The notes under the pieces are model-generated. The model ran no database searches, was not told the DNA's origin, and saw nothing but the letters and a program-made list of their open reading frames with translations. A DNA stretch of 64,000 nt from Collimonas humicola. Lineage in GTDB: Bacteria; Pseudomonadota; Gammaproteobacteria; Burkholderiales; Burkholderiaceae_D. Shown here piece after piece: positions 1-64,000 of the stretch. The translations under genes and the position numbers were made by a program. Location: the NCBI RefSeq assembly GCF_018304945.1, contig NZ_JAGQEE010000010.1, forward strand, positions 62,001-126,000, in the 5' to 3' direction. The number at the start of each line of letters is the position of its first letter. The first letter of the stretch is position 1.

Positions 1-1
1 T

Positions 2-769
2 CTGCGCTACAACCTGGAAATCACGCTGGAACAGGCTGCGCACGGTTTCGACACCACCATCCGGGTACCTTCCTGGGATGAGTGCGAACCTTGCCACGGC
101 AGCGGCGCCAAGGCCGGCACCGAGCCGATCACCTGCCCGACCTGCGGCGGCCACGGCCAGGTACGCATGCAGCAAGGCTTTTTCAGCATCCAGCAGACTT
201 GCCCGAAATGCCACGGCAGCGGCAAGATCATTCCAGAACCATGCCCATCATGCGCCGGCGCCGGCCGCATCAAGCGCAACAAGACGCTGGAAGTGAAAAT
301 CCCGTCCGGCATCGACGACGGCATGCGCATCCGCTCCTCCGGCAACGGCGAGCCTGGCATGAACGGCGGCCCGACTGGCGACCTGTATGTGGAAATCCAC
401 ATCAAGCCGCACGCGGTGTTCCAGCGCGAAGGCGACGACCTGCATTGCGAAATGCCGATCTCCTTCGCCAAGGCAGCGCTGGGCGGCGAGATCGAAGTGC
501 CGACGCTGAACGGCAAAGCCTCCTTCACGATTCCGGACGGCACCCAGTCAGGCAAGACCTTCCGCCTGCGCAGCAAAGGCATCAAGGGCGTGCGCTCAGG
601 CTATGCCGGCGACCTGTTCTGCCATGTCGTGGTCGAGACCCCGGTCAAGCTGAACGACCGCCAGAAAGCGCTGTTGCAGGAATTCGAGCAGCTGACCAGC
701 GAAGGCGGCGCCAAGCACAGCCCGCAGAGCAAATCGTGGAAAGACAAGGTCAAAGAGTTCTTTGAGTGA
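2..769 (+). CDS. dnaJ: Chaperone protein DnaJ, C-terminal part
   Basis: This is the 3' 255 codons of DnaJ, the Hsp40 co-chaperone that delivers unfolded clients to DnaK and stimulates its ATPase. The J-domain and G/F linker lie off the left edge. The visible part opens in the substrate-binding region and carries all four CxxCxGxG zinc motifs ([32 protein letters not shown]). The two beta-rich C-terminal peptide-binding domains and the dimerisation tail follow. The frame runs unbroken from base 2 to a TGA. A strong hairpin terminator lies about 50 bp downstream. Identification is secure; only the N-terminus is missing. Confidence 0.97.
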
Positions 770-819
770 ATGTGAGAATGAGTTTGAGAATGCGCCTGAG
801 TTAGCATCCTGACTCCAGG

Positions 820-854
820 AAAACCGCCAATCCGCAAGGTTGGCGGTTTTTTTA
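820..854 (+). terminator. Rho-independent terminator after dnaJ
   Basis: AAACCGCCA (821-829) pairs with TGGCGGTTT (841-849) and a run of T follows directly. It sits about 50 bp after the dnaJ stop and separates it from the next plus-strand gene. Confidence 0.88.
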
Positions 855-908
855 TGCGTGCGGCGGCAGGCAGCGCGCCATGTACAACGTCCATTAACAA
901 ATTCTTTA

Positions 909-937
909 TTGCATAATTTTGCGCTGCTCTCTATTCT
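909..937 (+). promoter_or_regulatory. Possible sigma-70 promoter for the chalcone isomerase-like gene
   Basis: TTGCAT (909-914) and TATTCT (932-937) are separated by exactly 17 bp in an AT-rich stretch upstream of the gene at 1021. Matches to consensus are partial, so this is a reading by eye rather than a firm call. Confidence 0.35.
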
Positions 938-1020
938 GTATATGGTAATAATAAAACGATCGTTCTTTTATTTGCGATCAATACAAACTCCATATACAAC
1001 AAACCATAGGAGGAGACACG

Positions 1021-1617
1021 ATGATAGTTGCTCAATTAAAGCGTGCAACGGCTTGCGCTTGCGTATTGTCCGGACTGATGCTGGCGCAGGCGGCATTTGC
1101 GCTGGATCTGGCCGGCGTCAAGATCGACGAGACTGCCAAGGTCGGCAACCAGGACCTGAAGCTCAATGGCGCCGGCATACGCTACAAGGTCATTTTCAAG
1201 GTGTATACGGCAGCGCTGTATCTCACCGAGAAGAAAACCACGGTGCCGGATGTGATGGCCGCCAACGGGCCGCGCCGCATCGAGCTGGTGATGCTGCGCG
1301 ACGTCAGCAGCGAGGATTTCAGCCGTGCCTTCATGACCGGCATCCAGAACAATGTGGATAAGGCGGACAAGGCCAAGATCATCAACCAGCTGCTGAAATT
1401 CGGTGAGCTGTTTGCCTCTATCCCTGAACTGAAAAAGGGCGATGTGCTGACTACCGACTGGATCCCTGGCGTCGGCACGCAAATCCACTTCAACGGCAAG
1501 CCGGTGTCGGAAACCTTGCCCGACCAGGTTTTCTATAACTCCCTGCTGAAAATCTGGCTCGGCGACAAGCCGGCCGACAGCCGCCTGAAACCCTTGCTGC
1601 TAGGCCAGCCGGCCTAG
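1021..1617 (+). CDS. Exported chalcone isomerase-like (CHASE/CHI-fold) protein
   Basis: A 198-aa protein with a clear N-terminal signal peptide: a basic start, a hydrophobic core and an Ala-rich cleavage region ending near AFA at residues 26-28. The mature part has the bacterial chalcone isomerase-like signature. An early VKID segment is followed by YKVIFKVYTAALYL around residues 60-72, an RRIELVMLRDV strand, and a late GVGTQIHFNGKPV segment. Bacterial members are periplasmic and mostly lack a known substrate, so flavonoid chemistry should not be assumed. A strong AGGAGGAG ribosome-binding site lies about 6 bp before the ATG. It stands alone between the dnaJ terminator and the carbonic anhydrase gene. 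Confidence 0.85.
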   Translation: MIVAQLKRATACACVLSGLMLAQAAFALDLAGVKIDETAKVGNQDLKLNGAGIRYKVIFKVYTAALYLTEKKTTVPDVMAANGPRRIELVMLRDVSSEDFSRAFMTGIQNNVDKADKAKIINQLLKFGELFASIPELKKGDVLTTDWIPGVGTQIHFNGKPVSETLPDQVFYNSLLKIWLGDKPADSRLKPLLLGQPA

Positions 1618-1624
1618 TGTCGTG

Positions 1625-1660
1625 CCATCCGCATAATCAGTATTGGATAAAAGCGGATGG
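1625..1660. repeat. Inverted repeat, possible weak terminator
   Basis: CCATCCGC (1625-1632) and GCGGATGG (1653-1660) form an 8-bp stem with a 20-base loop just after the chalcone isomerase-like stop. No T-run follows, so termination is uncertain. Confidence 0.4.
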
Positions 1661-1751
1661 GGAAAGCCAGTTTTCTATAAAATAAGGCCCAGGATGTCGT
1701 GCCGGTATTGTCAAAATACCACGCAGACGGAACTCTATTGAATGGAAAACG

Positions 1752-2420
1752 ATGACAGCAAACAACAAGCAATCCCTGACCCGAGAAGATCTATTCCAGA
1801 GAAACCGTGAGTGGGCGGCGGCAATCACCGCCCGCGATCCGGAGTTTTTCAAGAAGCTGGCGTCGCAGCAGGCGCCGGAGTATTTCTGGATCGGATGTTC
1901 CGACAGCAGGGTGCCGGCAAATGAATTGCTGGGCTTGTTGCCGGGTGAACTGTTCGTCCACCGCAATATCGCCAACGTGGTGGCGCACAGTGACCTGAAT
2001 TGCCTGTCGGTGCTGCAGTTCGCGGTCGACGTGCTGAGGGTCAAGCATGTCTTCGTGGTCGGCCACTACGGCTGTTCCGGCGTCCATGCGGCGCTGACCA
2101 AGCGCCGCGTCGGATTGGCCGACAACTGGCTGCGCCATGTCGAGGACGTGCATCAGAAGCATGAGCGCTACCTGGGCGAAGCCCTGCCGGAAAGCCTGCG
2201 CCACGACCGTCTCTGCGAGCTCAACTCGATGGAGCAGGTCGCCAATATCTGCCGCACCACGATCGTCCGGGACGCCTGGGATCGCGGCCAGCCCTTGACC
2301 ATCCATAGCTGGGTGTATGGCGTGCGCGACGGCTTGCTGCGGGATCTGGAAGTGACGGTCAGCTGCATGTCCGATCTGGAGAAGGGCATGGCAGCCAGTT
2401 TGAAGCGCTACGAAGATTAA
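1752..2420 (+). CDS. can: Beta-class carbonic anhydrase
   Basis: This 222-aa enzyme interconverts CO2 and bicarbonate in the cytoplasm, feeding carboxylation reactions. The beta-class zinc site is complete: Cys49 in CSDSRVP, the catalytic Asp51-Arg53 pair, then His105 and Cys108 in GHYGCSG. Conserved blocks GELFVHRNIANVV, DLNCLSVLQFAVDVL and CELNSMEQV match the E. coli Can type closely, including its length. It is followed by a symmetrical terminator shared with the convergent purM gene. No partner gene is adjacent, so it is probably monocistronic. Confidence 0.96.
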   Translation: MTANNKQSLTREDLFQRNREWAAAITARDPEFFKKLASQQAPEYFWIGCSDSRVPANELLGLLPGELFVHRNIANVVAHSDLNCLSVLQFAVDVLRVKHVFVVGHYGCSGVHAALTKRRVGLADNWLRHVEDVHQKHERYLGEALPESLRHDRLCELNSMEQVANICRTTIVRDAWDRGQPLTIHSWVYGVRDGLLRDLEVTVSCMSDLEKGMAASLKRYED

Positions 2421-2442
2421 GGCGTTCCGGCTTTGCCGAAAT

Positions 2443-2472
2443 AAAAAAGACGGCCTGGGCCGTCTTTTTTTT
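2443..2472. terminator. Bidirectional terminator between can and purM
   Basis: A perfect 13-bp inverted repeat with a two-base centre (AAAAAAGACGGCC at 2443-2455 and its complement at 2458-2470) gives a T-run on either strand. It lies between two convergent genes and probably ends both transcripts. Confidence 0.9.
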
Positions 2473-2486
2473 CGCGGATGCGGATC

Positions 2487-3539
2487 TTAGATCACGATGG
2501 TTTGCGCTTCGCCTTCGGCGCGGGCGCGGATTTCACCGATGATGTTGACGGTCTCGCCGGCGGCTGTCAGCTGCGCTACTGCCGCCGCAGCGTTTTCCTT
2601 GGCGACGATCACGGTCATGCCGATGCCGCAGTTGAACACCCGGTGCATTTCCGCATCGGCCACCTGGCCGTGCTGCTGCAGCCAGGTGAACAGCGGCGGC
2701 ATGGTCCAGGCATCGCTGCGCAGGACGGCGGTCAGGTTGTCTTGCAGTACGCGCGGGATGTTCTCCACCAGGCCGCCGCCGGTGATGTGCACCATGCCTT
2801 TGACTTCCATGGACTCCATCAGCGCCAGCAGCGGCTTGACGTAGATGCGGGTAGGTTCCATCAGCACGTCGGCCAGCTTGCGGCCGTGGAAGTCGCCGTC
2901 CAGGTCCGGCTTGGCGACTTCGATGATCTTGCGCACCAGCGAGTAGCCGTTGGAATGCGCGCCCGACGACGCCAGGCCCAGCACGACGTCGCCCGGCACG
3001 ATCTTGGTGCCGTCGATCAGCTTGGATTTTTCCACGGCGCCGACGGCGAAGCCCGCCAGGTCGTATTCGCCGTCCGGGTACATGCTCGGCATTTCCGCGG
3101 TTTCGCCGCCGATCAAGGCGCAGCCCGCCAGTTCGCAACCCTTGGCGATGCCCTTGATGACATCGGTGGCGCTAGGCACGTCCAGCTTGCCGCAGGCGAA
3201 GTAGTCGAGGAAGAACAGCGGCTCGGCGCCTTGCACCAGGATATCGTTGACGCTCATCGCCACCAGGTCGATGCCGACCGTGTCGTGGCGCTTCAGGTGG
3301 AAGGCCAGCTTCAGCTTGGTGCCGACGCCGTCGGTGCCGGACACCAGCACCGGCTCCTTGAATTTCTTGCTGATCTCGAACAGGGCGCCGAAACCGCCGA
3401 TGCCGCCCATCACCCCTTCACGCATGGTGCGCTTGGCGAAAGGCTTGATGGCCTCGACCAGGGCGTCGCCAGCGTCGATATCGACACCGGCGTCACGGTA
3501 AGAGAGTGGCACGTTGGAAACGTTTGAAGTGGAAGTCAT
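2487..3539 (-). CDS. purM: Phosphoribosylformylglycinamidine cyclo-ligase (AIR synthetase)
   Basis: PurM closes the imidazole ring in purine synthesis, turning FGAM and ATP into AIR. The 350-aa product has the PurM-type ATP-binding N-terminal half, with [13 protein letters not shown] near the start, [23 protein letters not shown] and [19 protein letters not shown]. The C-terminal half includes [15 protein letters not shown] and [13 protein letters not shown]. The open frame extends 21 codons upstream, but the ATG at 3539 (MTSTSN...) places the conserved start at the usual distance and fits the family length. It is divergent from the permease gene at 3671. Confidence 0.97.
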
Positions 3540-3670
3540 GATGTGATTGGCGGCAGAGGCGGTAAAATAGAGGAATTCGGCCGCGCATCTGTTATACATC
3601 ACGATATATGCGATGAAATGCGCGGTAAAAGCGGTATTTTATCAAACCGATCCACCAAACTCTCGATTCC

Positions 3671-4753
3671 ATGCCATTTTCTTTTACCGACGAACAAAAA
3701 CAAACTGCGTTGTGGCTAGGAATTGCGCTGCTGCTGGTGGCGCTGACGGTGGCTTTGGGGCCGATCCTGACCCCTTTCATCGCCTCCGCGATCCTGGCCT
3801 ACGCCCTGAATCCGGGCGTGGACTGGCTGTCGCGCCGGCGCATCGGCAAGTTTCCCTTCCCGCGCGCACTGGCGGTGCTGGTCGTGATACTGCTGCTGGT
3901 GTTCGCGATCCTGGCGGTGATCCTGATCGTGATCCCGGTATTGCGCAAGGAATTGCCTTTATTGCAAAACCAGATTCCAACCTTCCTGACCAAGCTGGAT
4001 GGACTGATCGGCCCGCATCTGCAGGATTTCGGCATCAATGTGCGGCTGGACGGCACCGGCATCAAGGAAATGCTGACCAAGCAGCTGTCCACCAGCGGCG
4101 ATGAAATCTGGGCCTCGGTGCTGGCCTCGGTCAAGGTGGGCGGCACCGCGGTGCTGGGCTGGCTGGCCACCATCCTGCTGGTGCCGGTAGTGTTGTTTTA
4201 TCTGTTGCAAGACTGGCATTCCATCGTCGACCGGGTCGGCAAGCTGGTGCCGCGCCGCTGGCAGGGCAAGACTGCCAACATGACGCAAGAGGTGGACAGC
4301 CTGCTGGCGCAATATTTGCGCGGCCAATTGCTGGTAATGTTGGTTCTGGCGATTTATTATTCGACCGGGCTGGCGATTGCCGGTTTTGATGTGGCCTTGC
4401 CGGTTGGTATTATTACCGGCTTGCTGGTATTTATTCCTTACGTCGGCTTCGGTCTGGGACTGGTGCTGGCGCTGATTGCGGCAATGCTGCAATTCGACGG
4501 CCTGCATGGCTTGATCGCCGTCGCCATCGTGTACGGCATCGGCCAGGTGCTGGAGAGTTTCATCCTGACGCCGCGCCTGGTCGGCGAACGCATAGGCTTG
4601 CACCCGCTGGTAGTGATTTTTGCCCTGATGGCCTTCGGCCAGCTGTTCGGCTTCGTCGGCATCCTGCTGGCGCTGCCGTGTTCAGCGGTGATGTCGGTGG
4701 TGGTCAAGCACGTGAAGGCCCATTATCTCAACAGCAGTTTTTATCAAAACTAA
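3671..4753 (+). CDS. AI-2E/PerM family permease
   Basis: A 360-aa polytopic inner-membrane protein of the AI-2E transporter (PerM/TqsA) family. A hydrophobic pair near residues 15-45 and one near 65-90 come first, then a soluble stretch around 95-155. At least four further membrane segments extend from about residue 155 to the C-terminus. The signature PYVGFGLGLVLALI and the FILTPRLVGERIGLHPLVVIFALMAFG-like region are present. Family members are proposed exporters of autoinducer-2 or Na+/H+ antiporters, so the substrate here is not known. Its place before hda is typical of betaproteobacteria. Confidence 0.9.
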   Translation: MPFSFTDEQKQTALWLGIALLLVALTVALGPILTPFIASAILAYALNPGVDWLSRRRIGKFPFPRALAVLVVILLLVFAILAVILIVIPVLRKELPLLQNQIPTFLTKLDGLIGPHLQDFGINVRLDGTGIKEMLTKQLSTSGDEIWASVLASVKVGGTAVLGWLATILLVPVVLFYLLQDWHSIVDRVGKLVPRRWQGKTANMTQEVDSLLAQYLRGQLLVMLVLAIYYSTGLAIAGFDVALPVGIITGLLVFIPYVGFGLGLVLALIAAMLQFDGLHGLIAVAIVYGIGQVLESFILTPRLVGERIGLHPLVVIFALMAFGQLFGFVGILLALPCSAVMSVVVKHVKAHYLNSSFYQN

Positions 4754-4830
4754 GTAATCAAATAAAGCGGGCTCGAAAAATCGTACTGCAGGTTTGTCGA
4801 ACCACCTTAGGTAACAATGAAGAAATTAGC

Positions 4831-5532
4831 ATGAGGCAGTTAACGCTGGACATAACTGCGGAAGAACCGCAGACCCTGGCTACTTTCGTGGTCGGGCAAA
4901 ATCAAGAAGCTTTACAGTTCTTGCAGCGTCTGGTCGCGCCTAGCGCGGCATACCTCACCGCGCCCGGCGACCGTTTTGTCTACCTGTGGGGCGGCGCCGG
5001 CGCCGGCAAAAGCCACGTGCTGCGCGCCCTCGCCAGCAGCACCGGCGCGCGCCTGATCCGCGGCAGCCAGTATAACGGCGACGTTTTCAATTTTTCTCCG
5101 GATGTGCCCGGCTACCTGATCGACGATTGCGACAAGCTGTCGGCCGGCGACCAGATCGAAGCTTTCGCTCTGTTCAACCAGATCCGCGAGCATGGCGGCT
5201 GGCTGGTCACCAGCGGCCAGCTGCCGCCGTCCGAGCTGAGCGTGCGCGAAGATTTTCGCACCCGCCTTGGCTGGGGGTTGATCTACCAGCTGCATGGCCT
5301 CAGCGACGAAGAAAAAATCGCCGCCCTGACCCACGCGGCGCAAGTCCGCGGCCTGCACCTGTCGAGCGGCGTGTTACCCTACCTCATTACGCATTTCCGG
5401 CGCGATATGCGGTCTTTGACAGCCATGCTGAACGAACTGGACCGCTTTTCGCTGGAAACCCAGCGTCCCATAACGCTGCCTTTGCTGCGCAGCTTGTTGC
5501 AACTCGAATCCGAAGATAAACATTCACTATGA
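4831..5532 (+). CDS. hda: DnaA regulatory inactivator Hda
   Basis: Hda is an AAA+ DnaA-related protein that, with the DNA-bound beta clamp, triggers hydrolysis of DnaA-ATP and so prevents re-initiation. The ATG at 4831 is chosen because it gives MRQLTLDI, a clamp-binding motif of the QLxLxx type at the very N-terminus as in other Hda proteins. The open frame reaches 51 codons further into the permease gene, but that part looks non-coding. Walker A is GGAGAGKS near residue 55 and Walker B is YLIDDCDKL near 95. The 233-aa length fits Hda and lacks DnaA's DNA-binding domain IV. Its stop overlaps the next start (ATGA). Confidence 0.95.
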   Translation: MRQLTLDITAEEPQTLATFVVGQNQEALQFLQRLVAPSAAYLTAPGDRFVYLWGGAGAGKSHVLRALASSTGARLIRGSQYNGDVFNFSPDVPGYLIDDCDKLSAGDQIEAFALFNQIREHGGWLVTSGQLPPSELSVREDFRTRLGWGLIYQLHGLSDEEKIAALTHAAQVRGLHLSSGVLPYLITHFRRDMRSLTAMLNELDRFSLETQRPITLPLLRSLLQLESEDKHSL

Positions 5533-6203
5533 ACCTGGCTTTATTCGACCTTGACCATACGCTGCTGCCCGTCGACTCCGACTATGAATGGGGGCAGTTC
5601 CTGGCGCGCATCGGCGCAGTCGATCCTGACGCTTTTGAAAAGAGCAACGCCGAGTGGTTCGCCCAGTACCAGGCCGGCACGCTGGACCCGGTCAAGTACC
5701 TGGAGTTTGCCTTCGGCACCTTGTCCAAGTTCCCGCGCAAGCAGCTCGATGCCTGGCACCAGCAGTTCATGCAGGAAGTGATCCTGCCGACGATCACGCC
5801 GGCGGCGCGCGCGCTGCTGCAAAAGCACCAGGATGCCGGCGACCTGGTGGCGATCGTCACCGCCACCAACAGCTTCGTCACCGAGCCGATCGCCAAGGCG
5901 CTGGGCGTCGATTTCCTGATCGCCTCGGACCCGGAAACCACGGATGACGGCGAGATTACCGGCCGCCTGGCGGACACGCCGACCTACGGCCCCGGCAAAG
6001 TGATCCACACCCGCGCCTGGCTGGCGACCATGGACATGACGCTGGCCAGTTTCCCGCGCAGTTATTTTTATAGCGACTCGCACAACGACCTGCCCTTGAT
6101 GAAGCTGGTGACCGATCCGGTCGCCACCAACCCGAACGCCCTGTTGAAAGCCCACGCAAGTGAGCACGGCTGGCCCATCCTGAATTTATTCGACGCGCAA
6201 TGA
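5529..6203 (+). CDS. HAD-IB family hydrolase (SerB-like phosphatase)
   Basis: A 224-aa haloacid dehalogenase-superfamily phosphatase. Motif I is FDLDHT, with nucleophile Asp7 and acid/base Asp9. Motif II is the IVTATNS stretch around residues 112-118. The lysine of motif III is in YGPGKV, and motif IV is SDSHNDLPLM, which supplies the metal-binding acids. The helical cap between motifs I and II places it in the SerB/HAD-IB group, whose members hydrolyse phosphoserine, phosphohistidinol and related monophosphates. The true substrate cannot be read from sequence. It overlaps hda at its start and pcnB at its stop, both by ATGA, so the three are translationally coupled. Confidence 0.9.
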   Translation: MNLALFDLDHTLLPVDSDYEWGQFLARIGAVDPDAFEKSNAEWFAQYQAGTLDPVKYLEFAFGTLSKFPRKQLDAWHQQFMQEVILPTITPAARALLQKHQDAGDLVAIVTATNSFVTEPIAKALGVDFLIASDPETTDDGEITGRLADTPTYGPGKVIHTRAWLATMDMTLASFPRSYFYSDSHNDLPLMKLVTDPVATNPNALLKAHASEHGWPILNLFDAQ

Positions 6204-7576
6204 TCAAGAAGCTGATTCGCTCCATCCTCGGGAAAAAGAAAAAAGATCCCACCCAACCGTTGATACTCGGCCCGAAAGAGCACGGCATCAATCCGCAACT
6301 GGTCTCGCCCAACGCGGTCAGGGTCACCAAGACGCTGCAGGATAACGGCTACAAGGCTTTTATCGTCGGCGGCGCCGTGCGCGACCTGCTGCTGGGGGTC
6401 AAGCCGAAGGATTTCGACGTCGCCACCAACGCCACGCCGGAACAGGTCAAGCGCCTGTTCCGGCGCGCCTTCATCATCGGCAAGCGCTTCCAGATCGTGC
6501 ACGTGATGTTCGGCCAGGAACTGATCGAAGTCACCACCTTCCGCGGCGCTTCCTCCGACGGCTCGCCCAAAGACGAGCATGGCCGCGTGCTGCGCGACAA
6601 TACCTTCGGCGAGCAGCATGAAGATGCGGTGCGGCGCGATTTCACCATCAATGCGATGTACTACGATCCGGCCACCGAAAGCGTGCTCGACTACCACGGC
6701 GGCATCGCCGACATCCGCGCCAAGACCTTGCGCATCATCGGCGAGCCGGAAGCGCGCTATCGCGAAGATCCGGTCCGCATGCTGCGCATCGTGCGTTTCG
6801 CCGCCAAGCTGAAATTCACCATCGATCCCGCCACCCGCGCGCCGATCCCGGTGATGGCGGCGCTGATCGACAATGTGCCGGCGGCACGGGTGTTCGATGA
6901 GATGCTGAAACTGCTGATGAGCGGCCACGCGCTGGCCTGCCTGCAGCAATTGCGCAAGGAAGGCTTGCATCACGGTCTGCTGCCGCTGCTGGACGTGGTG
7001 CTGGAGCAGCCGCTGGGCGAGAAGTTCGTGACGCTGGCGCTGGCCAATACCGACGTGCGCGTTCAGCAAGGCAAGCCGGTTTCCCCGGGTTTCCTGTTCG
7101 CCTCGCTGCTGTGGCACCAGGTGCTGGAAAAGTGGAGCGCCTACAAGGCGGCCGGCGAATTCCCAATCCCGGCGCTGCATCTGGCCGCCGACGACGTGCT
7201 GGAAGCGCAGACCGACAAGCTGGCCCTGCAGCGCAAGATCGCCTCCGACATGCGCGATATCTGGGCCATGCAGCCGCGCTTTGAGCGGCGCACCGGCAAG
7301 GCGCCATACAAGATGCTGGAACACCTGCGCCTGCGCGCCGGCTACGATTTCCTGCTGCTGCGTTGCGCTTCCGGCGAAATCGACAGCGAAATCGGCGAAT
7401 GGTGGACCGCCTTCATGGAAGGCGACGGCGACGAGCGCGAAGCATTGATGGCGCAAAAGCCGAGAGTGGCGGCCGAGGCCGCTCCCGCCAAGAAGCGTGC
7501 GCGCCGGCGCGGTTCCCGCAGCGGCGCCAAGCCGGTCAACCCGGGCGGCCGCGGCGACGATGGGCAAGGCGCCTGA
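6200..7576 (+). CDS. pcnB: Poly(A) polymerase I
   Basis: PcnB adds 3' poly(A) tails that mark bacterial RNAs for decay. The 458-aa protein has the class II nucleotidyltransferase head: FIVGGAVRDLLLG around residues 54-66, then KDFDVATNA with metal-binding Asp71 and Asp73. RRDFTINAMYYDP and the RYREDPVRMLRIVRFAAKL helix follow. The very basic C-terminal tail (KKRARRRGSRSG region) suits RNA binding and separates it from CCA-adding enzymes of similar sequence. The gene overlaps the HAD gene by four bases. folK begins just after its stop. Confidence 0.95.
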   Translation: MIKKLIRSILGKKKKDPTQPLILGPKEHGINPQLVSPNAVRVTKTLQDNGYKAFIVGGAVRDLLLGVKPKDFDVATNATPEQVKRLFRRAFIIGKRFQIVHVMFGQELIEVTTFRGASSDGSPKDEHGRVLRDNTFGEQHEDAVRRDFTINAMYYDPATESVLDYHGGIADIRAKTLRIIGEPEARYREDPVRMLRIVRFAAKLKFTIDPATRAPIPVMAALIDNVPAARVFDEMLKLLMSGHALACLQQLRKEGLHHGLLPLLDVVLEQPLGEKFVTLALANTDVRVQQGKPVSPGFLFASLLWHQVLEKWSAYKAAGEFPIPALHLAADDVLEAQTDKLALQRKIASDMRDIWAMQPRFERRTGKAPYKMLEHLRLRAGYDFLLLRCASGEIDSEIGEWWTAFMEGDGDEREALMAQKPRVAAEAAPAKKRARRRGSRSGAKPVNPGGRGDDGQGA

Positions 7577-7580
7577 TCCT

Positions 7581-8090
7581 ATGACGTCGACGGTCACGTC
7601 TAATGCGGCTGGCCCTGCGGTCACCGCCTATATCGGCATCGGCGCCAATCTGGGCGACGCTGCCGGCCAGGTGCAGCGCGCCATCCTGCAGCTCGGCAAG
7701 CTGCCGCATACCAGCCTGGGCAGCCAGTCCAGCCTGTTCTGCACGGCGCCGCTGGATGCCGGCGGCGACGATTACGTCAATGCCGTGGCGCGCATCGAAA
7801 CCCGCCTCGGCGCCCATGAACTGCTGCGAGGCTTGCAGCAGATCGAACAGGATTTCGGCCGTGAGCGCCCCTATCCGAATGCGCCACGCACGCTGGACCT
7901 GGACCTGCTGCTGTACGGCCAGTCCAGCATCCAGGACGATGTGCTGACGGTGCCGCATCCGCGCATGACGCAACGCGCTTTTGTCCTGATCCCGCTATTG
8001 CAGATCGATCCCTTCATCGTCATTCCCAAGCACGGCGCGGCGCATCAGTTCGCCCCGCTGGTGGCGGACCAGCGTATCCGCAAACTATAG
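7581..8090 (+). CDS. folK: HPPK, 6-hydroxymethyl-7,8-dihydropterin pyrophosphokinase
   Basis: FolK transfers pyrophosphate from ATP to 6-hydroxymethyl-dihydropterin in folate synthesis. The protein shows the opening YIGIGANLGD, the pterin/ATP-binding FGRERPYPNAPRTLDLDLLLYG block and the PHPRMTQRAFVLIPL segment that together define HPPK. The ATG at 7581 gives 169 aa with a short N-terminal tail. An ATG at 7560 (MGKAPD) inside the end of pcnB is an alternative. The longer open frame starting at 7497 would overlap pcnB deeply and is unlikely. The pcnB-folK pairing is widespread in proteobacteria. Confidence 0.94.
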   Translation: MTSTVTSNAAGPAVTAYIGIGANLGDAAGQVQRAILQLGKLPHTSLGSQSSLFCTAPLDAGGDDYVNAVARIETRLGAHELLRGLQQIEQDFGRERPYPNAPRTLDLDLLLYGQSSIQDDVLTVPHPRMTQRAFVLIPLLQIDPFIVIPKHGAAHQFAPLVADQRIRKL

Positions 8091-8186
8091 AGCGCGTGCT
8101 TTCCAGGGCCAAGTGCCGGATGCGGCAGCTTCTGGCACACTGTTGTCTTTGCGCACGCGCCATTCACGGTTGAACAACGGTTGAAC

Positions 8187-8834
8187 ATGAATCTAGACAG
8201 CTATAAATACATCGTCGTAGAAGGCCCCATCGGCGCCGGCAAGACCACGCTGGCCAACAAGATTGCAATCCATCTGGGCGCGCGGGTCTTGCTGGAACAG
8301 CCGCAGGCCAACCCCTTCCTGGAAAAATTTTATCGGGACGCCTCCCGTTACGCGCTGTCGACCCAGATGTTTTTCCTGTTCCAGCGCATCAGCCAGTTGC
8401 GCGAGGCCTCGCAGAACGATTTGTTCGACAGCCGCAACCACCTGGTCGCCGATTTCCTGCTGGCCAAGGATGCCATTTTCGCCAGCTTGACTCTGGCCGA
8501 TGAAGAGCTCAAGCTGTACCAGCAGATGTACGATCATCTGCGGCCGCAGGCGGCTACGCCGGACCTGGTGATCTACCTGCAGGCCGAGCCGGAAACCCTG
8601 ATGGAACGCATCAGGATGCGCGGCATTGAAATGGAAACGGCGATCACCCAGGAATACCTGACGCGCCTGTGCGAAAGCTACAGCCGCTTCTTTCATCATT
8701 ACGACGACGCGCCCTTGCTGATCGTCAACAACGAACATCTGGACCTAGCCGGCAGCGATGCCGATTTCAGCTTACTCTTGGCGCGTATCGACAGCATGCG
8801 CGGCAGGCGTGAATTTTTCAATCGTGGAGAATGA
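8187..8834 (+). CDS. Deoxynucleoside kinase
   Basis: A 215-aa P-loop kinase of the deoxyadenosine/deoxyguanosine kinase family, which phosphorylates salvaged deoxynucleosides. The Walker A loop GPIGAGKT is at residues 13-20. A middle segment carries [18 protein letters not shown], where family members have the acidic active-site region, and the LID-like part is near [11 protein letters not shown]. The frame can be read from a TTG at 8181, but the ATG at 8187 gives the expected distance to the P-loop. Its stop overlaps the first possible panB start, so the two are probably co-transcribed. Base specificity is not determined here. Confidence 0.9.
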
Positions 8835-8836
8835 CA

Positions 8837-9670
8837 ATGGCAGCTTATTTACAAGATGGCGGCGCGACAGCGGCGCGCAGCAAACCGATGACCATCCCGG
8901 CCTTGCAGGCGCTGCGCGACAAAGGTGAAAAGATCACTATGCTGACCTGCTACGACGCCAGCTTTGCGGCATTGATGGATCGCTGCGGCGTCGAGACTTT
9001 GCTGATCGGCGATTCGCTCGGCATGGTGTGCCAGGGCCACAGCTCGACCCTGCCGGTGACGGTGCAGGATATCGCTTATCACACCGCCAGCGTGGCGCGC
9101 GGCAATCGCACGGCGCTGGTGCTGGCCGACCTGCCGTTCGGCGCCTACGCCACGCCGGAAAGCGCGTTTGCCAACGCCGTGCCGGTGATCCAGGCGGGCG
9201 CGCAGATGATCAAGATAGAAGGCGGCGCCTGGCTGGCGCCGACGGTGCGTTTCCTGACCGAACGGGCGGTCCCGGTATGCGGCCACCTGGGGCTGACGCC
9301 GCAGTCGGTGCACCAGATGGGCGGTTATAAAGTGCAGGGCAAGACCAGCGCCGCCGCCGAGCAGCTGAAGGCCGACGCCCTGGCCCTGCAGGAAGCCGGC
9401 GCCAGCCTGCTGGTGCTGGAAGCGATTCCGGCCGCGCTGGGCAAGGAAGTCAGCGAACTGCTGACGATTCCTACCATCGGCATCGGCGCCGGCCCGGACT
9501 GTTCAGGCCAGGTGCTGGTGATGCATGACCTGATGGGCGTTTTTCCCGGTCACAAGGCGCGTTTCGTGAAAGATTTCATGGAAGGCCAGACCAGCATCGA
9601 TGCTGCCGTGCTGGCGTATGTGCGGGCGGTCAAGGACAAGTCGTTCCCGGCGCCGGAACACTGCTTCTGA
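8837..9670 (+). CDS. panB: 3-methyl-2-oxobutanoate hydroxymethyltransferase
   Basis: PanB makes ketopantoate from 2-oxoisovalerate and methylene-tetrahydrofolate, the first committed step of pantothenate and CoA synthesis. The 277-aa product has the conserved [40 protein letters not shown] and IKIEGG blocks with the Mg2+ and catalytic residues, then [15 protein letters not shown] and [15 protein letters not shown]. Two ATGs lie six bases apart. The one at 8837 is preferred because GGAG at 8826-8829 is seven bases upstream, whereas it abuts the one at 8831. panC is not adjacent. Confidence 0.95.
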
Positions 9671-9687
9671 GCAGATGACCGGCGATG

Positions 9688-10194
9688 CTACTGCGGCTGC
9701 AGCTGCATCGCCATTTCATGCCAGGCCATGCCGCCATGGCCGGACTCCGACGCCTTGAGGTAGGTGAAGCCGAGGTTTTCGTAGAGCGCCACATGGCGCT
9801 CTTTGCACATCAGGTGGATGCTCGATTTGCGCAGGGCGCGCATGCGGGCGATGAATTCCTTCATCAGCTGCCTGGCAATGCCGCGTCCCTGGAAATCCGG
9901 ATGCACCACCACCGACATGATCACCACATGCGGTCCGTCCGGGTCGTGGCCGATCAGTTCCTTGAATGCCTCGTCCGACATCTCGACCTGGAACGCCGCG
10001 CCGCCGTTGATGAAGCCGGCCACCACGCCGTCGATTTCATACACGATGAAACCCTGCGGCCAGGTGGCGATGCGGGTGGCGATCTTTTCTTTCGTGGCGG
10101 CTTCGTCGCCCTCGTAGGAAATCGATTCGATCTGGTAGCAGCGTTCGAGATCGGCGCCGGCGACGAGACGGATCAGGCAGTCGTTTGAAATCAT
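9688..10194 (-). CDS. GNAT family N-acetyltransferase
   Basis: A 168-aa acetyltransferase with the acetyl-CoA binding signature HPDFQGRGIARQLM near residues 100-115, and the CKERHVALYENLGF segment that ends many GNAT domains. The early block IESISYEGDEAA resembles the serotonin N-acetyltransferase-like (AANAT) subfamily, which acetylates small amines or amino groups, but the substrate is unknown. The ATG at 10194 is chosen over one eight codons upstream. It starts only 27 bp after the stop of the Anbu-type gene on the same strand, so it may be the last gene of that operon and modify a product of it. That link is inference. Confidence 0.87.
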   Translation of the reverse strand: MISNDCLIRLVAGADLERCYQIESISYEGDEAATKEKIATRIATWPQGFIVYEIDGVVAGFINGGAAFQVEMSDEAFKELIGHDPDGPHVVIMSVVVHPDFQGRGIARQLMKEFIARMRALRKSSIHLMCKERHVALYENLGFTYLKASESGHGGMAWHEMAMQLQPQ

Positions 10195-10221
10195 GGATGT
10201 GCAGGGGCCTTGCGGCAAGCT

Positions 10222-11097
10222 TCAGGGCTGCTCGTTGCCTTCGGGGCCTTGAGCCAGGGTTTGCAGCGGCACTGGCTGTGCAGGATTGGCGTTGACCACG
10301 GGCGGCGCCAGCACCAGCGCTTCGCTGAGCGAACCCTTGGCCAGCACCACGTTCGGCACAGTGTCGGGATTGGCGTTCCAGACCGGATCGGCGAGGCCGT
10401 TGAACACCGCGGTCAGCTGCTTGCCCCAGTTCTCGTGGATCATCTGGAAGTACTGGTTCTTTTCGTCGATGGTGACGAAGCGGGTCACCGCCAGCGTGCC
10501 GCTGCCGTACAGCAGCAGGTCCAGCGGCAGGCCGACCGAGATGTTGGAGCGCATGGTGGAATCCATCGAGATCAGCGCGCACTTGGCGGCCTGGTCGAGG
10601 GTGGACGCCGGGGTGATCACGCGGTCCAGGATAGGCTTGCCGTACTTCGCCTCGCCGATCTGGAAATAGGTGTTTTCATTTAGCGATTCGATGAAATTGC
10701 CGGCTGCGTAGACCTGGAACAAGCGGCATGCCTCGCCCTTGATCTGGCCGCCGAAGATGATGCCGACGTTGAACTCGATGCCGAATTTTTCCAGCTTCTG
10801 CGCCTCGCGGTCGTACACCACGCGCACCGCTTCACCGACGATCTGCGCCGCTTCGTACATGGTCGCCACGGTCCAGATGGTCTTGCCGGCGGCGTTGACG
10901 TATTCGCCGATGACTTGCTTGATCGATTGCGAAATGGAGAGGTTGCCGGCGGTCATGAACACCATCAAGCGCTCGCCCGGGTTCTCGAATACGCTCATCT
11001 TGCGCGCGGTGGCAACGTGGTCCACTCCGGCATTGGTGCGGGAGTCGGAGAGGAAAACCAGACCGGAGTCCAGGCGCAGTGCGACGCAGTAAGTCAT
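10222..11097 (-). CDS. Anbu-type proteasome homologue (Ntn hydrolase)
   Basis: A 291-aa member of the Anbu (ancestral beta-subunit) family, a self-contained relative of proteasome beta subunits and HslV. Removal of the first Met would expose Thr2 as nucleophile. Asp18 in SDSRT and Lys33 in TARKM fit the Thr/Asp/Lys catalytic set of Ntn peptidases. Family members assemble as ring- or lock-washer-like oligomers in the cytoplasm, and their substrates remain unclear. There is no HslU-like ATPase nearby. Instead it is the fourth gene after ATP-grasp, alpha-E and transglutaminase-like genes, the characteristic Anbu neighbourhood. A 116-bp gap before it could hold its own promoter. Confidence 0.93.
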   Translation of the reverse strand: MTYCVALRLDSGLVFLSDSRTNAGVDHVATARKMSVFENPGERLMVFMTAGNLSISQSIKQVIGEYVNAAGKTIWTVATMYEAAQIVGEAVRVVYDREAQKLEKFGIEFNVGIIFGGQIKGEACRLFQVYAAGNFIESLNENTYFQIGEAKYGKPILDRVITPASTLDQAAKCALISMDSTMRSNISVGLPLDLLLYGSGTLAVTRFVTIDEKNQYFQMIHENWGKQLTAVFNGLADPVWNANPDTVPNVVLAKGSLSEALVLAPPVVNANPAQPVPLQTLAQGPEGNEQP

Positions 11098-11213
11098 GAT
11101 GTCAAAGAAAAATACAAAGTGGAGATTCTACAGGAAGCGGCAGCCGCTGCCCCGCCGCGACGCAGATTTTGTGGTTGAATTTACAACAAACTGTGGCATG
11201 GCGGCGAGCCGTC

Positions 11214-12026
11214 TCATTGTTGCGATGGCAATGCGGAAACATTCACCTGTACGCTCATGGTTTCTTCACCGCCGCCGCGGCGCACGCCACGCACCGGCGC
11301 CGCCGATTCGTAGTCGCGCCCAATTGCCAATCGACAATAATTGTCGCTGGCAAAGCAGGCGTGGGTGACGTCGATGCTGATCCAGCCGGCGAATGCGCCT
11401 TCCTGCACCCAGACGTCGACCCAGGCATGGCTTTCGGCATGGCTGGTATTGCCGGGATCGATATAGCCGGACACGTAGCGCGCGGGAATCCCCAGCGTGT
11501 GGCAGCAGGCCAGGAACAGGTGCGCATGGTCCTGGCACACGCCCTGGCCCAGCGCCAGGGCGTCGTCGGCGCTGCTGGTCACGGCGGTGGAGCCGCTCTG
11601 GTAGGCCACCGCGCTGCAGATCGCCTGCGCCAGGTCGAGCAGCCGCCGGCTGTCGGCGCCTGCCTGCAGATGGCGGTAAGCGAAATCCATGACGGCGGCA
11701 GTGGGCTGAGCCAGCGCCGTCGGCACGGTGAACACCAGCGGCGAAAACTCTCCGGCTTGCGGCAGCCGGCCTTCCTGCAATGGCGTCACCGCCACCGTGC
11801 CTTCCGCGATGATGCGCACCTCGTGGTGCGGCTTGGTGACGGTCAGCATGTGGCTCAGGTTGCCGAAGGCATCGGCGAATGGATGGCGGCTGCCGGAACT
11901 GCTGATATGCCATGCCAAGGTGCGTTGCTGCGCTTCCGCGCGCGGCCACAGCCGCAGCTGCTGAATCGTGTAAGTCAGGGCTGCGGTGTAGTGATAGACG
12001 GTCTCATGGCGGATGGTGAGCAGCAT
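11214..12026 (-). CDS. Transglutaminase-like cysteine protease (cluster A)
   Basis: A 270-aa cytoplasmic protein with an N-terminal bacterial transglutaminase-like domain (about residues 1-85) and a catalytic core. The papain-like triad is intact: Cys164 in GVCQD, His200 in SHAWVDV and Asp219 in SIDVTH. Related bacterial proteins are thought to hydrolyse or form isopeptide bonds rather than crosslink proteins. The ATG at 12026 gives the usual start MLLTIRHET; a TTG four codons earlier is possible. It follows the alpha-E gene by 19 bp and precedes the Anbu-type gene. Confidence 0.92.
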   Translation of the reverse strand: MLLTIRHETVYHYTAALTYTIQQLRLWPRAEAQQRTLAWHISSSGSRHPFADAFGNLSHMLTVTKPHHEVRIIAEGTVAVTPLQEGRLPQAGEFSPLVFTVPTALAQPTAAVMDFAYRHLQAGADSRRLLDLAQAICSAVAYQSGSTAVTSSADDALALGQGVCQDHAHLFLACCHTLGIPARYVSGYIDPGNTSHAESHAWVDVWVQEGAFAGWISIDVTHACFASDNYCRLAIGRDYESAAPVRGVRRGGGEETMSVQVNVSALPSQQ

Positions 12027-12045
12027 CAGGTTGAACAATCGGCCA

Positions 12046-13065
12046 TCAGGTATTGAGGGGCACCAGGAAATCGCGGCTGATGCGATTGCCGAGTTCGAAG
12101 ATGCGCTCGAAGAAGCGGGTCAGGTAATCGTGCAGGCCGGCGTCGAGGATTTCATCCAGGTTGCTGAACTTGAGGTCGGCGTGCAGCTTGCCGGCGAAGC
12201 GTTCGGTGTCGGAGGAAATATCGTTGTGCACATGCTTGAGATTGCCGACCACCTGCTCCATGCAGGACAGCAGCGAGCGCGGCATGTCCGGCCGCAGTAT
12301 CAGCAGGTCGGCCACGCGCGCCGGCGTGATGACGTCGCGATATACCTTGCGGTAGATCTCGAAGCCCGACACCGAGCGCAGGATCGCCGCCCAGTAGTAG
12401 AAATCGATTTGCGGATCGGCGGCGATGGCGTCCTGGTCCTGGCTTTGCTGCTGGCGGATCTGCTGGCTTTGCTGGTGGCCGTTCTGGCCCTTCATGTAGC
12501 TGCTTTCCTTGGCGCCGTGGAATTTGACATCGATGATGCGCGCGGTATTGTCGGCGCGCTCGAGGAAAGTCCCCAGGCGGATGAAGTGGAAAGCCTCGTC
12601 CTTCAGCATGGTGCCGATGGTGACGCCGCGCGACAGATGCGAGCGATGCTTGACCCATTCGAAAAACTCGGCCGGATTCTGTTCCAGCGCGTTGGTCTGC
12701 AGATAGCCTTGCATCTTGATCCAGGTCGCATTCTGGATTTCCCAGGCTTCCGTGGTCAGGGCGCCGCGCACCGCGCGCGCATTCTCGCGCGCCTGCTTCA
12801 GGCAGGAGGCGATTGAGGACGAGTTGCTGGGATCGCGCACCATGAAATCGATCACGTCCTTTTGCGTCAGCACATCGTATTTCTTGTCGTAGGCCTGGGT
12901 CAGCTCGGAAATGCCGAGCACGGCGCGCCAGCCCTTTTCGACATCATCGACCGACTGCGGCAGCAGCCCGGTCTGCACATGCACATCCAGCATGCGCGCG
13001 GTGTTTTCGGCCCGCTCGGTATAGCGGGACATCCAGAACAAATGGTCAGCGGTACGGCTCAGCAT
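12046..13065 (-). CDS. Alpha-E domain protein (DUF403)
   Basis: A 339-aa, almost entirely helical protein of the alpha-E family. It opens with the family signature LSRTADHLFWMSRYTERAEN and repeats it in degenerate form near residue 185 (IRLGTFLERADNTARI), suggesting an internal duplication. Alpha-E domains occur only beside, or fused to, circularly permuted ATP-grasp enzymes and are thought to assist peptide ligation, but no biochemical role is established. A Gln-rich insertion (QQSQQIRQQQSQ, about residues 215-230) separates the two halves. Its start follows the ATP-grasp stop by one base, with GGAG inside the upstream gene, so the two are translationally coupled. Confidence 0.92.
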   Translation of the reverse strand: MLSRTADHLFWMSRYTERAENTARMLDVHVQTGLLPQSVDDVEKGWRAVLGISELTQAYDKKYDVLTQKDVIDFMVRDPSNSSSIASCLKQARENARAVRGALTTEAWEIQNATWIKMQGYLQTNALEQNPAEFFEWVKHRSHLSRGVTIGTMLKDEAFHFIRLGTFLERADNTARIIDVKFHGAKESSYMKGQNGHQQSQQIRQQQSQDQDAIAADPQIDFYYWAAILRSVSGFEIYRKVYRDVITPARVADLLILRPDMPRSLLSCMEQVVGNLKHVHNDISSDTERFAGKLHADLKFSNLDEILDAGLHDYLTRFFERIFELGNRISRDFLVPLNT

Positions 13066-13066
13066 G

Positions 13067-14482
13067 TTATTTCTCCAGAATCCAGGTGTCTTTGGTGCCG
13101 CCGCCTTGGGACGAGTTGACCACCAGCGAGCCTTCCTTGAGGGCGACGCGGGTCAGGCCGCCGCGCACCAGGGAGACGTTCTTGCCGGACAGGACAAACG
13201 GCCGCAGGTCGAGATGGCGTGGCGCGATGCCTGATTCGACATAGGTCGGGCAGGCCGACAGCGCCAGCGTCGGCTGGGAGATATAACCATCCGGCTTGGC
13301 GATCACGCGCTGGCGGAAGTCTTCGATTTCCTGCTTGGTCGAGGCCGGCCCCACCAGCATGCCGTAGCCGCCGGCGCCGTGCACTTCCTTGACCACCAGG
13401 TCCTTGAGATTGTCGAGGGTGTATTGCAGGTCTTCCTTCTTGCGGCACTGGAAGGTCGGCACATTGTTGAGGATAGGGGTTTCCGACAGGTAGAACTTGA
13501 CCATGTCCGGCACGAAGGGATACACCGACTTGTCGTCGGCGACGCCGGTGCCGATGGCGTTCGCCAGCGTCACATTGCCGGCGCGGTACACCGACAGCAG
13601 GCCGGGTACGCCGAGCGAGGAATCGGGACGGAAGGCGAGCGGGTCGAGGTAGTCGTCGTCGATGCGGCGATAGATCACGTCGACCCGCTTGGGGCCGCGC
13701 GTGGTGCGCATGTAGACGTGGTTGTCGTTGACGAACAGATCCTGTCCTTCAACCAGTTCCACGCCCATCTGCTGGGCCAGGAAAGCGTGCTCGAAATAGG
13801 CTGAGTTGTACATGCCCGGCGTCATCACCACCACGGTCGGATCGGTGACGCCGACCGGCGCCACTGAGCGCAGGTTATCCAGCAGCATGTCGGGATAGTG
13901 GTCGACCGGCGCGATCTTGTGGCGCAGGAACAGCTCGGGGAACAGCCGCATCATCATCTTGCGGTTTTCCAGCATGTAGGAAACGCCCGACGGCACCCGC
14001 AGGTTATCTTCCAGCACGTAGAACTCGCCTTCGCCGGCGCGCACGATGTCGACCCCGGCGATGTGCGCGTAGATGTCCGAAGCCACCGAGATGCCTTGCA
14101 TTTCAGGGCGGTACTGGGCATTGCGGAAGATCTGCTCGGCCGGTATCACGCCCGCCTTGACGATGTTCTGCTCATGATAGATATCATGGATGAACATGTT
14201 GAGCGCCTTGACGCGCTGGATCAGGCCGGCTTCGAGCTGCGCCCATTCCTGAGCATGGATGATGCGCGGAATGATGTCGAAGGGGATCAGGCGTTCGGTG
14301 CCGGCATCGTTGCCGTAGACTGCAAAGGTGATGCCGACGCGGCGGAAGATCAGATCGGCTTCGGCGCGTTTGCGCGCAATGGTTTCAGCCGTCTGGGCAT
14401 TGAGCCAATTGGAAAATTCGTTGTAATGCGGACGCACCAACGAGCTGCCATCGGAGTACATTTCATCGAAAAAATTTGCCAT
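13067..14482 (-). CDS. Circularly permuted type 2 ATP-grasp protein (cluster A)
   Basis: A 471-aa predicted peptide ligase of the DUF404/DUF407 group, a circularly permuted ATP-grasp fold expected to join a carboxylate and an amine using ATP. Visible landmarks are YVLEDN (Glu158-Asn160), YRRIDDDYLDP near 271-281, Lys365 followed by the Gly-rich GAGGYG loop (369-374), and the closing GGLTRVALKEGSLVV and QGGGTKDTW blocks. It is the first gene of the minus-strand operon that continues with alpha-E, transglutaminase-like protease and the Anbu homologue. Its substrate is unknown. A second, fused copy is encoded at 20815-23364. Confidence 0.92.
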   Translation of the reverse strand: MANFFDEMYSDGSSLVRPHYNEFSNWLNAQTAETIARKRAEADLIFRRVGITFAVYGNDAGTERLIPFDIIPRIIHAQEWAQLEAGLIQRVKALNMFIHDIYHEQNIVKAGVIPAEQIFRNAQYRPEMQGISVASDIYAHIAGVDIVRAGEGEFYVLEDNLRVPSGVSYMLENRKMMMRLFPELFLRHKIAPVDHYPDMLLDNLRSVAPVGVTDPTVVVMTPGMYNSAYFEHAFLAQQMGVELVEGQDLFVNDNHVYMRTTRGPKRVDVIYRRIDDDYLDPLAFRPDSSLGVPGLLSVYRAGNVTLANAIGTGVADDKSVYPFVPDMVKFYLSETPILNNVPTFQCRKKEDLQYTLDNLKDLVVKEVHGAGGYGMLVGPASTKQEIEDFRQRVIAKPDGYISQPTLALSACPTYVESGIAPRHLDLRPFVLSGKNVSLVRGGLTRVALKEGSLVVNSSQGGGTKDTWILEK

Positions 14483-14750
14483 GATCTTGCTTTGCTGTGG
14501 TTTGATCGGGAACTATCAAGTAGCTATCAAGAAGCGTGCCTGTAGCACGCTATGTATTGACGTTTAAGCATTAACTTATTCAAAGACTAACATGTGGTCT
14601 CGTGTCTTGAACAGGCTTTATTTGCAACAATGCGGCGTCAACTCTTAGCAAATTTTGCATATGTCTGGTGGCGGCCTCCGTCTTGTTTTAGGTGAGAGGT
14701 AGTGCATGCTGCTGCATGGCCTGGTTCGTCAGAGTGCGTTCATATGGCTC
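14483..14750. other. Intergenic region upstream of the cluster A operon
   Basis: These 268 bp are relatively AT-rich and hold no convincing reading frame, hairpin or RNA. They should contain the promoter for the minus-strand ATP-grasp to Anbu operon, but no clear -35/-10 pair was identified by eye. Confidence 0.5.
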
Positions 14751-15185
14751 TCATGCCCATGGCTTGGGCGCCGGGACGGCGCAGGGGCCGGGCATGTCGA
14801 TCGACGTGAATGCTGCCGGGCTAACGATTTCAAGATACTCCATGTCTTCCGAGTAGTCGAATAAAAAATGCACGATACCGGGGCGCTGGTGCACGCAATC
14901 GCCGGCCTTGACCAGGGTTTCCTTGTCTTCGTACATGAAGCGGGCCCAGCCCTTGAGCATGTAGACGATATGGAAATCCGCTTCGTGGCGATGCCAGCCG
15001 GTGCCGACTTCCGGCGCCATGTTGGCCTTCACCAGATGCGCCACCACCTTGCCGCCGGTGGCGGCGGCGATGCCGAGATCGCGGTACAGGAAAAAATCGC
15101 GCAGGCCGCCGGACTGGAATTCGGTGTCGCCTTCGCGGACATGCGAAAACAGATTTGTCGAGCCTGTTTCTTTACCGGTATCCAT
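14751..15185 (-). CDS. Cupin-domain protein
   Basis: A 144-aa single-domain cupin. The metal-binding motif 1 is seen as GTGWHRHEADFHIVYMLKGWARF (two His and a Glu-like ligand), and motif 2 ends near the GIVHFLFDYSED segment. This small beta-barrel fold covers dioxygenases, isomerases and sensor proteins, and nothing in the sequence identifies the substrate. A strong AAAGGAGT ribosome-binding site precedes the ATG. It is followed on the same strand after a short gap by the cluster A genes, but probably is not in that operon because of the 268-bp spacer. Confidence 0.85.
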   Translation of the reverse strand: MDTGKETGSTNLFSHVREGDTEFQSGGLRDFFLYRDLGIAAATGGKVVAHLVKANMAPEVGTGWHRHEADFHIVYMLKGWARFMYEDKETLVKAGDCVHQRPGIVHFLFDYSEDMEYLEIVSPAAFTSIDMPGPCAVPAPKPWA

Positions 15186-15218
15186 CGGACACTCCTTTCA
15201 TGATTCATCAAGGCCAGG

Positions 15219-15872
15219 TCAGAATTCCACATCCAGTTCATTGATATCTTCCGGCTCCAGCTTGGCCGCCTTGATCCATTCCTGCATCTCCGGCATGGCG
15301 ATGATGCGCTTGCAATAGGCGTTGCAGACCGAATCGAGCTTGACGTCGTAGGTGACGAAGCGGGTCGCCACCGGCGCGTACATGGCGTCGGCCATCGAAC
15401 GTTCGCCGAACAGGAAGGGGCCGCCGTAGGTTGCCAGGCACTGTTTCCAGATGGTGGTGATGCGCTTGATGTCGGCCTCGGCGCGCGACCACACCTTGAA
15501 GTCGGGAAAGTGCGCCTTGATGTTCATCGGCAGCGCCGAGCGCAGCGAGCTGAAACCGGAATGCATTTCGCCGCAGATCGAGCGGCAGTGGGCGCGGGCG
15601 GCGCGATCCGCCGGCAGCAGGCCGGCCTTGGGGCGGATCTCGTGCAGGTATTCGCCGATCGCCAGCGTATCCCACACCACGATGTTGCCGTGATACAGGC
15701 AAGGCACCAGGATCGACGACGACAGCAGCAGGATTTCCGCGCGGGCGTCGGGATCGTCCGGCGAGATGATGTTTTCCTGGAATTCCAGGCCGGAAAATCG
15801 GGTCAGCAGCCAGCCGCGCAAGGACCATGACGAATAATTCTTGCTGGTGATGCTCAAGGTGGTTTTAGGCAT
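15219..15872 (-). CDS. Glutathione S-transferase family protein
   Basis: A 217-aa protein with the two-domain GST layout. An N-terminal thioredoxin-like half starts TTLSITSKNYSSWSLRGWLL, where a Ser in the SSWS stretch is the likely glutathione-activating residue. It includes ILVPCLYHGNIVVWDTLAIGEYL, the cis-Pro and Ser/Asp glutathione-binding region. An all-helical C-terminal half carries GPFLFGERSMADAMYAPVATRF with the N-capping box. The exact class is not clear. It lies just upstream of the cupin on the same strand, with a 33-bp gap, so the two may be co-transcribed. It is divergent from phaZ. Confidence 0.88.
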   Translation of the reverse strand: MPKTTLSITSKNYSSWSLRGWLLTRFSGLEFQENIISPDDPDARAEILLLSSSILVPCLYHGNIVVWDTLAIGEYLHEIRPKAGLLPADRAARAHCRSICGEMHSGFSSLRSALPMNIKAHFPDFKVWSRAEADIKRITTIWKQCLATYGGPFLFGERSMADAMYAPVATRFVTYDVKLDSVCNAYCKRIIAMPEMQEWIKAAKLEPEDINELDVEF

Positions 15873-16012
15873 GGCAATATTCTTCCGTAGGGGTCGAAAG
15901 GGATTGGATTGGCAAACCGTTTGTTAATTACCGAGCAAGCACCGTGCCAGAGGTTTGGGCATGGTTATTGCAGCTGAAGGGAATGCCGGCATTCCAATAA
16001 TAGGGTAGTCCC

Positions 16013-17239
16013 ATGACGAAAATTTACCAGGCATATCAGGGCTATGCGGACCTCAGCGACCCCATGCGCATCTTGGCTGGCGCTACTGCACCAATGTTCG
16101 GCGCCAGATGGCCGGGCTGGCCGGAGAGCCTGACGCTGCGCAAGCTGGCGGCGGCCTGCGAAGTGTTTGCATGCACCCAGTTGACGCACCAGCGCCCGGC
16201 ATTCGGGATAAACAGCGCGGAAGAAGGCGGCCGCACAGTTTCGGTGCAAGAAGAGGTGGCCGACCAGACGCCGTTCTGCACCTTGTTGCGTTTCCGCAAG
16301 GAAACCAAAGTTCCGCAACCGCGTATCCTGCTGGTGGCGCCGATGTCGGGCCACTTCGCCACCTTGCTGCGAGGCACTGTCGTCACCCTGTTGCGCGATC
16401 ACGATGTCTACATCACCGACTGGCACAATGCGCGCGATGTCGCCCTCTGCGACGGCCGCTTCGGCTTCGACGAATATGTCGCCCACCTGATCCGCTTCAT
16501 CGAGAAAATCGGCCCCGGCACGCACCTGGTGGCGGTTTGCCAGCCAACCGTGGCGGCGCTGGCGGCGGTCTCGCTGATGGCGGCCGAGCACCATCCGGCG
16601 CAGCCGGCCAGCATGACACTGATGGCCGGTCCGATCGATACCCGCATCAATCCGACCGCGGTCAACGAGTTGGCGAAAAGCAAGCCTATCGCCTGGTTCG
16701 AGAAAAACCTGGTGAGCACCGTTCCGGTCCGCTACGCCGGCAGCCAGCGCCAGGTCTATCCTGGATTTTTGCAGCTGACGGCCTTCATGAACATGAACCT
16801 GGAGCGCCACCTTAAGGCTTTCCAGAACCTGTACAACTACCTGGTCGAAGGGGAGGATGAAAAAGCCAATACCATCAAGACCTTCTATGCCGAGTATTTC
16901 GCCATGTCGGACCTGGCGGCGGAGTTTTATCTGGAAACCGTGCAAAGCGTGTTCCAGGATCATGCGTTGCCGCTTGGCGAAATGCAGGCATTAGGGCGTA
17001 CCATAGACCCGGCAGCGATCCGCCGCACCGCGCTGTTCACGGTCGAAGGAGAGAAGGATGACATCTGCGCGGTGGGGCAGACCGTGGCCGCGCAGGACAT
17101 GTGTAGCGGCATACGGCCGTACATGAAGCTGCACCATGTGCAGACCGGGGTAGGGCATTATGGCGTCTTCAACGGCCGCCGCTGGGACAATGAAATCTAT
17201 CCGCGCCTGCGCGAATTCGTCCACAGCCATGAGCCGTAG
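16013..17239 (+). CDS. phaZ: Intracellular poly(3-hydroxyalkanoate) depolymerase
   Basis: A 408-aa enzyme that mobilises stored PHB granules in the cytoplasm. It lacks a signal peptide, as expected for the intracellular PhaZ1 type. The nucleophile is a cysteine rather than serine, Cys176 in LVAVCQPTVAAL, the known arrangement in the Ralstonia PhaZ1 family. The supporting acid lies in the VEGEKDDICAVGQT region and the histidine in GVGHYGVFNGRRW near the C-terminus. Its presence implies PHA storage in this organism, although no phaC synthase is in the window. It sits between the two peptide-ligase clusters with its own promoter region. Confidence 0.94.
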   Translation: MTKIYQAYQGYADLSDPMRILAGATAPMFGARWPGWPESLTLRKLAAACEVFACTQLTHQRPAFGINSAEEGGRTVSVQEEVADQTPFCTLLRFRKETKVPQPRILLVAPMSGHFATLLRGTVVTLLRDHDVYITDWHNARDVALCDGRFGFDEYVAHLIRFIEKIGPGTHLVAVCQPTVAALAAVSLMAAEHHPAQPASMTLMAGPIDTRINPTAVNELAKSKPIAWFEKNLVSTVPVRYAGSQRQVYPGFLQLTAFMNMNLERHLKAFQNLYNYLVEGEDEKANTIKTFYAEYFAMSDLAAEFYLETVQSVFQDHALPLGEMQALGRTIDPAAIRRTALFTVEGEKDDICAVGQTVAAQDMCSGIRPYMKLHHVQTGVGHYGVFNGRRWDNEIYPRLREFVHSHEP

Positions 17240-17333
17240 AGCGGCAAGGTTTTTTTGTCAGTTCGTTGAATATCCGGCAGCAGAATTTTCCGCTGGCCGA
17301 TTTATTGATTGTTGATTGTCGCAAAGGATAGCC

Positions 17334-20300
17334 ATGTCGATTCACGTTGCACTCAACCATCTCACTACCTACCGCTACGACAAGGCCATCAGCCTCGGCC
17401 CGCAGATCATCCGCCTGCGGCCGGCGCCGCATTGCCGTACCCGGATCCTGAGCTACTCCCTGCGGATCTTGCCGCAGCCGCATTTCATCAACTGGCAGCA
17501 AGACCCGCAGGCCAACTACCTGGCGCGCCTGGTGTTTCCGGAAAAAACCACCGAATTCCAGATCGAGGTCGACCTGGTGGCGGAGATGTCGGTGCTCAAT
17601 CCTTTCGATTTCTTTCTCGAACCGTATGCCGAGAAAGTGCCGTTTTCCTATGCCGCGGAATTGCTCAACGAGCTGGAGCCGTACCGCAAGAAACTGCCGG
17701 TCACGCCGCAGCTGCAAACATTCCTGGATACGGTGCCGCGCGAAAAGATCCGTACTGAAGATTTCCTGGTCAACCTGAACCGGAACCTGGCGCAGCTGAT
17801 CAGCTACACCATCCGCATGGAGCCGGGCGTGCAGACGCCGGAACAGACGCTGGACCTGGGCTCCGGCTCCTGCCGCGATTCCTCCTGGCTGCTGGTGCAG
17901 ATCCTGCGCCACCTGGGGCTGGCGGCGCGCTTCGTTTCCGGCTACCTGATCCAGCTGACGGCGGACCAGAAATCGCTGGATGGCCCCTCCGGAACCGAGG
18001 TCGATTTCACCGACCTGCACGCCTGGTGCGAAGTATATCTACCGGGCGCCGGCTGGATCGGCCTCGATCCGACTTCCGGCTTGCTGGCCGGCGAAGGGCA
18101 CATCCCGCTGTCGTGCACGCCGGAGCCATCGTCGGCGGCGCCGGTGAGCGGCATGGTGGAACAGAGCGAAGTGGAATTCGGCCACGCCATGAGCGTGCGC
18201 CGCATCTGGGAGTCGCCGCGCGTCACCAAGCCTTACAGCGAACAGCAATGGGAGCAGATCGAAGAACTCGGGCATGCCATCGACGACGACCTCGATGCGC
18301 TCGATGTGCGCCTGACCATGGGTGGCGAGCCGACCTTCGTGGCGCTCGATGATCCCGAGGGCGACGAGTGGAACACCGCCGCCATGGGACCCGGCAAGAA
18401 GCCGCTGGCGGCGCAGCTGTATCATCGCTTGCGCCAGCAGTATGCGGCGCAAGGCTTGCCGCATTTCGGCCAGGGCAAATGGTATCCGGGCGAACAGCTG
18501 CCGCGCTGGTCGCTGAATTGCTACTGGCGTCGCGACGGCGAACCGATCTGGAACACGCCTGAGCTGATCGCCGATGAAACAAAAAAGCAGGCCAGCGACG
18601 ACAGCGTTGCCGAGCGCTTCCTGCATAGCGTCGCTGCGCGGCTGACGCTGGAACGGCAAAACGTCTTCGCCGCCTATGAAGACATCTACTATTACTTGTG
18701 GCGCGAACGCCGCCTGGCGATCAATGTCGACCCTTCCGACTCGCGGCTGGACGACAAGCAGGAGCGGGCGCGCCTGGCGCGGGTGTTTTCGCAAGGGTTG
18801 CGCAAGATCGCCGGCTATGTCCTGCCGCTGGCGCGCAGCGCCGACGAGCGCAGCTGGAAAAGCGGCAACTGGTACCTGCGCGGCGACCACTGTTATCTGC
18901 TGCCCGGCGATTCGCCGCTCGGCTATCGCCTGCCGCTCGATTCGCAGCCGTGGGTCAAGGCCGGCGATTATCCCTATGTGCATCAGCCCGATCCGACCCA
19001 GCAGTTCCAGCCGCTGCCGGTAGCGCGCCAGCAGCGCGACAAGCTGGCGCCGGCAAGTAACGCCAAGAGTGCGGCGGCGGCAAGCGATGCGCCGAAATAC
19101 AGCACCGCGTTCAGCAGCGATCCGAATCTTGCCGCCAAGCTCACCAGCATACCGGCGCCCCTGGAATCGGCCGACAAGATCACGCGCACCGCCTTGTGCG
19201 CCGAAGTGCGCAACGGCGTGCTGTATCTGTTCATGCCGCCGCTGGCGCGCCTGGAAGATTACCTGGAACTGGTGGCGGCGATCGAGGCTACCGCCGAAAC
19301 CCTGCAGCAGCCGATGCTGCTGGAAGGCTACGAGCCGCCTAACGATCCGCGCCTGAAGAAATTCAGCGTGACGCCGGATCCGGGCGTGATCGAAGTCAAC
19401 GTCCAGCCGATGCATAGCTGGAGCGAGCTGGTGGCCAACACCAGCTATCTCTACGATGTCGCGCGCGAAACCCGCCTGACCACCGAGAAATTCATGCTCG
19501 ACGGCCACCATTCCGGCACCGGCGGCGGCAATCACTTGGTGCTGGGCGGTGCCACCACCGGCGATTCGCCGTTCCTGCGGCGTCCCGATCTGCTGCGCAG
19601 CCTGATCAGTTACTGGAACAACCATCCGGCGCTGTCGTACCTGTTCTCGGGCATGTTCATCGGCCCCACCTCGCAGGCGCCGCGGGTCGATGAAGCGCGC
19701 AACGATTCGGTGGTGGAATTGGAACTGGCTTTCGCCGAAATGGAAAAGCAGCTGGCCAAGGATAACTGCGCGCCATGGCTGGTGGACCGCCTGCTGCGCA
19801 ATCTGCTGATCGACGTCACCGGCAACACGCATCGCGCTGAATTCTGCATCGATAAACTGTATTCGCCGGACAGCAGCACCGGCCGCCTCGGCCTGCTGGA
19901 ATTGCGCGCCTTTGAAATGCCGCCGCATGCACGCATGAGCCTGACCCAGCAACTGCTGTTGCGGGCGCTGGTGGCGCGCTTCTGGAAGACGCCGTACAAG
20001 CCGCCGCGCCTGGTGCGCTGGGGCACCGAGTTGCACGATCGTTTTCTGCTGCCACATTTCATCTGGCAGGATTTCTGCGACGTCATGGACGATCTGCAGC
20101 AGGCCGGCTATGCCTTCAAGGCGGAATGGTTCGCGCCGCACTTCGAGTTCCGCTTCCCGAAAATCGGCGACTATGCGGTCAACGGCATCGCACTCGAACT
20201 GCGCACGGCGCTTGAGCCATGGCATGTGCTGGGCGAGGAAAACCGCTCCGGCGGCAACGCCCGCTACGTCGATTCCTCGCTGGAACGGGTGCAGGTCAAG

Positions 20301-20693
20301 GTGAGCGGCATGGCGCCGGATCGCTATGTCCTCACCTGCAACGGCGTCGCCGTGCCGCTGCAGCCGACCGGCCGCGTCGGCGAGTTCGTCAGCGGCATCC
20401 GCTACCGCGCCTGGCAGCCGCCGTCGGCCCTGCATCCGACCATCGGCATCGATTCGCCGCTGACCTTCGACCTGGTCGATACCTGGAACAGCCGCAGCCT
20501 GGGCGGTTGCCAGTATCACGTGGTGCATCCGGGCGGACGCAGCTACGATACCTTTCCGGTCAATGCGTTCGAGGCGGAAAGCCGCCGCCTGGGACGTTAT
20601 TTCCGTCTCAACCACACGCCGGGAACGATGCAGGTAAAGCTGCCGATAGCGTCCGTCGAGTTCCCATTTACGTTAGACTTACGTCACTTCTGA
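17334..20693 (+). CDS. Transglutaminase-like protease fused to a DUF2126 amidoligase
   Basis: A 1119-aa two-module protein. Residues 1-290 are a transglutaminase-like domain with N-terminal beta domain and a full triad: Cys180 in GSCRD, His229 in DLHAWCEV, Asp245 in GLDPTSG. From about residue 330 (LTMGGEPTFVALDDPEG) to the end is a DUF2126 domain, annotated in Pfam as a putative amidoligase. One chain may therefore both make and break amide links. The ATG at 17334 is preferred over an upstream TTG because AAAGGA precedes it. It is the first gene of cluster B, followed by the ATP-grasp/alpha-E fusion 121 bp later. Confidence 0.92.
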   Translation: MSIHVALNHLTTYRYDKAISLGPQIIRLRPAPHCRTRILSYSLRILPQPHFINWQQDPQANYLARLVFPEKTTEFQIEVDLVAEMSVLNPFDFFLEPYAEKVPFSYAAELLNELEPYRKKLPVTPQLQTFLDTVPREKIRTEDFLVNLNRNLAQLISYTIRMEPGVQTPEQTLDLGSGSCRDSSWLLVQILRHLGLAARFVSGYLIQLTADQKSLDGPSGTEVDFTDLHAWCEVYLPGAGWIGLDPTSGLLAGEGHIPLSCTPEPSSAAPVSGMVEQSEVEFGHAMSVRRIWESPRVTKPYSEQQWEQIEELGHAIDDDLDALDVRLTMGGEPTFVALDDPEGDEWNTAAMGPGKKPLAAQLYHRLRQQYAAQGLPHFGQGKWYPGEQLPRWSLNCYWRRDGEPIWNTPELIADETKKQASDDSVAERFLHSVAARLTLERQNVFAAYEDIYYYLWRERRLAINVDPSDSRLDDKQERARLARVFSQGLRKIAGYVLPLARSADERSWKSGNWYLRGDHCYLLPGDSPLGYRLPLDSQPWVKAGDYPYVHQPDPTQQFQPLPVARQQRDKLAPASNAKSAAAASDAPKYSTAFSSDPNLAAKLTSIPAPLESADKITRTALCAEVRNGVLYLFMPPLARLEDYLELVAAIEATAETLQQPMLLEGYEPPNDPRLKKFSVTPDPGVIEVNVQPMHSWSELVANTSYLYDVARETRLTTEKFMLDGHHSGTGGGNHLVLGGATTGDSPFLRRPDLLRSLISYWNNHPALSYLFSGMFIGPTSQAPRVDEARNDSVVELELAFAEMEKQLAKDNCAPWLVDRLLRNLLIDVTGNTHRAEFCIDKLYSPDSSTGRLGLLELRAFEMPPHARMSLTQQLLLRALVARFWKTPYKPPRLVRWGTELHDRFLLPHFIWQDFCDVMDDLQQAGYAFKAEWFAPHFEFRFPKIGDYAVNGIALELRTALEPWHVLGEENRSGGNARYVDSSLERVQVKVSGMAPDRYVLTCNGVAVPLQPTGRVGEFVSGIRYRAWQPPSALHPTIGIDSPLTFDLVDTWNSRSLGGCQYHVVHPGGRSYDTFPVNAFEAESRRLGRYFRLNHTPGTMQVKLPIASVEFPFTLDLRHF

Positions 20694-20814
20694 CCAACCT
20701 CGCCATCCGGCGGCCGGTAAAGCTGTAGGGCAACTTGTGCCAAGTTGCCCGCTGGTTTTTCCTGCGCTGCAGCAGGTTGTCTTTAACCACTACAAGTGAC
20801 GCAAGCGATCAACC

Positions 20815-23364
20815 ATGTACCGGCGTTTACTCGAAAGTTATCCTGCTGAGGCCGATCGTTATGACGAAATGCTTGAGGCAGGCGGCCGCCTGCGGCCGCA
20901 TTGGCGGACCCTGATCGACCAGCTGGAAGACCTTTCGCCGGAGGTGCTGCGGCGCCGCGCGCGCGAGGTGCGCGAAGCCATCGCCGCCGATGGCGTGACC
21001 TACAATGTGTATGCCGATCCACAAGGCGCCAACCGGCCCTGGGAACTGGATCTGTTGCCGCAGATCATTTCCGCCGAAGAATGGCAGACCCTGTCCGCCG
21101 CCGTCACCCAGCGCGCGAAACTGCTGAACGCGGTGCTGGCCGATCTCTACGGGCCGCAGTCGCTGCTGTCGGAAGGCTTGCTGCCGCCGGCGCTGGTGTT
21201 CGGCCAGCATGGCTATCTCTGGCCCTGCCGCGGCATCGAGCCGCCCGGCGGCGTCCACCTGCACCTGTATGCGATCGACCTGGCGCGTTCGCCGGATGGC
21301 CACTGGTGGGTCATTTCGGACCGCACCCAGGGTCCCTCGGGCGCCGGCTATGCTCTGCAAAACCGCCAGATCATGTCGCGCGCGATGCCGGACACGGTGC
21401 GCGACATGCATGTCCAGTCGCTGCTGAAATTTTTCCATACCCTGCACAACAGCCTGAGCGAGCTGGCGCCGGCCGGCGGCGAACCGCCGCTGGTGGTGCT
21501 GCTGACGCCGGGGCCGTATAACGAAACCTATTCGGAGCACGCCTTCCTGGCGCATACGCTGGGCTTCCCGCTGGTGGAAGGGGCGGACCTGATGGTGCGC
21601 GGCGACATGGTCTACCTGAAAACCCTGAGCGGCTTGCGCCGGGTGCATGCGATCCTGCGCCGGCTGGACGACGACTATTGCGATCCGCTCGAACTGCGCG
21701 CCGATTCCGCGCTGGGCATTCCGGGCCTGGTGCAGGCGGCGCGCCTGGGCAATGTGCTGATCGCCAATTCGCTCGGCAGCGGCGTGCTGGAATCTGGCGC
21801 CTTGCACGGCTTCCTGCCGGCCATCTGCCAGCGCCTGCTGGGCCAGCCGCTGGCGTTGCCGGCGGTGGCGTCCTGGTGGTGCGGCGAAAAGCCGGCGCTG
21901 GAATATACGCTGGCCAATCTTGAGCAGCTGGTGATCATGCCGGCCTTTCCCTCGATGCGCATGCAGCCGGTCTACGGCCACAGCCTGAACGCGCAGTCGC
22001 GCCAGCGCGTGGTCGACAGCCTGCTGGCTCAGCCGCACGCCTATGTGGCGCAGGAATGGGTGCGCTTGTCGCAGGCGCCGGTCTTGTCGCGCAGCGGCGA
22101 GTATCGCCTGATGAGCCGCGCCGTCAGCCTGCGCGTGTTCGTGGTGGCGGCTGCCGACGGCAGCTATCACGTGATGCCGGGCGGCCTGACGCGGGTGGCG
22201 CCGCGCCAGCGCAAGGATATCGTTTCGATGCAGCAGGGCGGCGCCAGCAAGGATGTCTGGGTGCTGGGGCAGATGCGGCCGGAAGCTGCCGACGGGGCAG
22301 CCGCGCCGGCTGAAAACCAGGACGGCCGGCAGCGTGCCCTGCACATCTCGCTGGACACCATCCGCAGCACGGTCGATATTTCTTCGCATGCCGGCGAAAA
22401 CCTGTTCTGGATGGGCCGCTATGCCGAGCGTTGCGACAACCTGGCGCATCTGCTGCGCGCCACCTTGCAGCGCAGCACCGATCTGCAGGGCGATGCGCGC
22501 GAGAATTTTTATCAGTTGTGCGAGATTTGCCGCGGCCTCGGGATTGCCTTGCCGGCGCTCTCGGCGAGCGGACGGCCAACCATCAGCGCCATGCAGCAAG
22601 CCTTGATCGCGGCGATTGCCGATCCCGCTGCCGCCGCCAGCATCGCCGCCAATCTGCGCCATTTGCATCATTGCGGCTACCAGGTACGCGAACATCTTTC
22701 GCTCGACAATTGGCATGCCATCAACCGCATGCCGGGCCTGGCGGCAGATAGCGGCGGTGTCGGCGGCATGACGCCGGCCTTGGCGCTGCACATGCTCAAC
22801 AATGTGATCCAGGCTTGCGTCGGCCTGGCCGGCCATGCGCTGGACGACACCACGCGCGATGAAGGCTGGCATTTCCTGATGCTGGGACGCCACATAGAAC
22901 GCATGACGCACCTGGCGACCTTGTTCGGCCAGTTCCTGCGACTGCCGGCGGAAGCGCAGAACAAGATCTTGCCGTGGCTGCTGGAGTCGGCCAACAGCGT
23001 CGTCACCTATCGGGTGCGCTACCGGCGCGCGCCGGAGTGGCTGCCGGTCCTGCACCTGCTGGTGTTCGACGCCAGCAATCCGCACGGCATCGCGTTCCAG
23101 TTCCAGATGCTGGAGCGTTACCTGAGCGATATTGCCGGGCAGCTGGGCACGCTGAGCATGGATACGCCGGCGCATCTGTCGGCGCTGCTGCGCGAATTCG
23201 AGTTGCAGGATCTCAGCCACGATTCGCTGTTCGTGGCGGATGCGCATGCGCGCCTGGCGCAACTGATGCGCGATGCGATCACCGGCGCCTTTGCCTTGTC
23301 CGATGAGCTGGCGCGGCATTTTTTCACGCCGCTGAATGCCCCGGTCAGCCAGGGGGTGTCCTGA
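20815..23364 (+). CDS. Circularly permuted ATP-grasp fused to an alpha-E domain (cluster B)
   Basis: An 849-aa fusion of the two activities that are separate genes in cluster A. Residues 1-490 match the ATP-grasp partner, with LRRLDDDYCDPLELR near 281-295, GIPGLVQAARLGNV, and the closing GGLTRVAPRQRKD and QGGASKDVWVLG blocks. From about 520 an alpha-E domain begins (SSHAGENLFWMGRYAERCDNL). The region matching Lys365 and GAGGYG of the cluster A enzyme reads IMPAFPSMRMQPVYG (374-388), so the usual ATP-grasp Lys and Gly-rich loop are not recognisable. The next gene overlaps its stop by one base. Function is inferred only. Confidence 0.9.
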   Translation: MYRRLLESYPAEADRYDEMLEAGGRLRPHWRTLIDQLEDLSPEVLRRRAREVREAIAADGVTYNVYADPQGANRPWELDLLPQIISAEEWQTLSAAVTQRAKLLNAVLADLYGPQSLLSEGLLPPALVFGQHGYLWPCRGIEPPGGVHLHLYAIDLARSPDGHWWVISDRTQGPSGAGYALQNRQIMSRAMPDTVRDMHVQSLLKFFHTLHNSLSELAPAGGEPPLVVLLTPGPYNETYSEHAFLAHTLGFPLVEGADLMVRGDMVYLKTLSGLRRVHAILRRLDDDYCDPLELRADSALGIPGLVQAARLGNVLIANSLGSGVLESGALHGFLPAICQRLLGQPLALPAVASWWCGEKPALEYTLANLEQLVIMPAFPSMRMQPVYGHSLNAQSRQRVVDSLLAQPHAYVAQEWVRLSQAPVLSRSGEYRLMSRAVSLRVFVVAAADGSYHVMPGGLTRVAPRQRKDIVSMQQGGASKDVWVLGQMRPEAADGAAAPAENQDGRQRALHISLDTIRSTVDISSHAGENLFWMGRYAERCDNLAHLLRATLQRSTDLQGDARENFYQLCEICRGLGIALPALSASGRPTISAMQQALIAAIADPAAAASIAANLRHLHHCGYQVREHLSLDNWHAINRMPGLAADSGGVGGMTPALALHMLNNVIQACVGLAGHALDDTTRDEGWHFLMLGRHIERMTHLATLFGQFLRLPAEAQNKILPWLLESANSVVTYRVRYRRAPEWLPVLHLLVFDASNPHGIAFQFQMLERYLSDIAGQLGTLSMDTPAHLSALLREFELQDLSHDSLFVADAHARLAQLMRDAITGAFALSDELARHFFTPLNAPVSQGVS

Positions 23365-24296
23365 TGAGCGAATACGTTTACCACATCCGCCACGATACGC
23401 ATTATGCCTACTCGCAGCCGGTGCGGCTATCGCACCAGATGCTGCGCCTGACGCCGCGTTCGCTGCCATGGCAGACCTGCACTTCGCACGGCATAGCGAT
23501 TGCTCCAGAGCCGCAAAACCTGCGCTTGCTGCTGGATAGCTTCGGCAATCCGATGCAGTCGTTTTCACTGGAAAGCGATCATACCGATCTGCGCGCCATC
23601 GCCGATTCCTGGGTGACCTTGACCCAGCGGCAGTTGTCGCCGCCGACGCCGCCGTGGGAGCTGGCGCGGACCAAGTTGTCTTACCAGGCCGGGCAGTTTT
23701 TATTGCCTGACGACCTGGAGGCGACGCGTTATCTGTTTGAATCGGCGCATGTGCGGATCAAGCGCGAGTTCCTGGCTTACGCGATGGAATCGTTTACCCC
23801 GGGCTTGTCTCTGCTGGACGGCATCCAGGTTCTGATGACGCGGATTTTCCGGGAGTTTACGTTCGATCCTTTGGCCACTACGGTTTCTACGCCAGTGACC
23901 GAGGTGTTTGCTACCCGGCGCGGGGTTTGCCAGGATTTTGCGCATTTCATGTTGTCTTGCCTGCGTTCACTGGGGCTGGCGGCGCGTTATGTCAGCGGTT
24001 ATCTGCTGACCGAGCCGCCGCCGGGGCAGCCGCGCTTGATCGGGGCGGATGCATCGCATGCCTGGGTGTCGGTGTATTGTCCTGGCGTCGATGGGCAGGC
24101 TAGCAGCTGGATCGATGCCGATCCGACCAATGGCATTTTTCCTGACACCAGCCACATCACCTTGGGCTGGGGCCGCGACTTTCTCGATGTCTCGCCCTTG
24201 CGCGGGGTATTGATCGGCGGCGGCCAGCAAACCATGGATGTCGCGGTCACTGTCATGCCGGCGCATGAAGCGCCGGGATTTGGTTTTGCGGTATGA
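23364..24296 (+). CDS. Transglutaminase-like cysteine protease (cluster B)
   Basis: A 310-aa protein with an N-terminal transglutaminase-like beta domain starting EYVYHIRHDTHYAYSQPVRL. The papain-like core has Cys189 in RRGVCQDFAHF, His232 in DASHAWVSVY and Asp253 in DADPTNG. It shares its architecture with the cluster A protease and the N-terminus of the cluster B amidoligase fusion, giving three paralogues within 14 kb. Its ATG overlaps the preceding TGA by one base (TGATG), so it is translationally coupled to the ATP-grasp/alpha-E gene. Codon use shifts slightly toward lower GC in the second half. Confidence 0.92.
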   Translation: MSEYVYHIRHDTHYAYSQPVRLSHQMLRLTPRSLPWQTCTSHGIAIAPEPQNLRLLLDSFGNPMQSFSLESDHTDLRAIADSWVTLTQRQLSPPTPPWELARTKLSYQAGQFLLPDDLEATRYLFESAHVRIKREFLAYAMESFTPGLSLLDGIQVLMTRIFREFTFDPLATTVSTPVTEVFATRRGVCQDFAHFMLSCLRSLGLAARYVSGYLLTEPPPGQPRLIGADASHAWVSVYCPGVDGQASSWIDADPTNGIFPDTSHITLGWGRDFLDVSPLRGVLIGGGQQTMDVAVTVMPAHEAPGFGFAV

Positions 24297-24418
24297 AGAT
24301 TTTCCAGAACTGGGATCAGATGGAGGCGTAATTTTTCGGGTGAAATAGAAATTGGCGGGTTGCAGTTGCTCGTCATATCCTCGCGTCTACAATTTTTGCC
24401 TGCGCAGACAATTCGTGT

Positions 24419-25225
24419 TTAATCAATACTCGCCTTAGGTAACCACAGCAAGCTCGCGTATTTCTCAACTGCCTTAAAGCCAAGGGATTGATATAGCTGC
24501 AATGCATGATGACTTCCTTCTGCCACCATTAAAAGAGCGCTTACTTTGGAAAATCCTTGTACAGCAACATGATGAACAAGTGCTTTGCAAATACCTTGGT
24601 TTCTGAATGAAGGATCGGTTAATACAGATTGGAAGCGACCAATTTCACCATCAAAGAAAAGTCCGAGGTTGGCAACTTGTTCTCCATCTATATAGGCTCC
24701 CCACCAATTTCCTTGGTCATGTCTAATGAGCGATTGATACATGTGCCGTTGGCATTCCAAATAGCATCGATATGCATTGGCAGGAAATGCATTGTCCTGC
24801 AGCAGCATCGCCTCCCATTTTTGCCAATCTTCATTTGAAGAATATGGCTTGATCTCAATTTGGATTTTGCTTTTGGTTGGCCGAATCAAGTCATTCTTTT
24901 TTGCGAGTAAAACTAAATTTTCGCTATATTCGTAGCCAAGATGAGTAAATTCTGATGCGTCAGAATTCTCGGCGATGCTCATCGGCCAGATGAATGAACG
25001 ATGCTGGATTTCTGGTGGCTTGCCGATCAAGGATGCGAAATCAGCTTCGAACAAATAGAAATTTTTGATATCAGGTTTATTCTCAAGTAACAAAGAATTT
25101 CCAGAGTAAGAGTCTGGACAATTTTTTGTATAAATAAGAGTGTATTTTCCCCATTTTTTGACATTTCCATTTAGGCGATGGAAAAATAATTCGGATTCAA
25201 CTCCCAACGCATTCATATGGTTCAT
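24419..25225 (-). CDS. GNAT-fold acetyltransferase, AT-rich
   Basis: A 268-aa protein whose C-terminal third is a GNAT domain: FQSVLTDPSFRNQGICKALVHHV carries the acetyl-CoA loop (RNQGIC) and HHALQLYQSLGFKAVEKYA is the usual closing helix-strand. The N-terminal 150 residues are not recognised. Base composition is markedly more AT-rich than either neighbour and codon use differs accordingly, which suggests acquisition by transfer. Three possible starts (TTG 25240, ATG 25225, ATG 25216) lack a strong ribosome-binding site; 25225 is chosen as a compromise. It converges on cluster B. Substrate unknown. Confidence 0.75.
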   Translation of the reverse strand: MNHMNALGVESELFFHRLNGNVKKWGKYTLIYTKNCPDSYSGNSLLLENKPDIKNFYLFEADFASLIGKPPEIQHRSFIWPMSIAENSDASEFTHLGYEYSENLVLLAKKNDLIRPTKSKIQIEIKPYSSNEDWQKWEAMLLQDNAFPANAYRCYLECQRHMYQSLIRHDQGNWWGAYIDGEQVANLGLFFDGEIGRFQSVLTDPSFRNQGICKALVHHVAVQGFSKVSALLMVAEGSHHALQLYQSLGFKAVEKYASLLWLPKASID

Positions 25226-25498
25226 TTTTTGTATGTTCAAATATTCTTAATCAGGAATTTTTGTATGCCATGATGAAATCATGATGTTATAAACTGGATT
25301 CATCTGAATATTCAAAAGGCGATTGCATACACAAGTGCTTGTTTGGGAAATTCGATATTCAAATATTTTTCTAATTGCTCCTGATCAATCGCATTTGTCA
25401 GCACTTCACCGATTTGTATTGAGGATGCACAAATTAGCATGTTTTGTGGAACACGCGATAAATTTCGATGCAGTAGTCAAATGGAGACAGAGTTTTAT
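25226..25498. other. AT-rich intergenic region
   Basis: A low-GC stretch of about 270 bp between the divergent GNAT and M20 peptidase genes. It must contain both promoters. No RNA gene, repeat or convincing short coding frame was seen. Confidence 0.45.
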
Positions 25499-27052
25499 AT
25501 GAAAACATTATTCCAGCACTGTCAGTTGGCCGCTTGCGCCATGGCCATATTTTCGACACCGTCTCTTTATGCGGCCGAACCGCCGATCGCGCCGCAAGTG
25601 CAGAATGCTGCGCAGGCAAGCTTCAAGGAATGGGCCGAGGTGCTGGCAATTCCCAACGACTCTGCGGTGGCCGCCGATATACAGCGCAATGCCGCCTGGT
25701 TTGAACAGGCTTTTCAGCGGCGCGGCTTTCATGCCAGGCAATTGGCCAATAACGGCAAGCCGCTGCTGTTTGCCGAGTTTCCAAAGAGCGATCCTGGCCT
25801 TCCCACAGTACTGTTTTATGGACATATGGATGGACAACCGGTCAATCCCTCTGAGTGGCAACAGAAAAGTCCATGGGTGCCGGTGTTGAAACAGCGCAAT
25901 GCAGCCGGTCGGTGGGAAGCCATGCCGCTGGATAAGTTGTTCGCCAAGGATGTCGATCCTGAATGGCGTTTGTTCGCCAGGGCTTCCGCGGATGATAAAG
26001 CGCCGATCATGATGTTGCTGGCCGCGATCGATGCACTCAAAGCCGGCGGCAAGACGCCGGCGATCAACGTCAAGGTCATTCTCGACGCGGAAGAAGAAAA
26101 GGGATCGCCGTCATTGGGCGGCGTCGTCAAGCGGAATCAGGATTTGTTGAAGTCCGATATGCTGGTTGTATTGGATGGTCCGATGCATCCCAGCAATCAG
26201 CCTACATTGGTATTCGGTAATCGCGGTATCGTTGTCGGCACTTTGAAGGTTTATGGCCCGAAGCAAGACAGCCACAGCGGGCATTACGGTAACTATGCCG
26301 CCAACCCGGCGCAATTGATGGCGCGCTTGCTGGCATCGATGAAAGACGATGAGGGCCGTGTTACGGTTCCGGGCTATTACGATGGCGTCAAGCTGGACGC
26401 CGATTCCTTGCGCGTCATGCGCGCTGTGCCGGACGACGAAGCGGCATTGCGCCAGCGTCTGGGGATTGCGGTGGCGGACAAGGTTGGGCAAAACTACCAG
26501 GAAGCGATGCAATATCCGTCGCTCAATGTGCGTGGCATGCAATCCGGAGATGTTGGCGAGAAGGCTCGCACTGTCGTGCCGGCGGTGGCTGTCGCGGAAC
26601 TGGATTTGCGTACCGTACCTGAAACTGAGCCGGCGGCCTTGATAGCGTTGCTCAAGGGATTTGTGGAGAAGCAGGGTTTTCACCTGGTCAATGGCGAGCC
26701 GAGCGATGCGGATCGTGCCCGCTATCCTAAGCTTGCCTCGCTTGAGTTCGAGTCGGCGTCGGCTTCCAGCAGTGCTGTCCGTACCGATCTGAATGCGCCA
26801 ATTGGTCATTGGCTGCGCCGTTCTTTGACCAAGACTTACGGCAAGGAGCCGGTGCAGATCAGAATGATGGGCGGGACCGTTCCGACCGGTGCTCTGGTCG
26901 ATGCACTGAAAGTTCCTTTTGTGATTGTGCCGCTGGTCAATGCCGACAACAATCAGCATAGCGCCAATGAGAATATGCGATTGGGAAATTACATCAGTGG
27001 TGTGAACAGCCTGGTAGGTATTCTGTCGGAGCCGTTGAGCAGCAAGCCTTGA
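25499..27052 (+). CDS. Exported M20/M28-type metallopeptidase
   Basis: A 517-aa enzyme of the M20 zinc peptidase family, which includes carboxypeptidases and dipeptidases. The first 25 residues form a Sec signal peptide ending SLYA before AEPPIAP, so it acts outside the cytoplasm. Zinc and catalytic residues are visible: His109 and Asp111 in FYGHMDGQP, an Asp in RASADDKAP, the Glu pair in ILDAEEEKGSP, and a late His in NADNNQHSANEN. A dimerisation (lid) domain with SHSGHYGNYAANPA lies in the middle. The ATG at 25499 gives the signal peptide; GGAG lies 12 bp upstream. Substrate specificity is unknown. Confidence 0.9.
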   Translation: MKTLFQHCQLAACAMAIFSTPSLYAAEPPIAPQVQNAAQASFKEWAEVLAIPNDSAVAADIQRNAAWFEQAFQRRGFHARQLANNGKPLLFAEFPKSDPGLPTVLFYGHMDGQPVNPSEWQQKSPWVPVLKQRNAAGRWEAMPLDKLFAKDVDPEWRLFARASADDKAPIMMLLAAIDALKAGGKTPAINVKVILDAEEEKGSPSLGGVVKRNQDLLKSDMLVVLDGPMHPSNQPTLVFGNRGIVVGTLKVYGPKQDSHSGHYGNYAANPAQLMARLLASMKDDEGRVTVPGYYDGVKLDADSLRVMRAVPDDEAALRQRLGIAVADKVGQNYQEAMQYPSLNVRGMQSGDVGEKARTVVPAVAVAELDLRTVPETEPAALIALLKGFVEKQGFHLVNGEPSDADRARYPKLASLEFESASASSSAVRTDLNAPIGHWLRRSLTKTYGKEPVQIRMMGGTVPTGALVDALKVPFVIVPLVNADNNQHSANENMRLGNYISGVNSLVGILSEPLSSKP

Positions 27053-27078
27053 GCGACCTGAAAACTGCCACGACGGCA

Positions 27079-27140
27079 GTCAAATGGGGTCAGAGTTTTT
27101 TTTCGCGGTTTTTGCGAAAATTACTCTGACCCCATTTGAC
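27079..27140. repeat. Inverted repeat, copy 1 (GTCAAATGGGGTCAGAGT family)
   Basis: An 18-bp perfect inverted repeat (27079-27096 and 27123-27140) around a 26-bp spacer that itself contains TTCGC...GCGAA. It follows the M20 peptidase stop by 26 bp, and the next gene is convergent. The same arms occur at 35145-35206 and, with slight change, at 61535-61600. The hairpin could end transcription from both sides. The motif resembles repeats found near REP-associated transposases, but none is present here. Confidence 0.9.
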
Positions 27141-27445
27141 GTTCTACGGAGCGCATGTCTTGGCATGCTGAGAACGGCCTGCAGGTTGCTAAAACTGTTG
27201 CTGCTCCGTGGATACTAGCCGGGGGTAGCCCGGCAGCTACTTACTTTCTTTTGCTTCGCCAAAAGAAAGTAAGCAAAGAAAAGGCGACCGCAAAGCCGTT
27301 GCCCTCCCTTCGGTCGGGTCCCCAAATCCGGCGCGCGCCAGCCGGGTGAGGGGCAAAACTCGCCTTCGGCTCAAACATGCCCCTCACAATTCCCGGCCGA
27401 CGCACGCCGGATTTGGCAACGTCTCCATGCGGGGTACGTCAAAAG
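27141..27445. repeat. Shared repeat module, copy 1
   Basis: About 305 bp that are repeated at 35207-35524. The block 27259-27397 is identical base for base to 35338-35476 (139 bp), and the flanks are similar with substitutions and a small length change. It contains a hairpin TACTTTCTTTTG...CAAAAGAAAGTA at 27242-27271 and a CCGGCGCGCGCC stretch. Open frames cross it, but they differ between the copies outside the identical block and have no gene-like start, so it is treated as non-coding. Confidence 0.88.
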
Positions 27446-27517
27446 CAACGGCAACATCAAAGGCAACCACAACATCAAAGGCAACCGCAACGTCAAAAAC
27501 AACCCCAACGTCAAACA
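27446..27517. repeat. 18-bp tandem array, four units
   Basis: Four consecutive 18-bp units of the pattern CAACnnCAACRTCAAAnn start at 27446, 27464, 27482 and 27500. The array ends 14 bp before the stop codon of the minus-strand symporter gene. Confidence 0.85.
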
Positions 27518-27531
27518 CAACTTCGGCGGCG

Positions 27532-29568
27532 CTAAGGTGCGCGGATTTGATCTACCAGCTTCATCGCGCGGGGGTCTGGCGGGGGTGTCAGGAGGCTGAC
27601 TACGATCAGGGCCAGCAAACCTGCCGGTACGCCGAACACGCCGGCTGCCATGGGGGCGATGTGGAACCATTGGCCGTTGGCGGAGCCGCCTAGCGAGGGA
27701 TAAGTGTGCAGCATGTAGTACACGCAGGTGACGAAGCCGACCACGATGGCGGCCAATGCGCCTTCCTGGTTGCCGCGCTTCCAGAATACGCCTAGCGCCA
27801 GCACCGGGAACAGGGCGGAGGCCGCCAGCGAAAACGCCGCGCCTACCATCGACAGGATGTCGCCGGGCTTGAGCGATGCGGTGTAGGCCGCCAGCAGCGC
27901 CACCACCAGCAGCAGCAGCTTGGACACCGTGACGCGCTTGGCGGTGGAGGCGTTGGGGTCGATCATCTTGTAGTACACGTCGTGCGAGAGGGCGTTGGAA
28001 ATCGTCAGCAGCAAGCCGTCCGCGGTGGAGAGTGCGGCCGCGAGGCCGCCGGCGGCGACCAGGCCGGAGATGTAGTAGGGCAGTTTGGCGATTTCCGGCG
28101 TCGCCAGCACGATGATGTCGCCGTCCAGCACGATTTCCGACAGCTGCACAATGCCGTCGTGGTTGACGTCGGTGATGCTGACCAGCGGATGGGCCTTGTC
28201 GATATTGGCCCAGTACGAGATCCATTCCGGCAGGTGCGCGTAGTCGGAACCGACCAGCGACGTGTAGATATAGTATTTCACCAGCACCGCCAGCGCCGGC
28301 ACCGTCAGGTAGATCAGCAGGATGAAAAACAAGGTCCAGAATACCGATTTGCGCGTCTCGTGCACCGATGGCGTGGTGTAGTAGCGCATCAGGATATGCG
28401 GCAGCGCGGCGGTGCCCAGCATCAGGCAGAACACCAGGGCCAGGAAGTTGTTGCGCTTGATGTCCGAGGCTTCCGGGCTGGCGGCGGCAAACGGCGTGGC
28501 TTGCGGAATCGGCGGTTCGGCGCGCGCCAGGTAGCCGGCTTTTTCCTGCTGCCAGGCGCGTTCGGCTTCCTCGGGCGTTTTCGGATAGTTGCTGAGGGCG
28601 CGGCTGGCGGCGCGGATCTCGATCAGCGAGCCGTTGCTGCGCTTGAGTTTTTCCAGGTACTGCTGGGCCTCTACGCGGCCTTGCTCCCAGGAGGTCGGCA
28701 GATTGTGCAGGCGTGCATCGTAGTCGTCGGCCTTGGCCTTGAAGATCTCGCGCACCTGGATTTCCTTGGGGTCGGCGTCGAACTTTTTTTCGATATCGGT
28801 AATCTGGGTCAGCACCGTACCGTAGGACACCTGCGCCAGCGGGCTGTGGGTGTGCTGGGTCGACAGCAGGACCACCGGGATCAGGTAGGCGAACAGGATG
28901 ATGATGTACTGCGCCACCTGGGTCCAGGTGATCGCCCGCATGCCGCCAAGGAAAGAGCAGACCAGGATGCTGGCCAGTCCGAGGAAAATGCCGACCGAGA
29001 AATCGACGCCGGTAAAGCGCGAAGTGATCAGGCCGACGCCGTAAATTTGCGCCACCACATAAATGAAGGAAATCAGCACGGTGGCGATGACGGCCAGGAT
29101 GCGCACCGGATTGCTGCTGGTGCGGCCGCGGTAGCGCGCCGCCAGGAAATCCGGAATGGTGTACTGCCCGAACTTGCGCAGGTAGGGTGCGATCAGCAAC
29201 GCCACCAGGCAGTAGCCGCCGGTCCAGCCGATGATGTAGGCGAGGCCGTCGAAGCCTTGCAGGTAGAGGCCGCCGGCCAGGCTGATGAAGGTGGCGGCGG
29301 AAATCCAGTCGGCTGCGGTGGCCATGCCGTTGAACAGGCCCGGCACGCGCCGTCCCGCTACATAATATTCGGAGACGTCGGAGGTGCGGCTCATGATGCC
29401 GATGCCGGCATACAGCACCACGGTGGCAAACATGAACATATAGCCGATCCAGGTGCGCGGCAGGCCTTCCTGTTCCAGGATCGCCAGCACCACCAGCAAG
29501 GCGATGAAGCCGGCGGTGTACCAGCCGTAGTAGCGCACCAGCCGCCAGAAAAAGGATTTGTCGTTCAT
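27532..29568 (-). CDS. Sodium:solute symporter, large subunit (VC_2705-like)
   Basis: A 678-aa multi-pass Na+-coupled transporter of the SSS family, at the inner membrane. Around 13 hydrophobic segments are visible, with the conserved ATAADWISAATFISLAGGLY and AAALSTADGLLLTISNALSHDVY regions near the sodium site. It is longer than typical SSS members because of a charged soluble insertion at about residues 238-372. It also has a second loop with an EF-hand-like DVNHDGIVQLSE (467-478). Members of this subfamily work with a DUF4212 small subunit and carry small organic acids such as acetate. Its ATG overlaps the small-subunit stop. The substrate here is not known. Confidence 0.9.
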   Translation of the reverse strand: MNDKSFFWRLVRYYGWYTAGFIALLVVLAILEQEGLPRTWIGYMFMFATVVLYAGIGIMSRTSDVSEYYVAGRRVPGLFNGMATAADWISAATFISLAGGLYLQGFDGLAYIIGWTGGYCLVALLIAPYLRKFGQYTIPDFLAARYRGRTSSNPVRILAVIATVLISFIYVVAQIYGVGLITSRFTGVDFSVGIFLGLASILVCSFLGGMRAITWTQVAQYIIILFAYLIPVVLLSTQHTHSPLAQVSYGTVLTQITDIEKKFDADPKEIQVREIFKAKADDYDARLHNLPTSWEQGRVEAQQYLEKLKRSNGSLIEIRAASRALSNYPKTPEEAERAWQQEKAGYLARAEPPIPQATPFAAASPEASDIKRNNFLALVFCLMLGTAALPHILMRYYTTPSVHETRKSVFWTLFFILLIYLTVPALAVLVKYYIYTSLVGSDYAHLPEWISYWANIDKAHPLVSITDVNHDGIVQLSEIVLDGDIIVLATPEIAKLPYYISGLVAAGGLAAALSTADGLLLTISNALSHDVYYKMIDPNASTAKRVTVSKLLLLVVALLAAYTASLKPGDILSMVGAAFSLAASALFPVLALGVFWKRGNQEGALAAIVVGFVTCVYYMLHTYPSLGGSANGQWFHIAPMAAGVFGVPAGLLALIVVSLLTPPPDPRAMKLVDQIRAP

Positions 29569-29846
29569 CGCGCGCTGCTGTCCGCGTTGTCGCCTGGCTT
29601 GTCAGCCTGATGGCGGCGATCGGTCTTGTGCATCTGCCAGGTGTATAGCGTAACGATCAGCAGGTAGCCCAGGGCCAGGCCTTGCGCCGCCATGTAGAAC
29701 GACAGCGGCCAGCCGAACCAGGTGATGCTTGCCAGTTCCCGGGCAAAGAAGATGACAGCGAAGGTCAGTACGAACCAGACCAGCAGCAGCGCCAGGGTCA
29801 GTCGCCTGGTGCTGCGCCAATGGCTGGGAGGGTGGGGAGTCGGCAT
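29565..29846 (-). CDS. DUF4212 symporter small subunit
   Basis: A 93-aa membrane protein with two hydrophobic helices, about residues 18-36 and 47-68, separated by ARELASITWFGWPLSFYMAAQG, the typical DUF4212 core. Such proteins are encoded directly before a large SSS symporter and form its small subunit. The last residues are charged and cytoplasmic. The ATG at 29846 (MPTPHPPSHW) fixes the start; longer open frame upstream runs into the kinase gene. It overlaps the symporter start by ATGA, implying coupled translation. Confidence 0.9.
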   Translation of the reverse strand: MPTPHPPSHWRSTRRLTLALLLVWFVLTFAVIFFARELASITWFGWPLSFYMAAQGLALGYLLIVTLYTWQMHKTDRRHQADKPGDNADSSAR

Positions 29847-29872
29847 GGATAGTTCTGGTCTCGGATTGACGC

Positions 29873-31411
29873 TCAATGGAAATCTGTCTTGGCTGTTTTC
29901 AGCAAATGCAGGCTGACGCGGAACAGGCTGCCCGGCAGTTCCGGATCGCTGCTGTGGGGATTGTAGGAAATCGTGATGTGCGCGTCGTGCTGCAGGGCGA
30001 TCTCGCGTACGATCGCCAGCCCCAGCCCGCTGCCGCTGCGGCTGTTGTCGAGGATGCGGTAGAAGCGCTGGAAGATATGATCGCGCTCGGCCGGCGGAAT
30101 GCCGGGCCCGGTGTCTTCTACTTCCAGGATGGCGAACTGCGCCTCCCCCGGCTCGCCGTCGGCGCGCACGCGCACCGTAACGCGGCCCTCCACCGGCGTG
30201 TAATGCAGCGCATTGTCGATCAGGTTGCCGAGCAGCTCGCCCAGCATGAGGGGATTGCACATGACCGGCAGCGGCTGTTCGGCCTGTTCAAAACCGAGGT
30301 CGATGCGTTGCGTGAAAGAGGCCTGCACCCAGTCTTGCACCACGCCGCGCGCAAACTCGGACAGGTCGCGCTGCACGAACGGGGCATTTTCCTGCGATTG
30401 GTTTTCCGCCCTGGCCAGCGACAGCAGCTGGTTCACCAGCCGGGTGGCAGACTCGGAACTCTTGGCCAGCTGCTGCAGCGAGCGATGGACGTCCTCCTGG
30501 CGGGTCTGGCGCAGGGCCAGTTCCGATTGCATGCGCATGCCGGCCAGCGGCGTCTTCATCTGGTGCGCAGCGTCGGCGATAAAGCGTTTCTGGGTTTGTA
30601 TCGAAAGCGAGAGCCGCTCCAGCATGTCGTTGAGGGAACGCACCAGCGGCGAAATTTCTTCCGGCACCTGGCCCGAATCGATAGGGCTGAGATCGTCCGG
30701 CCGCCGGGCCCGGATGCGCTGCTGCAACTCGGATAGGGGCGACAGCCCGCGCGAGAGCGCAAACCAGATCAGCGCCAGCACGATCGGCAGGATCAGGAAC
30801 TGCGGCAGGATCACACCCTTGATGATGGCGTTCGCCAGGCGCGCGCGCTTTTCCAGCGTTTCCGCAACCTGCACCAGCGCCGTGCGCGGCGGCGCGGTGG
30901 CGTTGACTTCGGCGACGCTGCGCAGGTCGACGTAGACGTAGGCAATCCGCACGTCATTGCCGTGCAGGATAGCGTCGCGGTGCTGCACCGTGCCCGGATG
31001 AGCGGTGTCTTCCTGGGCGATTGCCGGCGGGATGGTCAGGTCGCGGTCGCCTTCGACGATATTGCCGCGCGCGTCGGTGATCAGGTAGTAGACATTGTCG
31101 ATATCGTCGGCGCGCAGGAAATCGCGCGCCGGTCCGTTGAGCCGCGTCGCCACCTTGCCATTGATTTCGATCACCTGCTGCGACAGCACCATGACGCTGT
31201 CGTCCAGGGCCTGGTCGAAAGGCTGGTTGGCGATGGTTTTCGCCACCACATAGGTAATCGCAATGCTGATCGGCCACAGCAGCAGCAGCGGCACCAGCAT
31301 CCAGTCGAGGATTTCGCCGAACAGCGAGCGCTGGACGCGCTCTTCAGCCTGTTGTGCTAGCGGCGCAGCGGGCTGATGTGTGGTCGGCAGCGTATCCGGA
31401 GACAAGGCCAT
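29873..31411 (-). CDS. Sensor histidine kinase (TctE-like)
   Basis: A 512-aa inner-membrane kinase. Transmembrane helices at about residues 37-58 and 200-220 enclose a periplasmic 2CSK_N-like sensing domain, as in the tricarboxylate sensor TctE. A HAMP-like linker follows, then the phosphoacceptor His283 in FIADAAHQMKTPLAGMR. The ATPase domain carries NLIDNALHYTP (N box), VEDTGPGIP (G1), IFQRFYR and SGSGLGLAIV (G2). It follows the response regulator by 9 bp and precedes the symporter genes by 26 bp, so the pair probably controls uptake of the symporter's substrate. That link is inference from position. Confidence 0.93.
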   Translation of the reverse strand: MALSPDTLPTTHQPAAPLAQQAEERVQRSLFGEILDWMLVPLLLLWPISIAITYVVAKTIANQPFDQALDDSVMVLSQQVIEINGKVATRLNGPARDFLRADDIDNVYYLITDARGNIVEGDRDLTIPPAIAQEDTAHPGTVQHRDAILHGNDVRIAYVYVDLRSVAEVNATAPPRTALVQVAETLEKRARLANAIIKGVILPQFLILPIVLALIWFALSRGLSPLSELQQRIRARRPDDLSPIDSGQVPEEISPLVRSLNDMLERLSLSIQTQKRFIADAAHQMKTPLAGMRMQSELALRQTRQEDVHRSLQQLAKSSESATRLVNQLLSLARAENQSQENAPFVQRDLSEFARGVVQDWVQASFTQRIDLGFEQAEQPLPVMCNPLMLGELLGNLIDNALHYTPVEGRVTVRVRADGEPGEAQFAILEVEDTGPGIPPAERDHIFQRFYRILDNSRSGSGLGLAIVREIALQHDAHITISYNPHSSDPELPGSLFRVSLHLLKTAKTDFH

Positions 31412-31420
31412 GGCTCAGCT

Positions 31421-32146
31421 TCAACGGCGGCTGGAAGAATCGAGCGGGGAAAGCGCGGTCAATGGATTGGGAGGAGGCTCGCTGATTTTCTCCAGGCAAT
31501 AGCCGAGGCCGCGCACCGTGGCGATGCGCACGCCGCCGATTTCGATTTTCTTGCGCAAGCGGTGTACATAGACTTCGATGGCGTTGTTGCTGACCTCTTC
31601 GCCCCATTCGCACAGGTGGTCGACCAGCTGTTCCTTGGAGACGAGGCGGCCGGTGCGCTGCAGTAACACCTCCAGCAAGCCCAGTTCACGCGCCGACAGG
31701 TCCAGCATCTGTTCATTGATATAGGCGATCCGCCCGACCTGGTCGTAGCTCAGCGGCCCGTGCCTGATGACGGTGGGGCCGCCGCCGGCGCCGCGGCGGG
31801 TCAGGGCGCGCACGCGCGCCTCCAGTTCCGACAACTCGAACGGCTTGGCCATGTAGTCGTCGGCGCCCAGATCCAGTCCTTTGACACGCTGTTCGACAGA
31901 ATCGGCGGCGGTCAGGATCAGCACCGGCAGGTGCGAATTTCTGGCGCGCAGACGGCGCAGCACTTCCAGGCCGCTCATTTTCGGCAAGCCGAGGTCGAGG
32001 ATCAGCAGGTCGAAATCCTGGGTCGACAAGGCCGAATCCGCTTCCATCCCGTTCATGACGCAATCCGTGGCATAGCCCGACTGCCGCAGCGAACGCGTCA
32101 ATCCATCGGCCAGTACACTGTCGTCTTCGGCAAGCAAAATGCGCAT
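31421..32146 (-). CDS. OmpR/PhoB-family response regulator (TctD-like)
   Basis: A 241-aa two-domain regulator. The receiver has the acidic pair in LAEDD (residues 7-9), phosphoacceptor Asp51 in LILDLGLP, a Thr/Ser switch at LTAAD and Lys in MAKPF. A winged-helix DNA-binding domain follows from about residue 130, with the VSNNAIEVYVHRLRKKI recognition region. An unusual Pro/Ser-rich tail (EPPPNPLTALSPLDSSSRR) extends past the fold. It is the first gene of the presumed regulator-kinase-symporter operon. Confidence 0.94.
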   Translation of the reverse strand: MRILLAEDDSVLADGLTRSLRQSGYATDCVMNGMEADSALSTQDFDLLILDLGLPKMSGLEVLRRLRARNSHLPVLILTAADSVEQRVKGLDLGADDYMAKPFELSELEARVRALTRRGAGGGPTVIRHGPLSYDQVGRIAYINEQMLDLSARELGLLEVLLQRTGRLVSKEQLVDHLCEWGEEVSNNAIEVYVHRLRKKIEIGGVRIATVRGLGYCLEKISEPPPNPLTALSPLDSSSRR

Positions 32147-32276
32147 GATCTGGGTATTCCCCTTCAGGATGGATGGAAACTACTATTTGTAGTCTATGGC
32201 GTTTCATTCCTGTCAGCAAGACAGACTGTGAAATTGCCGCTGTTTGGTATAATCAGCGCTCCTTGATTTTGTCTTG

Positions 32277-32636
32277 ATGTGGTTTACTGCCTTGATGCAA
32301 CGCTTATTGATCCTTCTGCTGGTGTTTCTGCTGCCCATGCAAGTCTTTGCAGGCATCGCCGAATCCAAGGCGGATGCGACGGCGGCGCTGGCATACACGA
32401 TGCAGCTGGATGATGCGGCAGCTCAATGCAACCTGGCCGACAGTCATGACGCGCAGGATGATCAAGACAGCCTTGCCGACGAAATCGAGATGCATGTCGA
32501 TCTCGGCGACGACACCGTACCTGCTTTCCCTTTCGTATTTGCCGCCACGGCAATCGCATCCAGTCCCGCGCTGAGCAACGACAAAGCGCGGCAGCCGCCG
32601 TTCCTGCCGCCGGCCGGACCTCCTCCCAGGGCATAA
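32277..32636 (+). CDS. Small exported protein, unknown (weakly CzcI-like)
   Basis: A 119-aa protein with a good signal peptide (LLILLLVFLLPMQVFA, cleavage near residue 26). The mature part is acidic, with a cluster of Asp/His/Glu (DSHDAQDDQDSLADEIEMHVD), and ends in a Pro-rich RQPPFLPPAGPPPRA tail. Signal sequence and size recall the periplasmic CzcI-type proteins of metal-resistance loci, but the similarity is slight and no efflux genes are adjacent. The ATG at 32277 directly follows an in-frame TTG. Real but unassigned. Confidence 0.6.
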   Translation: MWFTALMQRLLILLLVFLLPMQVFAGIAESKADATAALAYTMQLDDAAAQCNLADSHDAQDDQDSLADEIEMHVDLGDDTVPAFPFVFAATAIASSPALSNDKARQPPFLPPAGPPPRA

Positions 32637-32876
32637 GCGCCTTCACGCCGCATGGATATTTTTTCCGGCGGCGGGCGCCTAGCCATCCGCCGGATCTTTA
32701 TCCGGCCCTCCTCGTAGCCATTGTTTGCCGCTTAGCTTGCCGGATTGCCAGATTTCATTCTGCAATTCCTTGGCCTGTCTGATCGGCCGTGAATGCGAGG
32801 AGATCGAATCAGCATTCCCGGCAATCCGCAATACCTATAGCCATGTCCTGCATGGCGTCAAATCTCAGGAGAAAGT
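32637..32876. other. Intergenic region with a hairpin
   Basis: A GCCGGAT...ATCCGGC hairpin with a CTTT loop lies at 32689-32706, without a T-run. The rest should hold the promoter of the Tim44-like gene. Nothing coding was seen. Confidence 0.5.
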
Positions 32877-33821
32877 ATGAAGAAATTATTCGTCGCGCTG
32901 ATCGTCGTTGCCATGACGTTCTCAGCCGGTATCTCAACCGTGGAAGCCAAGCGCATGGGCGGCGGCGCTTCCTTCGGCAAGAAATCGCAAAGCATGAACC
33001 GCCAGGCCGCGCCGGCGCCAAGCCAGGCGGCCAAGCCTGCGGCGGCTGCCGCAGCACCTGCCGCGGCCGGCGCCGCTGCGGCAGCCAAGCCAAGCATGTG
33101 GAAAGGCATGCTCGGCGGCGCTTTGCTGGGCCTGGGGCTGGGCGCGCTGCTGTCCAGCATGGGCCTGGGCGGCGCCATGGCCGGCATGATCAGCAACATG
33201 ATCATGATCGCCTTGTTCGCGTTTGCCGCCATGTTCATCTACAAGCTGGTGCGCCGCAAAATGGCCGGCGGCAATTCGGCTAACGGCGGCATGCAGCCTG
33301 CCTTCGCCAGCGCGGCGCCGTCCAGCTTCACGCCGGAAATCGCTTCGCGTATCGAGCAGCCTATGCAGCGTGCTGCATTTGACGCTGCGCCGGTCGCTGC
33401 TGCCGGCGCTGGTGTTGCCGGCGCCGCTGCCTGGGGCGTGCCTGCGGATTTCGATACCGCCGGTTTCCTGCGTCACGCGAAGACTTACTTCCTGCGCCTG
33501 CAAGCGGCCTGGGACAAGGCTGACAGCAACGATATCCGCGAATTCACCACGCCTGAAATGTTTGCCGAACTGCGCATGCAATTGCAGGAGCGCGGCGCTT
33601 CGGAAAATCATACCGACGTGGTGTCGCTGGATGCGCAATTGCTGGGCATCGACACTGTCGATAGCGACTACCTGGCGAGCGTGCGCTTCACCGGCATGAT
33701 CAAGGAAGACGCCAATGCTTCTGCCGCGCCGTTTGCCGAGATCTGGAACCTGTCCAAGCCGACTGCCGGCCAGGGCGGCTGGATCCTGGCTGGGATCGAG
33801 CAGGAAGAGAAAAGCAGCTGA
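32877..33821 (+). CDS. Tim44-like domain membrane protein
   Basis: A 314-aa protein with a signal peptide or anchor at the start (cleavage near VEA, residue 24), an Ala/Pro-rich linker (about 40-70), and a Gly-rich hydrophobic region at about 75-125 forming one or two membrane helices. A C-terminal Tim44-like domain then runs from roughly residue 190 ([25 protein letters not shown]) to the end. Bacterial Tim44-like proteins are envelope proteins of uncertain function, with an NTF2-type fold that may bind lipid or protein. A strong AGGAGAAAG site precedes the ATG and a terminator follows the stop. Confidence 0.9.
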
Positions 33822-33887
33822 TAGCGGTTTTGGCGGGCAGGGTTGGCTTAGCGCCGCGCTGCACCGCCGATTGCATCGGTTGGCAGC

Positions 33888-33925
33888 AAAAAAGCCGCTG
33901 GCGAGAGATCGCCGGCGGCTTTTCT
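33888..33925 (+). terminator. Rho-independent terminator after the Tim44-like gene
   Basis: AAAAAGCCGCTGGCGA pairs with TCGCCGGCGGCTTTT (one mismatch) around a GAGA loop, followed by a T-rich tail. It lies between the Tim44-like stop and trpS. Confidence 0.85.
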
Positions 33926-33990
33926 TATTCTTCGGCGTCGCTGATGGCACAATAGAGGGTTTTCAGGATATCGCTAAAAAAGGAAAGTTA

Positions 33991-35025
33991 ATGAGTTTGC
34001 CAACGAACGAGTCTCCCAAGTCCACCGAATCAGCGGTCATCCTGACCGGCGATCGTCCTACCGGTCCTTTGCATCTCGGCCATTTCGTCGGCAGCTTGCG
34101 TAATCGTATCGAATATCAGCACACCTACAAGCAGTTCATCATGCTGGCCGACGCCCAGGCGCTGACGGACAATATGGACGACACCAACAAGGTGCACCGC
34201 AATGTGGTGGAGGTGGCGCTGGACTACCTGGCGGTCGGCATCGATCCGGCCAAGTCGACCATCCTGATCCAGTCGCAGATTCCCGAGCTGGCGGAATTGA
34301 CTTTTTACTACCTTAACCTGGTGACGGTGGCGCGCCTGGAGCGCAATCCTACGGTCAAGGAGGAAATCCGGCTGCGCGGTTTCGAGCGCGATATTCCGGC
34401 CGGTTTCCTGACGTATCCGGCCAGCCAAGCGGCGGACATCACGGCTTTCAAGGCGGCGCTGGTGCCGGTCGGCGAGGACCAGATTCCGATGATCGAGCAG
34501 ACCAATGAGATCGTGCGGCGCTTCAATCGCACTGCCGGGCGCGATGTGCTGGTGGAGGCGAAGGCGCTGGTGCCTGAGATCGGGCGTTTGCCGGGGATCG
34601 ACGGCAAGGCGAAAATGAGCAAGTCGCTGGGCAACACGATCAACCTTGGCGCCAGCGCTGATGAAATCCGGGCTGCGGTCAAGCAGGTCTACACGGATCC
34701 TTTGCATTTGCGGGTGCAGGATCCTGGGCATCTGGAGGGCAACGTGGCCTTTTTGTATCTGGATGCGTTTGACCTGGATAAGGCTGGCCTGGCGGAGATG
34801 AAGGCGCATTATGTGCGGGGGGGCTTGGGCGATAGTCTGGTCAAGGCGCGGCTGGAGGCTTGCCTGCAGGATTTGCTGGCGCCGATCCGGGCGCGCCGGG
34901 AGGAGCTGGCCAAGGACAAGGGGCATGTCATGCAGATCCTGAAAGAGGGCACGGCCAAGGCGCGTGAAGTGGCGGCCAGAACGGCGGACGAAGTCAAAGC
35001 GGCCCTGGGCCTGAGCTACTTCTAA
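33991..35025 (+). CDS. trpS: Tryptophan--tRNA ligase
   Basis: TrpS charges tRNA-Trp in the cytoplasm. The 344-aa class I synthetase has the HIGH-type signature PLHLGHF at residues 26-32 and the KMSKS loop in [13 protein letters not shown] near residue 210. The upstream open frame is longer, but the ATG at 33991 is preceded by AAGGAAAG and gives [10 protein letters not shown] just before the conserved ILTGDRPTG block. It follows the Tim44-like terminator, so it has its own promoter. The 3' third shifts to a less C-rich codon pattern. Its stop is followed by the tandem repeats at 35058. Confidence 0.96.
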
Positions 35026-35057
35026 ACCAGCGCAGCCGTAGCTAAATTGACTGCGCG

Positions 35058-35141
35058 GCAGCCAAATTCACGACTGCCGCAGCCAAATTCGCCGCCGCCG
35101 CAGTCAAATTCACCGCCGCCGCAGTCAAATTCACCACCGCC
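35058..35141. repeat. 21-bp tandem array
   Basis: Units beginning GCAG(C/T)CAAATTC recur with exact 21-bp spacing at 35058, 35079, 35100 and 35121. A fifth unit at 35142 runs straight into the left arm of the inverted repeat. A more degenerate unit may start near 35038. The array therefore looks like an amplification of the left edge of that repeat. Confidence 0.88.
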
Positions 35142-35144
35142 GCA

Positions 35145-35206
35145 GTCAAATGGGGTCAGAGTTTTTTTTCGCAGTTTTTGCGAAAATTACTCTGACCCCA
35201 TTTGAC
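35145..35206. repeat. Inverted repeat, copy 2
   Basis: The same 18-bp arms as copy 1 (35145-35162 and 35189-35206) with a 26-bp spacer differing by one base. It lies between the convergent trpS and SDR genes. Confidence 0.9.
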
Positions 35207-35590
<384 letters not shown>

Positions 35591-35598
35591 CCCTGCCG

Positions 35599-36381
35599 TC
35601 AGCTATGGCAAGGCCCGGCATCAATCACCAGTTCGCTGCCTGTGACAAAGCGGCTGGCGTCTGATGTCAGGTAGAGGATGGCGGCGGCGACGTCGGTGGC
35701 GGAGCCGCGGCTGGTTTGCATTTGCAGTTCGGCGCGGTCGGCCAGGGCCTGGGTCAGGTCGTCGCGTTTGCGCATGGCTGCGGCCAGGGCGGGGGGACGG
35801 ATTACGCCTGGGTGGATGGCGTTGACGCGGATGTTTTGCGTGGCGTAGCGCATGGCATTCATGTTGTTCATGCGCAGCGTCGCTTTCGCTGCCTGGTCGG
35901 CGGCTGCATGCTGCTTGCCGTTCATGGCGCAGGGCGCCAGGACATTGACGATGGAGCCGCCGCCGGCGCGTTCCATGGCGGGCGCTACGTGCTTGCTGCA
36001 CAGGATGCTGCCGTTGACGTTGGCCAGCATGGCCTTTTCCCAATGTTTCTGCGACAGCCCGTACGCATACGGCTGATTGGCATCGACGCCGGTGCTGTTG
36101 ACCAGGATGTCGATGCGGCCGAAATGCGCTTCAACTGCCGTCATCACCTGTTCCACGGCATCGTTGTCGCTGACATCGAGTTGCCAGAACCGGACCTCGC
36201 TCTGTTTGCTGCCCAGCAGCCCCGCAATAACTTCTCCTTCCTGCTCCCGCTCATCCAGGATCGCCAAATGTGCACCAGCCGCAGACAAGGCGCAGGCAAT
36301 GTGTAAAGCTATGCCGCGCGCCGCACCGGTGACCAGGGCGACTTTGTTTTTGAGCGGGAAATACGTGGAAAGTGGGTCCAT
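35599..36381 (-). CDS. SDR-fold protein lacking the catalytic Ser and Tyr
   Basis: A 260-aa short-chain dehydrogenase/reductase fold protein. The nucleotide loop reads TGAARGIA, so the third Gly of TGxxxGIG is Ala. The usual NNAG reads NSTG. Aligning on Lys in DQAAK, the active-site Tyr is Asp and the Ser 13 residues before it is Ala (NVLAPCAM). The Asn of the tetrad (ANVNGS) and the Lys remain. The ending YLTSDASRFVTGSELVIDAG is normal. It may therefore bind a dinucleotide or ligand without standard catalysis. The ATG at 36381 is chosen over a start 22 codons upstream. It is divergent from an XRE regulator. Confidence 0.85.
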   Translation of the reverse strand: MDPLSTYFPLKNKVALVTGAARGIALHIACALSAAGAHLAILDEREQEGEVIAGLLGSKQSEVRFWQLDVSDNDAVEQVMTAVEAHFGRIDILVNSTGVDANQPYAYGLSQKHWEKAMLANVNGSILCSKHVAPAMERAGGGSIVNVLAPCAMNGKQHAAADQAAKATLRMNNMNAMRYATQNIRVNAIHPGVIRPPALAAAMRKRDDLTQALADRAELQMQTSRGSATDVAAAILYLTSDASRFVTGSELVIDAGPCHS

Positions 36382-36415
36382 GTCGCTAAAACCATTGTCA
36401 GTTTTTACACGTGGA

Positions 36416-36474
36416 TTAAAGCATTCTTTAGTGCACATTGCAACCATGCTTTAATTGAATGAAAGTATTCTTTA
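36416..36474. promoter_or_regulatory. Operator-like repeats between the SDR and XRE genes
   Basis: AAAGCATTCTTTA (36418-36430) recurs as AAAGTATTCTTTA (36462-36474), 44 bp apart. TTAAAGCAT (36416-36424) has an exact inverted partner ATGCTTTAA (36446-36454). In a divergent gap next to a helix-turn-helix gene these are good candidates for its binding sites. Nothing beyond the pattern supports this. Confidence 0.5.
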
Positions 36475-36477
36475 CCG

Positions 36478-36840
36478 ATGGTGAATAATTATGGCGCGCG
36501 ACTCGCAGAGGCTTTGCAGATAGCTCGAAAAGACAGGCAAGAACTCGCGGACGCCATCGGCGTGAGCGTGCAGGCGGTCGGACAGGTGATTGCCGGCAAA
36601 ACCAAGGCGCTGACAGCGGAGAATTCAGCGCTCGCCGCGAAATTCCTTGGCGTCGACATATTCTGGCTGGCCACCGGGACCGGCAGTCCGAAGATAGTGA
36701 CCAAGATGTCCGGCCAGTGGCCTTTCAGCATCAGCCTGGAATCGTTCCTGGCAATACCGGAGGAAGAGCAGAATCGCGTGGGCGAATACATCGAGTTCTG
36801 CGTCAGGAAGTGGCAGGCGGCCCATCCGGCGAAAAAATAA
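36478..36840 (+). CDS. XRE-family helix-turn-helix regulator
   Basis: A 120-aa protein with an N-terminal Cro/CI-type HTH: RKDRQELADAIGVSVQAVGQVIAGKTKALT at about residues 17-46. A short C-terminal segment of unknown role follows (FSISLESFLAIPEEEQNRVGEYIEFC), with no peptidase motif. It resembles phage-repressor-like regulators that often control a divergent neighbour. It starts four bases after the second operator-like repeat, so it could repress itself and the SDR gene. No obvious ribosome-binding site precedes the ATG. Confidence 0.85.
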   Translation: MVNNYGARLAEALQIARKDRQELADAIGVSVQAVGQVIAGKTKALTAENSALAAKFLGVDIFWLATGTGSPKIVTKMSGQWPFSISLESFLAIPEEEQNRVGEYIEFCVRKWQAAHPAKK

Positions 36841-36867
36841 GCGGCCGCATCCGCAGCGCATCCACAG

Positions 36868-37812
36868 CTATTTTTTCTTGCGTGGAGATTTAGCTGCCGC
36901 CAGGCGATTCGGCTCAGGAAACAGCTGCCCCAGCACGCCGCGCAGCCAGCGGTTGGCCGGATCAAGTTCCGCATTCTCATGCCAATACAGATATACATCC
37001 AGGGTCGGCGTCGGCAGCGGCAGCGGGTAGATCCGGTTCGGCAGGTTGAGGTTGGCGATCTGTGCATAGTGCTCGGGCATGGTGGTCAGCAGGTCCGAGG
37101 CGCTGACTACATGGCAGGCCGCGTGATAGTGCTGGCAGCGCAAGCCGATCTGGCGCTGGCGTCCCATGCGCGCCAGTTCGACATCTTCGATGCCGGGGCC
37201 GGTGCGCCGCGAAGATACTAAAATGTGGCTTTGCGCCAGATAGGTTTCCAGGTCCAGGCCTTTCTTCAGCGCCGGATGATCCTGGCGCGCGATCACCACC
37301 AGCGCATCGCGCGATAAAGGCGTACTGTGGATCTCCGCCGGCCGCTGCAGCAAGACGTCAACCGCGATGTCGAGCGTGCCGGCCGCCAGTTCCGATGCCA
37401 GCTGGCGCCGCTCCACCCGTACGGAATTGATCGCCACTGTCGGCGCCTGTGCCTGCAGCAGCTGGATCAGCGGCGGCAGCAGCCGCGCTTCCAGCACGCC
37501 TGTCAGGCCGAGGTTGAAACTGCGGCGGCTGCTGGCCGGATCGAACTGGTTGCCGTGCTTGACGCTGACTTCCAGCGTCTGCAAGGCTTGCCGCACGGGA
37601 CCGATCAGGGAGCGCGTCATCGGCGTCGGCAGCATATTGCTGCCTTGCCGGATGAACAAGGGATCGCCCAGCAGTTCGCGCAGGCGCGCCAGGGCGTGGC
37701 TGACCGCTGGCTGGGTCAGGCTCAAGGCCTTGGCTGCGCGGGTGATATTGCCCTCCGCGTAGATGGTGTCGAGCACCACGAACAGGTTGAGGTCGATGCG
37801 GCTAATATGCAT
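36868..37812 (-). CDS. LysR-type transcriptional regulator
   Basis: A 314-aa LysR regulator. The N-terminal winged HTH is DLNLFVVLDTIYAEGNITRAAKALSLTQPAVSHALARLRELLGD-like, covering residues 7-50. The rest is the periplasmic-binding-protein-like effector domain, and the protein ends with a basic KSPRKKK tail. It is divergent from the acyl-CoA dehydrogenase gene 91 bp away and, by the usual LysR arrangement, probably controls that operon. A palindrome lies in the shared gap. The inducer is unknown. Confidence 0.93.
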   Translation of the reverse strand: MHISRIDLNLFVVLDTIYAEGNITRAAKALSLTQPAVSHALARLRELLGDPLFIRQGSNMLPTPMTRSLIGPVRQALQTLEVSVKHGNQFDPASSRRSFNLGLTGVLEARLLPPLIQLLQAQAPTVAINSVRVERRQLASELAAGTLDIAVDVLLQRPAEIHSTPLSRDALVVIARQDHPALKKGLDLETYLAQSHILVSSRRTGPGIEDVELARMGRQRQIGLRCQHYHAACHVVSASDLLTTMPEHYAQIANLNLPNRIYPLPLPTPTLDVYLYWHENAELDPANRWLRGVLGQLFPEPNRLAAAKSPRKKK

Positions 37813-37838
37813 GATATTAATTATTATCTATGTAAATC

Positions 37839-37853
37839 ATTCATTTGATGAAT
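37839..37853. promoter_or_regulatory. Candidate LysR-binding palindrome
   Basis: ATTCA-N5-TGAAT contains the T-N11-A pattern of LysR boxes and lies midway between the divergent LysR and acyl-CoA dehydrogenase genes. Confidence 0.5.
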
Positions 37854-37903
37854 TATAGTCCTTGCGGCACACTGCATGCATCGCCCAACAGTCGAGGAAG
37901 ATC

Positions 37904-39139
37904 ATGGATTTTGCTTATTCGCCCCAGGCCCGCCAGTACATCAAGCGGCTCAATACTTTCATGAGCGAGCATGTGCTCCCGGCCGAAGCGGAATATTTCA
38001 GCCAGCTCAAGCGCGGCGAGCGGCCATGGAACGTGCCGCCGGTGATGCGGGCGCTGAAAGCCAAGGCGAAAGCAGCCGGCTTGTGGAATCTGTTCCTGCC
38101 GGATGCCGAATTCGGCGCCGGCCTCAGCAATACCGATTACGCGCCATTGGCGGAAATCATGGGGCGCTCGCAGATCGCGCCGGAAATCTTCAACTGCAAC
38201 GCGCCGGATACCGGCAATATGGAAGTGCTGGTCAAGTACGGCTCGCCGGCGCAGCAGGAACAATGGCTCAAGCCGCTGCTGGCCGGTGAAATCCGCTCGG
38301 CGTTCTGCATGACCGAACCCGAAGTCGCTTCCAGCGACGCCACCAATATGCGCGCCACCGCCATTGTCGAAGGCGACGAAGTGCTGCTCAACGGCCGCAA
38401 ATGGTGGAGCACTGGCATCGGCCATCCCGACTGCAAATTCGCGATTTTCATGGGCCTGACCTATCCCGACGGTCCCAAGCACGCCCGCCATTCGATGGTG
38501 ATCGTGCCGCTGGATACGCCCGGCGTCAAGGTCGAACGCATGCTGCCGGTGTTCGGCGCGCTCGACGAACCCTACGGCCACGGTGAAGTCAGTTTCACCA
38601 ATGTAAAGGTGCCGCTGTCGAATATCATCGCCGGGCCGGGACGCGGTTTTGAAATCGCCCAGGGCCGCCTGGGACCTGGCCGCATCCATCACTGCATGCG
38701 GGCTCTCGGCGCGGCTGAGGTGGCCATGGAAATGATGTGCCAGCGCGCTTTGGCGCGCACGGCTTTCGGCAAGCCGCTGGCCGATCTCGGCGGCAATGCC
38801 GACATCATCGCCAATGCCCGCATGCGTATCGAACAGGCGCGTTTGCTGACCTTGAAAGCCGCATGGATGATGGATACCGTCGGCGCTAAGGCGGCCATGA
38901 GCGAGATTTCCCAGATCAAGGTGGTGGTGCCGAACCTGGCGCAGCTGGTGATCGACCAGGCGATCCAGATGCACGGCGGCGCCGGCGTCTGCGACGATCT
39001 GTCGCTGACCGGCCTGTATGTCTATGCCCGCATATTGCGTTTGGCGGATGGTCCGGACGAAGTGCATCGCGCCTTGGTCGCCAAGCTGGAACTGAGAGCG
39101 CAAGGCGCCCGCGCCGCGGCGCAGGGAGCCGCGGCATGA
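37904..39139 (+). CDS. Acyl-CoA dehydrogenase family protein (ACAD10/11-like)
   Basis: A 411-aa FAD enzyme expected to introduce a double bond into an acyl-CoA or similar thioester. The N-terminal helical domain is followed by the FAD-binding [16 protein letters not shown] block near residue 140, and [11 protein letters not shown]-terminal landmarks are [34 protein letters not shown] and [11 protein letters not shown]. The ATG at 37904 has GAGGAAG just upstream. The next gene is a phosphotransferase of the type fused to ACADs in animal ACAD10/11, which supports that subfamily; those enzymes process 4-hydroxy acids after phosphorylation. Confidence 0.92.
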
Positions 39140-40203
39140 GCCTGATCGACCAAGCCGGCGCGGTGCGCAGCGGCGAAGAACTGGATGTCGCCAGGATCGC
39201 CGCCTTTCTGCAGGGAGTAGACAGCAGCCTGCAAGGCTTGCCGGCGGTGAGCCAGTTCCCCGGCGGCGCCTCCAACCTGACCTACCTGCTGAGCTATGCC
39301 GACCGCGAACTGATCCTGCGCCGGCCGCCGTTCGGCGCCAAGGCCAAGTCGGCCCACGACATGCTGCGCGAAGCCAATATCATGGCTGAATTGAAGCCGG
39401 TCTATCCTTACGTGCCGAGCGTGTTCGCGACCTGCCAGGACCGCGACGTGATGGATAGCGATTTCTATGTGATGGAGCGGCTGCGCGGCATCATCCTGCG
39501 CAACAAGCTGCCGCCCGGCCTGGCGCTGAGCGAGAGCGACACGCGCCGGCTGTGCCTGAACGTGATCGACAAGATGATCGCCCTGCACAAGGTCGATTAC
39601 CAGGCGGCCGGCCTGGCCCATTTGGGCAAGGGCGAAGGCTATGTGCAGCGGCAGATTGCCGGCTGGAGCGAGCGCTTCCGCAAGGCGCGCACCGGCGACG
39701 TGGTCGATTGCGAAGAGGTGATGCGCTGGCTGGCCGCCAAGCTGCCTGCAGCCGATGTCGCCACCTGCCTGATCCACAACGATTTCCGCTTCGATAATGT
39801 GGTGCTCGATGCCGACGATCCCTTGCAGGTGATCGGCGTGCTGGACTGGGAAATGGCGACCCTGGGCGATCCGCTGATGGATCTCGGCAATACCCTGGCC
39901 TACTGGGTGCAGGCCGACGACGAGCCGCAGTTCCAGCAGACGCGGCGCCAGCCGACGCACTTGCCGGGCATGCTGACGCGCAAGGAAGTGATCGCCTATT
40001 ACGGCGAGCAGACCGGCTACCGCACCGATCATTTCGATTTCTATGAAATCTACGGCTTGTTCCGGCTGGCCGTGATCATCCAGCAAATCTACTACCGCTT
40101 CCATCATGGACAAACCACCAATCCGCAGTTCGCCATGTTCGGCCACGTGGTCAACTACCTTGACCAGCGCTGCAGGAATCTGATCGCGCAATCGAGCATA
40201 TGA
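39136..40203 (+). CDS. APH-family phosphotransferase linked to acyl-CoA dehydrogenase
   Basis: A 355-aa aminoglycoside-phosphotransferase-fold kinase. The nucleotide-binding half has [12 protein letters not shown] near residue 36 and LILRRPPFG. The catalytic loop is [14 protein letters not shown] near residue 213, with the Brenner-type Asp and Asn, and the metal-binding [17 protein letters not shown] follows. Kinases of this type lie beside, or are fused to, ACAD10/11-type dehydrogenases and are thought to phosphorylate a hydroxyacyl-CoA, not an antibiotic. Its start overlaps the dehydrogenase stop by ATGA. Confidence 0.92.
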
Positions 40204-40245
40204 ACCACACCATGCTGACGGCGGCAGCGCAGGAGCAAACCTGAG

Positions 40246-40953
40246 ATGGGCGCGATCTATCTGGTGCGGCATGGCCAGGCCAGCTTCGGCGCCGCCGATT
40301 ACGACCAGCTCTCCGAGCTGGGCGCGCGGCAGGCGACCTTGCTGGGGCAATGGCTGGCGCAGACCGGCCAGGATATTTCCTTGCTGGTGACCGGCAGCCA
40401 TCGCCGCCATCGGCAGAGCCGCGATGCCTGCCTGGCCGCATGGCCGCAGGCAGCGGAGCGGGCGCCGCAGGTTTTGCAGGATCCCGGCTTCGACGAATTC
40501 GATCACCGGCAAGTACTGCTGCGGCTGATGCCAGAGTTTGCCGACCCCGCCGTGCTGGCAGCCTATCTGGCGCAGCAGGAGCATCCCGCGCGCGCCTTTC
40601 AGAAAGTGTTTGCCAGGGCAGTGGCGCGCTGGGTCGACGGTCAGCATGACGGCGACTATAGCGAGCCGTGGCCGCTGTTCAAGGCGCGCTGCCAGGCGGC
40701 CTTGGCTGGATTGCTGGAGCAAGCCGGCAAGGGGCAGTCGGTCTGGGTATTTACTTCGGGCGGTCCGGTCAGCGTGATCTGCCAGCAGCTGCTGGCGATC
40801 CCGGACCGCCAGATTTTCGAGCTGAACTGGGCGCTGGTCAACACCGGCGTCACCAAGCTGTTGCACAGCCCGGGGCGGGTCAGCTTGAGCTACATGAATA
40901 GTTATGCGCACCTTGAAGGCGCACGCGATCCCGGCTTAGTGAGTTATAGATAA
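40246..40953 (+). CDS. Histidine phosphatase family protein
   Basis: A 235-aa phosphoglycerate mutase-like phosphatase. The catalytic His is in LVRHGQASFG near residue 7. A second conserved region lies at VTGSHRRHRQSRDA, and the late catalytic block is VFTSGGPVSVICQQLL, where the usual second His position reads Gly-Gly (SGGP), a common variant. It is the third gene of the presumed operon, 42 bp after the kinase, with AGGAGC upstream. It may remove phosphate from an intermediate made by that kinase, which is inference. Confidence 0.88.
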   Translation: MGAIYLVRHGQASFGAADYDQLSELGARQATLLGQWLAQTGQDISLLVTGSHRRHRQSRDACLAAWPQAAERAPQVLQDPGFDEFDHRQVLLRLMPEFADPAVLAAYLAQQEHPARAFQKVFARAVARWVDGQHDGDYSEPWPLFKARCQAALAGLLEQAGKGQSVWVFTSGGPVSVICQQLLAIPDRQIFELNWALVNTGVTKLLHSPGRVSLSYMNSYAHLEGARDPGLVSYR

Positions 40954-40997
40954 AAACCAGCGATAGACAACCAGCGACAAGTTAAAAGGAGCACGGC

Positions 40998-41768
40998 ATG
41001 ACCAGCACAACCATGTTTGACCTGAAAGGAAAAATCGCCCTGGTGACGGGCGCCAGCCGCGGCATAGGCGCGTCGATCGCGCGTACGCTGGCGCAGCATG
41101 GCGCGCACGTCATCGTTTCCAGCCGCAAGGCGGAAGCCTGCGACAAGGTGGTGGCCGAGATCCAGGCAGCCGGCGGCACGGCTGAAACCATGGCTTGCCA
41201 CATCGGCGAAATGGCGCAGATCGAAACGCTGTTCCAGAACATCGCCAGCCGGCACGGGCGGCTCGATATCCTGGTCAACAACGCCGCCGCGAATCCGCAT
41301 TTCGGGCCTATCGTCGACACCGACCTGGCGGCCTTCCAGAAAACGGTTGATGTGAATATCCGCGGCTATTTTTTCATGTCCTCGCATGGCGTCAAGCTGA
41401 TGGCGCAGGGTGGCGGCGGCGCCATCGTCAATGTCGCCTCGGTCAACGGCGTCACGCCCGGTGTGTTCCAGGGCATCTATTCGATCACCAAGGCGGCGGT
41501 GATTTCGATGACCAAGGCCTTCGCCAAGGAATGCGCGGCCAGCGGCGTGCGCGTCAATGCCTTGCTGCCTGGCTTTACCGAAACCAAATTTGCGGCGGCC
41601 CTGATCGATAATCCGGCGATCCTGAAACAGGCGCTGCAGCACATCCCGATGAACCGCGTCGCCCAGCCGGACGAGATGGCGGGCGCGGTGCTGTACCTGG
41701 TGTCGCCTGCGGCAAGCTACACCACCGGGGTTTGCATGAATGTCGATGGCGGTTATTTGTTGAATTAA
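40998..41768 (+). CDS. Short-chain dehydrogenase/reductase (first)
   Basis: A 256-aa classical SDR with TGASRGIGASIA as dinucleotide loop, NNAAAN in place of NNAG, and a complete catalytic set: Asn in VNIRGY, Ser in NVASVNG, Tyr and Lys in GIYSITKAA. The FxLK-type start MFDLKGKIALVTG and the ending YTTGVCMNVDGGYLLN are typical. AAAGGAG precedes the ATG. As the fourth gene after the acyl-CoA dehydrogenase set it probably oxidises a hydroxyacyl intermediate. Confidence 0.9.
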   Translation: MTSTTMFDLKGKIALVTGASRGIGASIARTLAQHGAHVIVSSRKAEACDKVVAEIQAAGGTAETMACHIGEMAQIETLFQNIASRHGRLDILVNNAAANPHFGPIVDTDLAAFQKTVDVNIRGYFFMSSHGVKLMAQGGGGAIVNVASVNGVTPGVFQGIYSITKAAVISMTKAFAKECAASGVRVNALLPGFTETKFAAALIDNPAILKQALQHIPMNRVAQPDEMAGAVLYLVSPAASYTTGVCMNVDGGYLLN

Positions 41769-41788
41769 GCACTGACAGGAAAATACGC

Positions 41789-42628
41789 ATGAAGAACTTA
41801 CAAGGCAAGGTCGCGGTCATCACCGGCGGCGCCGAAGGCATAGGCAAGGGCATCGCAGTGCGCGCTGCAGCCGAAGGCATGAAACTGGTGCTGGCGGACA
41901 TCAACGCCGCCAGGCTGGAAGCCACGGTGGCGGAGTTCAAGGCGCAAGGATGTGAAGTTATCGGCGTGCCGACCGATGTTGCCAGGGAAGAGCAGGTCAA
42001 TGCACTGGCGGAGCAAGCCTTCGCCAAATTCGGCAAGGTGCATCTGCTGGTGAACAACGCAGGCGTCGCGGTCGCCAAGCCAGCCTGGGAAACCAGCCAG
42101 AAGGATTGGGACTGGGTCATGGGGGTCAATTTCTATGGCGTCACGCATGCCTTGCGCGCGTTTGTGCCGACCATGCTCAAGCATGGGGAGGAAGGGCATA
42201 TCGTCAATACGGCATCGATGGCCGGCCTTACTTCGCAGCCCAGCCTGGCCAGCTACAATGCCAGCAAGCATGCGGTGGTGACGCTGTCAGAAGGGCTGCA
42301 TCATGACCTGACGCTGCGGCAGTCGCGCATCAAGGTTTCGGTGCTGTGCCCCGGCTGGGTCAAGACCGGCATCGGCCATTCGGAACGCAATCGCGATGGC
42401 GAAAAAACTGCGCCGGCCGCCATCGATCCCGTGGCCGCCAAGGTCGGCATGGCCGTGCTGCATGCGGTGGAGCACGGCATTCCCGTCAGCCAGGTAGCCG
42501 ACGATGTGTTCGCTGCGATTGATGCGGAACGCTTTTATATCCTGACGCATCCGGAAATGAAGCAGGCGATCCAGGTGCGGATGGAAGATATCCTGCAGCA
42601 GCGCGCACCGACTTTGCTGAAGATATAA
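41789..42628 (+). CDS. Short-chain dehydrogenase/reductase (second)
   Basis: A 279-aa classical SDR with TGGAEGIGKGIA, NNAG in LVNNAGVAVAK, and Ser/Tyr/Lys in NTASMAGLTSQPSLASYNASK. It is longer than the first SDR because of a C-terminal extension (HPEMKQAIQVRMEDILQQRAP). The ATG at 41789 starts at the conserved MKNLQGKVAVITG; the frame is open further upstream into the previous gene. It is the last gene of the operon, and a hairpin follows. The substrate is unknown. Confidence 0.9.
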   Translation: MKNLQGKVAVITGGAEGIGKGIAVRAAAEGMKLVLADINAARLEATVAEFKAQGCEVIGVPTDVAREEQVNALAEQAFAKFGKVHLLVNNAGVAVAKPAWETSQKDWDWVMGVNFYGVTHALRAFVPTMLKHGEEGHIVNTASMAGLTSQPSLASYNASKHAVVTLSEGLHHDLTLRQSRIKVSVLCPGWVKTGIGHSERNRDGEKTAPAAIDPVAAKVGMAVLHAVEHGIPVSQVADDVFAAIDAERFYILTHPEMKQAIQVRMEDILQQRAPTLLKI

Positions 42629-42631
42629 AGA

Positions 42632-42667
42632 AAAAGGCAGGATGAGACAAAAAACCTCACCCTGCCA
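42632..42667 (-). terminator. Terminator between the SDR operon and the aldehyde dehydrogenase
   Basis: GGCAGGATGAG (42636-42646) and CTCACCCTGCC (42656-42666) form an 11-bp stem with one mismatch. A T-run follows on the minus strand, so it mainly ends the convergent aldehyde dehydrogenase transcript. Confidence 0.7.
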
Positions 42668-42715
42668 TTTGCATGTCAGGCGACGCAGCTTGACGCCGCG
42701 CCATCTCGCTGCGGC

Positions 42716-44236
42716 TTAGTCGATATCAAACTTGACGCCCTGCGCCAATGGCAAGGTGCGGCTGTAATTGATGGTATTGGTCGCCCGGCGCATATAGGTC
42801 TTCCAGGAATCGGAACCCGATTCGCGGCCGCCGCCGGTCTCTTTTTCGCCGCCGAAAGCGCCGCCGATTTCTGCGCCGCTGGTGCCGATGTTGACGTTGG
42901 CCAGGCCGCAATCGCTGCCGCTGGCCGACATGAACGCTTCCGCTTCGCGCACGTCATTGGTGAAGATGGCGGACGACAAACCTTGCGGCACGGCGTTGTT
43001 GAGGTGCACGGCATCCTCGAAATGATCGTAGGACAGCACGTACAGGATAGGCGCAAAGGTTTCGTGATGCACGATGGCGCTTTGCTGCGGCATGCGCACC
43101 AGCGCCGGCCGCACATAGAATGCGTTGCCGTTGTCGCCGACCTGCACGCGTTCGCCGCCGGTCACCACGCCGCCTTCGGCCTTGGCCTGCGCCAGCGCGG
43201 CTTGCATGCCTTCGAACGATTGCTGGTCGACCAGCGGGCCGACCAGGGTATCCGCAGCCAGCGGATCGCCGACCTTGACGCTGGCGTAGATGCGTTCGAT
43301 GCGGCTGACTACATCTTCATAAATGCTGCTGTGGACGAACAGGCGGCGCAGGCTGGTGCAGCGCTGGCCGGCGGTGCCGACGGCGGAGAAGGTGATGGCG
43401 CGCAAAGCCAGGCTGAGGTCGGCTGTCGGCGTGACGATCATGCCGTTGTTGCCGCCCAGTTCCAGCAGGCTGCGGCCAAGGCGTTCGGCCACGGTGGCGG
43501 CGACCTTGCGGCCCATGCGCACGCTGCCGGTGGCGCTGACCAGCGGCACCAGCGGCGAGGCTGACAGGGCGGCGCCGATTTCGGCACGGCCCAATACCAC
43601 CTGGCACAGATTGGCCGGCAGCAGGTCTGGCCGCTGTTGCGAGAAACGCGCCACGGCTTTTTCGTACAAGGCATGTACGGCGAGTGCGACCATCGGGGTT
43701 TTTTCCGATGGTTTCCAGATCACGGCATTGCCGCACACCAGCGCCAGCGCGGCATTCCAGGCCCACACCGCGACCGGGAAATTGAACGCGGTGATGACGC
43801 CGCAGACGCCCAGCGGATGCCAGGTTTCCATCATGCGGTGGCCAGGACGCTCGGAAGCGATGGTCAGGCCGTACAGCTGGCGCGACAGGCCGACCGCGAA
43901 ATCGCAGATATCGATCATTTCCTGCACTTCGCCTATGCCTTCGGACAGGATCTTGCCCGATTCCAGCGTCACCAGCTTGCCCAGCGGCTCGCGGTTTTCG
44001 CGCAGCACTTCGCCCAGGATGCGCACCAGTTCGCCGCGCACCGGCGCCGGCACCACGCGCCATTTTTCATAAGCTTGATGGGCGTTCTTGATGGCCGCTT
44101 CGGTTTCCGCCACGGTATGGGCGCGCAGCGCGCCAATCGCAGCGCCGTCGCGCGGCGAGCGCGAATGCAGGTCGTTGCCGGCGTGGGCGGAAAAGTCGAA
44201 ACCGAGTTCAGCGAAGATGGATGAGATTTGCGTCAT
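42716..44236 (-). CDS. amaB: ALDH7-type aldehyde dehydrogenase, likely L-aminoadipate-semialdehyde dehydrogenase
   Basis: A 506-aa NAD-dependent aldehyde dehydrogenase of the antiquitin (ALDH7) group. Landmarks are FNFPVAVWAWNAALALVCGN, WKPSEKTP, the catalytic Glu in LELGGNNG and the catalytic Cys in AGQRCTSLRR. The GTSGAEIGGAFGGEKETGGGRESGSDSWK-like end is typical of AmaB/antiquitin, which oxidises piperideine-6-carboxylate (aminoadipate semialdehyde) in lysine breakdown. Neighbouring HglS-like and D-2-hydroxyglutarate dehydrogenase-like genes support that role. The start at 44236 gives MTQISSIFAELG. Confidence 0.88.
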   Translation of the reverse strand: MTQISSIFAELGFDFSAHAGNDLHSRSPRDGAAIGALRAHTVAETEAAIKNAHQAYEKWRVVPAPVRGELVRILGEVLRENREPLGKLVTLESGKILSEGIGEVQEMIDICDFAVGLSRQLYGLTIASERPGHRMMETWHPLGVCGVITAFNFPVAVWAWNAALALVCGNAVIWKPSEKTPMVALAVHALYEKAVARFSQQRPDLLPANLCQVVLGRAEIGAALSASPLVPLVSATGSVRMGRKVAATVAERLGRSLLELGGNNGMIVTPTADLSLALRAITFSAVGTAGQRCTSLRRLFVHSSIYEDVVSRIERIYASVKVGDPLAADTLVGPLVDQQSFEGMQAALAQAKAEGGVVTGGERVQVGDNGNAFYVRPALVRMPQQSAIVHHETFAPILYVLSYDHFEDAVHLNNAVPQGLSSAIFTNDVREAEAFMSASGSDCGLANVNIGTSGAEIGGAFGGEKETGGGRESGSDSWKTYMRRATNTINYSRTLPLAQGVKFDID

Positions 44237-44287
44237 GATGTCCTTGTTCTGAGTTCTATCAGCTTGCCGCAAGAATGGGCGAGTTTC

Positions 44288-44300
44288 ATATCAGTGATAT
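44288..44300. promoter_or_regulatory. Palindrome upstream of the aldehyde dehydrogenase
   Basis: ATATCA-G-TGATAT lies 52 bp before the dehydrogenase start and downstream of the LysR gene, a plausible operator for that regulator. Confidence 0.45.
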
Positions 44301-44392
44301 AGCTGAGTATAAGGAATAAATCGGGGAATCTTAAAATCAAAAAATATCAGGACATCATTACCTTTGATCATGCACAGGGCTGAATGCCTGGC

Positions 44393-45277
44393 TCAGGCAT
44401 CCGCCAGCTCGCCCAGGATCCATTCCTGGAACTTGATCACGGCCGCCTTGCTGGCGTTTTTCTCAGGATAAGTCAGGTAATAGGCTTGCGGGCTTTTCAC
44501 GGCAAAGGGGAAGGGCACGTGCAGCTGGCCGAGGGCGATTTCGGTTTCCACCAGAAATTTCGGCATCAGCGCCACGCCGAGGCCGGCGGCGGCTGCCTGG
44601 ATCACCATCGCCAGCTGCTCAAAACGCGGACCGGAAAGGGCGTCGGGACAGGCCACGCCGACATGGTTGAACCAGTCCTGCCAGGCTTGCGGGCGGGTGG
44701 TATGTTGCAACAAGGTCATGCTGCCGAGGTCTTCGATGCGTTTGATCTGCTTGCTCAGCGCCAGGCTGCACACCGGCACCACTTCCTCGCCCATCAGCCG
44801 CACCATCACCGCACCGGGCCAGTTCGGCTCGCCGAAGTGGATGGCGGCGTCGACGGAGCGTTTGTTGAAATCGAAAGGCAGCACCTCGGTGCTCAGGTTC
44901 AGGATCACGTCCGGATGCGCGGCGGTGAATTTGGCCAGGCGCGGAATCAGCCACTTGATGCCGAAAGTCGGCAATGTTGCCAGATTGAGCACGCCGCCCG
45001 AGTTCTTGTGCGCCATGACCTGGAAGGTCGCCATCTCGATTTCTTTCAGGATGACGGCCACCTGGCCGGCGTATTCGGCGCCGGCGGCGGTCAGGATCAG
45101 GCGGCGGTTGATGCGCTCGAATAGTTTTACCCCGAGATAATCCTCCAGGATCGCCGCCTGCCGGCTCACTGCGCCCTGGGTCATGTGCAGTTCGTTGGCG
45201 GCCTTGGTGAAGGACAGGTGGCGTGCGGCCGTGTCGAAAGCGATCAGACAGGAGGTCGAGGGGATGAATCTGCGCAT
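44393..45277 (-). CDS. LysR-type regulator, GcvA-like
   Basis: A 294-aa LysR regulator with the GcvA-type opening MRRFIPSTSCLIAFDTAARHLSFTKAANEL and the HTH continuing through HMTQGAVSRQAAILEDYLGVKLFER. The effector domain follows. The ATG at 45277 gives the normal LysR start; upstream open frame is probably non-coding. It lies between the aldehyde dehydrogenase and the flavoprotein gene on the same strand, so it is the likely regulator of the lysine-type cluster, with the effector unknown. Confidence 0.92.
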   Translation of the reverse strand: MRRFIPSTSCLIAFDTAARHLSFTKAANELHMTQGAVSRQAAILEDYLGVKLFERINRRLILTAAGAEYAGQVAVILKEIEMATFQVMAHKNSGGVLNLATLPTFGIKWLIPRLAKFTAAHPDVILNLSTEVLPFDFNKRSVDAAIHFGEPNWPGAVMVRLMGEEVVPVCSLALSKQIKRIEDLGSMTLLQHTTRPQAWQDWFNHVGVACPDALSGPRFEQLAMVIQAAAAGLGVALMPKFLVETEIALGQLHVPFPFAVKSPQAYYLTYPEKNASKAAVIKFQEWILGELADA

Positions 45278-45400
45278 TTTTCGTGGTGCCGAGTAGGTAT
45301 GTGCTGCCGTGCTTGCTATCGAGCAGGCACTATACCAAACGCGCAGCTTTTCAGCTTTACCTTTAGCTTGCATATGCGCTAACCGGCATCGACGGCGGCA

Positions 45401-46819
45401 TTACCGCGCAGAAGCAAAGCTGGTGACGCCCAGCAGCCGCTCGGGATCGAAGACGCTTTGCATTCGCGCCGCCAAGGCCAGTTGTTCGGGCGTCGTATAA
45501 CGCTCGTAGAATTGCTGGTTGAACGGCCCGACCCCATGTTCGGCGCTGAAGCTGCCTTTATATTCACGCACCGCGAGATCGTAGATTTCCTGGCGCAGGG
45601 CGTTGATGCGCAGGGGCGGGAAATCGGCGATCAGCTGCTCGGGTATCGCCAGGTTGAAGTGCAGGCCGCCGTCGCCCCAATGGCCGAAATCGAAGACCTT
45701 GATGCCGGCGTAGCTGTGTTCCAGCAGCGCTACCGCATCCTGGCGGAACTGGCCGAGCCTGGAACGCGGCACGGAAATGTCGAAAGCCACCACTTTGCCT
45801 TCCTGGCGCACGCTGTCGCTGACGGCATGGCGGATGCGCCACAGCACTTCGGGTTTGTCGATCACGGCGTCCAGGATGAGATCGCCGAAGCAGCTTTCCA
45901 GCCAGGCGCCGAACAGTTTTTCCAGGTCGAAATCGGCGCTGCGCGGGCGCGCCGAGCTGAGTTCGATCAAAAAGGCGTAGGGCGGCAGCGGGTCAAACGG
46001 CGCCGTGATGCCCGGCACATGCTGCAGCACGGATTGCAGGGCGTTTTGCGAGATGCCTTCAAAGGCGCTGAGGAAATCGGCGAAGTTGCGTTCGGCGTCG
46101 CGCAGCAGCAGCGCCGCCGCTGCCATCGAGGCCGGCACGACCAGCGCGGTGGCGCTTTGCTGCGGCCGCGGATGTACCTGCAGCACCACCTGGGTGATGA
46201 GGCCGTAGGCGCCGCCGGTGCCGATGAAGCATTGCTTCCAGTCGGGGCCGGTATTGTTTTTGCGGAGCCGGTTGCACAGATCCAGGCGCTCGCCGGGCGG
46301 ATCGATCAGCAGCGCCTCCAGGCCCAGGACGTTGTGGCGCACGTCGCCGTAGCGGATCAGGCGGGCGCCGCCGGTATTGGCCGCCAGCATGCCGCCCAGC
46401 GAAGGATCGGCGCCGAGGTCGATGGGGAAATACAGGTCGTGCTTTTCCAGAGCCTGGTTCAGCTCCGACAGGCGCGTGCCGGCATAGGCTTGCACCACGC
46501 GGTCGACCGGATCGATATCGATGACGCCCTTGATGCGCTCCATGCTGAGCACCACGTCGTGGCCCGACTGGCCGGGCGACGATGCGCCCACCAGCCCGGT
46601 GTTGGCGCCCTGGGCGACGATGCGGATCTGGTCTTTGGCGCACAGCCGCAGCAGTTCTGCTGCTTCTTCAACGGTTGCCGGACGCGCAATGCACAGGCTC
46701 TTGCCGCTGCCGTAGCGGGCGCCGCGTTCATAAGGCTGGCGCTGCTCCGGCGTGCTCAGGCAGCCTTGCGGGCCGAGCAGCGCGATGATTTTTTGCAGGG
46801 TCTGGCTGGCGTTTGTCAT
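45401..46819 (-). CDS. FAD-linked oxidoreductase, likely D-2-hydroxyglutarate dehydrogenase
   Basis: A 472-aa GlcD-type flavoprotein. The PCMH FAD-binding part includes RPATVEEAAELLRLC, VAQGANTGLVGASSP and LGADPSLGGMLAANTGGARLIRYGDVRHNVLGLE. The C-terminal substrate domain has HWGDGGLHFNLAIP and FSAEHGVGPFNQQFY, with the metal and flavin-binding His residues found in D-lactate and D-2-hydroxyglutarate dehydrogenases. The gene follows the HglS-like gene by 10 bp. HglS makes D-2-hydroxyglutarate, so this enzyme should oxidise it to 2-oxoglutarate. That assignment is by context. Confidence 0.88.
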   Translation of the reverse strand: MTNASQTLQKIIALLGPQGCLSTPEQRQPYERGARYGSGKSLCIARPATVEEAAELLRLCAKDQIRIVAQGANTGLVGASSPGQSGHDVVLSMERIKGVIDIDPVDRVVQAYAGTRLSELNQALEKHDLYFPIDLGADPSLGGMLAANTGGARLIRYGDVRHNVLGLEALLIDPPGERLDLCNRLRKNNTGPDWKQCFIGTGGAYGLITQVVLQVHPRPQQSATALVVPASMAAAALLLRDAERNFADFLSAFEGISQNALQSVLQHVPGITAPFDPLPPYAFLIELSSARPRSADFDLEKLFGAWLESCFGDLILDAVIDKPEVLWRIRHAVSDSVRQEGKVVAFDISVPRSRLGQFRQDAVALLEHSYAGIKVFDFGHWGDGGLHFNLAIPEQLIADFPPLRINALRQEIYDLAVREYKGSFSAEHGVGPFNQQFYERYTTPEQLALAARMQSVFDPERLLGVTSFASAR

Positions 46820-46829
46820 TTTTGCTTCA

Positions 46830-47864
46830 TCATTGATTCGCCGCTGCGGAAGCGGTCATCTTGAAAATACCCTGGGCATTGCCGCTGTCGAAGGTCAGGT
46901 CGAGCTTCTCGGCCTGGCTGTCGGCGTCCAGGTAGCGGTCGCGCGAAATGAATTCGTAGAACGAGCCCGGTACTTTCATCTCGACCTGCACGCCGTTTTC
47001 ATCGCGCATGGCGCGGGTCACGGTACTGGCGCGGAAGGCGGTCTGGCGCACCCGTCCGTTGCGCGAGACTTCGATCTTTTCCTTGATGGCGCGGCCCAGC
47101 GCGCGTTGCGCATCGGCTACCTGTTCCACGTTCGGCACGCGGTCGGTGGCGTGGTTGAAGGCGTTGCCCTCGGTCGAAATCCAGGCCATCTCGGCCGATT
47201 CCGCCAGCAGGGTCTGGTAGTCGGCGATGCTGGGCAGGTCGTGCTGGCGGTCGAAGCAGGCGACCAGCACCGGCAACAGCGTCAGCGCGTCGGCTATCGG
47301 CAGGACCTTATCCTTGCCGAGCTGCTGCAGCAACTGCGCCGAGTGCGGGTCGATCGGATCCTGCGAGGTCGCCAGGACCCGGTTGACGGTGTGCTGGAAT
47401 TCGGCCGAGAAATTGTGCGGATGCAGTTCGCTCAGGAAGAACTGGGCAATTTCTTCGGCATCGTCCTCATGCGCATAGGCGCGGCCGGTCATGCTGATCC
47501 GTTGCAGCGGATAGATGCCGTTCACGCGGTAGCCCAGCGGCCGCAGGATGCGCGTGAACGCTGCCTCGCCGGCCGGCAGGGTGCCGGTGCTGATGCCCAG
47601 CACGGTGCGCAGGGCGCCGTGATCGAAGCGGATCTTGTTGCCGGCGCGTACAGAATCCTGCACGTAGTCGTTCCCTTGCGGGACGGCTTTCAGCAATTTC
47701 TCGAACAGCAGCATGTTCAGCGCCTGGGCGATTTCGATGCGCGATACGGTGTCGGAACGCGGACGCAGGGTGCTGGCCGGGATTTGCAGCAGATCGGATA
47801 ATTGGTCGGCATGCTCGGCGCCCAGCAGGGAGGCCAGCATGAATTGCAGGTTGGTGGTGGACAT
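46830..47864 (-). CDS. hglS: DUF1338 protein, HglS-like 2-oxoadipate dioxygenase/decarboxylase
   Basis: A 344-aa member of the DUF1338 (YdcJ/HglS) family. HglS, an Fe(II) enzyme, turns 2-oxoadipate into D-2-hydroxyglutarate in D-lysine breakdown in Pseudomonas putida. The metal and substrate residues known there have counterparts: His82 and Arg86 in FDHGALRTV, His238 in EGNAFNHATDRV and Glu304 in GSFYEFISRD. It is shorter than the roughly 450-residue Pseudomonas protein, so activity is inferred. It heads the minus-strand set that continues with the D-2-hydroxyglutarate dehydrogenase-like flavoprotein. Confidence 0.85.
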   Translation of the reverse strand: MSTTNLQFMLASLLGAEHADQLSDLLQIPASTLRPRSDTVSRIEIAQALNMLLFEKLLKAVPQGNDYVQDSVRAGNKIRFDHGALRTVLGISTGTLPAGEAAFTRILRPLGYRVNGIYPLQRISMTGRAYAHEDDAEEIAQFFLSELHPHNFSAEFQHTVNRVLATSQDPIDPHSAQLLQQLGKDKVLPIADALTLLPVLVACFDRQHDLPSIADYQTLLAESAEMAWISTEGNAFNHATDRVPNVEQVADAQRALGRAIKEKIEVSRNGRVRQTAFRASTVTRAMRDENGVQVEMKVPGSFYEFISRDRYLDADSQAEKLDLTFDSGNAQGIFKMTASAAANQ

Positions 47865-48049
47865 GCGCGCTCTTTATCGGAGAAGGATAGGCGCAGTGTA
47901 AATTTGATTGCGCCGCGGATAAAACGATAAATACTATTGGAGCCATGCGTTTTACTCATGGAAACGGCATTTTTGATTTTTACGAGCGAAAAAAAAGATG
48001 GACACGAATGCCCATCTTTTGCGCAACAAATCGGAAACGGCTTATTTAT

Positions 48050-49819
48050 TTAATAACCGATGGCAGCACCGGCAGGACGGCGTGTATCGTTGGCGCCGTA
48101 ATACAGGCCCGGACGGACGATGCCCGAGACGCCTGCATCGTTGCCCGAGCTGGCGCCGGCAACGCCTGCCGCGCCCGGCAAGCCGATCATGATCAGCTCA
48201 GCCGCGCCCCAAGGGGTTTGCTCTTTCATCTTGTAGCCCATGCCGTCGAGGATTTTCAGGGTATCCGGCGACAGGCCGCGGGTTTCGTAGTACACCTCGT
48301 CCGGTAGCCATTGGTGATGGATGCGCGGCGCATCGACCGCTTCCTGCGGCGCCATGCCGTAGTCGATCACGTTCAAGGCTGTTTCCAGCGTGATGGTGAT
48401 GATCCGCGAACCGCCCGGCGAACCCAGCACCATATAAGTCTTGCCATCCTTGGTCACCAGCGTCGGCGCCATCGACGACAGCGGACGCTTGCCCGGTGCG
48501 ATCGAATTGGTCGCACCCTGCACCAGGCCGAACAGGTTCTGCACGCCGGCCTTGACGGTGAAATCATCCATCTCATCGTTGAGGAAGAAGCCGGTGCCCG
48601 GCGCAATCACCACGGCGCCGAAGCGGCCGTTGATGGTGTAGGTGGTGGATACCGCGTTGCCATCCTTGTCGACGATCGAGTAATGGGTGGTTTCAGGCTT
48701 CTCGTGCGGCGCCATGCCCGGCTGCACTTCTACCGACGGCGTGGCCTTGTCGGCGCTGATCTTTTCGCGGATAGCGGCGGCGTATTCCTTGCTCAGCAAG
48801 CGGTCCAGCGGATTCTTGACGAAGGCCGGGTCGCCCAGGAAAGTGTTGCGGTCCATATAGGAATGGCGCGTCGCTTCGGTCATGTAGTGCACCGAGGCTG
48901 CCGAGTGGAAGCCGAGGCCCTTCATGTCGTAGCCCTCAAGGATATTGAGGATCTGGCACATGGTGGCGCCGCCGGAGCTTGGCGGCGGGGCGGAGACGAA
49001 TACATAACCGCGGTAGTTGCACGACAATGGCGCGCTTTCGCTGATCTTGTAGCTGGCGAAGTCGGCTGCGGTAATGATGCCGCCGCCCGCCTTGGAGGCG
49101 CGTTCCACCGCGGCAGGAATCGCGCCTTTATAGAAAGCGTCAGGGCCGTTGCGCGAGATCGCTTCCAGGGTCTTGGCCAGGTCTTTCTGCACCAGGCGGT
49201 CGCCCGGCTGCAATGGTGTGCCGTCGCGGCGCAGGAACAGGCGCGCCGCTTCCGGGTCTTTCTTGAACTGGGCGATGGTGGTGTCGAGGATGTCGGTGTC
49301 GCCGCGGTTCAGGATGTAGCCGTCGCGCGCCAGCTTGATTGCCGGCTGCATGACTTGTGCTCGGGTCAGCTTGCCGTATTTGCGTTGCGCGCTGTCGAGT
49401 CCCAGCACGGTGCCCGGTACGCCGGCCGCCAGGTAGCCGAACAGGCTGGCGTTGGTGATCGCCTTGCCGTTGGCATCCAGGTACATATTGGCGCTGGCCG
49501 CAGCCGGCGCGGTTTCACGGAAATTGATGAAGGTATCGCGGCCATCGGCCAGGTGGATGGTCATGAAGCCGCCGCCGCCGATATTGCCGCAGCAGGGATT
49601 CACCACCGCCTGCGCATAGCCGACCGCGACTGCCGCATCGATCGCATTGCCGCCCATCTTGAGGATGTCGACCCCGACCTGCGAAGCCAGGTGCTGGGAA
49701 GTCACCACCATGCCGTTCTTTGCCTCGACCGCAGGCGCGGATGCCGCCTGGACGCTGCCCAGCAATCCCAGCAGCAGCACCGATGCCGCCAACGGTTTCA
49801 ACCAATAAGTAGTACGCAT
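48050..49819 (-). CDS. ggt: Gamma-glutamyltranspeptidase
   Basis: A 589-aa periplasmic enzyme that cleaves or transfers gamma-glutamyl groups, chiefly from glutathione. It has a signal peptide (cleavage near VQAASA, residue 26) and then GGNAIDAAVAVGYAQAVVNP and GNIGGGGFM of the large subunit. The autoprocessing site lies before Thr377 in ETTHYSIVDKDGNAV, where Thr377 becomes the nucleophile of the small subunit. PLSSMAPTLV and GSPGGSRIITITL complete the Ntn active site. GGGAGAAGG precedes the ATG. It is monocistronic, divergent from recA, with a 427-bp spacer. Confidence 0.95.
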   Translation of the reverse strand: MRTTYWLKPLAASVLLLGLLGSVQAASAPAVEAKNGMVVTSQHLASQVGVDILKMGGNAIDAAVAVGYAQAVVNPCCGNIGGGGFMTIHLADGRDTFINFRETAPAAASANMYLDANGKAITNASLFGYLAAGVPGTVLGLDSAQRKYGKLTRAQVMQPAIKLARDGYILNRGDTDILDTTIAQFKKDPEAARLFLRRDGTPLQPGDRLVQKDLAKTLEAISRNGPDAFYKGAIPAAVERASKAGGGIITAADFASYKISESAPLSCNYRGYVFVSAPPPSSGGATMCQILNILEGYDMKGLGFHSAASVHYMTEATRHSYMDRNTFLGDPAFVKNPLDRLLSKEYAAAIREKISADKATPSVEVQPGMAPHEKPETTHYSIVDKDGNAVSTTYTINGRFGAVVIAPGTGFFLNDEMDDFTVKAGVQNLFGLVQGATNSIAPGKRPLSSMAPTLVTKDGKTYMVLGSPGGSRIITITLETALNVIDYGMAPQEAVDAPRIHHQWLPDEVYYETRGLSPDTLKILDGMGYKMKEQTPWGAAELIMIGLPGAAGVAGASSGNDAGVSGIVRPGLYYGANDTRRPAGAAIGY

Positions 49820-50246
49820 ACCTTCTCCCTTTTATTAGTGGGCAAGCCGTTTGCCCCTAGCTTTGAATATGGCGCATAAATTTGAACCGGCAGCCGACCT
49901 GCTGCATGAACAAATAATAGGCGTCACAATTATTGCACCGCTGCCGCCCGGCCGTTGTCCTTTTTACTTTTCCGGATGACGATATGCGTATTAAGCATAA
50001 TTTGCGCCCGCGCTGCGTGGCCTGCATTCACCAGGACCGGGCATAAGTTCGACCCTAACAAAGCCTTGGTCTGGCAGTTTGCGATAATCCGCATGCAAGT
50101 CAGGGGCTTGCGAACATACAATATGGCCACAGGTTTTTTGAAAATAAATAACAGTGCTTGCATAAATCACTGTTTTTTTATACAGTGCTTACCTGAAGTC
50201 CCGAATTTATCACCGTTATCTCATCACTTTTGTCGAAAGAGCAACC
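49820..50246. other. ggt-recA intergenic region
   Basis: A long AT-rich divergent gap. It contains the recA promoter and SOS box at 50158-50187. The ggt promoter should lie nearer 49830-49950 but was not identified. No RNA gene or coding frame was seen. Confidence 0.6.
50158..50187 (+). promoter_or_regulatory. recA promoter with LexA (SOS) box
   Basis: CTGT-TTTTTTAT-ACAG at 50170-50185 is an exact CTGT-N8-ACAG LexA site, extended to CACTGT...ACAGTG at 50168-50187. TTGCAT at 50158-50163 and TACAGT at 50181-50186 give a 17-bp spaced -35/-10 pair overlapped by the box, so LexA would block RNA polymerase. Confidence 0.9.
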
Positions 50247-51368
50247 ATGGACGATAAAAAATCCGCCGCCAACCCGGATAAAAGCAAGGCCCTCGCCGCG
50301 GCCTTGGCGCAGATCGAAAAGCAGTTCGGCAAAGGTTCGGTCATGCGCATGGAAGACGGCGCCGTGGTCGAAGAAGTGCAAGTGGTCTCGACCGGCTCGC
50401 TCGGCCTGGATATCGCGCTCGGCGTCGGCGGCCTGCCGCGCGGCCGTGTCGTGGAAATCTACGGTCCGGAATCGTCCGGCAAGACCACGCTGACCTTGCA
50501 AACCATCGCCGAAATGCAAAAGCTGGGCGGCACCTGCGCCTTTATCGACGCGGAACACGCGCTGGACGTCGGCTATGCCCAGAAGCTGGGCATCAACCTG
50601 TCCGAACTGCTGATCTCGCAGCCGGATACCGGCGAACAGGCGCTGGAAATCACCGATGCGCTGGTGCGCTCGGGCGGCGTCGACCTGATCGTGGTCGACT
50701 CGGTGGCGGCCTTGACGCCACGCGCCGAAATCGAAGGCGACATGGGCGATTCCCTGCCAGGCCTGCAAGCGCGCCTGATGTCGCAAGCCCTGCGCAAACT
50801 GACCGGCAGCATCAACCGCACCAATACCCTGGTGATCTTCATCAACCAGATCCGCATGAAGATCGGCGTCATGTTCGGCAATCCGGAAACCACCACCGGC
50901 GGCAATGCCCTCAAGTTCTACGCTTCGGTGCGCCTGGATATCCGCCGTACCGGCTCGATCAAGTCCGGCGATGAAGTCATCGGCAACGAAACCAAGGTCA
51001 AGGTCGTCAAGAACAAGATCGCGCCGCCATTCAAGGAAGCGCACTTCGACATCCTGTATGGCGAAGGCACATCGCGCGAAGGTGAAATCCTCGATCTCGG
51101 TTCCGATGCCAAGATCGTTGAAAAGTCGGGCGCCTGGTACAGCTATAACGGCGAACGCATCGGCCAGGGCAAGGACAATGCACGCACCTACCTGAAAGAA
51201 CGTCCGGATCTCGCGCGCGAGATCGAAAACAAGGTACGCGCCTCGCTGGGCGTGCCGCTGTTGGGCGAGATCAAGGCGGATGGCGGCGGCGACAAGGCCG
51301 ACAAAGCCGCCGCCAAGGCCAATAAAGCCGCTGCTGCGGCCGCGGCCAAGGCTGAAGAGCCGGTCTGA
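50247..51368 (+). CDS. recA: Recombinase A
   Basis: RecA forms filaments on single-stranded DNA, drives strand exchange and triggers LexA self-cleavage. The 373-aa protein has Walker [10 protein letters not shown] near residue 72, the [22 protein letters not shown] Walker B and loop L1 region, and [35 protein letters not shown] with loop L2. The end is an Ala/Lys-rich tail ([16 protein letters not shown]) that replaces the acidic tail of E. coli RecA. recX follows after a gap, as in many proteobacteria. Confidence 0.98.
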
Positions 51369-51543
51369 TATCCCGGCCGGCCTTGCTTCAGCAACCAAGC
51401 AGGCCGGGCCGTCTAAGAAAGCAAGAAAGCGCCTTTCATAAAATTCCGCACAACGGGTTTTTGAAAGGCGTTGTTGTTTGCAGCGAGCGGCACATACAGT
51501 GCATGACAAGCGCTACTTAATACGCATTATTCGGAAAGCGGAG

Positions 51544-52005
51544 ATGGCCAAACTGCAAATCAGTCTCAAAGGCAGGGCGCTGCGCTATCTGTCGGCACGC
51601 GAACACAGCCGCCTGGAACTGGCGCGCAAACTGGCGCGCTATGCACAGGAAGGCGACGACATCGAAGCCTTGCTCGACACGCTGGAAGCCGCCAAGCTGC
51701 TGTCGCAATCGCGCTTCTCCGAATCCCTGATCCACCGCCGCGCCCATCGCTACGGCAACAGCCGCATCCTCTCCGAACTGCAAAGCCACGGGATTGACGC
51801 CGAGTCACTGGTAGACATCAAGGCCGACCTGGCCAGCGGCGAAGTCGCGCGCGCGCGCGAGGTCTGGCGCAAGAAATTCAAGCAGCCGCCGGCGGACGCT
51901 GCCGAACGGGCCAAGCAGATGCGGTTCCTGCTGCAGCGCGGGTTTTCTCATCGGGCCATACAGGCAGCGGTAAAAGGCGGGGATGAAGACGCTGAGGATT
52001 GTTAA
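51544..52005 (+). CDS. recX: Regulatory protein RecX
   Basis: RecX binds RecA filaments and limits their growth and activity. The 153-aa protein has the three-helix repeats of the family: [32 protein letters not shown], then [33 protein letters not shown], and [17 protein letters not shown] at the C-terminus. The ATG at 51544 is preferred to a start 22 codons upstream because GCGGAG precedes it and the protein begins MAKLQISL. It follows recA by 175 bp and probably shares its SOS-induced transcript. Confidence 0.92.
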
Positions 52006-52276
52006 GAACGAAGCGCTGCAATTCGAAGCGCTCCATTTATATATATGTGATTGAAATGCGACAAAACCGGCAGCATGCTCAAGCTGCTTTCTATCTTGCG
52101 CCTTCTTGTTTCTCCAGCTGATTCCACGGCGAACGCCGTCGATGGCTATTTTGCAACTGTCCGTCAACATCGCTAAGCCAGCGAAGCTGTGCTACACTTT
52201 TGGGGTTTTTTGCAAACCGCAGGAGCGGCAGTTACCATAGAAACTGTGGTAACGACACGCAAATAAGTCCACCATT
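52006..52276. other. recX-DUF2889 intergenic region
   Basis: About 270 bp containing a 7-bp-stem hairpin (GTTACCA at 52231-52237, TGGTAAC at 52247-52253) shortly before the DUF2889 start. Its function is unknown. Nothing else was recognised. Confidence 0.5.
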
Positions 52277-52879
52277 ATGTCTCTGACACCTTCTATTTCC
52301 CGCCGAGCGTTGAAGCACACCCGCGCGATTCACATCGAAGCATTTGTGCGTGATGACGGCTTGTGGGAACTGGATGCGCACCTGACCGATACCAAGCCTT
52401 TCGACTTTTCTTTGCCTGCCGGTAACTTGCCCGCGGGCGCGCCGCTGCACAGCCTGTGGCTGCGGCTGACGCTGGATCGCCAGTTCATCATTGTCGAGGT
52501 CGAGGCCCACTCGGAAGCGGTGCCGTATCAGGGTTATTGCAATACTATCAACCCCGCGTATAAAACCCTGGTCGGCCTGAGCCTGGTCAAGAGCTTCCGT
52601 TATACGCTCAAGGAGCGCATCGGCGGCGCTCTGGGTTGCACCCATTTAACCGAGCTGGCTCAGATCTTGCCGACCGCCGCCTTGCAGGCCTTCGGCGGCG
52701 AGATAGACCGCAGCGCCGCCGCCGCCGGTCAGGGCAAGCCGCCCCAGCTCGACCGTTGTCATGCTTTACGTAGTGACGGCGCAGTCGTCGCCCAATATTA
52801 TCCGAAGTGGGCAATCAGCCCACCAGCCGAAGTAGACCAACAAACGCATTTATCCAACCAAGCAATTTCATTTAATTAA
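52277..52879 (+). CDS. DUF2889 domain protein
   Basis: A 200-aa cytoplasmic protein of the DUF2889 family, whose function is unknown. Family landmarks seen are [32 protein letters not shown] near the start, [24 protein letters not shown] in the middle, and the [20 protein letters not shown] block followed by a Cys/His-containing [13 protein letters not shown] stretch. Related genes commonly precede sucC in betaproteobacteria, as here with a 20-bp gap. A role near succinyl-CoA or the citric acid cycle is only suggested by position. Confidence 0.88.
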
Positions 52880-52899
52880 GTGTCAGAAGGGAAGCTCGC

Positions 52900-54066
52900 A
52901 TGAAAATCCATGAGTATCAGGGTAAAGAAATTCTCCGCCAGTTCGGAGTGACAACACCGCGTGGCATCCCGTGCCTGAGCGTCGATGACGCGGTCAAGGC
53001 AGCCGAAACACTCGGCGGTTCGGTTTGGGTCGTCAAAGCCCAGATCCACGCCGGCGGTCGCGGCAAGGGCGGTGGCGTCAAGGTTGCCAAGTCGCTGGAA
53101 CAAGTGCGCGAGTACGCCAACCAGATTCTCGGCATGCAGCTGATCACGCATCAGACTGGCCCTGAAGGCCAGAAAGTGCGTCGCCTGCTGATCGAAGAAG
53201 GCGCTGACATCAAGCAAGAACTGTATGTGAGCATGGTCACCGACCGCGTCAGCCAGCGCGTGGTGCTGATGGCATCGAGCGAAGGCGGCATGGACATCGA
53301 AGAAGTCGCAGCCAGCCACCCAGAAAAAATTCATCAAGTCGTCATCGACCCGGCTACCGGCCTGACCGATGCTGACGCCGACAGCATCAGCACCCTGATC
53401 GGCGTTCCTGCCGGTTCGATCGCCGATGCGCGCGTCCAGTTGCAAGGTCTGTACAAGGCTTACTGGGATACCGATTGCTCGCTGGCTGAAATCAACCCGC
53501 TGATCGTTACCGGTTCCGGCAAGGTCATCGCCCTGGACGCCAAGTTCAACTTCGACTCCAACGCCCTGTTCCGCCATCCTGAAATCGTCGCTTACCGCGA
53601 CCTGGACGAAGAAGATCCAGCTGAAATCGAAGCTTCCAAGTTCGACCTGGCTTACATCTCGCTCGACGGCAACATCGGCTGCCTGGTAAACGGCGCCGGC
53701 CTGGCCATGGCCACCATGGACACCATCAAGCTGTTCGGCGGCGAACCAGCCAACTTCCTCGACGTCGGCGGCGGCGCTACTGCTGAAAAAGTGACTGAAG
53801 CGTTCAAGATCATGCTGAAGAACCCAGGCCTGAAAGCCATCCTGGTCAACATCTTCGGCGGCATCATGCGCTGCGACGTGATCGCTGAAGGCGTCATCAC
53901 CGCATCCAAGGCCGTTTCGCTGAAAGTGCCGCTGGTGGTCCGCATGAAGGGCACCAACGAAGAAATCGGCAAGAAAATGCTGGCCGACTCCGGCCTGCCG
54001 ATCATCTCGGCGGACAGCATGGAAGAAGCGGCGCAGAAGGTTGTTGCTGCTGCTAACGGTAAGTAA
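52900..54066 (+). CDS. sucC: Succinyl-CoA synthetase beta subunit
   Basis: SucC is the nucleotide-binding subunit of the citric acid cycle enzyme that makes ATP or GTP from succinyl-CoA. The 388-aa protein opens with [22 protein letters not shown] and has the ATP-grasp-type [12 protein letters not shown] loop near residue 50. [28 protein letters not shown] and the [15 protein letters not shown] segment follow. sucD follows after 19 bp. GAAGGGA precedes the start. Confidence 0.97.
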
Positions 54067-54085
54067 TAAATAACAAGGAACAACT

Positions 54086-54967
54086 ATGTCGATCCTGATC
54101 AACAAAGACACTAAAGTCGTCACCCAAGGCATCACCGGCAAGACCGGTCAATTCCACACCCGCGGCTGCCGCGATTACGCTAACGGCAAGAACGCATTTG
54201 TCGCCGGCGTGAATCCGAAAAAAGCCGGTGAAGATTTCGAAGGCATCCCGATTTTCGCTAACGTTTCAGAAGCCAAGGCCGCCACCGGCGCCAATGTTTC
54301 GGTGATCTATGTTCCGCCAGCAGGCGCGGCAGCAGCGATCTGGGAAGCCGTCGAAGCCGAACTCGACCTGGCCATCTGCATCACCGAAGGCATTCCAGTA
54401 CGCGATATGCTGGCATTGAAAGACCGCATGGCAAAAGCCGGCAGCAAGACTTTGCTGCTGGGCCCTAACTGCCCAGGCCTGATCACGCCGGACGAAATCA
54501 AGATCGGCATCATGCCGGGCCATATCCACAAGAAGGGCCGCATCGGCGTGGTTTCGCGCTCCGGCACCCTGACCTATGAAGCAGTCGGTCAGTTGACCGC
54601 GCTGGGCCTGGGCCAGTCGTCGGCAGTCGGCATCGGCGGCGATCCGATCAACGGCTTGAAGCACATCGACATCATGAAGATGTTCAACGACGATCCTGAA
54701 ACCGATGCAGTCATCATGATCGGCGAAATCGGCGGTCCGGACGAAGCCAATGCCGCTTACTGGATCAAGGACAACATGAAGAAGCCGGTGGTCAGCTTCA
54801 TCGCTGGCGTTACCGCTCCTCCGGGCAAGCGCATGGGCCATGCCGGCGCGCTGATCTCGGGCGGCGCCGACACTGCGCAAGCCAAGCTGGACATCATGGA
54901 AGCCTGCGGCATCACCGTGACCAAGAATCCATCGGAAATGGCGCGTCTGCTGAAGGCGATGCTGTAA
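54086..54967 (+). CDS. sucD: Succinyl-CoA synthetase alpha subunit
   Basis: SucD binds CoA and carries the phosphorylated histidine. The 293-aa protein begins MSILINKDTKVVTQGITGKTGQFHT with the CoA-binding Rossmann part. The LGPNCPGLITP block and the active-site His in KRMGHAGALISGGADTA near residue 247 are intact. It completes the operon DUF2889-sucC-sucD, which ends at the terminator 55019-55046. The rest of the cycle's genes are not in the window. Confidence 0.97.
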   Translation: MSILINKDTKVVTQGITGKTGQFHTRGCRDYANGKNAFVAGVNPKKAGEDFEGIPIFANVSEAKAATGANVSVIYVPPAGAAAAIWEAVEAELDLAICITEGIPVRDMLALKDRMAKAGSKTLLLGPNCPGLITPDEIKIGIMPGHIHKKGRIGVVSRSGTLTYEAVGQLTALGLGQSSAVGIGGDPINGLKHIDIMKMFNDDPETDAVIMIGEIGGPDEANAAYWIKDNMKKPVVSFIAGVTAPPGKRMGHAGALISGGADTAQAKLDIMEACGITVTKNPSEMARLLKAML

Positions 54968-55018
54968 TCGTCACATAGCAAAACGGACGGCCGGCGCAGC
55001 ATCAGCCGGCCAGACAGG

Positions 55019-55046
55019 AAAGGGAGCTTCGGCTCCCTTTTTTATT
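55019..55046 (+). terminator. Terminator after sucD
   Basis: AAAGGGAGC (55019-55027) and GCTCCCTTT (55032-55040) enclose a UUCG tetraloop and are followed by TTTATT. Confidence 0.92.
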
Positions 55047-55196
55047 GTGGTGCACAATTCCGTCAGCAGCGGGGATGCGGCATCCTGAAGCCGGCGCCTG
55101 GAGAGACTGCAATATGTCTTGCCGTCCCCGGCAGAACCAAGGAAAATGCTTGTAATCTGGCAACCGCCTAATCTGTATCACCTTTATTCACCGAAC

Positions 55197-55973
55197 ATGT
55201 CTCGACATATGCCGCTTGAGTTTGCCGCCAAAACGGATATTGGTATGGTGCGAGTACAAAACGAAGACACCGTCGTCGTCGATGCCGGCTTGCAGCTGGC
55301 GATCCTGGCCGACGGCATGGGCGGCTACAACGCCGGCGAAGTCGCCAGCAGCATCGCCACCGTCGCCATCCAGGAAGAAATCGAAAGCCAGCTGCAGGAG
55401 TACCGCCGCCTGCAAAAACCGGAAGAAGAACTGCCGACTCGTCTGTGGCTGATGCAGGCCGTGCGCCAGGCCAACAGCACCATCATCAACGCCGCCCGCC
55501 GCGAGCCGGAGTACCGCGGCATGGGCACCACCCTTGTGGTGGCCTGGTTCCAGCCCGAAGGCCAGGTCAGCATCGCCCACGTCGGCGATTCCCGCGCTTA
55601 CCGCATCCGCGACGGCTTGCTGGAACAGCTGACGCGCGACCATTCCCTGCTGCAGGAACAGATCGACGCCGGCCTGATCCGCGCCGAAGATGCCCAATTT
55701 GCACTCAACCGCAATATCGTCACGCGCGCCGTCGGCATCGACTACCAGCTGGTGGTGGAAGTCCACCAGCATGACATACGGGCCGGGGATCTTTACCTGC
55801 TCTGTTCAGATGGTCTGTCAGACCGGATCGGCGATGGCGATATCAGCAATATCATCAGCGACGCCCAAGGCGACCTCAAGATGGCATGTACCATGCTTAT
55901 CAATGCTGCCAACAAGTCCGGCGGGCAGGACAATGTGTCGGTGATACTGATCAGGGTGGCGCAGAATGAATAG
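55197..55973 (+). CDS. PP2C-family serine/threonine phosphatase
   Basis: A 258-aa soluble PPM/PP2C phosphatase that removes phosphate from Ser/Thr residues using two Mn2+ or Mg2+ ions. The metal-binding motifs are DIGMVRVQNEDTVVVD, ILADGMGGYNAGEVAS, HVGDSRAYRI, LLCSDGLSDRI and GGQDNVSVILI. The ATG at 55197 (MSRHMPLEFAAKTD) is chosen over a TTG at 55119 because it gives normal family length. A double-FHA protein follows, suggesting phospho-dependent signalling, but no kinase is in the window. Confidence 0.92.
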   Translation: MSRHMPLEFAAKTDIGMVRVQNEDTVVVDAGLQLAILADGMGGYNAGEVASSIATVAIQEEIESQLQEYRRLQKPEEELPTRLWLMQAVRQANSTIINAARREPEYRGMGTTLVVAWFQPEGQVSIAHVGDSRAYRIRDGLLEQLTRDHSLLQEQIDAGLIRAEDAQFALNRNIVTRAVGIDYQLVVEVHQHDIRAGDLYLLCSDGLSDRIGDGDISNIISDAQGDLKMACTMLINAANKSGGQDNVSVILIRVAQNE

Positions 55974-56191
55974 GTGCCGTTGTTAAATTGCCAGCACAGG
56001 CCATGGGCGGCGCAACAGCCAGGGCCGCAACATAAATCCCGGATTTTGAGTACGATTGCCCCAAAACAACATTAAACTGGGGTGTGTGAAGACATGTACG
56101 GCCCGATGTGTGAATTGCAGCGCCAGCACCAATAGCCGCCAGGATATTGTTTTAATCAACTTACAAATAGCGTTTCCCAAGAGAGATAGGA

Positions 56192-56794
56192 ATGGCGAAG
56201 ATCATCCTGACCAAAGGCGGCACCGTAATACAAGAGATGACGCTCACCAAAGAGCGCACCACCATCGGCCGCCGCGCCCACAACGACCTGGTCATCGACA
56301 ACCTCGCCATCAGCGGCGAGCATGCGGTCATCATTACTATCTACAACGATTCGTTCCTGGAAGACCTCAACAGCACCAACGGCACCCAGGTCAATGGCCA
56401 TCCGGTCACCAAGCATTTCCTTCAGCACAACGATGTGATCCAGATGGCCAGGTACAAATTGCTGTACCAGGTGGATACGGATGAAGAGATCAAGGACAAC
56501 CGGCCGAAGATGTTCCCGGTGCCGCGACCGGACGCCACCATCACCGTACTGGATGGGCCTAGCGCCGGCAAGGAGATGTTGCTGACCAAGGTGCTGACTA
56601 CTATTGGGCGTCCCGGCATCCAGGTGGCGATTGTGACGCGGCGGCCGCATGGCTATGAGTTGACGCATGTTGAAGGACAGACTTATACCCGGGTCAATGA
56701 CACGCCATTGAGCGCTGGCGCCCGGCCGCTCAAGGATGAGGATGTAATTGATATCGCGGGGACTCAGATGAGATTTTCTTGGAAGGAAGTTTAA
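56192..56794 (+). CDS. Protein with two FHA domains
   Basis: A 200-aa protein with a complete forkhead-associated domain (residues 1-95), which binds phosphothreonine. The canonical residues are TTIGRRAHNDLVID, SGEHAVI and NSTNGTQVNG. The second domain (about 110-200) keeps only a TTIGRPG start and has lost the Ser-x-x-His and Asn-Gly motifs, so it may no longer bind phosphate. It lies 218 bp after the PP2C phosphatase, which could act on the same partner. AGAGATAGG precedes the ATG. Confidence 0.9.
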   Translation: MAKIILTKGGTVIQEMTLTKERTTIGRRAHNDLVIDNLAISGEHAVIITIYNDSFLEDLNSTNGTQVNGHPVTKHFLQHNDVIQMARYKLLYQVDTDEEIKDNRPKMFPVPRPDATITVLDGPSAGKEMLLTKVLTTIGRPGIQVAIVTRRPHGYELTHVEGQTYTRVNDTPLSAGARPLKDEDVIDIAGTQMRFSWKEV

Positions 56795-57079
56795 GCAATT
56801 TGCCGTCAGTGTGCGGCACGGTTTCAATTGCCTCTTTGGTATCAGCTCAAAAGCACTGTGGTCCCCGCTAACGCGGGAATGACACGATGGCGTTTATTCA
56901 AGACGGCCTGTGTTGCCTGTCACACTATTACTACCCTGAGTTCACGCTTAATACCAATTTCCGTTTTCAGAAAGTCGCTGAAACTGGCGCATGTCTAGCC
57001 AAGATTTTACATCTTGGTGGCTGCACGTATGCCAAGTGTCGGATTGAGTTGCCAATAACCAATATACATAGTTTCTTTG

Positions 57080-57094
57080 TGACAAACTTTGTCA
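57080..57094. promoter_or_regulatory. Palindrome TGACAAA-C-TTTGTCA, possible PilR site
   Basis: A perfect 7-bp-arm palindrome about 90 bp upstream of the sigma-54 promoter of pilA. PilR, the usual activator of pilA, recognises TGTC-containing sites, so this is a good candidate activator site. Confidence 0.5.
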
Positions 57095-57167
57095 GCTTCG
57101 CATCGAAATCCTGCCAAATTTCTTCACTTTTCTCGGTTTAGAACTTTGAAAACCTGAGATTTTCCAC

Positions 57168-57182
57168 TGGCACAGACATTGC
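57168..57182 (+). promoter_or_regulatory. Sigma-54 promoter of pilA
   Basis: TGGCAC-N5-TTGC matches the -24/-12 consensus exactly (GG at 57169-57170, GC at 57181-57182) and places the start of transcription about 45 bp before the pilA ATG. Confidence 0.85.
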
Positions 57183-57237
57183 TGTATATCCCGTGTAGTG
57201 AAGTAGTGAAGCCCCTTTTTATTAACCGGAGAAATAT

Positions 57238-57711
57238 ATGAAATCGATGAAAATGATTAAGCGTGCACAGCGCGGTTTTACCCTGATCGAATTGATGATC
57301 GTTGTGGCGATTATAGGTATTTTGGCTGCTGTGGCGATCCCCCAGTACCAAAACTACACAATTCGCGCGAAAATTGCGAACGCATTAACTTCGGTTGATG
57401 CAGTGAAGACTGCTGTTGCTCTTTGCGCGCAAGAAGCTGGAGGGGTTGTTACTAATTGTTCAGATTCCGTTGCAACTAGCAATGTTCCAGTATTTACAAG
57501 AACCAAGGAAGTGGCTTCGGGTTCTACTACTGGCGGGACAATCACGATTACTTTGGGAACTGGTATTGGCACAAACGTGGATGGCGGCACTATCACATTC
57601 GTGCCTACAGTCACAACAGGCGCCACAAATATCACATGGACAGTGACTCCAAGCGGGACTCTTACTAACACCGCTGCTATTAACGCGATCCAAAAAAATA
57701 ACGGTACCTAA
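57238..57711 (+). CDS. pilA: Type IV pilin
   Basis: The major-pilin-like subunit of type IV pili. The 157-aa prepilin has a 13-residue basic leader ending RG, cleaved by prepilin peptidase before [27 protein letters not shown]. Glu5 of the mature protein is present and Phe1 would be methylated. The globular part is Thr/Ser-rich (T/S make up much of residues 75-145). Its only two Cys lie at residues 63 and 74, not at the C-terminus, so the classical D-loop disulfide is absent. The chain ends in Thr. CCGGAGAAA precedes the ATG. Base composition is lower in GC than most of the window. Confidence 0.93.
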
Positions 57712-57738
57712 TAGTGCTGTAGGTAGCATAGATTGAAG

Positions 57739-57772
57739 AAAATACGCCCCCTTTAGCGGGGCGTATTTTTTT
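57739..57772 (+). terminator. Terminator after pilA
   Basis: AAAATACGCCCC (57739-57750) and GGGGCGTATTTT (57758-57769) form a 12-bp stem followed by T residues. Confidence 0.92.
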
Positions 57773-57884
57773 GTTTTTGATCAATAAGCAGCGTCACTCG
57801 ATACGGCTGCTGTGCCTAACAAGATTAATTTCCATTATAGTTAAACTTAATGAAACTATTGTTTAACTGGAATTGTGCAATTAC

Positions 57885-59357
57885 ATGCTGCAACGAATAC
57901 ACCACTGGTTGTCTCCAAAAATCGCAGTTTCATATTTAATTGCCGTTGCGGCGATTGTCAGCCCTCTATGGTTTTTTCCATTAATGTCCGCCGTAGGTTT
58001 CCACGACAAACAACGTGTCGTTGAGGTCTCCTGTACGGTCTTTACCGCCATATTCATCGCAATCTGGCTGGTGCGGAATGATGTTGCATCCAGATTGCAT
58101 AACGCTCTTTTGATAAAGTTGCTAGCAGTCTTTTTCCTGCTTGGAATAATATCTAGTGCCCACGCTTATTCATCGCGACATGCGTTTTTTGAATGGGCAA
58201 ATTTTCTGTTGTTATTCATGATTTCCTATGTAATTGCACTGGAGATCGCAATCCGGGGCGAAGCATCATTGGATCAGATATTGCGACTGTGCGGGTTGGG
58301 ATGTGGTTTTTATATTTTTATAGAAATCATTTCCTATATTGCGATACTGGTGGTGGGCCATCAATCACCGAATGAGATGCTGATTTTCGGCTTCGATAAT
58401 TACCGGTTTTTCAATCATGTTCAAACCATTACTTTGCCACTCCTGGGGCTGCTGATATATCGTAGCAATGCTGGTAAGGAAAAGATATTTGCATGGGGTG
58501 TCACATCGGTATGGTGGGCACTTCTTTTTGTTTCGGCTGGACGCGGCACTTCTATTGGATTGCTGGCGGGTATATGCGCAGCCCTTTTTTATCTCCGGAA
58601 AGATGCTTTGCCATGGTGCCGACTGATGTTATGGACGGCGTTGATTGGATTGGGTGTGTACCTTTTGTTTTACGTATTAATACCACTTGCATTGGGTTTG
58701 CAGCCATTCGGCTTTTTGTTTTCTGTAGTCGGCCGCACCATCGAGAATCCCGATTCCAGCCGTTGGCCGCTGTGGATGCGCGCATGGGAAATCATGCTCG
58801 CACGTCCGTGGTTGGGAGCGGGGCCTTTGCACTTCGCTCATTTTGGACGAGATATACAAGGCGGTGCGCATCCGCACAATTGGGTGCTGCAGATCGCTTG
58901 CGAATGGGGAATTCCAGCTTTACTTTGTCTGGTGGCAGCGATTGCGATTGGGCTTAAAAGACTGCTATCGATACATCAGTATCTGGCACCGACTGATATA
59001 AAAAATCATTTGACGTTGGCGGCATGGCTGACCACCGGCGTGGCGATTCTGATGGATGGTCTAGTGTCGGGTTTGATCGTGATGCCGACCAGCCAATTGT
59101 GGATTGCCTTGTACATCGGCTGTGCCTGGGGCTGGGTTGTTTCGCTAACGCCGTCGCGGGCAGAGGCTAGATTGCAGCTATTCATGCCTGTCAGAGCATG
59201 TGGCGTAATCGTCATGCTGGCAGCTATCTATTTTCTCGCCAACGGCTTGTGGCCGGAAATTCTTAATCTGCCTTTGTATGAAGAGCAAAGCCTGCAAAGA
59301 GATCTCTATGCGAATCCGGCCTACCGCCCGCGGATCTGGCTGGGGGGCTATTTCTGA
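57885..59357 (+). CDS. O-antigen ligase/O-oligosaccharyltransferase-like membrane protein
   Basis: A 490-aa inner-membrane protein with about a dozen hydrophobic helices and the Wzy_C-type domain. The large periplasmic loop carries SRWPLWMRAWEIMLARPWLGAGP and the HPHNWVLQIACEWGIPALL block typical of O-antigen ligases and of pilin glycosyltransferases (PglL, TfpO). Directly downstream of pilA this suggests an enzyme that transfers a glycan to the Thr/Ser-rich pilin, as TfpO does in Pseudomonas. A lipopolysaccharide ligase role is not excluded. The TTG at 57873 is open but the ATG at 57885 is preferred. GC is low, as in pilA. Confidence 0.85.
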   Translation: MLQRIHHWLSPKIAVSYLIAVAAIVSPLWFFPLMSAVGFHDKQRVVEVSCTVFTAIFIAIWLVRNDVASRLHNALLIKLLAVFFLLGIISSAHAYSSRHAFFEWANFLLLFMISYVIALEIAIRGEASLDQILRLCGLGCGFYIFIEIISYIAILVVGHQSPNEMLIFGFDNYRFFNHVQTITLPLLGLLIYRSNAGKEKIFAWGVTSVWWALLFVSAGRGTSIGLLAGICAALFYLRKDALPWCRLMLWTALIGLGVYLLFYVLIPLALGLQPFGFLFSVVGRTIENPDSSRWPLWMRAWEIMLARPWLGAGPLHFAHFGRDIQGGAHPHNWVLQIACEWGIPALLCLVAAIAIGLKRLLSIHQYLAPTDIKNHLTLAAWLTTGVAILMDGLVSGLIVMPTSQLWIALYIGCAWGWVVSLTPSRAEARLQLFMPVRACGVIVMLAAIYFLANGLWPEILNLPLYEEQSLQRDLYANPAYRPRIWLGGYF

Positions 59358-59372
59358 CTGCGGGCCTTCATA

Positions 59373-59870
59373 TCAATCGGCCACCCAGTCCCCCGATTTG
59401 CCTCCATGCTTCTCCATCACCCGCACGTCGGTAATCACCATCCCCCGGTCCACCGCCTTGCACATGTCATAAATAGTCAGCAAGCCGATCTGCACCGCAG
59501 TCAGCGCTTCCATCTCGACCCCAGTCTTGCCCACTGTTTCCGCCTGGGTATTGCAAGTGACGCTGGCATTCGCTTCATCAATGCTGAAATCCACCGTGAC
59601 CCGCGTCAACGCCAGCGGATGACATAGCGGGATCAGGTCACTGGTGCGTTTGGTCGCCATGATGGCGGCAATCCGGGCAATCCCCAGCACATCGCCTTTT
59701 TTTGCCGTGCCGGACTGGATCAACGCCAATGTCTCGGCCTTCATGCGGATGCAGCCGCTGGCGACGGCGATGCGGTGCGTGTCGGCCTTGCTGCCGACAT
59801 CGACCATGTGCGCCTGGCCGCTTGAATCGAAGTGGGTCAGGTTGGTTGCTGCCGGGGTTTTGTTGGTCAT
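59373..59870 (-). CDS. moaC: Cyclic pyranopterin monophosphate synthase
   Basis: MoaC converts the GTP-derived intermediate made by MoaA into cyclic pyranopterin monophosphate, the first stage of molybdenum cofactor synthesis. The 165-aa protein has [24 protein letters not shown] at the start, then [29 protein letters not shown] with catalytic residues, [23 protein letters not shown], and a C-terminal KSGDW. The ATG at 59870 gives [10 protein letters not shown]; the frame upstream is probably not translated. It converges on the ligase-like gene with 15 bp between the stops. Confidence 0.95.
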
Positions 59871-60003
59871 GGCGGTATTTTCTGTAGATGATGCAGTCAG
59901 GCGTGGCATAGATTTTTCTCAGGCCGGCGCTGCTTGCTGAATATGGAACAATTATCCTCTGTTAGTATCATAGCATCGTGATTTTGACACTAGCCAGCAC
60001 TCG

Positions 60004-61509
60004 ATGACGCGACCCTTGCAATTTCCACCGAGGACACTATTGGCGGCGCTGCTCAGCGTCTGTTGCGCCTTGCCGCCCATGCCTGCAACGGCGGTGCAAA
60101 ACCTGCCGACTTTGGGCGACAGCTCGCGGGAATCGCTGTCGCCGCTGATGGAGCGCAAGCTGGGCGAAGAGGTCATGCACGACATCCGGCGCGATCCGGA
60201 TTACATGAACGATGCGCCGTTGCTGGAGTACCTGAACACCTTCGGCTGGACCCTGGTGGCGGCGCGGCCCGAAGTGCGCGGCGAGGTGGGGTTTGACTTC
60301 TTTTTCTTTGCGGTGCGCGATCCGGTCCTGAATGCGTTCGCCTTGCCGGGCGGCTTTATCGGCGTGCATTCGGGCTTGCTGCTTGCAGCGCAAAGTGAAT
60401 CGGAGCTGGCTTCGGTGCTTGCGCATGAAATCGGCCATGTGGCGCAGCGCCATATCGCGCGCATGCTGGGCAGCCAGAAGCAGGATTCGATGATTGCGCT
60501 GGCGGCGATGCTGCTGGGGGCGCTGGCGATGCGCGGCAGCGGCGATGCCGGCGCGGCGGTGATGATGGGCGGCACCGGGCTGGCGATGCAGCGTCAGTTG
60601 AACTTCAGCCGCGACGCCGAGCGCGAGGCGGACCGTATCGGCTTGTCGATCCTGGATGCGGGCGGCTTTGACACCAGCGGCATGGTGGCATTTTTCGGCC
60701 GCATGCAAACGGCTTCCCGCAATTACTCGGACGCCGTTCCGCCGTACCTGCTGACGCATCCGCTGACCAGCGAGCGTATCGCTGATATCGAAGCCCGAAT
60801 CCGCGAGCAGCGTTACCGGCAGCATGCCGACAGCCTGGATTTCCAGCTGATACGGGCGCGGGTAAGGGTGTTGCAGGACGATACCGAGCAGGGCCGGCGC
60901 GAGGCCCAGTACTTCTTCGATTCGCAGCTCAAGCTGAACACCAAGCAGCAGATCGTCGCGGCTAAATATGGCATGGCTTTCCTGGCGTTCAAGCGGGAGG
61001 ATTATGGCCAGGCGGAGCAGTTGCTGCAGGAAGCCGTTGCCGCGGCGGCGCCGGCCAAGCAGAGCCTGGTGCTGACGGACCTGGGGATTGAGATCATGCT
61101 GGCGACCAAGCGTGAGGCGGAAGCCTTGAAGCTCGTGCAGCAGGCGCAGCTGCAATATCCTTTATCGCGCGGGCTTGCACATCAGTATGCGCGGGTCTTG
61201 ATTGCTTCCAAGCGTTTGGATGAGGCGACCAAGTATCTGCGCGAGCAGGCGCAGCTGTACCGGCAGGATGCCGATGTGCAGGATTTGCTGGCCCAGGCGT
61301 ATTCGGCGCAGGGCAAGCGGGCTTTGCAGCATATGGCGCTGGCGGAATCGTATGTATTGACGGGGAGTGTGCCGGCGGCTCTGGATCAGTTGCGGATTGC
61401 GCGGAATTCTCCGGATGCGGAGTTTTATGATCAGTCGATGATCGATGCGCGGGAGCGGGAGTTGCAGGAGCGGTGGAAGGATGAGTTGAAGGCTTCCAAG
61501 GAGCGCTAG
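60004..61509 (+). CDS. Exported M48-family metalloprotease with TPR repeats (BepA-like)
   Basis: A 501-aa periplasmic zinc protease. A signal peptide (cleavage near ATA, residue 30) precedes an M48 domain with zinc motif HEIGH (His141, His145, catalytic Glu142) and the third ligand in the SRDAEREADRIGL helix near residue 205. From about residue 280 to the end tetratricopeptide-like helices follow (YFFDSQLKLNTKQQIVAAKYGMAFLAF and later repeats). BepA in E. coli has the same layout and supervises outer-membrane protein assembly. The last few hundred bases use G/T-ending codons more than the rest of the gene. Confidence 0.92.
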   Translation: MTRPLQFPPRTLLAALLSVCCALPPMPATAVQNLPTLGDSSRESLSPLMERKLGEEVMHDIRRDPDYMNDAPLLEYLNTFGWTLVAARPEVRGEVGFDFFFFAVRDPVLNAFALPGGFIGVHSGLLLAAQSESELASVLAHEIGHVAQRHIARMLGSQKQDSMIALAAMLLGALAMRGSGDAGAAVMMGGTGLAMQRQLNFSRDAEREADRIGLSILDAGGFDTSGMVAFFGRMQTASRNYSDAVPPYLLTHPLTSERIADIEARIREQRYRQHADSLDFQLIRARVRVLQDDTEQGRREAQYFFDSQLKLNTKQQIVAAKYGMAFLAFKREDYGQAEQLLQEAVAAAAPAKQSLVLTDLGIEIMLATKREAEALKLVQQAQLQYPLSRGLAHQYARVLIASKRLDEATKYLREQAQLYRQDADVQDLLAQAYSAQGKRALQHMALAESYVLTGSVPAALDQLRIARNSPDAEFYDQSMIDARERELQERWKDELKASKER

Positions 61510-61534
61510 TGTTTTGTTTTGTGGTTTGGAGGCC

Positions 61535-61600
61535 GTCAATTGGGGTCAGAGTAATTTACGACGATGAGGCTGTCGTAAAAAAACTCTGACCCCGATTGAC
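61535..61600. repeat. Inverted repeat, copy 3
   Basis: GTCAATTGGGGTCAGAGT (61535-61552) and its partner (61583-61600) with one mismatch, around a 30-bp spacer that itself forms TTTACGAC...GTCGTAAA. It fills the gap between the convergent M48 and DUF2946 genes, and its right end abuts the DUF2946 stop codon. Only the inverted repeat is present here, without the module and tandem array of copies 1 and 2. Confidence 0.88.
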
Positions 61601-62196
61601 TACGTTTGTCTTGGTTTGGGCTCAAAACCAAATGCAGAAGCGATATCTTTGCTCGCGATTCTTGTGACGGGGATTGCTGCTTCTGCCTGTTGCCAGCTCA
61701 GGATGCGCTGGTCTGCGGGAGTTGCCAGCCATTCCAGCAAGGCTTCGTCGCTGACGGTTTCTCCATCCATGCGCAGTTGCGCCAGGCATTGCGCCAGGTC
61801 GCGGTCGTCGACTGCGGCTATCTGGCCTGGTGCGGCCAGCAGCAGCCTTCCTTCTTCGGTCAGCATGACGGCATCGATTGCCGACATGGCTTCGCCGGTT
61901 TGCAAGACAAAACCCAGCAACGGTTCGGTATGGGCGATGTAGGGCGTCAGCGCCAGGTCCACGTAGACGCGTTGCGGGCCGTTCTGGAAATGCCAGCAAC
62001 CTTGCTCATCCGCCTTGTAGTTGCGGTTGATGAAGCCGACCAATGCGGTGTGCATGATCTTGTCGCCGGGCAGGTTTTGCCGTTGGGTGTGTTCATCGCG
62101 CATGCGCCAGGCGCCGCGGGCGTCCAGCGCCAGCCAGCCGTAGCAGTGCGGGACGTTCGGCCATTTCTGCATGGCTTGCAGGACGATCTGGTCCAT
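61600..62196 (-). CDS. DUF2946-family protein
   Basis: A 198-aa protein resembling betaproteobacterial DUF2946 proteins. A conserved N-terminal block is seen (VLQAMQKWPNVPHCYGWLALDARGAWRMRDEHTQ), followed by the FINRNYKADEQGCWHFQNGPQRVYVDLALTPYIAH segment. No membrane helices or catalytic motifs are recognisable, so its function is unknown. Its start lies directly after the stop of the YheT-like hydrolase gene on the same strand, so the two are co-transcribed. The 3' end touches the inverted repeat. Confidence 0.8.
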   Translation of the reverse strand: MDQIVLQAMQKWPNVPHCYGWLALDARGAWRMRDEHTQRQNLPGDKIMHTALVGFINRNYKADEQGCWHFQNGPQRVYVDLALTPYIAHTEPLLGFVLQTGEAMSAIDAVMLTEEGRLLLAAPGQIAAVDDRDLAQCLAQLRMDGETVSDEALLEWLATPADQRILSWQQAEAAIPVTRIASKDIASAFGFEPKPRQT

Positions 62197-63168
62197 TCAG
62201 CTTTCCTGCAAAAAGCGCAACATGCGTTGCGGCAGCCAGTCCAGGCGGCCGGGCGGGCTGCCGACGGCGAAGCCGACATGACCGCCTTGTTCCGGATATT
62301 CCAGCGTGACGCTGGGAGCGGCCTTTGGCGGCAGGTGGCGCGGCGGCAGGAAAGGGTCGTTCTTGGCGTTGAGCACCAGCGTCGGTATCGTAATGTCGTT
62401 CATCACCAGCTTGGCGCTGGCGCGGTGCCAGTAGTCTTCGGTGTCGCGGAAGCCGTGCAGGGGCGCGGTGACGATGTTGTCGAATTCGTAGAGGTCGCGC
62501 GAGCGCAGCATTTTTTCGCGGTCGAACAGGCGCGGGAATTGCTGCAGCTTGTCGAGCGATTTGCTCTTCATGGTGCGCAGGAACGAGCGCGTGTAGACCA
62601 TGTTGAAGCCGTGCGACAAGGCTTCGCCGCCGCCGGCCAGGTCGAGCGGCGCCGAGATGGCGCAGGCGGCGTCGACGATCTTGGCTTCATTCTGCGATTC
62701 GCCCAGCCAGCGCAGCAGCGCGTTGCCGCCCAGCGAAACGCCGGTAGCGTAAAACTTGGTGAACTGTTTTTCCGCGCGGCTGGCCGCCAGCCGCCGCAGG
62801 ATCCAGTCGACTTCCTCTGCGTCGCCCGAGTGATAAAAGCGCGGCGCCTGGTTGATTTCACCCGAGCAGCCGCGGAAGTGCGGCACCGCGCCGGACCAGC
62901 CCAGCTGGGCCAGCTGCGCCATCAGGGCGCGGCTATAGTGACTGTCGGAAGAGCCTTCCAGGCCGTGGAACAGCACCACCAGCGGTTGCCCGGGTCGGCC
63001 GTCGACGAAATCGATGTCGACAAAATCGCCGTCCGGCGTATCCCAGCGCTCGCGGCGGTACGCGACTGCCGGCTTGCTGATGCAGGTAGCGGGGTAAATG
63101 GTTTGCAGATGGCCGCCCGGCAACCAGAGCGGCGCCGGATAAGAAGCGGGGGAAATCGAAGAACTCAT
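62197..63168 (-). CDS. YheT-type alpha/beta hydrolase
   Basis: A 323-aa serine hydrolase of the YheT/UPF0017 (AB-hydrolase, EMB8-like) family. It has the family opening LWLPGGHLQTIYPA, the oxyanion segment LFHGLEGSSDSHYSRALM, nucleophile Ser in ATGVSLGGNALLRW, Asp in LNAKNDPFLPP and His in PEQGGHVGF. Family members act on acyl esters, and the physiological substrate here is unknown. The following gene starts at the next base after its stop. Confidence 0.92.
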   Translation of the reverse strand: MSSSISPASYPAPLWLPGGHLQTIYPATCISKPAVAYRRERWDTPDGDFVDIDFVDGRPGQPLVVLFHGLEGSSDSHYSRALMAQLAQLGWSGAVPHFRGCSGEINQAPRFYHSGDAEEVDWILRRLAASRAEKQFTKFYATGVSLGGNALLRWLGESQNEAKIVDAACAISAPLDLAGGGEALSHGFNMVYTRSFLRTMKSKSLDKLQQFPRLFDREKMLRSRDLYEFDNIVTAPLHGFRDTEDYWHRASAKLVMNDITIPTLVLNAKNDPFLPPRHLPPKAAPSVTLEYPEQGGHVGFAVGSPPGRLDWLPQRMLRFLQES

Positions 63169-63207
63169 ACGAAAGCTATATACCTATACTGGATTGAACG
63201 CCACTAT

Positions 63208-63639
63208 TTAATGCAAGGTGGCGCTCGATACCGTTTCTTCCGGCGCTGCCCCCGGCGCGACCGAGGCATGATGCAGCACGATGCGCCAGCCGCGCGGGGT
63301 TTTCATGTAGACATTGGTGGCCAGGATGTGCATCTCGCGGTCGGCGTCGCTGGCCTGGTGCAGCTCTTCCACCAGGTTATGAATGCTGGTCGACATATTA
63401 TGGGTCACATGCAGCTGCCGCGCGCGGATATGCACGCCGCCGCGTTCAAACAGGGCTTCGAAGGCGGCCCGGATCGCCGCATGGCCATGCAGCCGCGGCG
63501 CGTTGGGATGGACGCAGACGATCTCGTCGTCATCGGCCCAGAGCGCCATCATGGCTTCGATGTCGGCGCGGCTCATGGCGTCGTAAAAAGCGGTTTCAGT
63601 TTCTTCTGCTGAACCGTGCATAAATTTGACATGCGGCAT
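63208..63639 (-). CDS. NTF2-like/SnoaL-type protein
   Basis: A 143-aa single-domain protein with a cone-shaped NTF2 fold signature: AFYDAMSRADIEAMMALWADDDEIVCVHPNAPRLHGHAAIRAAFEALF. The fold includes enzymes (SnoaL-type isomerases) and ligand-binding proteins, and no catalytic residues allow a choice. GGAGG precedes the ATG. It is separated from the zinc-finger gene by a terminator and from the YheT-like gene by about 40 bp, so it may begin a transcript that includes the next two genes. Confidence 0.85.
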   Translation of the reverse strand: MPHVKFMHGSAEETETAFYDAMSRADIEAMMALWADDDEIVCVHPNAPRLHGHAAIRAAFEALFERGGVHIRARQLHVTHNMSTSIHNLVEELHQASDADREMHILATNVYMKTPRGWRIVLHHASVAPGAAPEETVSSATLH

Positions 63640-63693
63640 ATTGCCTCCCTACTCACCCGGATTGAACCACTGGCACAACGCTTTGGCAGCATC

Positions 63694-63720
63694 AAAAAAG
63701 GGAGCCAGGCTCCCTTTTCG
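63694..63720 (-). terminator. Terminator after the zinc-finger gene
   Basis: GGGAGCC and GGCTCCC with flanking A/T arms form an 11-bp stem around a one-base centre. On the minus strand the stem is followed by TTTTTT, just after the zinc-finger stop at 63722. Confidence 0.85.
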
Positions 63721-63721
63721 A

Positions 63722-63922
63722 TCAGTGTCCTGTGACGACCGCGCCCGGCTTCAGGCGGTATTGCGTGCCGCAGTAGGGGCATTTGGCGCTGCCGCTGCTG
63801 TCCAGGTTGAGGAATACGCGCGGATGCGAGGACCAGGTCGGCATCAGCGGGTTAGGGCAGTGCGCCGGCAAGTCCTTGCCGTCGAGTTCAACTACTGCTT
63901 GCTGGCTTGTTGCTGTGTTCAT
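63722..63922 (-). CDS. Small zinc-finger domain protein
   Basis: A 66-aa protein with a zinc-binding set Cys22, His33, Cys48 and Cys51 (CPNP...HPRVFLNL...KCPYCGTQY). This matches the short zinc-finger family related to the mitochondrial complex I NDUFS6 subunit and common in betaproteobacteria. Its function is unknown. GGAG precedes the ATG and a terminator follows the stop. The gene upstream (right of the window) is not visible. Confidence 0.9.
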   Translation of the reverse strand: MNTATSQQAVVELDGKDLPAHCPNPLMPTWSSHPRVFLNLDSSGSAKCPYCGTQYRLKPGAVVTGH

Positions 63923-64000
63923 TTACTACTCCATTAGTGACGTGTGCTCTGATTGCTTGATGCCGGCTTACTTTCCAACCACGGTAAGCCAGTGTTGATA

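Follow-up and report, generated by a model that had tools for sequence, protein, structure and literature searches.

A putative second amidoligase module beside the Anbu operon of Collimonas humicola

A 64,000-nucleotide stretch of the Collimonas humicola genome (assembly GCF_018304945.1, contig NZ_JAGQEE010000010.1, positions 62,001 to 126,000), hereafter the window, contains two adjoining gene sets, cluster A on the minus strand and cluster B on the plus strand, whose apparent role is the formation and cleavage of amide bonds. Each contains a circularly permuted ATP-grasp protein, an alpha-E domain and at least one transglutaminase-like enzyme, raising the question of whether they are duplicates, neighbours by chance, or parts of a single pathway. 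We consider it probable, if some way short of assured, that the region is one nitrogen-starvation system acting on an amide compound, in which A is the core and B an optional module.

The enzymes of the two gene sets

Cluster A is the already known four-gene Anbu operon, as the order of its reading frames and their Pfam domains (ATP-grasp, alpha-E, transglutaminase, Anbu) is that of the Anbu family operon. The ATP-grasp ligase, AGa (13067..14482, minus strand; Pfam PF14403/PF04174, CP_ATPgrasp_2; PDB 3n6x, E 4e-234), has an intact LEDNLR motif and Gly-rich loop. It is followed on the same strand by the stand-alone alpha-E protein AEa (12046..13065; PF04168, E 1e-97), the transglutaminase-like TGa (11214..12038; Bact_transglu_N and Transglut_core; triad C168/H204/D223), and Anbu, a proteasome-like Ntn hydrolase (10222..11097). 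Anbu scored slightly below the Pfam Proteasome cut-off, and matched the solved Anbu chains 5loy, 5nyw, 5nyj, 5nyf and 5lox with E-values from 4e-61 to 2e-83. The family is recognised by an N-terminal Thr after Met, with Asp17/18 and Lys32/33, and the corresponding M1-T2, D18 and K33 are present in the window sequence and in 50/50 related loci. The four genes, their order, these Thr/Asp/Lys residues and the close PDB relatives align cluster A with the Anbu operons of Pseudomonas putida (PP_2685-2688) and Yersinia bercovieri, and with P. aeruginosa Anbu; the window differs in having a cupin gene and a glutathione S-transferase-like gene (GST) in front, and cluster B across a common divergent promoter region.

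Cluster B consists of three plus-strand genes. The first, TGd:DUF2126 (17337..20693; Pfam; triad C179/H228/D244), fuses a transglutaminase-like domain to a putative amidoligase of the glutamine synthetase fold; its reading frame is also open from a TTG at 17316. The DUF2126 part matches Pfam PF09899 over its full length (1353 bits, positions 1-826 of 826), and its PDB list begins with six transglutaminase-type or cysteine-protease chains, followed mostly by glutamine synthetase and glutamate-cysteine ligase at weak E-values of at least 0.28 (model pLDDT 66.6). The second, AGb:AEb (20815..23364; Pfam), joins an N-terminal degenerate ATP-grasp to a C-terminal alpha-E domain, and the third, TGb (23364..24296; Pfam; triad C189/H232/D253), is a further transglutaminase-like protein. 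The inventory in the initial annotation, of two ATP-grasps, two alpha-E domains, three transglutaminases, a DUF2126 fusion and an Anbu, was borne out by Pfam and, for Anbu, by the PDB chains, at E-values that exclude chance. Its description of the Cys triads as intact also held, with Cys-His-Asp invariant across the aligned sequences of TGa (32/32), TGb (33/33) and TGd (36/36).

Catalytic residues are intact in the two clusters save in AGb. When only ATP-grasp matches longer than 400 residues were counted, E158 and N160 of AGa were kept as an E-x-N motif in 108/108 copies, and AEa likewise kept E17-R18 and E169-R170 in 56/56 sequences. In glutathione synthetases, the E-x-N motif has a role in metal and ATP binding. 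It is missing from 109/109 copies of AGb, in which the E position is occupied by A (47), S (46), G (10), N (3), T (2) or R (1), and the N position by R (108) or H (1); nor is the Gly-rich loop kept, with Gly371 found in 6/109 copies. AGb nevertheless has the circularly permuted ATP-grasp fold (Foldseek 3n6x 1.7e-32, glutathione synthetase 2hgs 1.7e-10; model pLDDT 79.9). Because of the missing motif, only the ATP-grasp of A looks like an active ligase, to judge from these residues, and the suggestion that split and fused forms represent two equal ligase sets is not sustained. Of the apparent duplicate pair, one is instead likely to be an active ligase and the other a degenerate but conserved partner. 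Phosphate release from ATP is published for a relative of AGa, the ATP-grasp encoded in the Yersinia Anbu operon (PMC6376114).

The presence of an amidoligase alongside a proteasome-like hydrolase invites comparison with the Pup-proteasome, a likeness of fold that is weak for DUF2126. On this alternative, the ATP-grasp and/or DUF2126 would tag proteins with a peptide or an amino acid, which the transglutaminase-like enzymes would edit, and Anbu would degrade or trim the tagged protein. It would account for the proteasome-like catalytic residues of Anbu and the weak glutamine-synthetase-fold signal of DUF2126, as pupylation ligases belong to the glutamine synthetase superfamily. Tagging and deubiquitinase-like roles are among the proposals quoted in PMC6376114. 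However, neither Anbu activity on standard peptidase substrates nor a complex among the operon proteins was detected (PMC6376114); Anbu is described in print as an open split ring, no unfoldase was present among the ten proteins scanned with Pfam, and Anbu is missing from 12/66 DUF2126 genomes. A Pup-type system specifically was rejected, as Pup (PF05639) had no match in the window's own genome, whereas the control genome of Corynebacterium glutamicum matched. We therefore regard protein tagging as an unlikely function of the locus, relative to the nitrogen-starvation system favoured here.

Dependence of cluster B on the core of cluster A

In a family sample of 195 genomes, Anbu and DUF2126 occurred together in 54, DUF2126 alone in 12, Anbu alone in 69 and neither in 60. 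This co-occurrence exceeds expectation (Fisher p 9e-5, relatedness ignored), and independence of A and B was rejected as a null on that same relatedness-blind test. Cluster B depends on the A core of AGa and AEa: a stand-alone A-type alpha-E gene was present in 66/66 DUF2126 genomes of the family sample (one partial), and the ATP-grasp of A in 32/33 genomes of a second set, 4/33 of which were known to have AGa beforehand. For the 44 named B loci that lacked AGa in the fetched flank, 29 were searched genome-wide and the other 15 left out. B and Anbu can occur apart, Anbu being missing from 12/66 DUF2126 genomes of the family sample and from 15/33 genomes of the second set. No replacement protease was noticed beside alpha-E in genomes without Anbu, among the loci listed. 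Conversely, A is independent of B and often found without it, since Anbu occurs without DUF2126 in 69/195 genomes. The association proposed in the initial annotation thus goes beyond a chance pair, but A does not depend on B. The search for co-occurrence, named beforehand as a test, found A and B linked in 33 of the 54 genomes with both, rather than always apart; seven Anbu genomes without alpha-E on the same contig (two without and five with DUF2126) were dropped from the counts of linkage and of room for TGa.

The two clusters are also connected through TGa. Loci in which B is joined to A often lack TGa, and six genomes have B in the TGa slot within operon A. After leaving out rows with truncated AGa or AEa, those with less than 1.3 kb of room, and L214 (the second copy of one genome), TGa was missing in 54/87 rows with B, versus 0/20 without B; room for TGa was lacking in 3/67 genomes without B. 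A strict rule that B replaces TGa was rejected, as TGa coexists with linked B in the window, in 10 congeners, and in L099 (a weak 28% match), L179, L187, L194 and L197. The window's genus retains both TGa and B, and Pseudomonas-type A loci with unlinked B retain TGa. A tree-based test of whether TGa is lost once B is present had no power: there were 10 changes and 6 supported independent pairs, and linkage differed in approximately 2.3 of these, each time in the direction expected (median p 0.5).

These distributions bear on the alternative of two independent systems, A and B, that have nitrogen regulation in common and have drifted together. This is consistent with Anbu and DUF2126 each occurring without the other, with A and B lying apart in 21/54 genomes with both, and with the powerless pair test. 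Yet B was found without the A core in 0/66 genomes when judged by alpha-E, and in 1/33 when judged by AGa, and both the absence of TGa in rows with B and the position of B inside operon A count against separate systems; we find mere drift distinctly unlikely. The complete island was found solely in Collimonas and Herbaspirillum, among the loci mapped.

Promoter elements and probable nitrogen regulation

Between the clusters, a 140 bp spacer separates the divergent GST (15219..15872, minus strand; Pfam GST_N_2, the GST N-terminal domain, above cut-off), the first gene on the A side, from phaZ (16013..17239, plus strand; TIGR01849, 521.6 bits, above cut-off), a PHB depolymerase gene and the first on the B side. 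This spacer contains opposed sigma54 boxes, defined as GG-N10-GC with TGGCAY/TTGCW context, that are conserved in 16/16 loci. The GST box, TGGCACGGTGCTTGCT (15934..15949, minus strand), has 0 mismatches and is one of two such in 64 kb; it has the full score in 16/16 loci, versus 0.0016 per shuffled sequence. The phaZ box, GGGCATGGTTATTGCA (15957..15972, plus strand), has 6 of 7 context positions plus GG/GC, and scores at least 6 in 16/16 loci, versus 0.0125 per shuffled sequence. GST orthologues were found in 8/32 genomes searched, in each case beside a divergent phaZ and with both boxes (8/8, including four Paraburkholderia), and no box scoring at least 6 preceded the GST-like gene in 22 paralogue loci.

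A further sigma54-like element, AGGCACGCTTCTTGAT (14526..14541, minus strand), precedes AGa, with a conserved -24 half and a -12 that reads GA, not GC. The element TGGCAYGNTTCTTGNT recurs with at most two mismatches in 45/56 loci (0.1 expected), and in none of three control genes (0/26, 0/16 and 0/36). It has A or T in place of the sigma54 C in most loci, including the window, and is missing from the five Herbaspirillum loci; a strict GG-N10-GC scoring at least 6 precedes AGa in 12/56.

Within phaZ lies the palindrome GCACAGTTTCGGTGC (16233..16247, plus strand), 284 bp upstream of the GST box, of the form GCAC-N7-GTGC, which we take to be the NtrC-type consensus. It is present in 16/16 island copies (the window and 15 relatives), and, within the first 330 aligned bases, in 0/6 GST-linked phaZ elsewhere and 0/13 phaZ paralogues. 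The palindrome is partly forced by codons, as under synonymous resampling it arose in 21-54% of the draws made for each of 15 copies, and the four NtrC-type sites in the 64 kb are a chance number (2.7 expected). Across loci, such sites are enriched within 400 bp upstream of AGa (24/108, 1.8 expected) and of TGd (14/114, 2.2 expected), and at chance level upstream of the controls AEa (1/104, 1.8 expected), panB (0/25) and pcnB (0/16); in the window itself, the spacer has none, and neither has the 400 bp stretch that precedes AGa. NtrC is encoded in the window's own genome, above the NCBIfam cut-off.

As these promoter elements are conserved, and common to phaZ, GST and the clusters, the earlier suggestion that phaZ and GST may be bystanders is doubtful; on this evidence they look co-regulated with A and B. 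The cupin gene between GST and AGa (14751..15185, minus strand; PF07883) adjoins AGa or GST in L061-L073, L075, L090, L121, L158 and L180. The GNAT acetyltransferase gene (9688..10218, minus strand; Pfam), previously listed as a possible component, was a poor candidate: it had a match in just 2/10 congeneric loci, was rejected as a conserved member, and is probably outside the system. A terminator-like hairpin follows phaZ (17233-17245; one of five such sites in the stretch, versus 3.4 in shuffles), and therefore read-through into B is not assured.

Published expression data link counterparts of these genes to nitrogen. In an ntrC mutant of Burkholderia cenocepacia H111, expression fell for phaZ I35_4672 (log2 -6.6) and GST I35_4673 (-5.3), and for I35_5080-83, whose annotations are DUF404/DUF407 (-8.2), DUF403 (-9.4), transglutaminase-like (-9.4) and large transglutaminase-like (-6.0); all are listed as common sigma54/NtrC targets (PMC5491218). 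This regulon unites under one regulator the kinds of gene found in the window, likened by gene kind rather than DNA, although its phaZ/GST pair and transglutaminase cluster have distant locus numbers, whereas in the window they adjoin. Nitrogen induction is also published for the P. putida Anbu operon, in which PP_2686-2688 rose 11- to 15-fold in the wild type under nitrogen limitation (PMC7801951). These genes were still induced 14- to 20-fold in an rpoN mutant, and PP_2685, the Anbu gene itself, hardly altered (1.12 in the wild type, 1.45 in the rpoN mutant; PMC7801951), which argues against strict sigma54 control in P. putida.

Nitrogen regulation would also be expected if the locus scavenges by ligation: the ligases would glutamylate or otherwise amidate an amine or a degraded peptide, from which Anbu and the transglutaminase-like enzymes would then free the nitrogen. 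Gamma-glutamylation routes of this type exist for polyamines and methylamine. The nearest solved relative of AGa, 3n6x, is named a putative glutathionylspermidine synthase, a deposit label rather than a tested function, and glutathione synthetase belongs to the fold class of AGb. The abundance of these domains also correlates with that of urea-metabolism domains in marine metagenomes (PMC3597751). Nevertheless, no transporter, oxidase or dehydrogenase was among the recurrent genes of the mapped loci, for which the queries were window genes only, and we judge scavenging a rather unlikely, if credible, explanation.

A candidate system for nitrogen starvation

The favoured single system draws on the genes, residues, co-occurrence and conserved promoter and NtrC-type sites identified in this analysis, and on the NtrC dependence, nitrogen induction and ATP turnover by an AGa relative published for other bacteria; from these we infer what chemistry it performs, that AGb acts as a partner, that both units are read through, and what the system is for. 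Nitrogen shortage would cause NtrC and sigma54 to activate two divergent transcription units from the back-to-back promoters of the 140-bp spacer: GST-cupin-AGa-AEa-TGa-Anbu on the minus strand, with the sigma54-like element before AGa its own, and phaZ-TGd:DUF2126-AGb:AEb-TGb on the plus strand. The A core would form amide bonds at the expense of ATP, TGa, TGd and TGb would hydrolyse or transfer amide groups at their Cys-His-Asp centres, and Anbu would hydrolyse one product. B would be an add-on to this core, supplying a second amidoligase of the glutamine synthetase type (DUF2126) and two further transglutaminase-like enzymes, with the degenerate AGb:AEb acting as a partner or regulator of AGa-AEa, not as a ligase. 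An amide- or peptide-bound nitrogen compound may thus be built, rebuilt or broken, with PHB mobilised for carbon meanwhile. PMC5666114 speaks against this reading, as it favours a protein-degrading Anbu and opposes the peptide-synthesis proposal.

A more specific and speculative form, which we think improbable, is a single two-ligase amide cycle for nitrogen starvation. AGa would work only when complexed with alpha-E, and the conserved but catalytically dead AGb:AEb would redirect or control this complex towards what the DUF2126 ligase makes; Anbu, together with the transglutaminase-like enzymes, would close the cycle. Were this true, Anbu would not be a general protease but would hydrolyse an amide tag, either non-ribosomal or linked to protein.

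In this locus the Anbu operon is tied to a second amidoligase module, to PHB mobilisation and to promoters of the nitrogen-starvation type, which names in advance a growth condition, partner genes and one ATP-grasp likely to be active. The probable union of A and B as one system suggests where and when the function of Anbu could be sought. Iyer et al. 2009 described amidoligase gene neighbourhoods whose transglutaminase, circularly permuted ATP-grasp and alpha-E domains, as far as papers citing that study describe them (PMC5666114, PMC6376114, PMC3597751), are of the set found in A and B. These neighbourhoods reportedly also include DUF2126. The modules are already known; compared with Iyer et al. 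2009 via these citing papers, the union of A and B, the dependence of B and the degenerate subunit appear to be new. Going by their published descriptions, we treated Caulobacter hvyA and the inactive transglutaminases known from Pseudomonas and Shewanella as belonging to other systems. The rlo and rim systems, compared by the description in the relevant parts of PMC12239564, likewise combine an ATP-grasp ligase with a hydrolase, and rlo also has a transglutaminase-type protein; they differ in that RloB is inactive and membrane-bound, and the hydrolase is a retropepsin-like aspartic peptidase.

In three genomes (G037, G071 and G087), a gap of 7.3-7.6 kb separates alpha-E from Anbu.

Composition of the island and its predicted chemistry

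The initial annotation described two linked clusters of peptide ligases and peptidases, a split form (A) and a fused form (B), and open reading frames and family scans bear out this gene set. On the reverse strand, from 15872 down to 9688, lie GST, cupin, AGa (circularly permuted ATP-grasp), AEa (alpha-E), TGa (transglutaminase-like), Anbu and GNAT, in that order, with A running from AGa to Anbu; on the forward strand, from 16013 to 24296, phaZ is followed by B, consisting of TGd:DUF2126, AGb:AEb (a fusion of ATP-grasp with alpha-E) and TGb. The same arrangement of A and B recurs in ten further genomes of the genus, with Anbu and DUF2126 7.0-7.3 kb apart, and both clusters are missing from one 1.7-Mb congener. 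GST, cupin and phaZ, initially regarded as possible bystanders, are present in all ten congener loci. GNAT, suggested as a possible further member, is present in the window and gave a match in just 2/10 congener loci. The nearest named B loci, those of Herbaspirillum aquaticum and H. frisingense, have the same divergent island without TGa.

The window Anbu matches five solved Anbu sequences, and T2, D18 and K33 of Anbu are conserved in 50/50 loci. Similarly, the triads of the three transglutaminase types are invariant across 32, 33 and 36 sequences, and the B version of alpha-E retains both E-R pairs, except for two D-for-E changes among 33. Judged from sequence, the region forms a single divergent island whose sigma54-type promoters are conserved and in which the ligase core, all three transglutaminase-like enzymes and Anbu are intact. 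Nitrogen starvation would switch the set on; AGa-AEa, steered by AGb:AEb, would make amide bonds together with DUF2126, and these bonds would be cleaved or transferred by the transglutaminase-like enzymes and Anbu. On the substrate side, both small-molecule scavenging and protein tagging are possible. The Anbu operon, the nitrogen regulation of its counterparts and the DUF2126 family are already published. Among the literature matches listed, there was no report of the union with GST/phaZ or of the degenerate ATP-grasp of B, each of which may have been mentioned earlier (e.g. Iyer et al. 2009), nor of the dependence of B on the A core (AGa and AEa) and the replacement of TGa, for which an earlier mention is likewise possible.

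The A core, cluster B and TGa

Among the 195 genomes of the family sample, DUF2126 was found in 66, Anbu in 123 and alpha-E in 135; 54 encoded Anbu and DUF2126, 12 DUF2126 alone, 69 Anbu alone, and 60 neither. Where Anbu and DUF2126 are both encoded, they are linked (gap ≤10.7 kb) in 33 of the 54 genomes; in 7 they share a contig but are separated by over 100 kb, and 14 carry them on separate contigs. A stand-alone A-type alpha-E was present in 66/66 DUF2126 genomes (one copy partial). In a second, named set of 33 genomes, comprising 29 of the 44 without AGa in the retrieved flank of the B locus and 4 with AGa there, AGa was encoded by 32 (54-77% identity), the sole exception being a 2.7-Mb genome, and Anbu by 18. 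Hence B depends on the A core, given how consistently alpha-E and AGa accompany it, and module B rarely if ever occurs without this core; the co-occurrence counts also mean that A can do without B, and that Anbu is separable from B.

In genomes with Anbu and without DUF2126, the gap from alpha-E to Anbu is transglutaminase-sized in 63/67 classifiable cases, the exceptions being G044 (68% complete), G066 (81% complete), G156, and G043 (alpha-E on the other strand). Such a gap exists in 11 of the 33 B-linked genomes, all from the window's genus, with 15 leaving no room for TGa, 6 carrying B within the gap, and 1 being divergent. With unlinked B (21 genomes), the gap is found in 9, there is no room in 4, 3 have a 7.3-7.6 kb gap, and the other 5 are unclassifiable. 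Across 107 A-core loci, with kinship ignored, TGa is missing from 54/87 with B in the genome, versus 0/20 without B; an independent-pair test of TGa loss against B gave the expected direction, but with a median p of 0.5 and no power. Genomes G010, G020, G035, G036, G051 and G119 share the one-strand order AGa-AEa-TGd:DUF2126-AGb:AEb-TGb-Anbu. The window is among the cases in which TGa and B stand side by side.

Seven Pseudomonas-type B genomes (loci L201, L205, L206, L207, L209, L210 and L212) keep AGa-AEa-TGa and lack Anbu, and an eighth, G210, has two A copies, L214 without Anbu and L213 with it. At loci L082 and L086, from two genomes, the Anbu beside TGd:DUF2126 has diverged (40-49% identity) and may be the published Anbu-2 type; AGb:AEb and TGb are absent within the 20-kb stretch.

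The degenerate ATP-grasp AGb and DUF2126

AGa and AGb share 34% identity. E158, N160 and R162 of AGa are conserved in 108/108 copies; across 109 copies of AGb, the E158 position is never E, the N160 position is R in 108 and H in 1, Gly371 is retained in 6, and E366 in 0. In glutathione synthetases, the E-x-N pair serves as a metal ligand. AGb retains the fold (3n6x, E 1.7e-32; human glutathione synthetase, 1.7e-10; model pLDDT 79.9), and its substitutes are conserved, Q345 being replaced by W and R347 by G in 109/109. This conservation of the substituted residues themselves argues that AGb is maintained, either as a partner or for other chemistry. Model confidence for TGd:DUF2126 is low (pLDDT 66.6); the top six PDB matches of the model are transglutaminase-type or cysteine-protease chains, and later ones are mainly glutamate-cysteine ligase and glutamine synthetase chains (E 0.28 or worse), which is consistent with, but not proof of, the Pfam description 'putative amidoligase'.

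Nitrogen- and sigma54-related signals

The genome encodes NtrC. The published regulation of counterparts comes from other species: B. cenocepacia H111 has strong NtrC dependence both for its phaZ/GST pair and for the four genes I35_5080-83, all designated sigma54/NtrC targets (PMC5491218). PMC7801951 reports that in P. putida nitrogen limitation raised PP_2686, PP_2687 and PP_2688 12.6-, 11.0- and 14.7-fold in the wild type, and 14.2-, 16.0- and 19.6-fold in an rpoN mutant, a persistence that argues against strict sigma54 control there. The Anbu gene PP_2685 hardly changed (1.1-fold and 1.45-fold, respectively), although the paper refers to previous work reporting its induction. Anbu (COG3484) is among the sigma54-associated genes enriched in Proteobacteria in PMC12316311.

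The 140-bp divergent spacer between GST and phaZ (15873-16012) contains a perfect sigma54 box facing GST, one of 2 perfect matches within 64 kb, and a GG-N10-GC box facing phaZ. Across 16 loci (the window, ten congeners and five Herbaspirillum), the GST box had a full score in 16/16, versus 0.0016 per shuffled sequence, and the phaZ box scored at least 6 of 7 in 16/16, versus 0.0125; no sigma54 box scoring 6 or more was found upstream of the control genes panB (n=26) and pcnB (n=16). GST orthologues (≥65% identity) occurred in 8 of 32 genomes searched, and all eight had a divergent phaZ and both boxes, four being Paraburkholderia with A and B on other contigs; none of the other 22 loci of this search scored 6 or more. 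The GST/phaZ pair is probably older than the island, with A and B attached to its two sides, because the pair and its boxes also occur in genomes with A and B elsewhere. A Burkholderiaceae metagenome contig (L180:54-3700) is a further sign that these genes belong together: there, phaZ, cupin and GST again diverge from cluster B, though their order differs.

phaZ and its sigma54 box are separated by a stretch that includes a 16-bp perfect palindrome, GGAATGCCGGCATTCC (15980-15995); the palindrome is complete in the window and L064, with the right half alone in most other congeners. In two congeners, L061 and L069, a ~260-bp insertion with inverted-repeat ends (by eye) separates GST from its box, which is then 327 bp from GST, both boxes being unbroken.

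Upstream of AGa, TGGCAYGNTTCTTGNT with ≤2 mismatches (window copy 14526-14541) occurs in 45/56 loci versus 0.1 expected, and in 0/26, 0/16 and 0/36 control upstreams. Its -12 half is mostly TTGAT or TTGTT, and the element is therefore sigma54-like, not canonical. It is absent from the five Herbaspirillum loci, where A would thus rely on the GST promoter. Upstream of TGd, a GGTATGAATCNTGCT-like element was seen by eye in 7/9 aligned loci of other genera. Because a weak terminator-like hairpin with a T run (17233-17245, forward strand) lies at the phaZ end, transcription from the phaZ promoter may stop short of cluster B.

NtrC half-sites underlie the pattern GCAC-N7-GTGC, which was found ≤400 bp upstream of AGa in 24/108 loci (1.8 expected), and in the stricter form GCACC-N5-GGTGC in 11 (0.13 expected). 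It also precedes TGd in 14/114 loci (2.2 expected), and the control upstreams AEa, panB and pcnB in 1/104, 0/25 and 0/16. The window has no such site in the 400 bp upstream of AGa or within the spacer. phaZ itself does carry one (16233-16247), which precedes the GST box by 284 bp and occurs in 16/16 island copies, versus 0/6 GST-linked phaZ of other genera and 0/13 phaZ paralogues over the first 330 aligned bases. As regulatory evidence it is suggestive, not proof, because for 15 of the 16 copies it is recreated by 21-54% of synonymous resampling draws, the site in the sixteenth falling outside the resampled codons.

The sole other perfect sigma54 box in the window (57168-57183, forward strand) precedes a type IV pilin gene (57238-57711; Pfam domains Pilin and N_methyl) by 54 bases.
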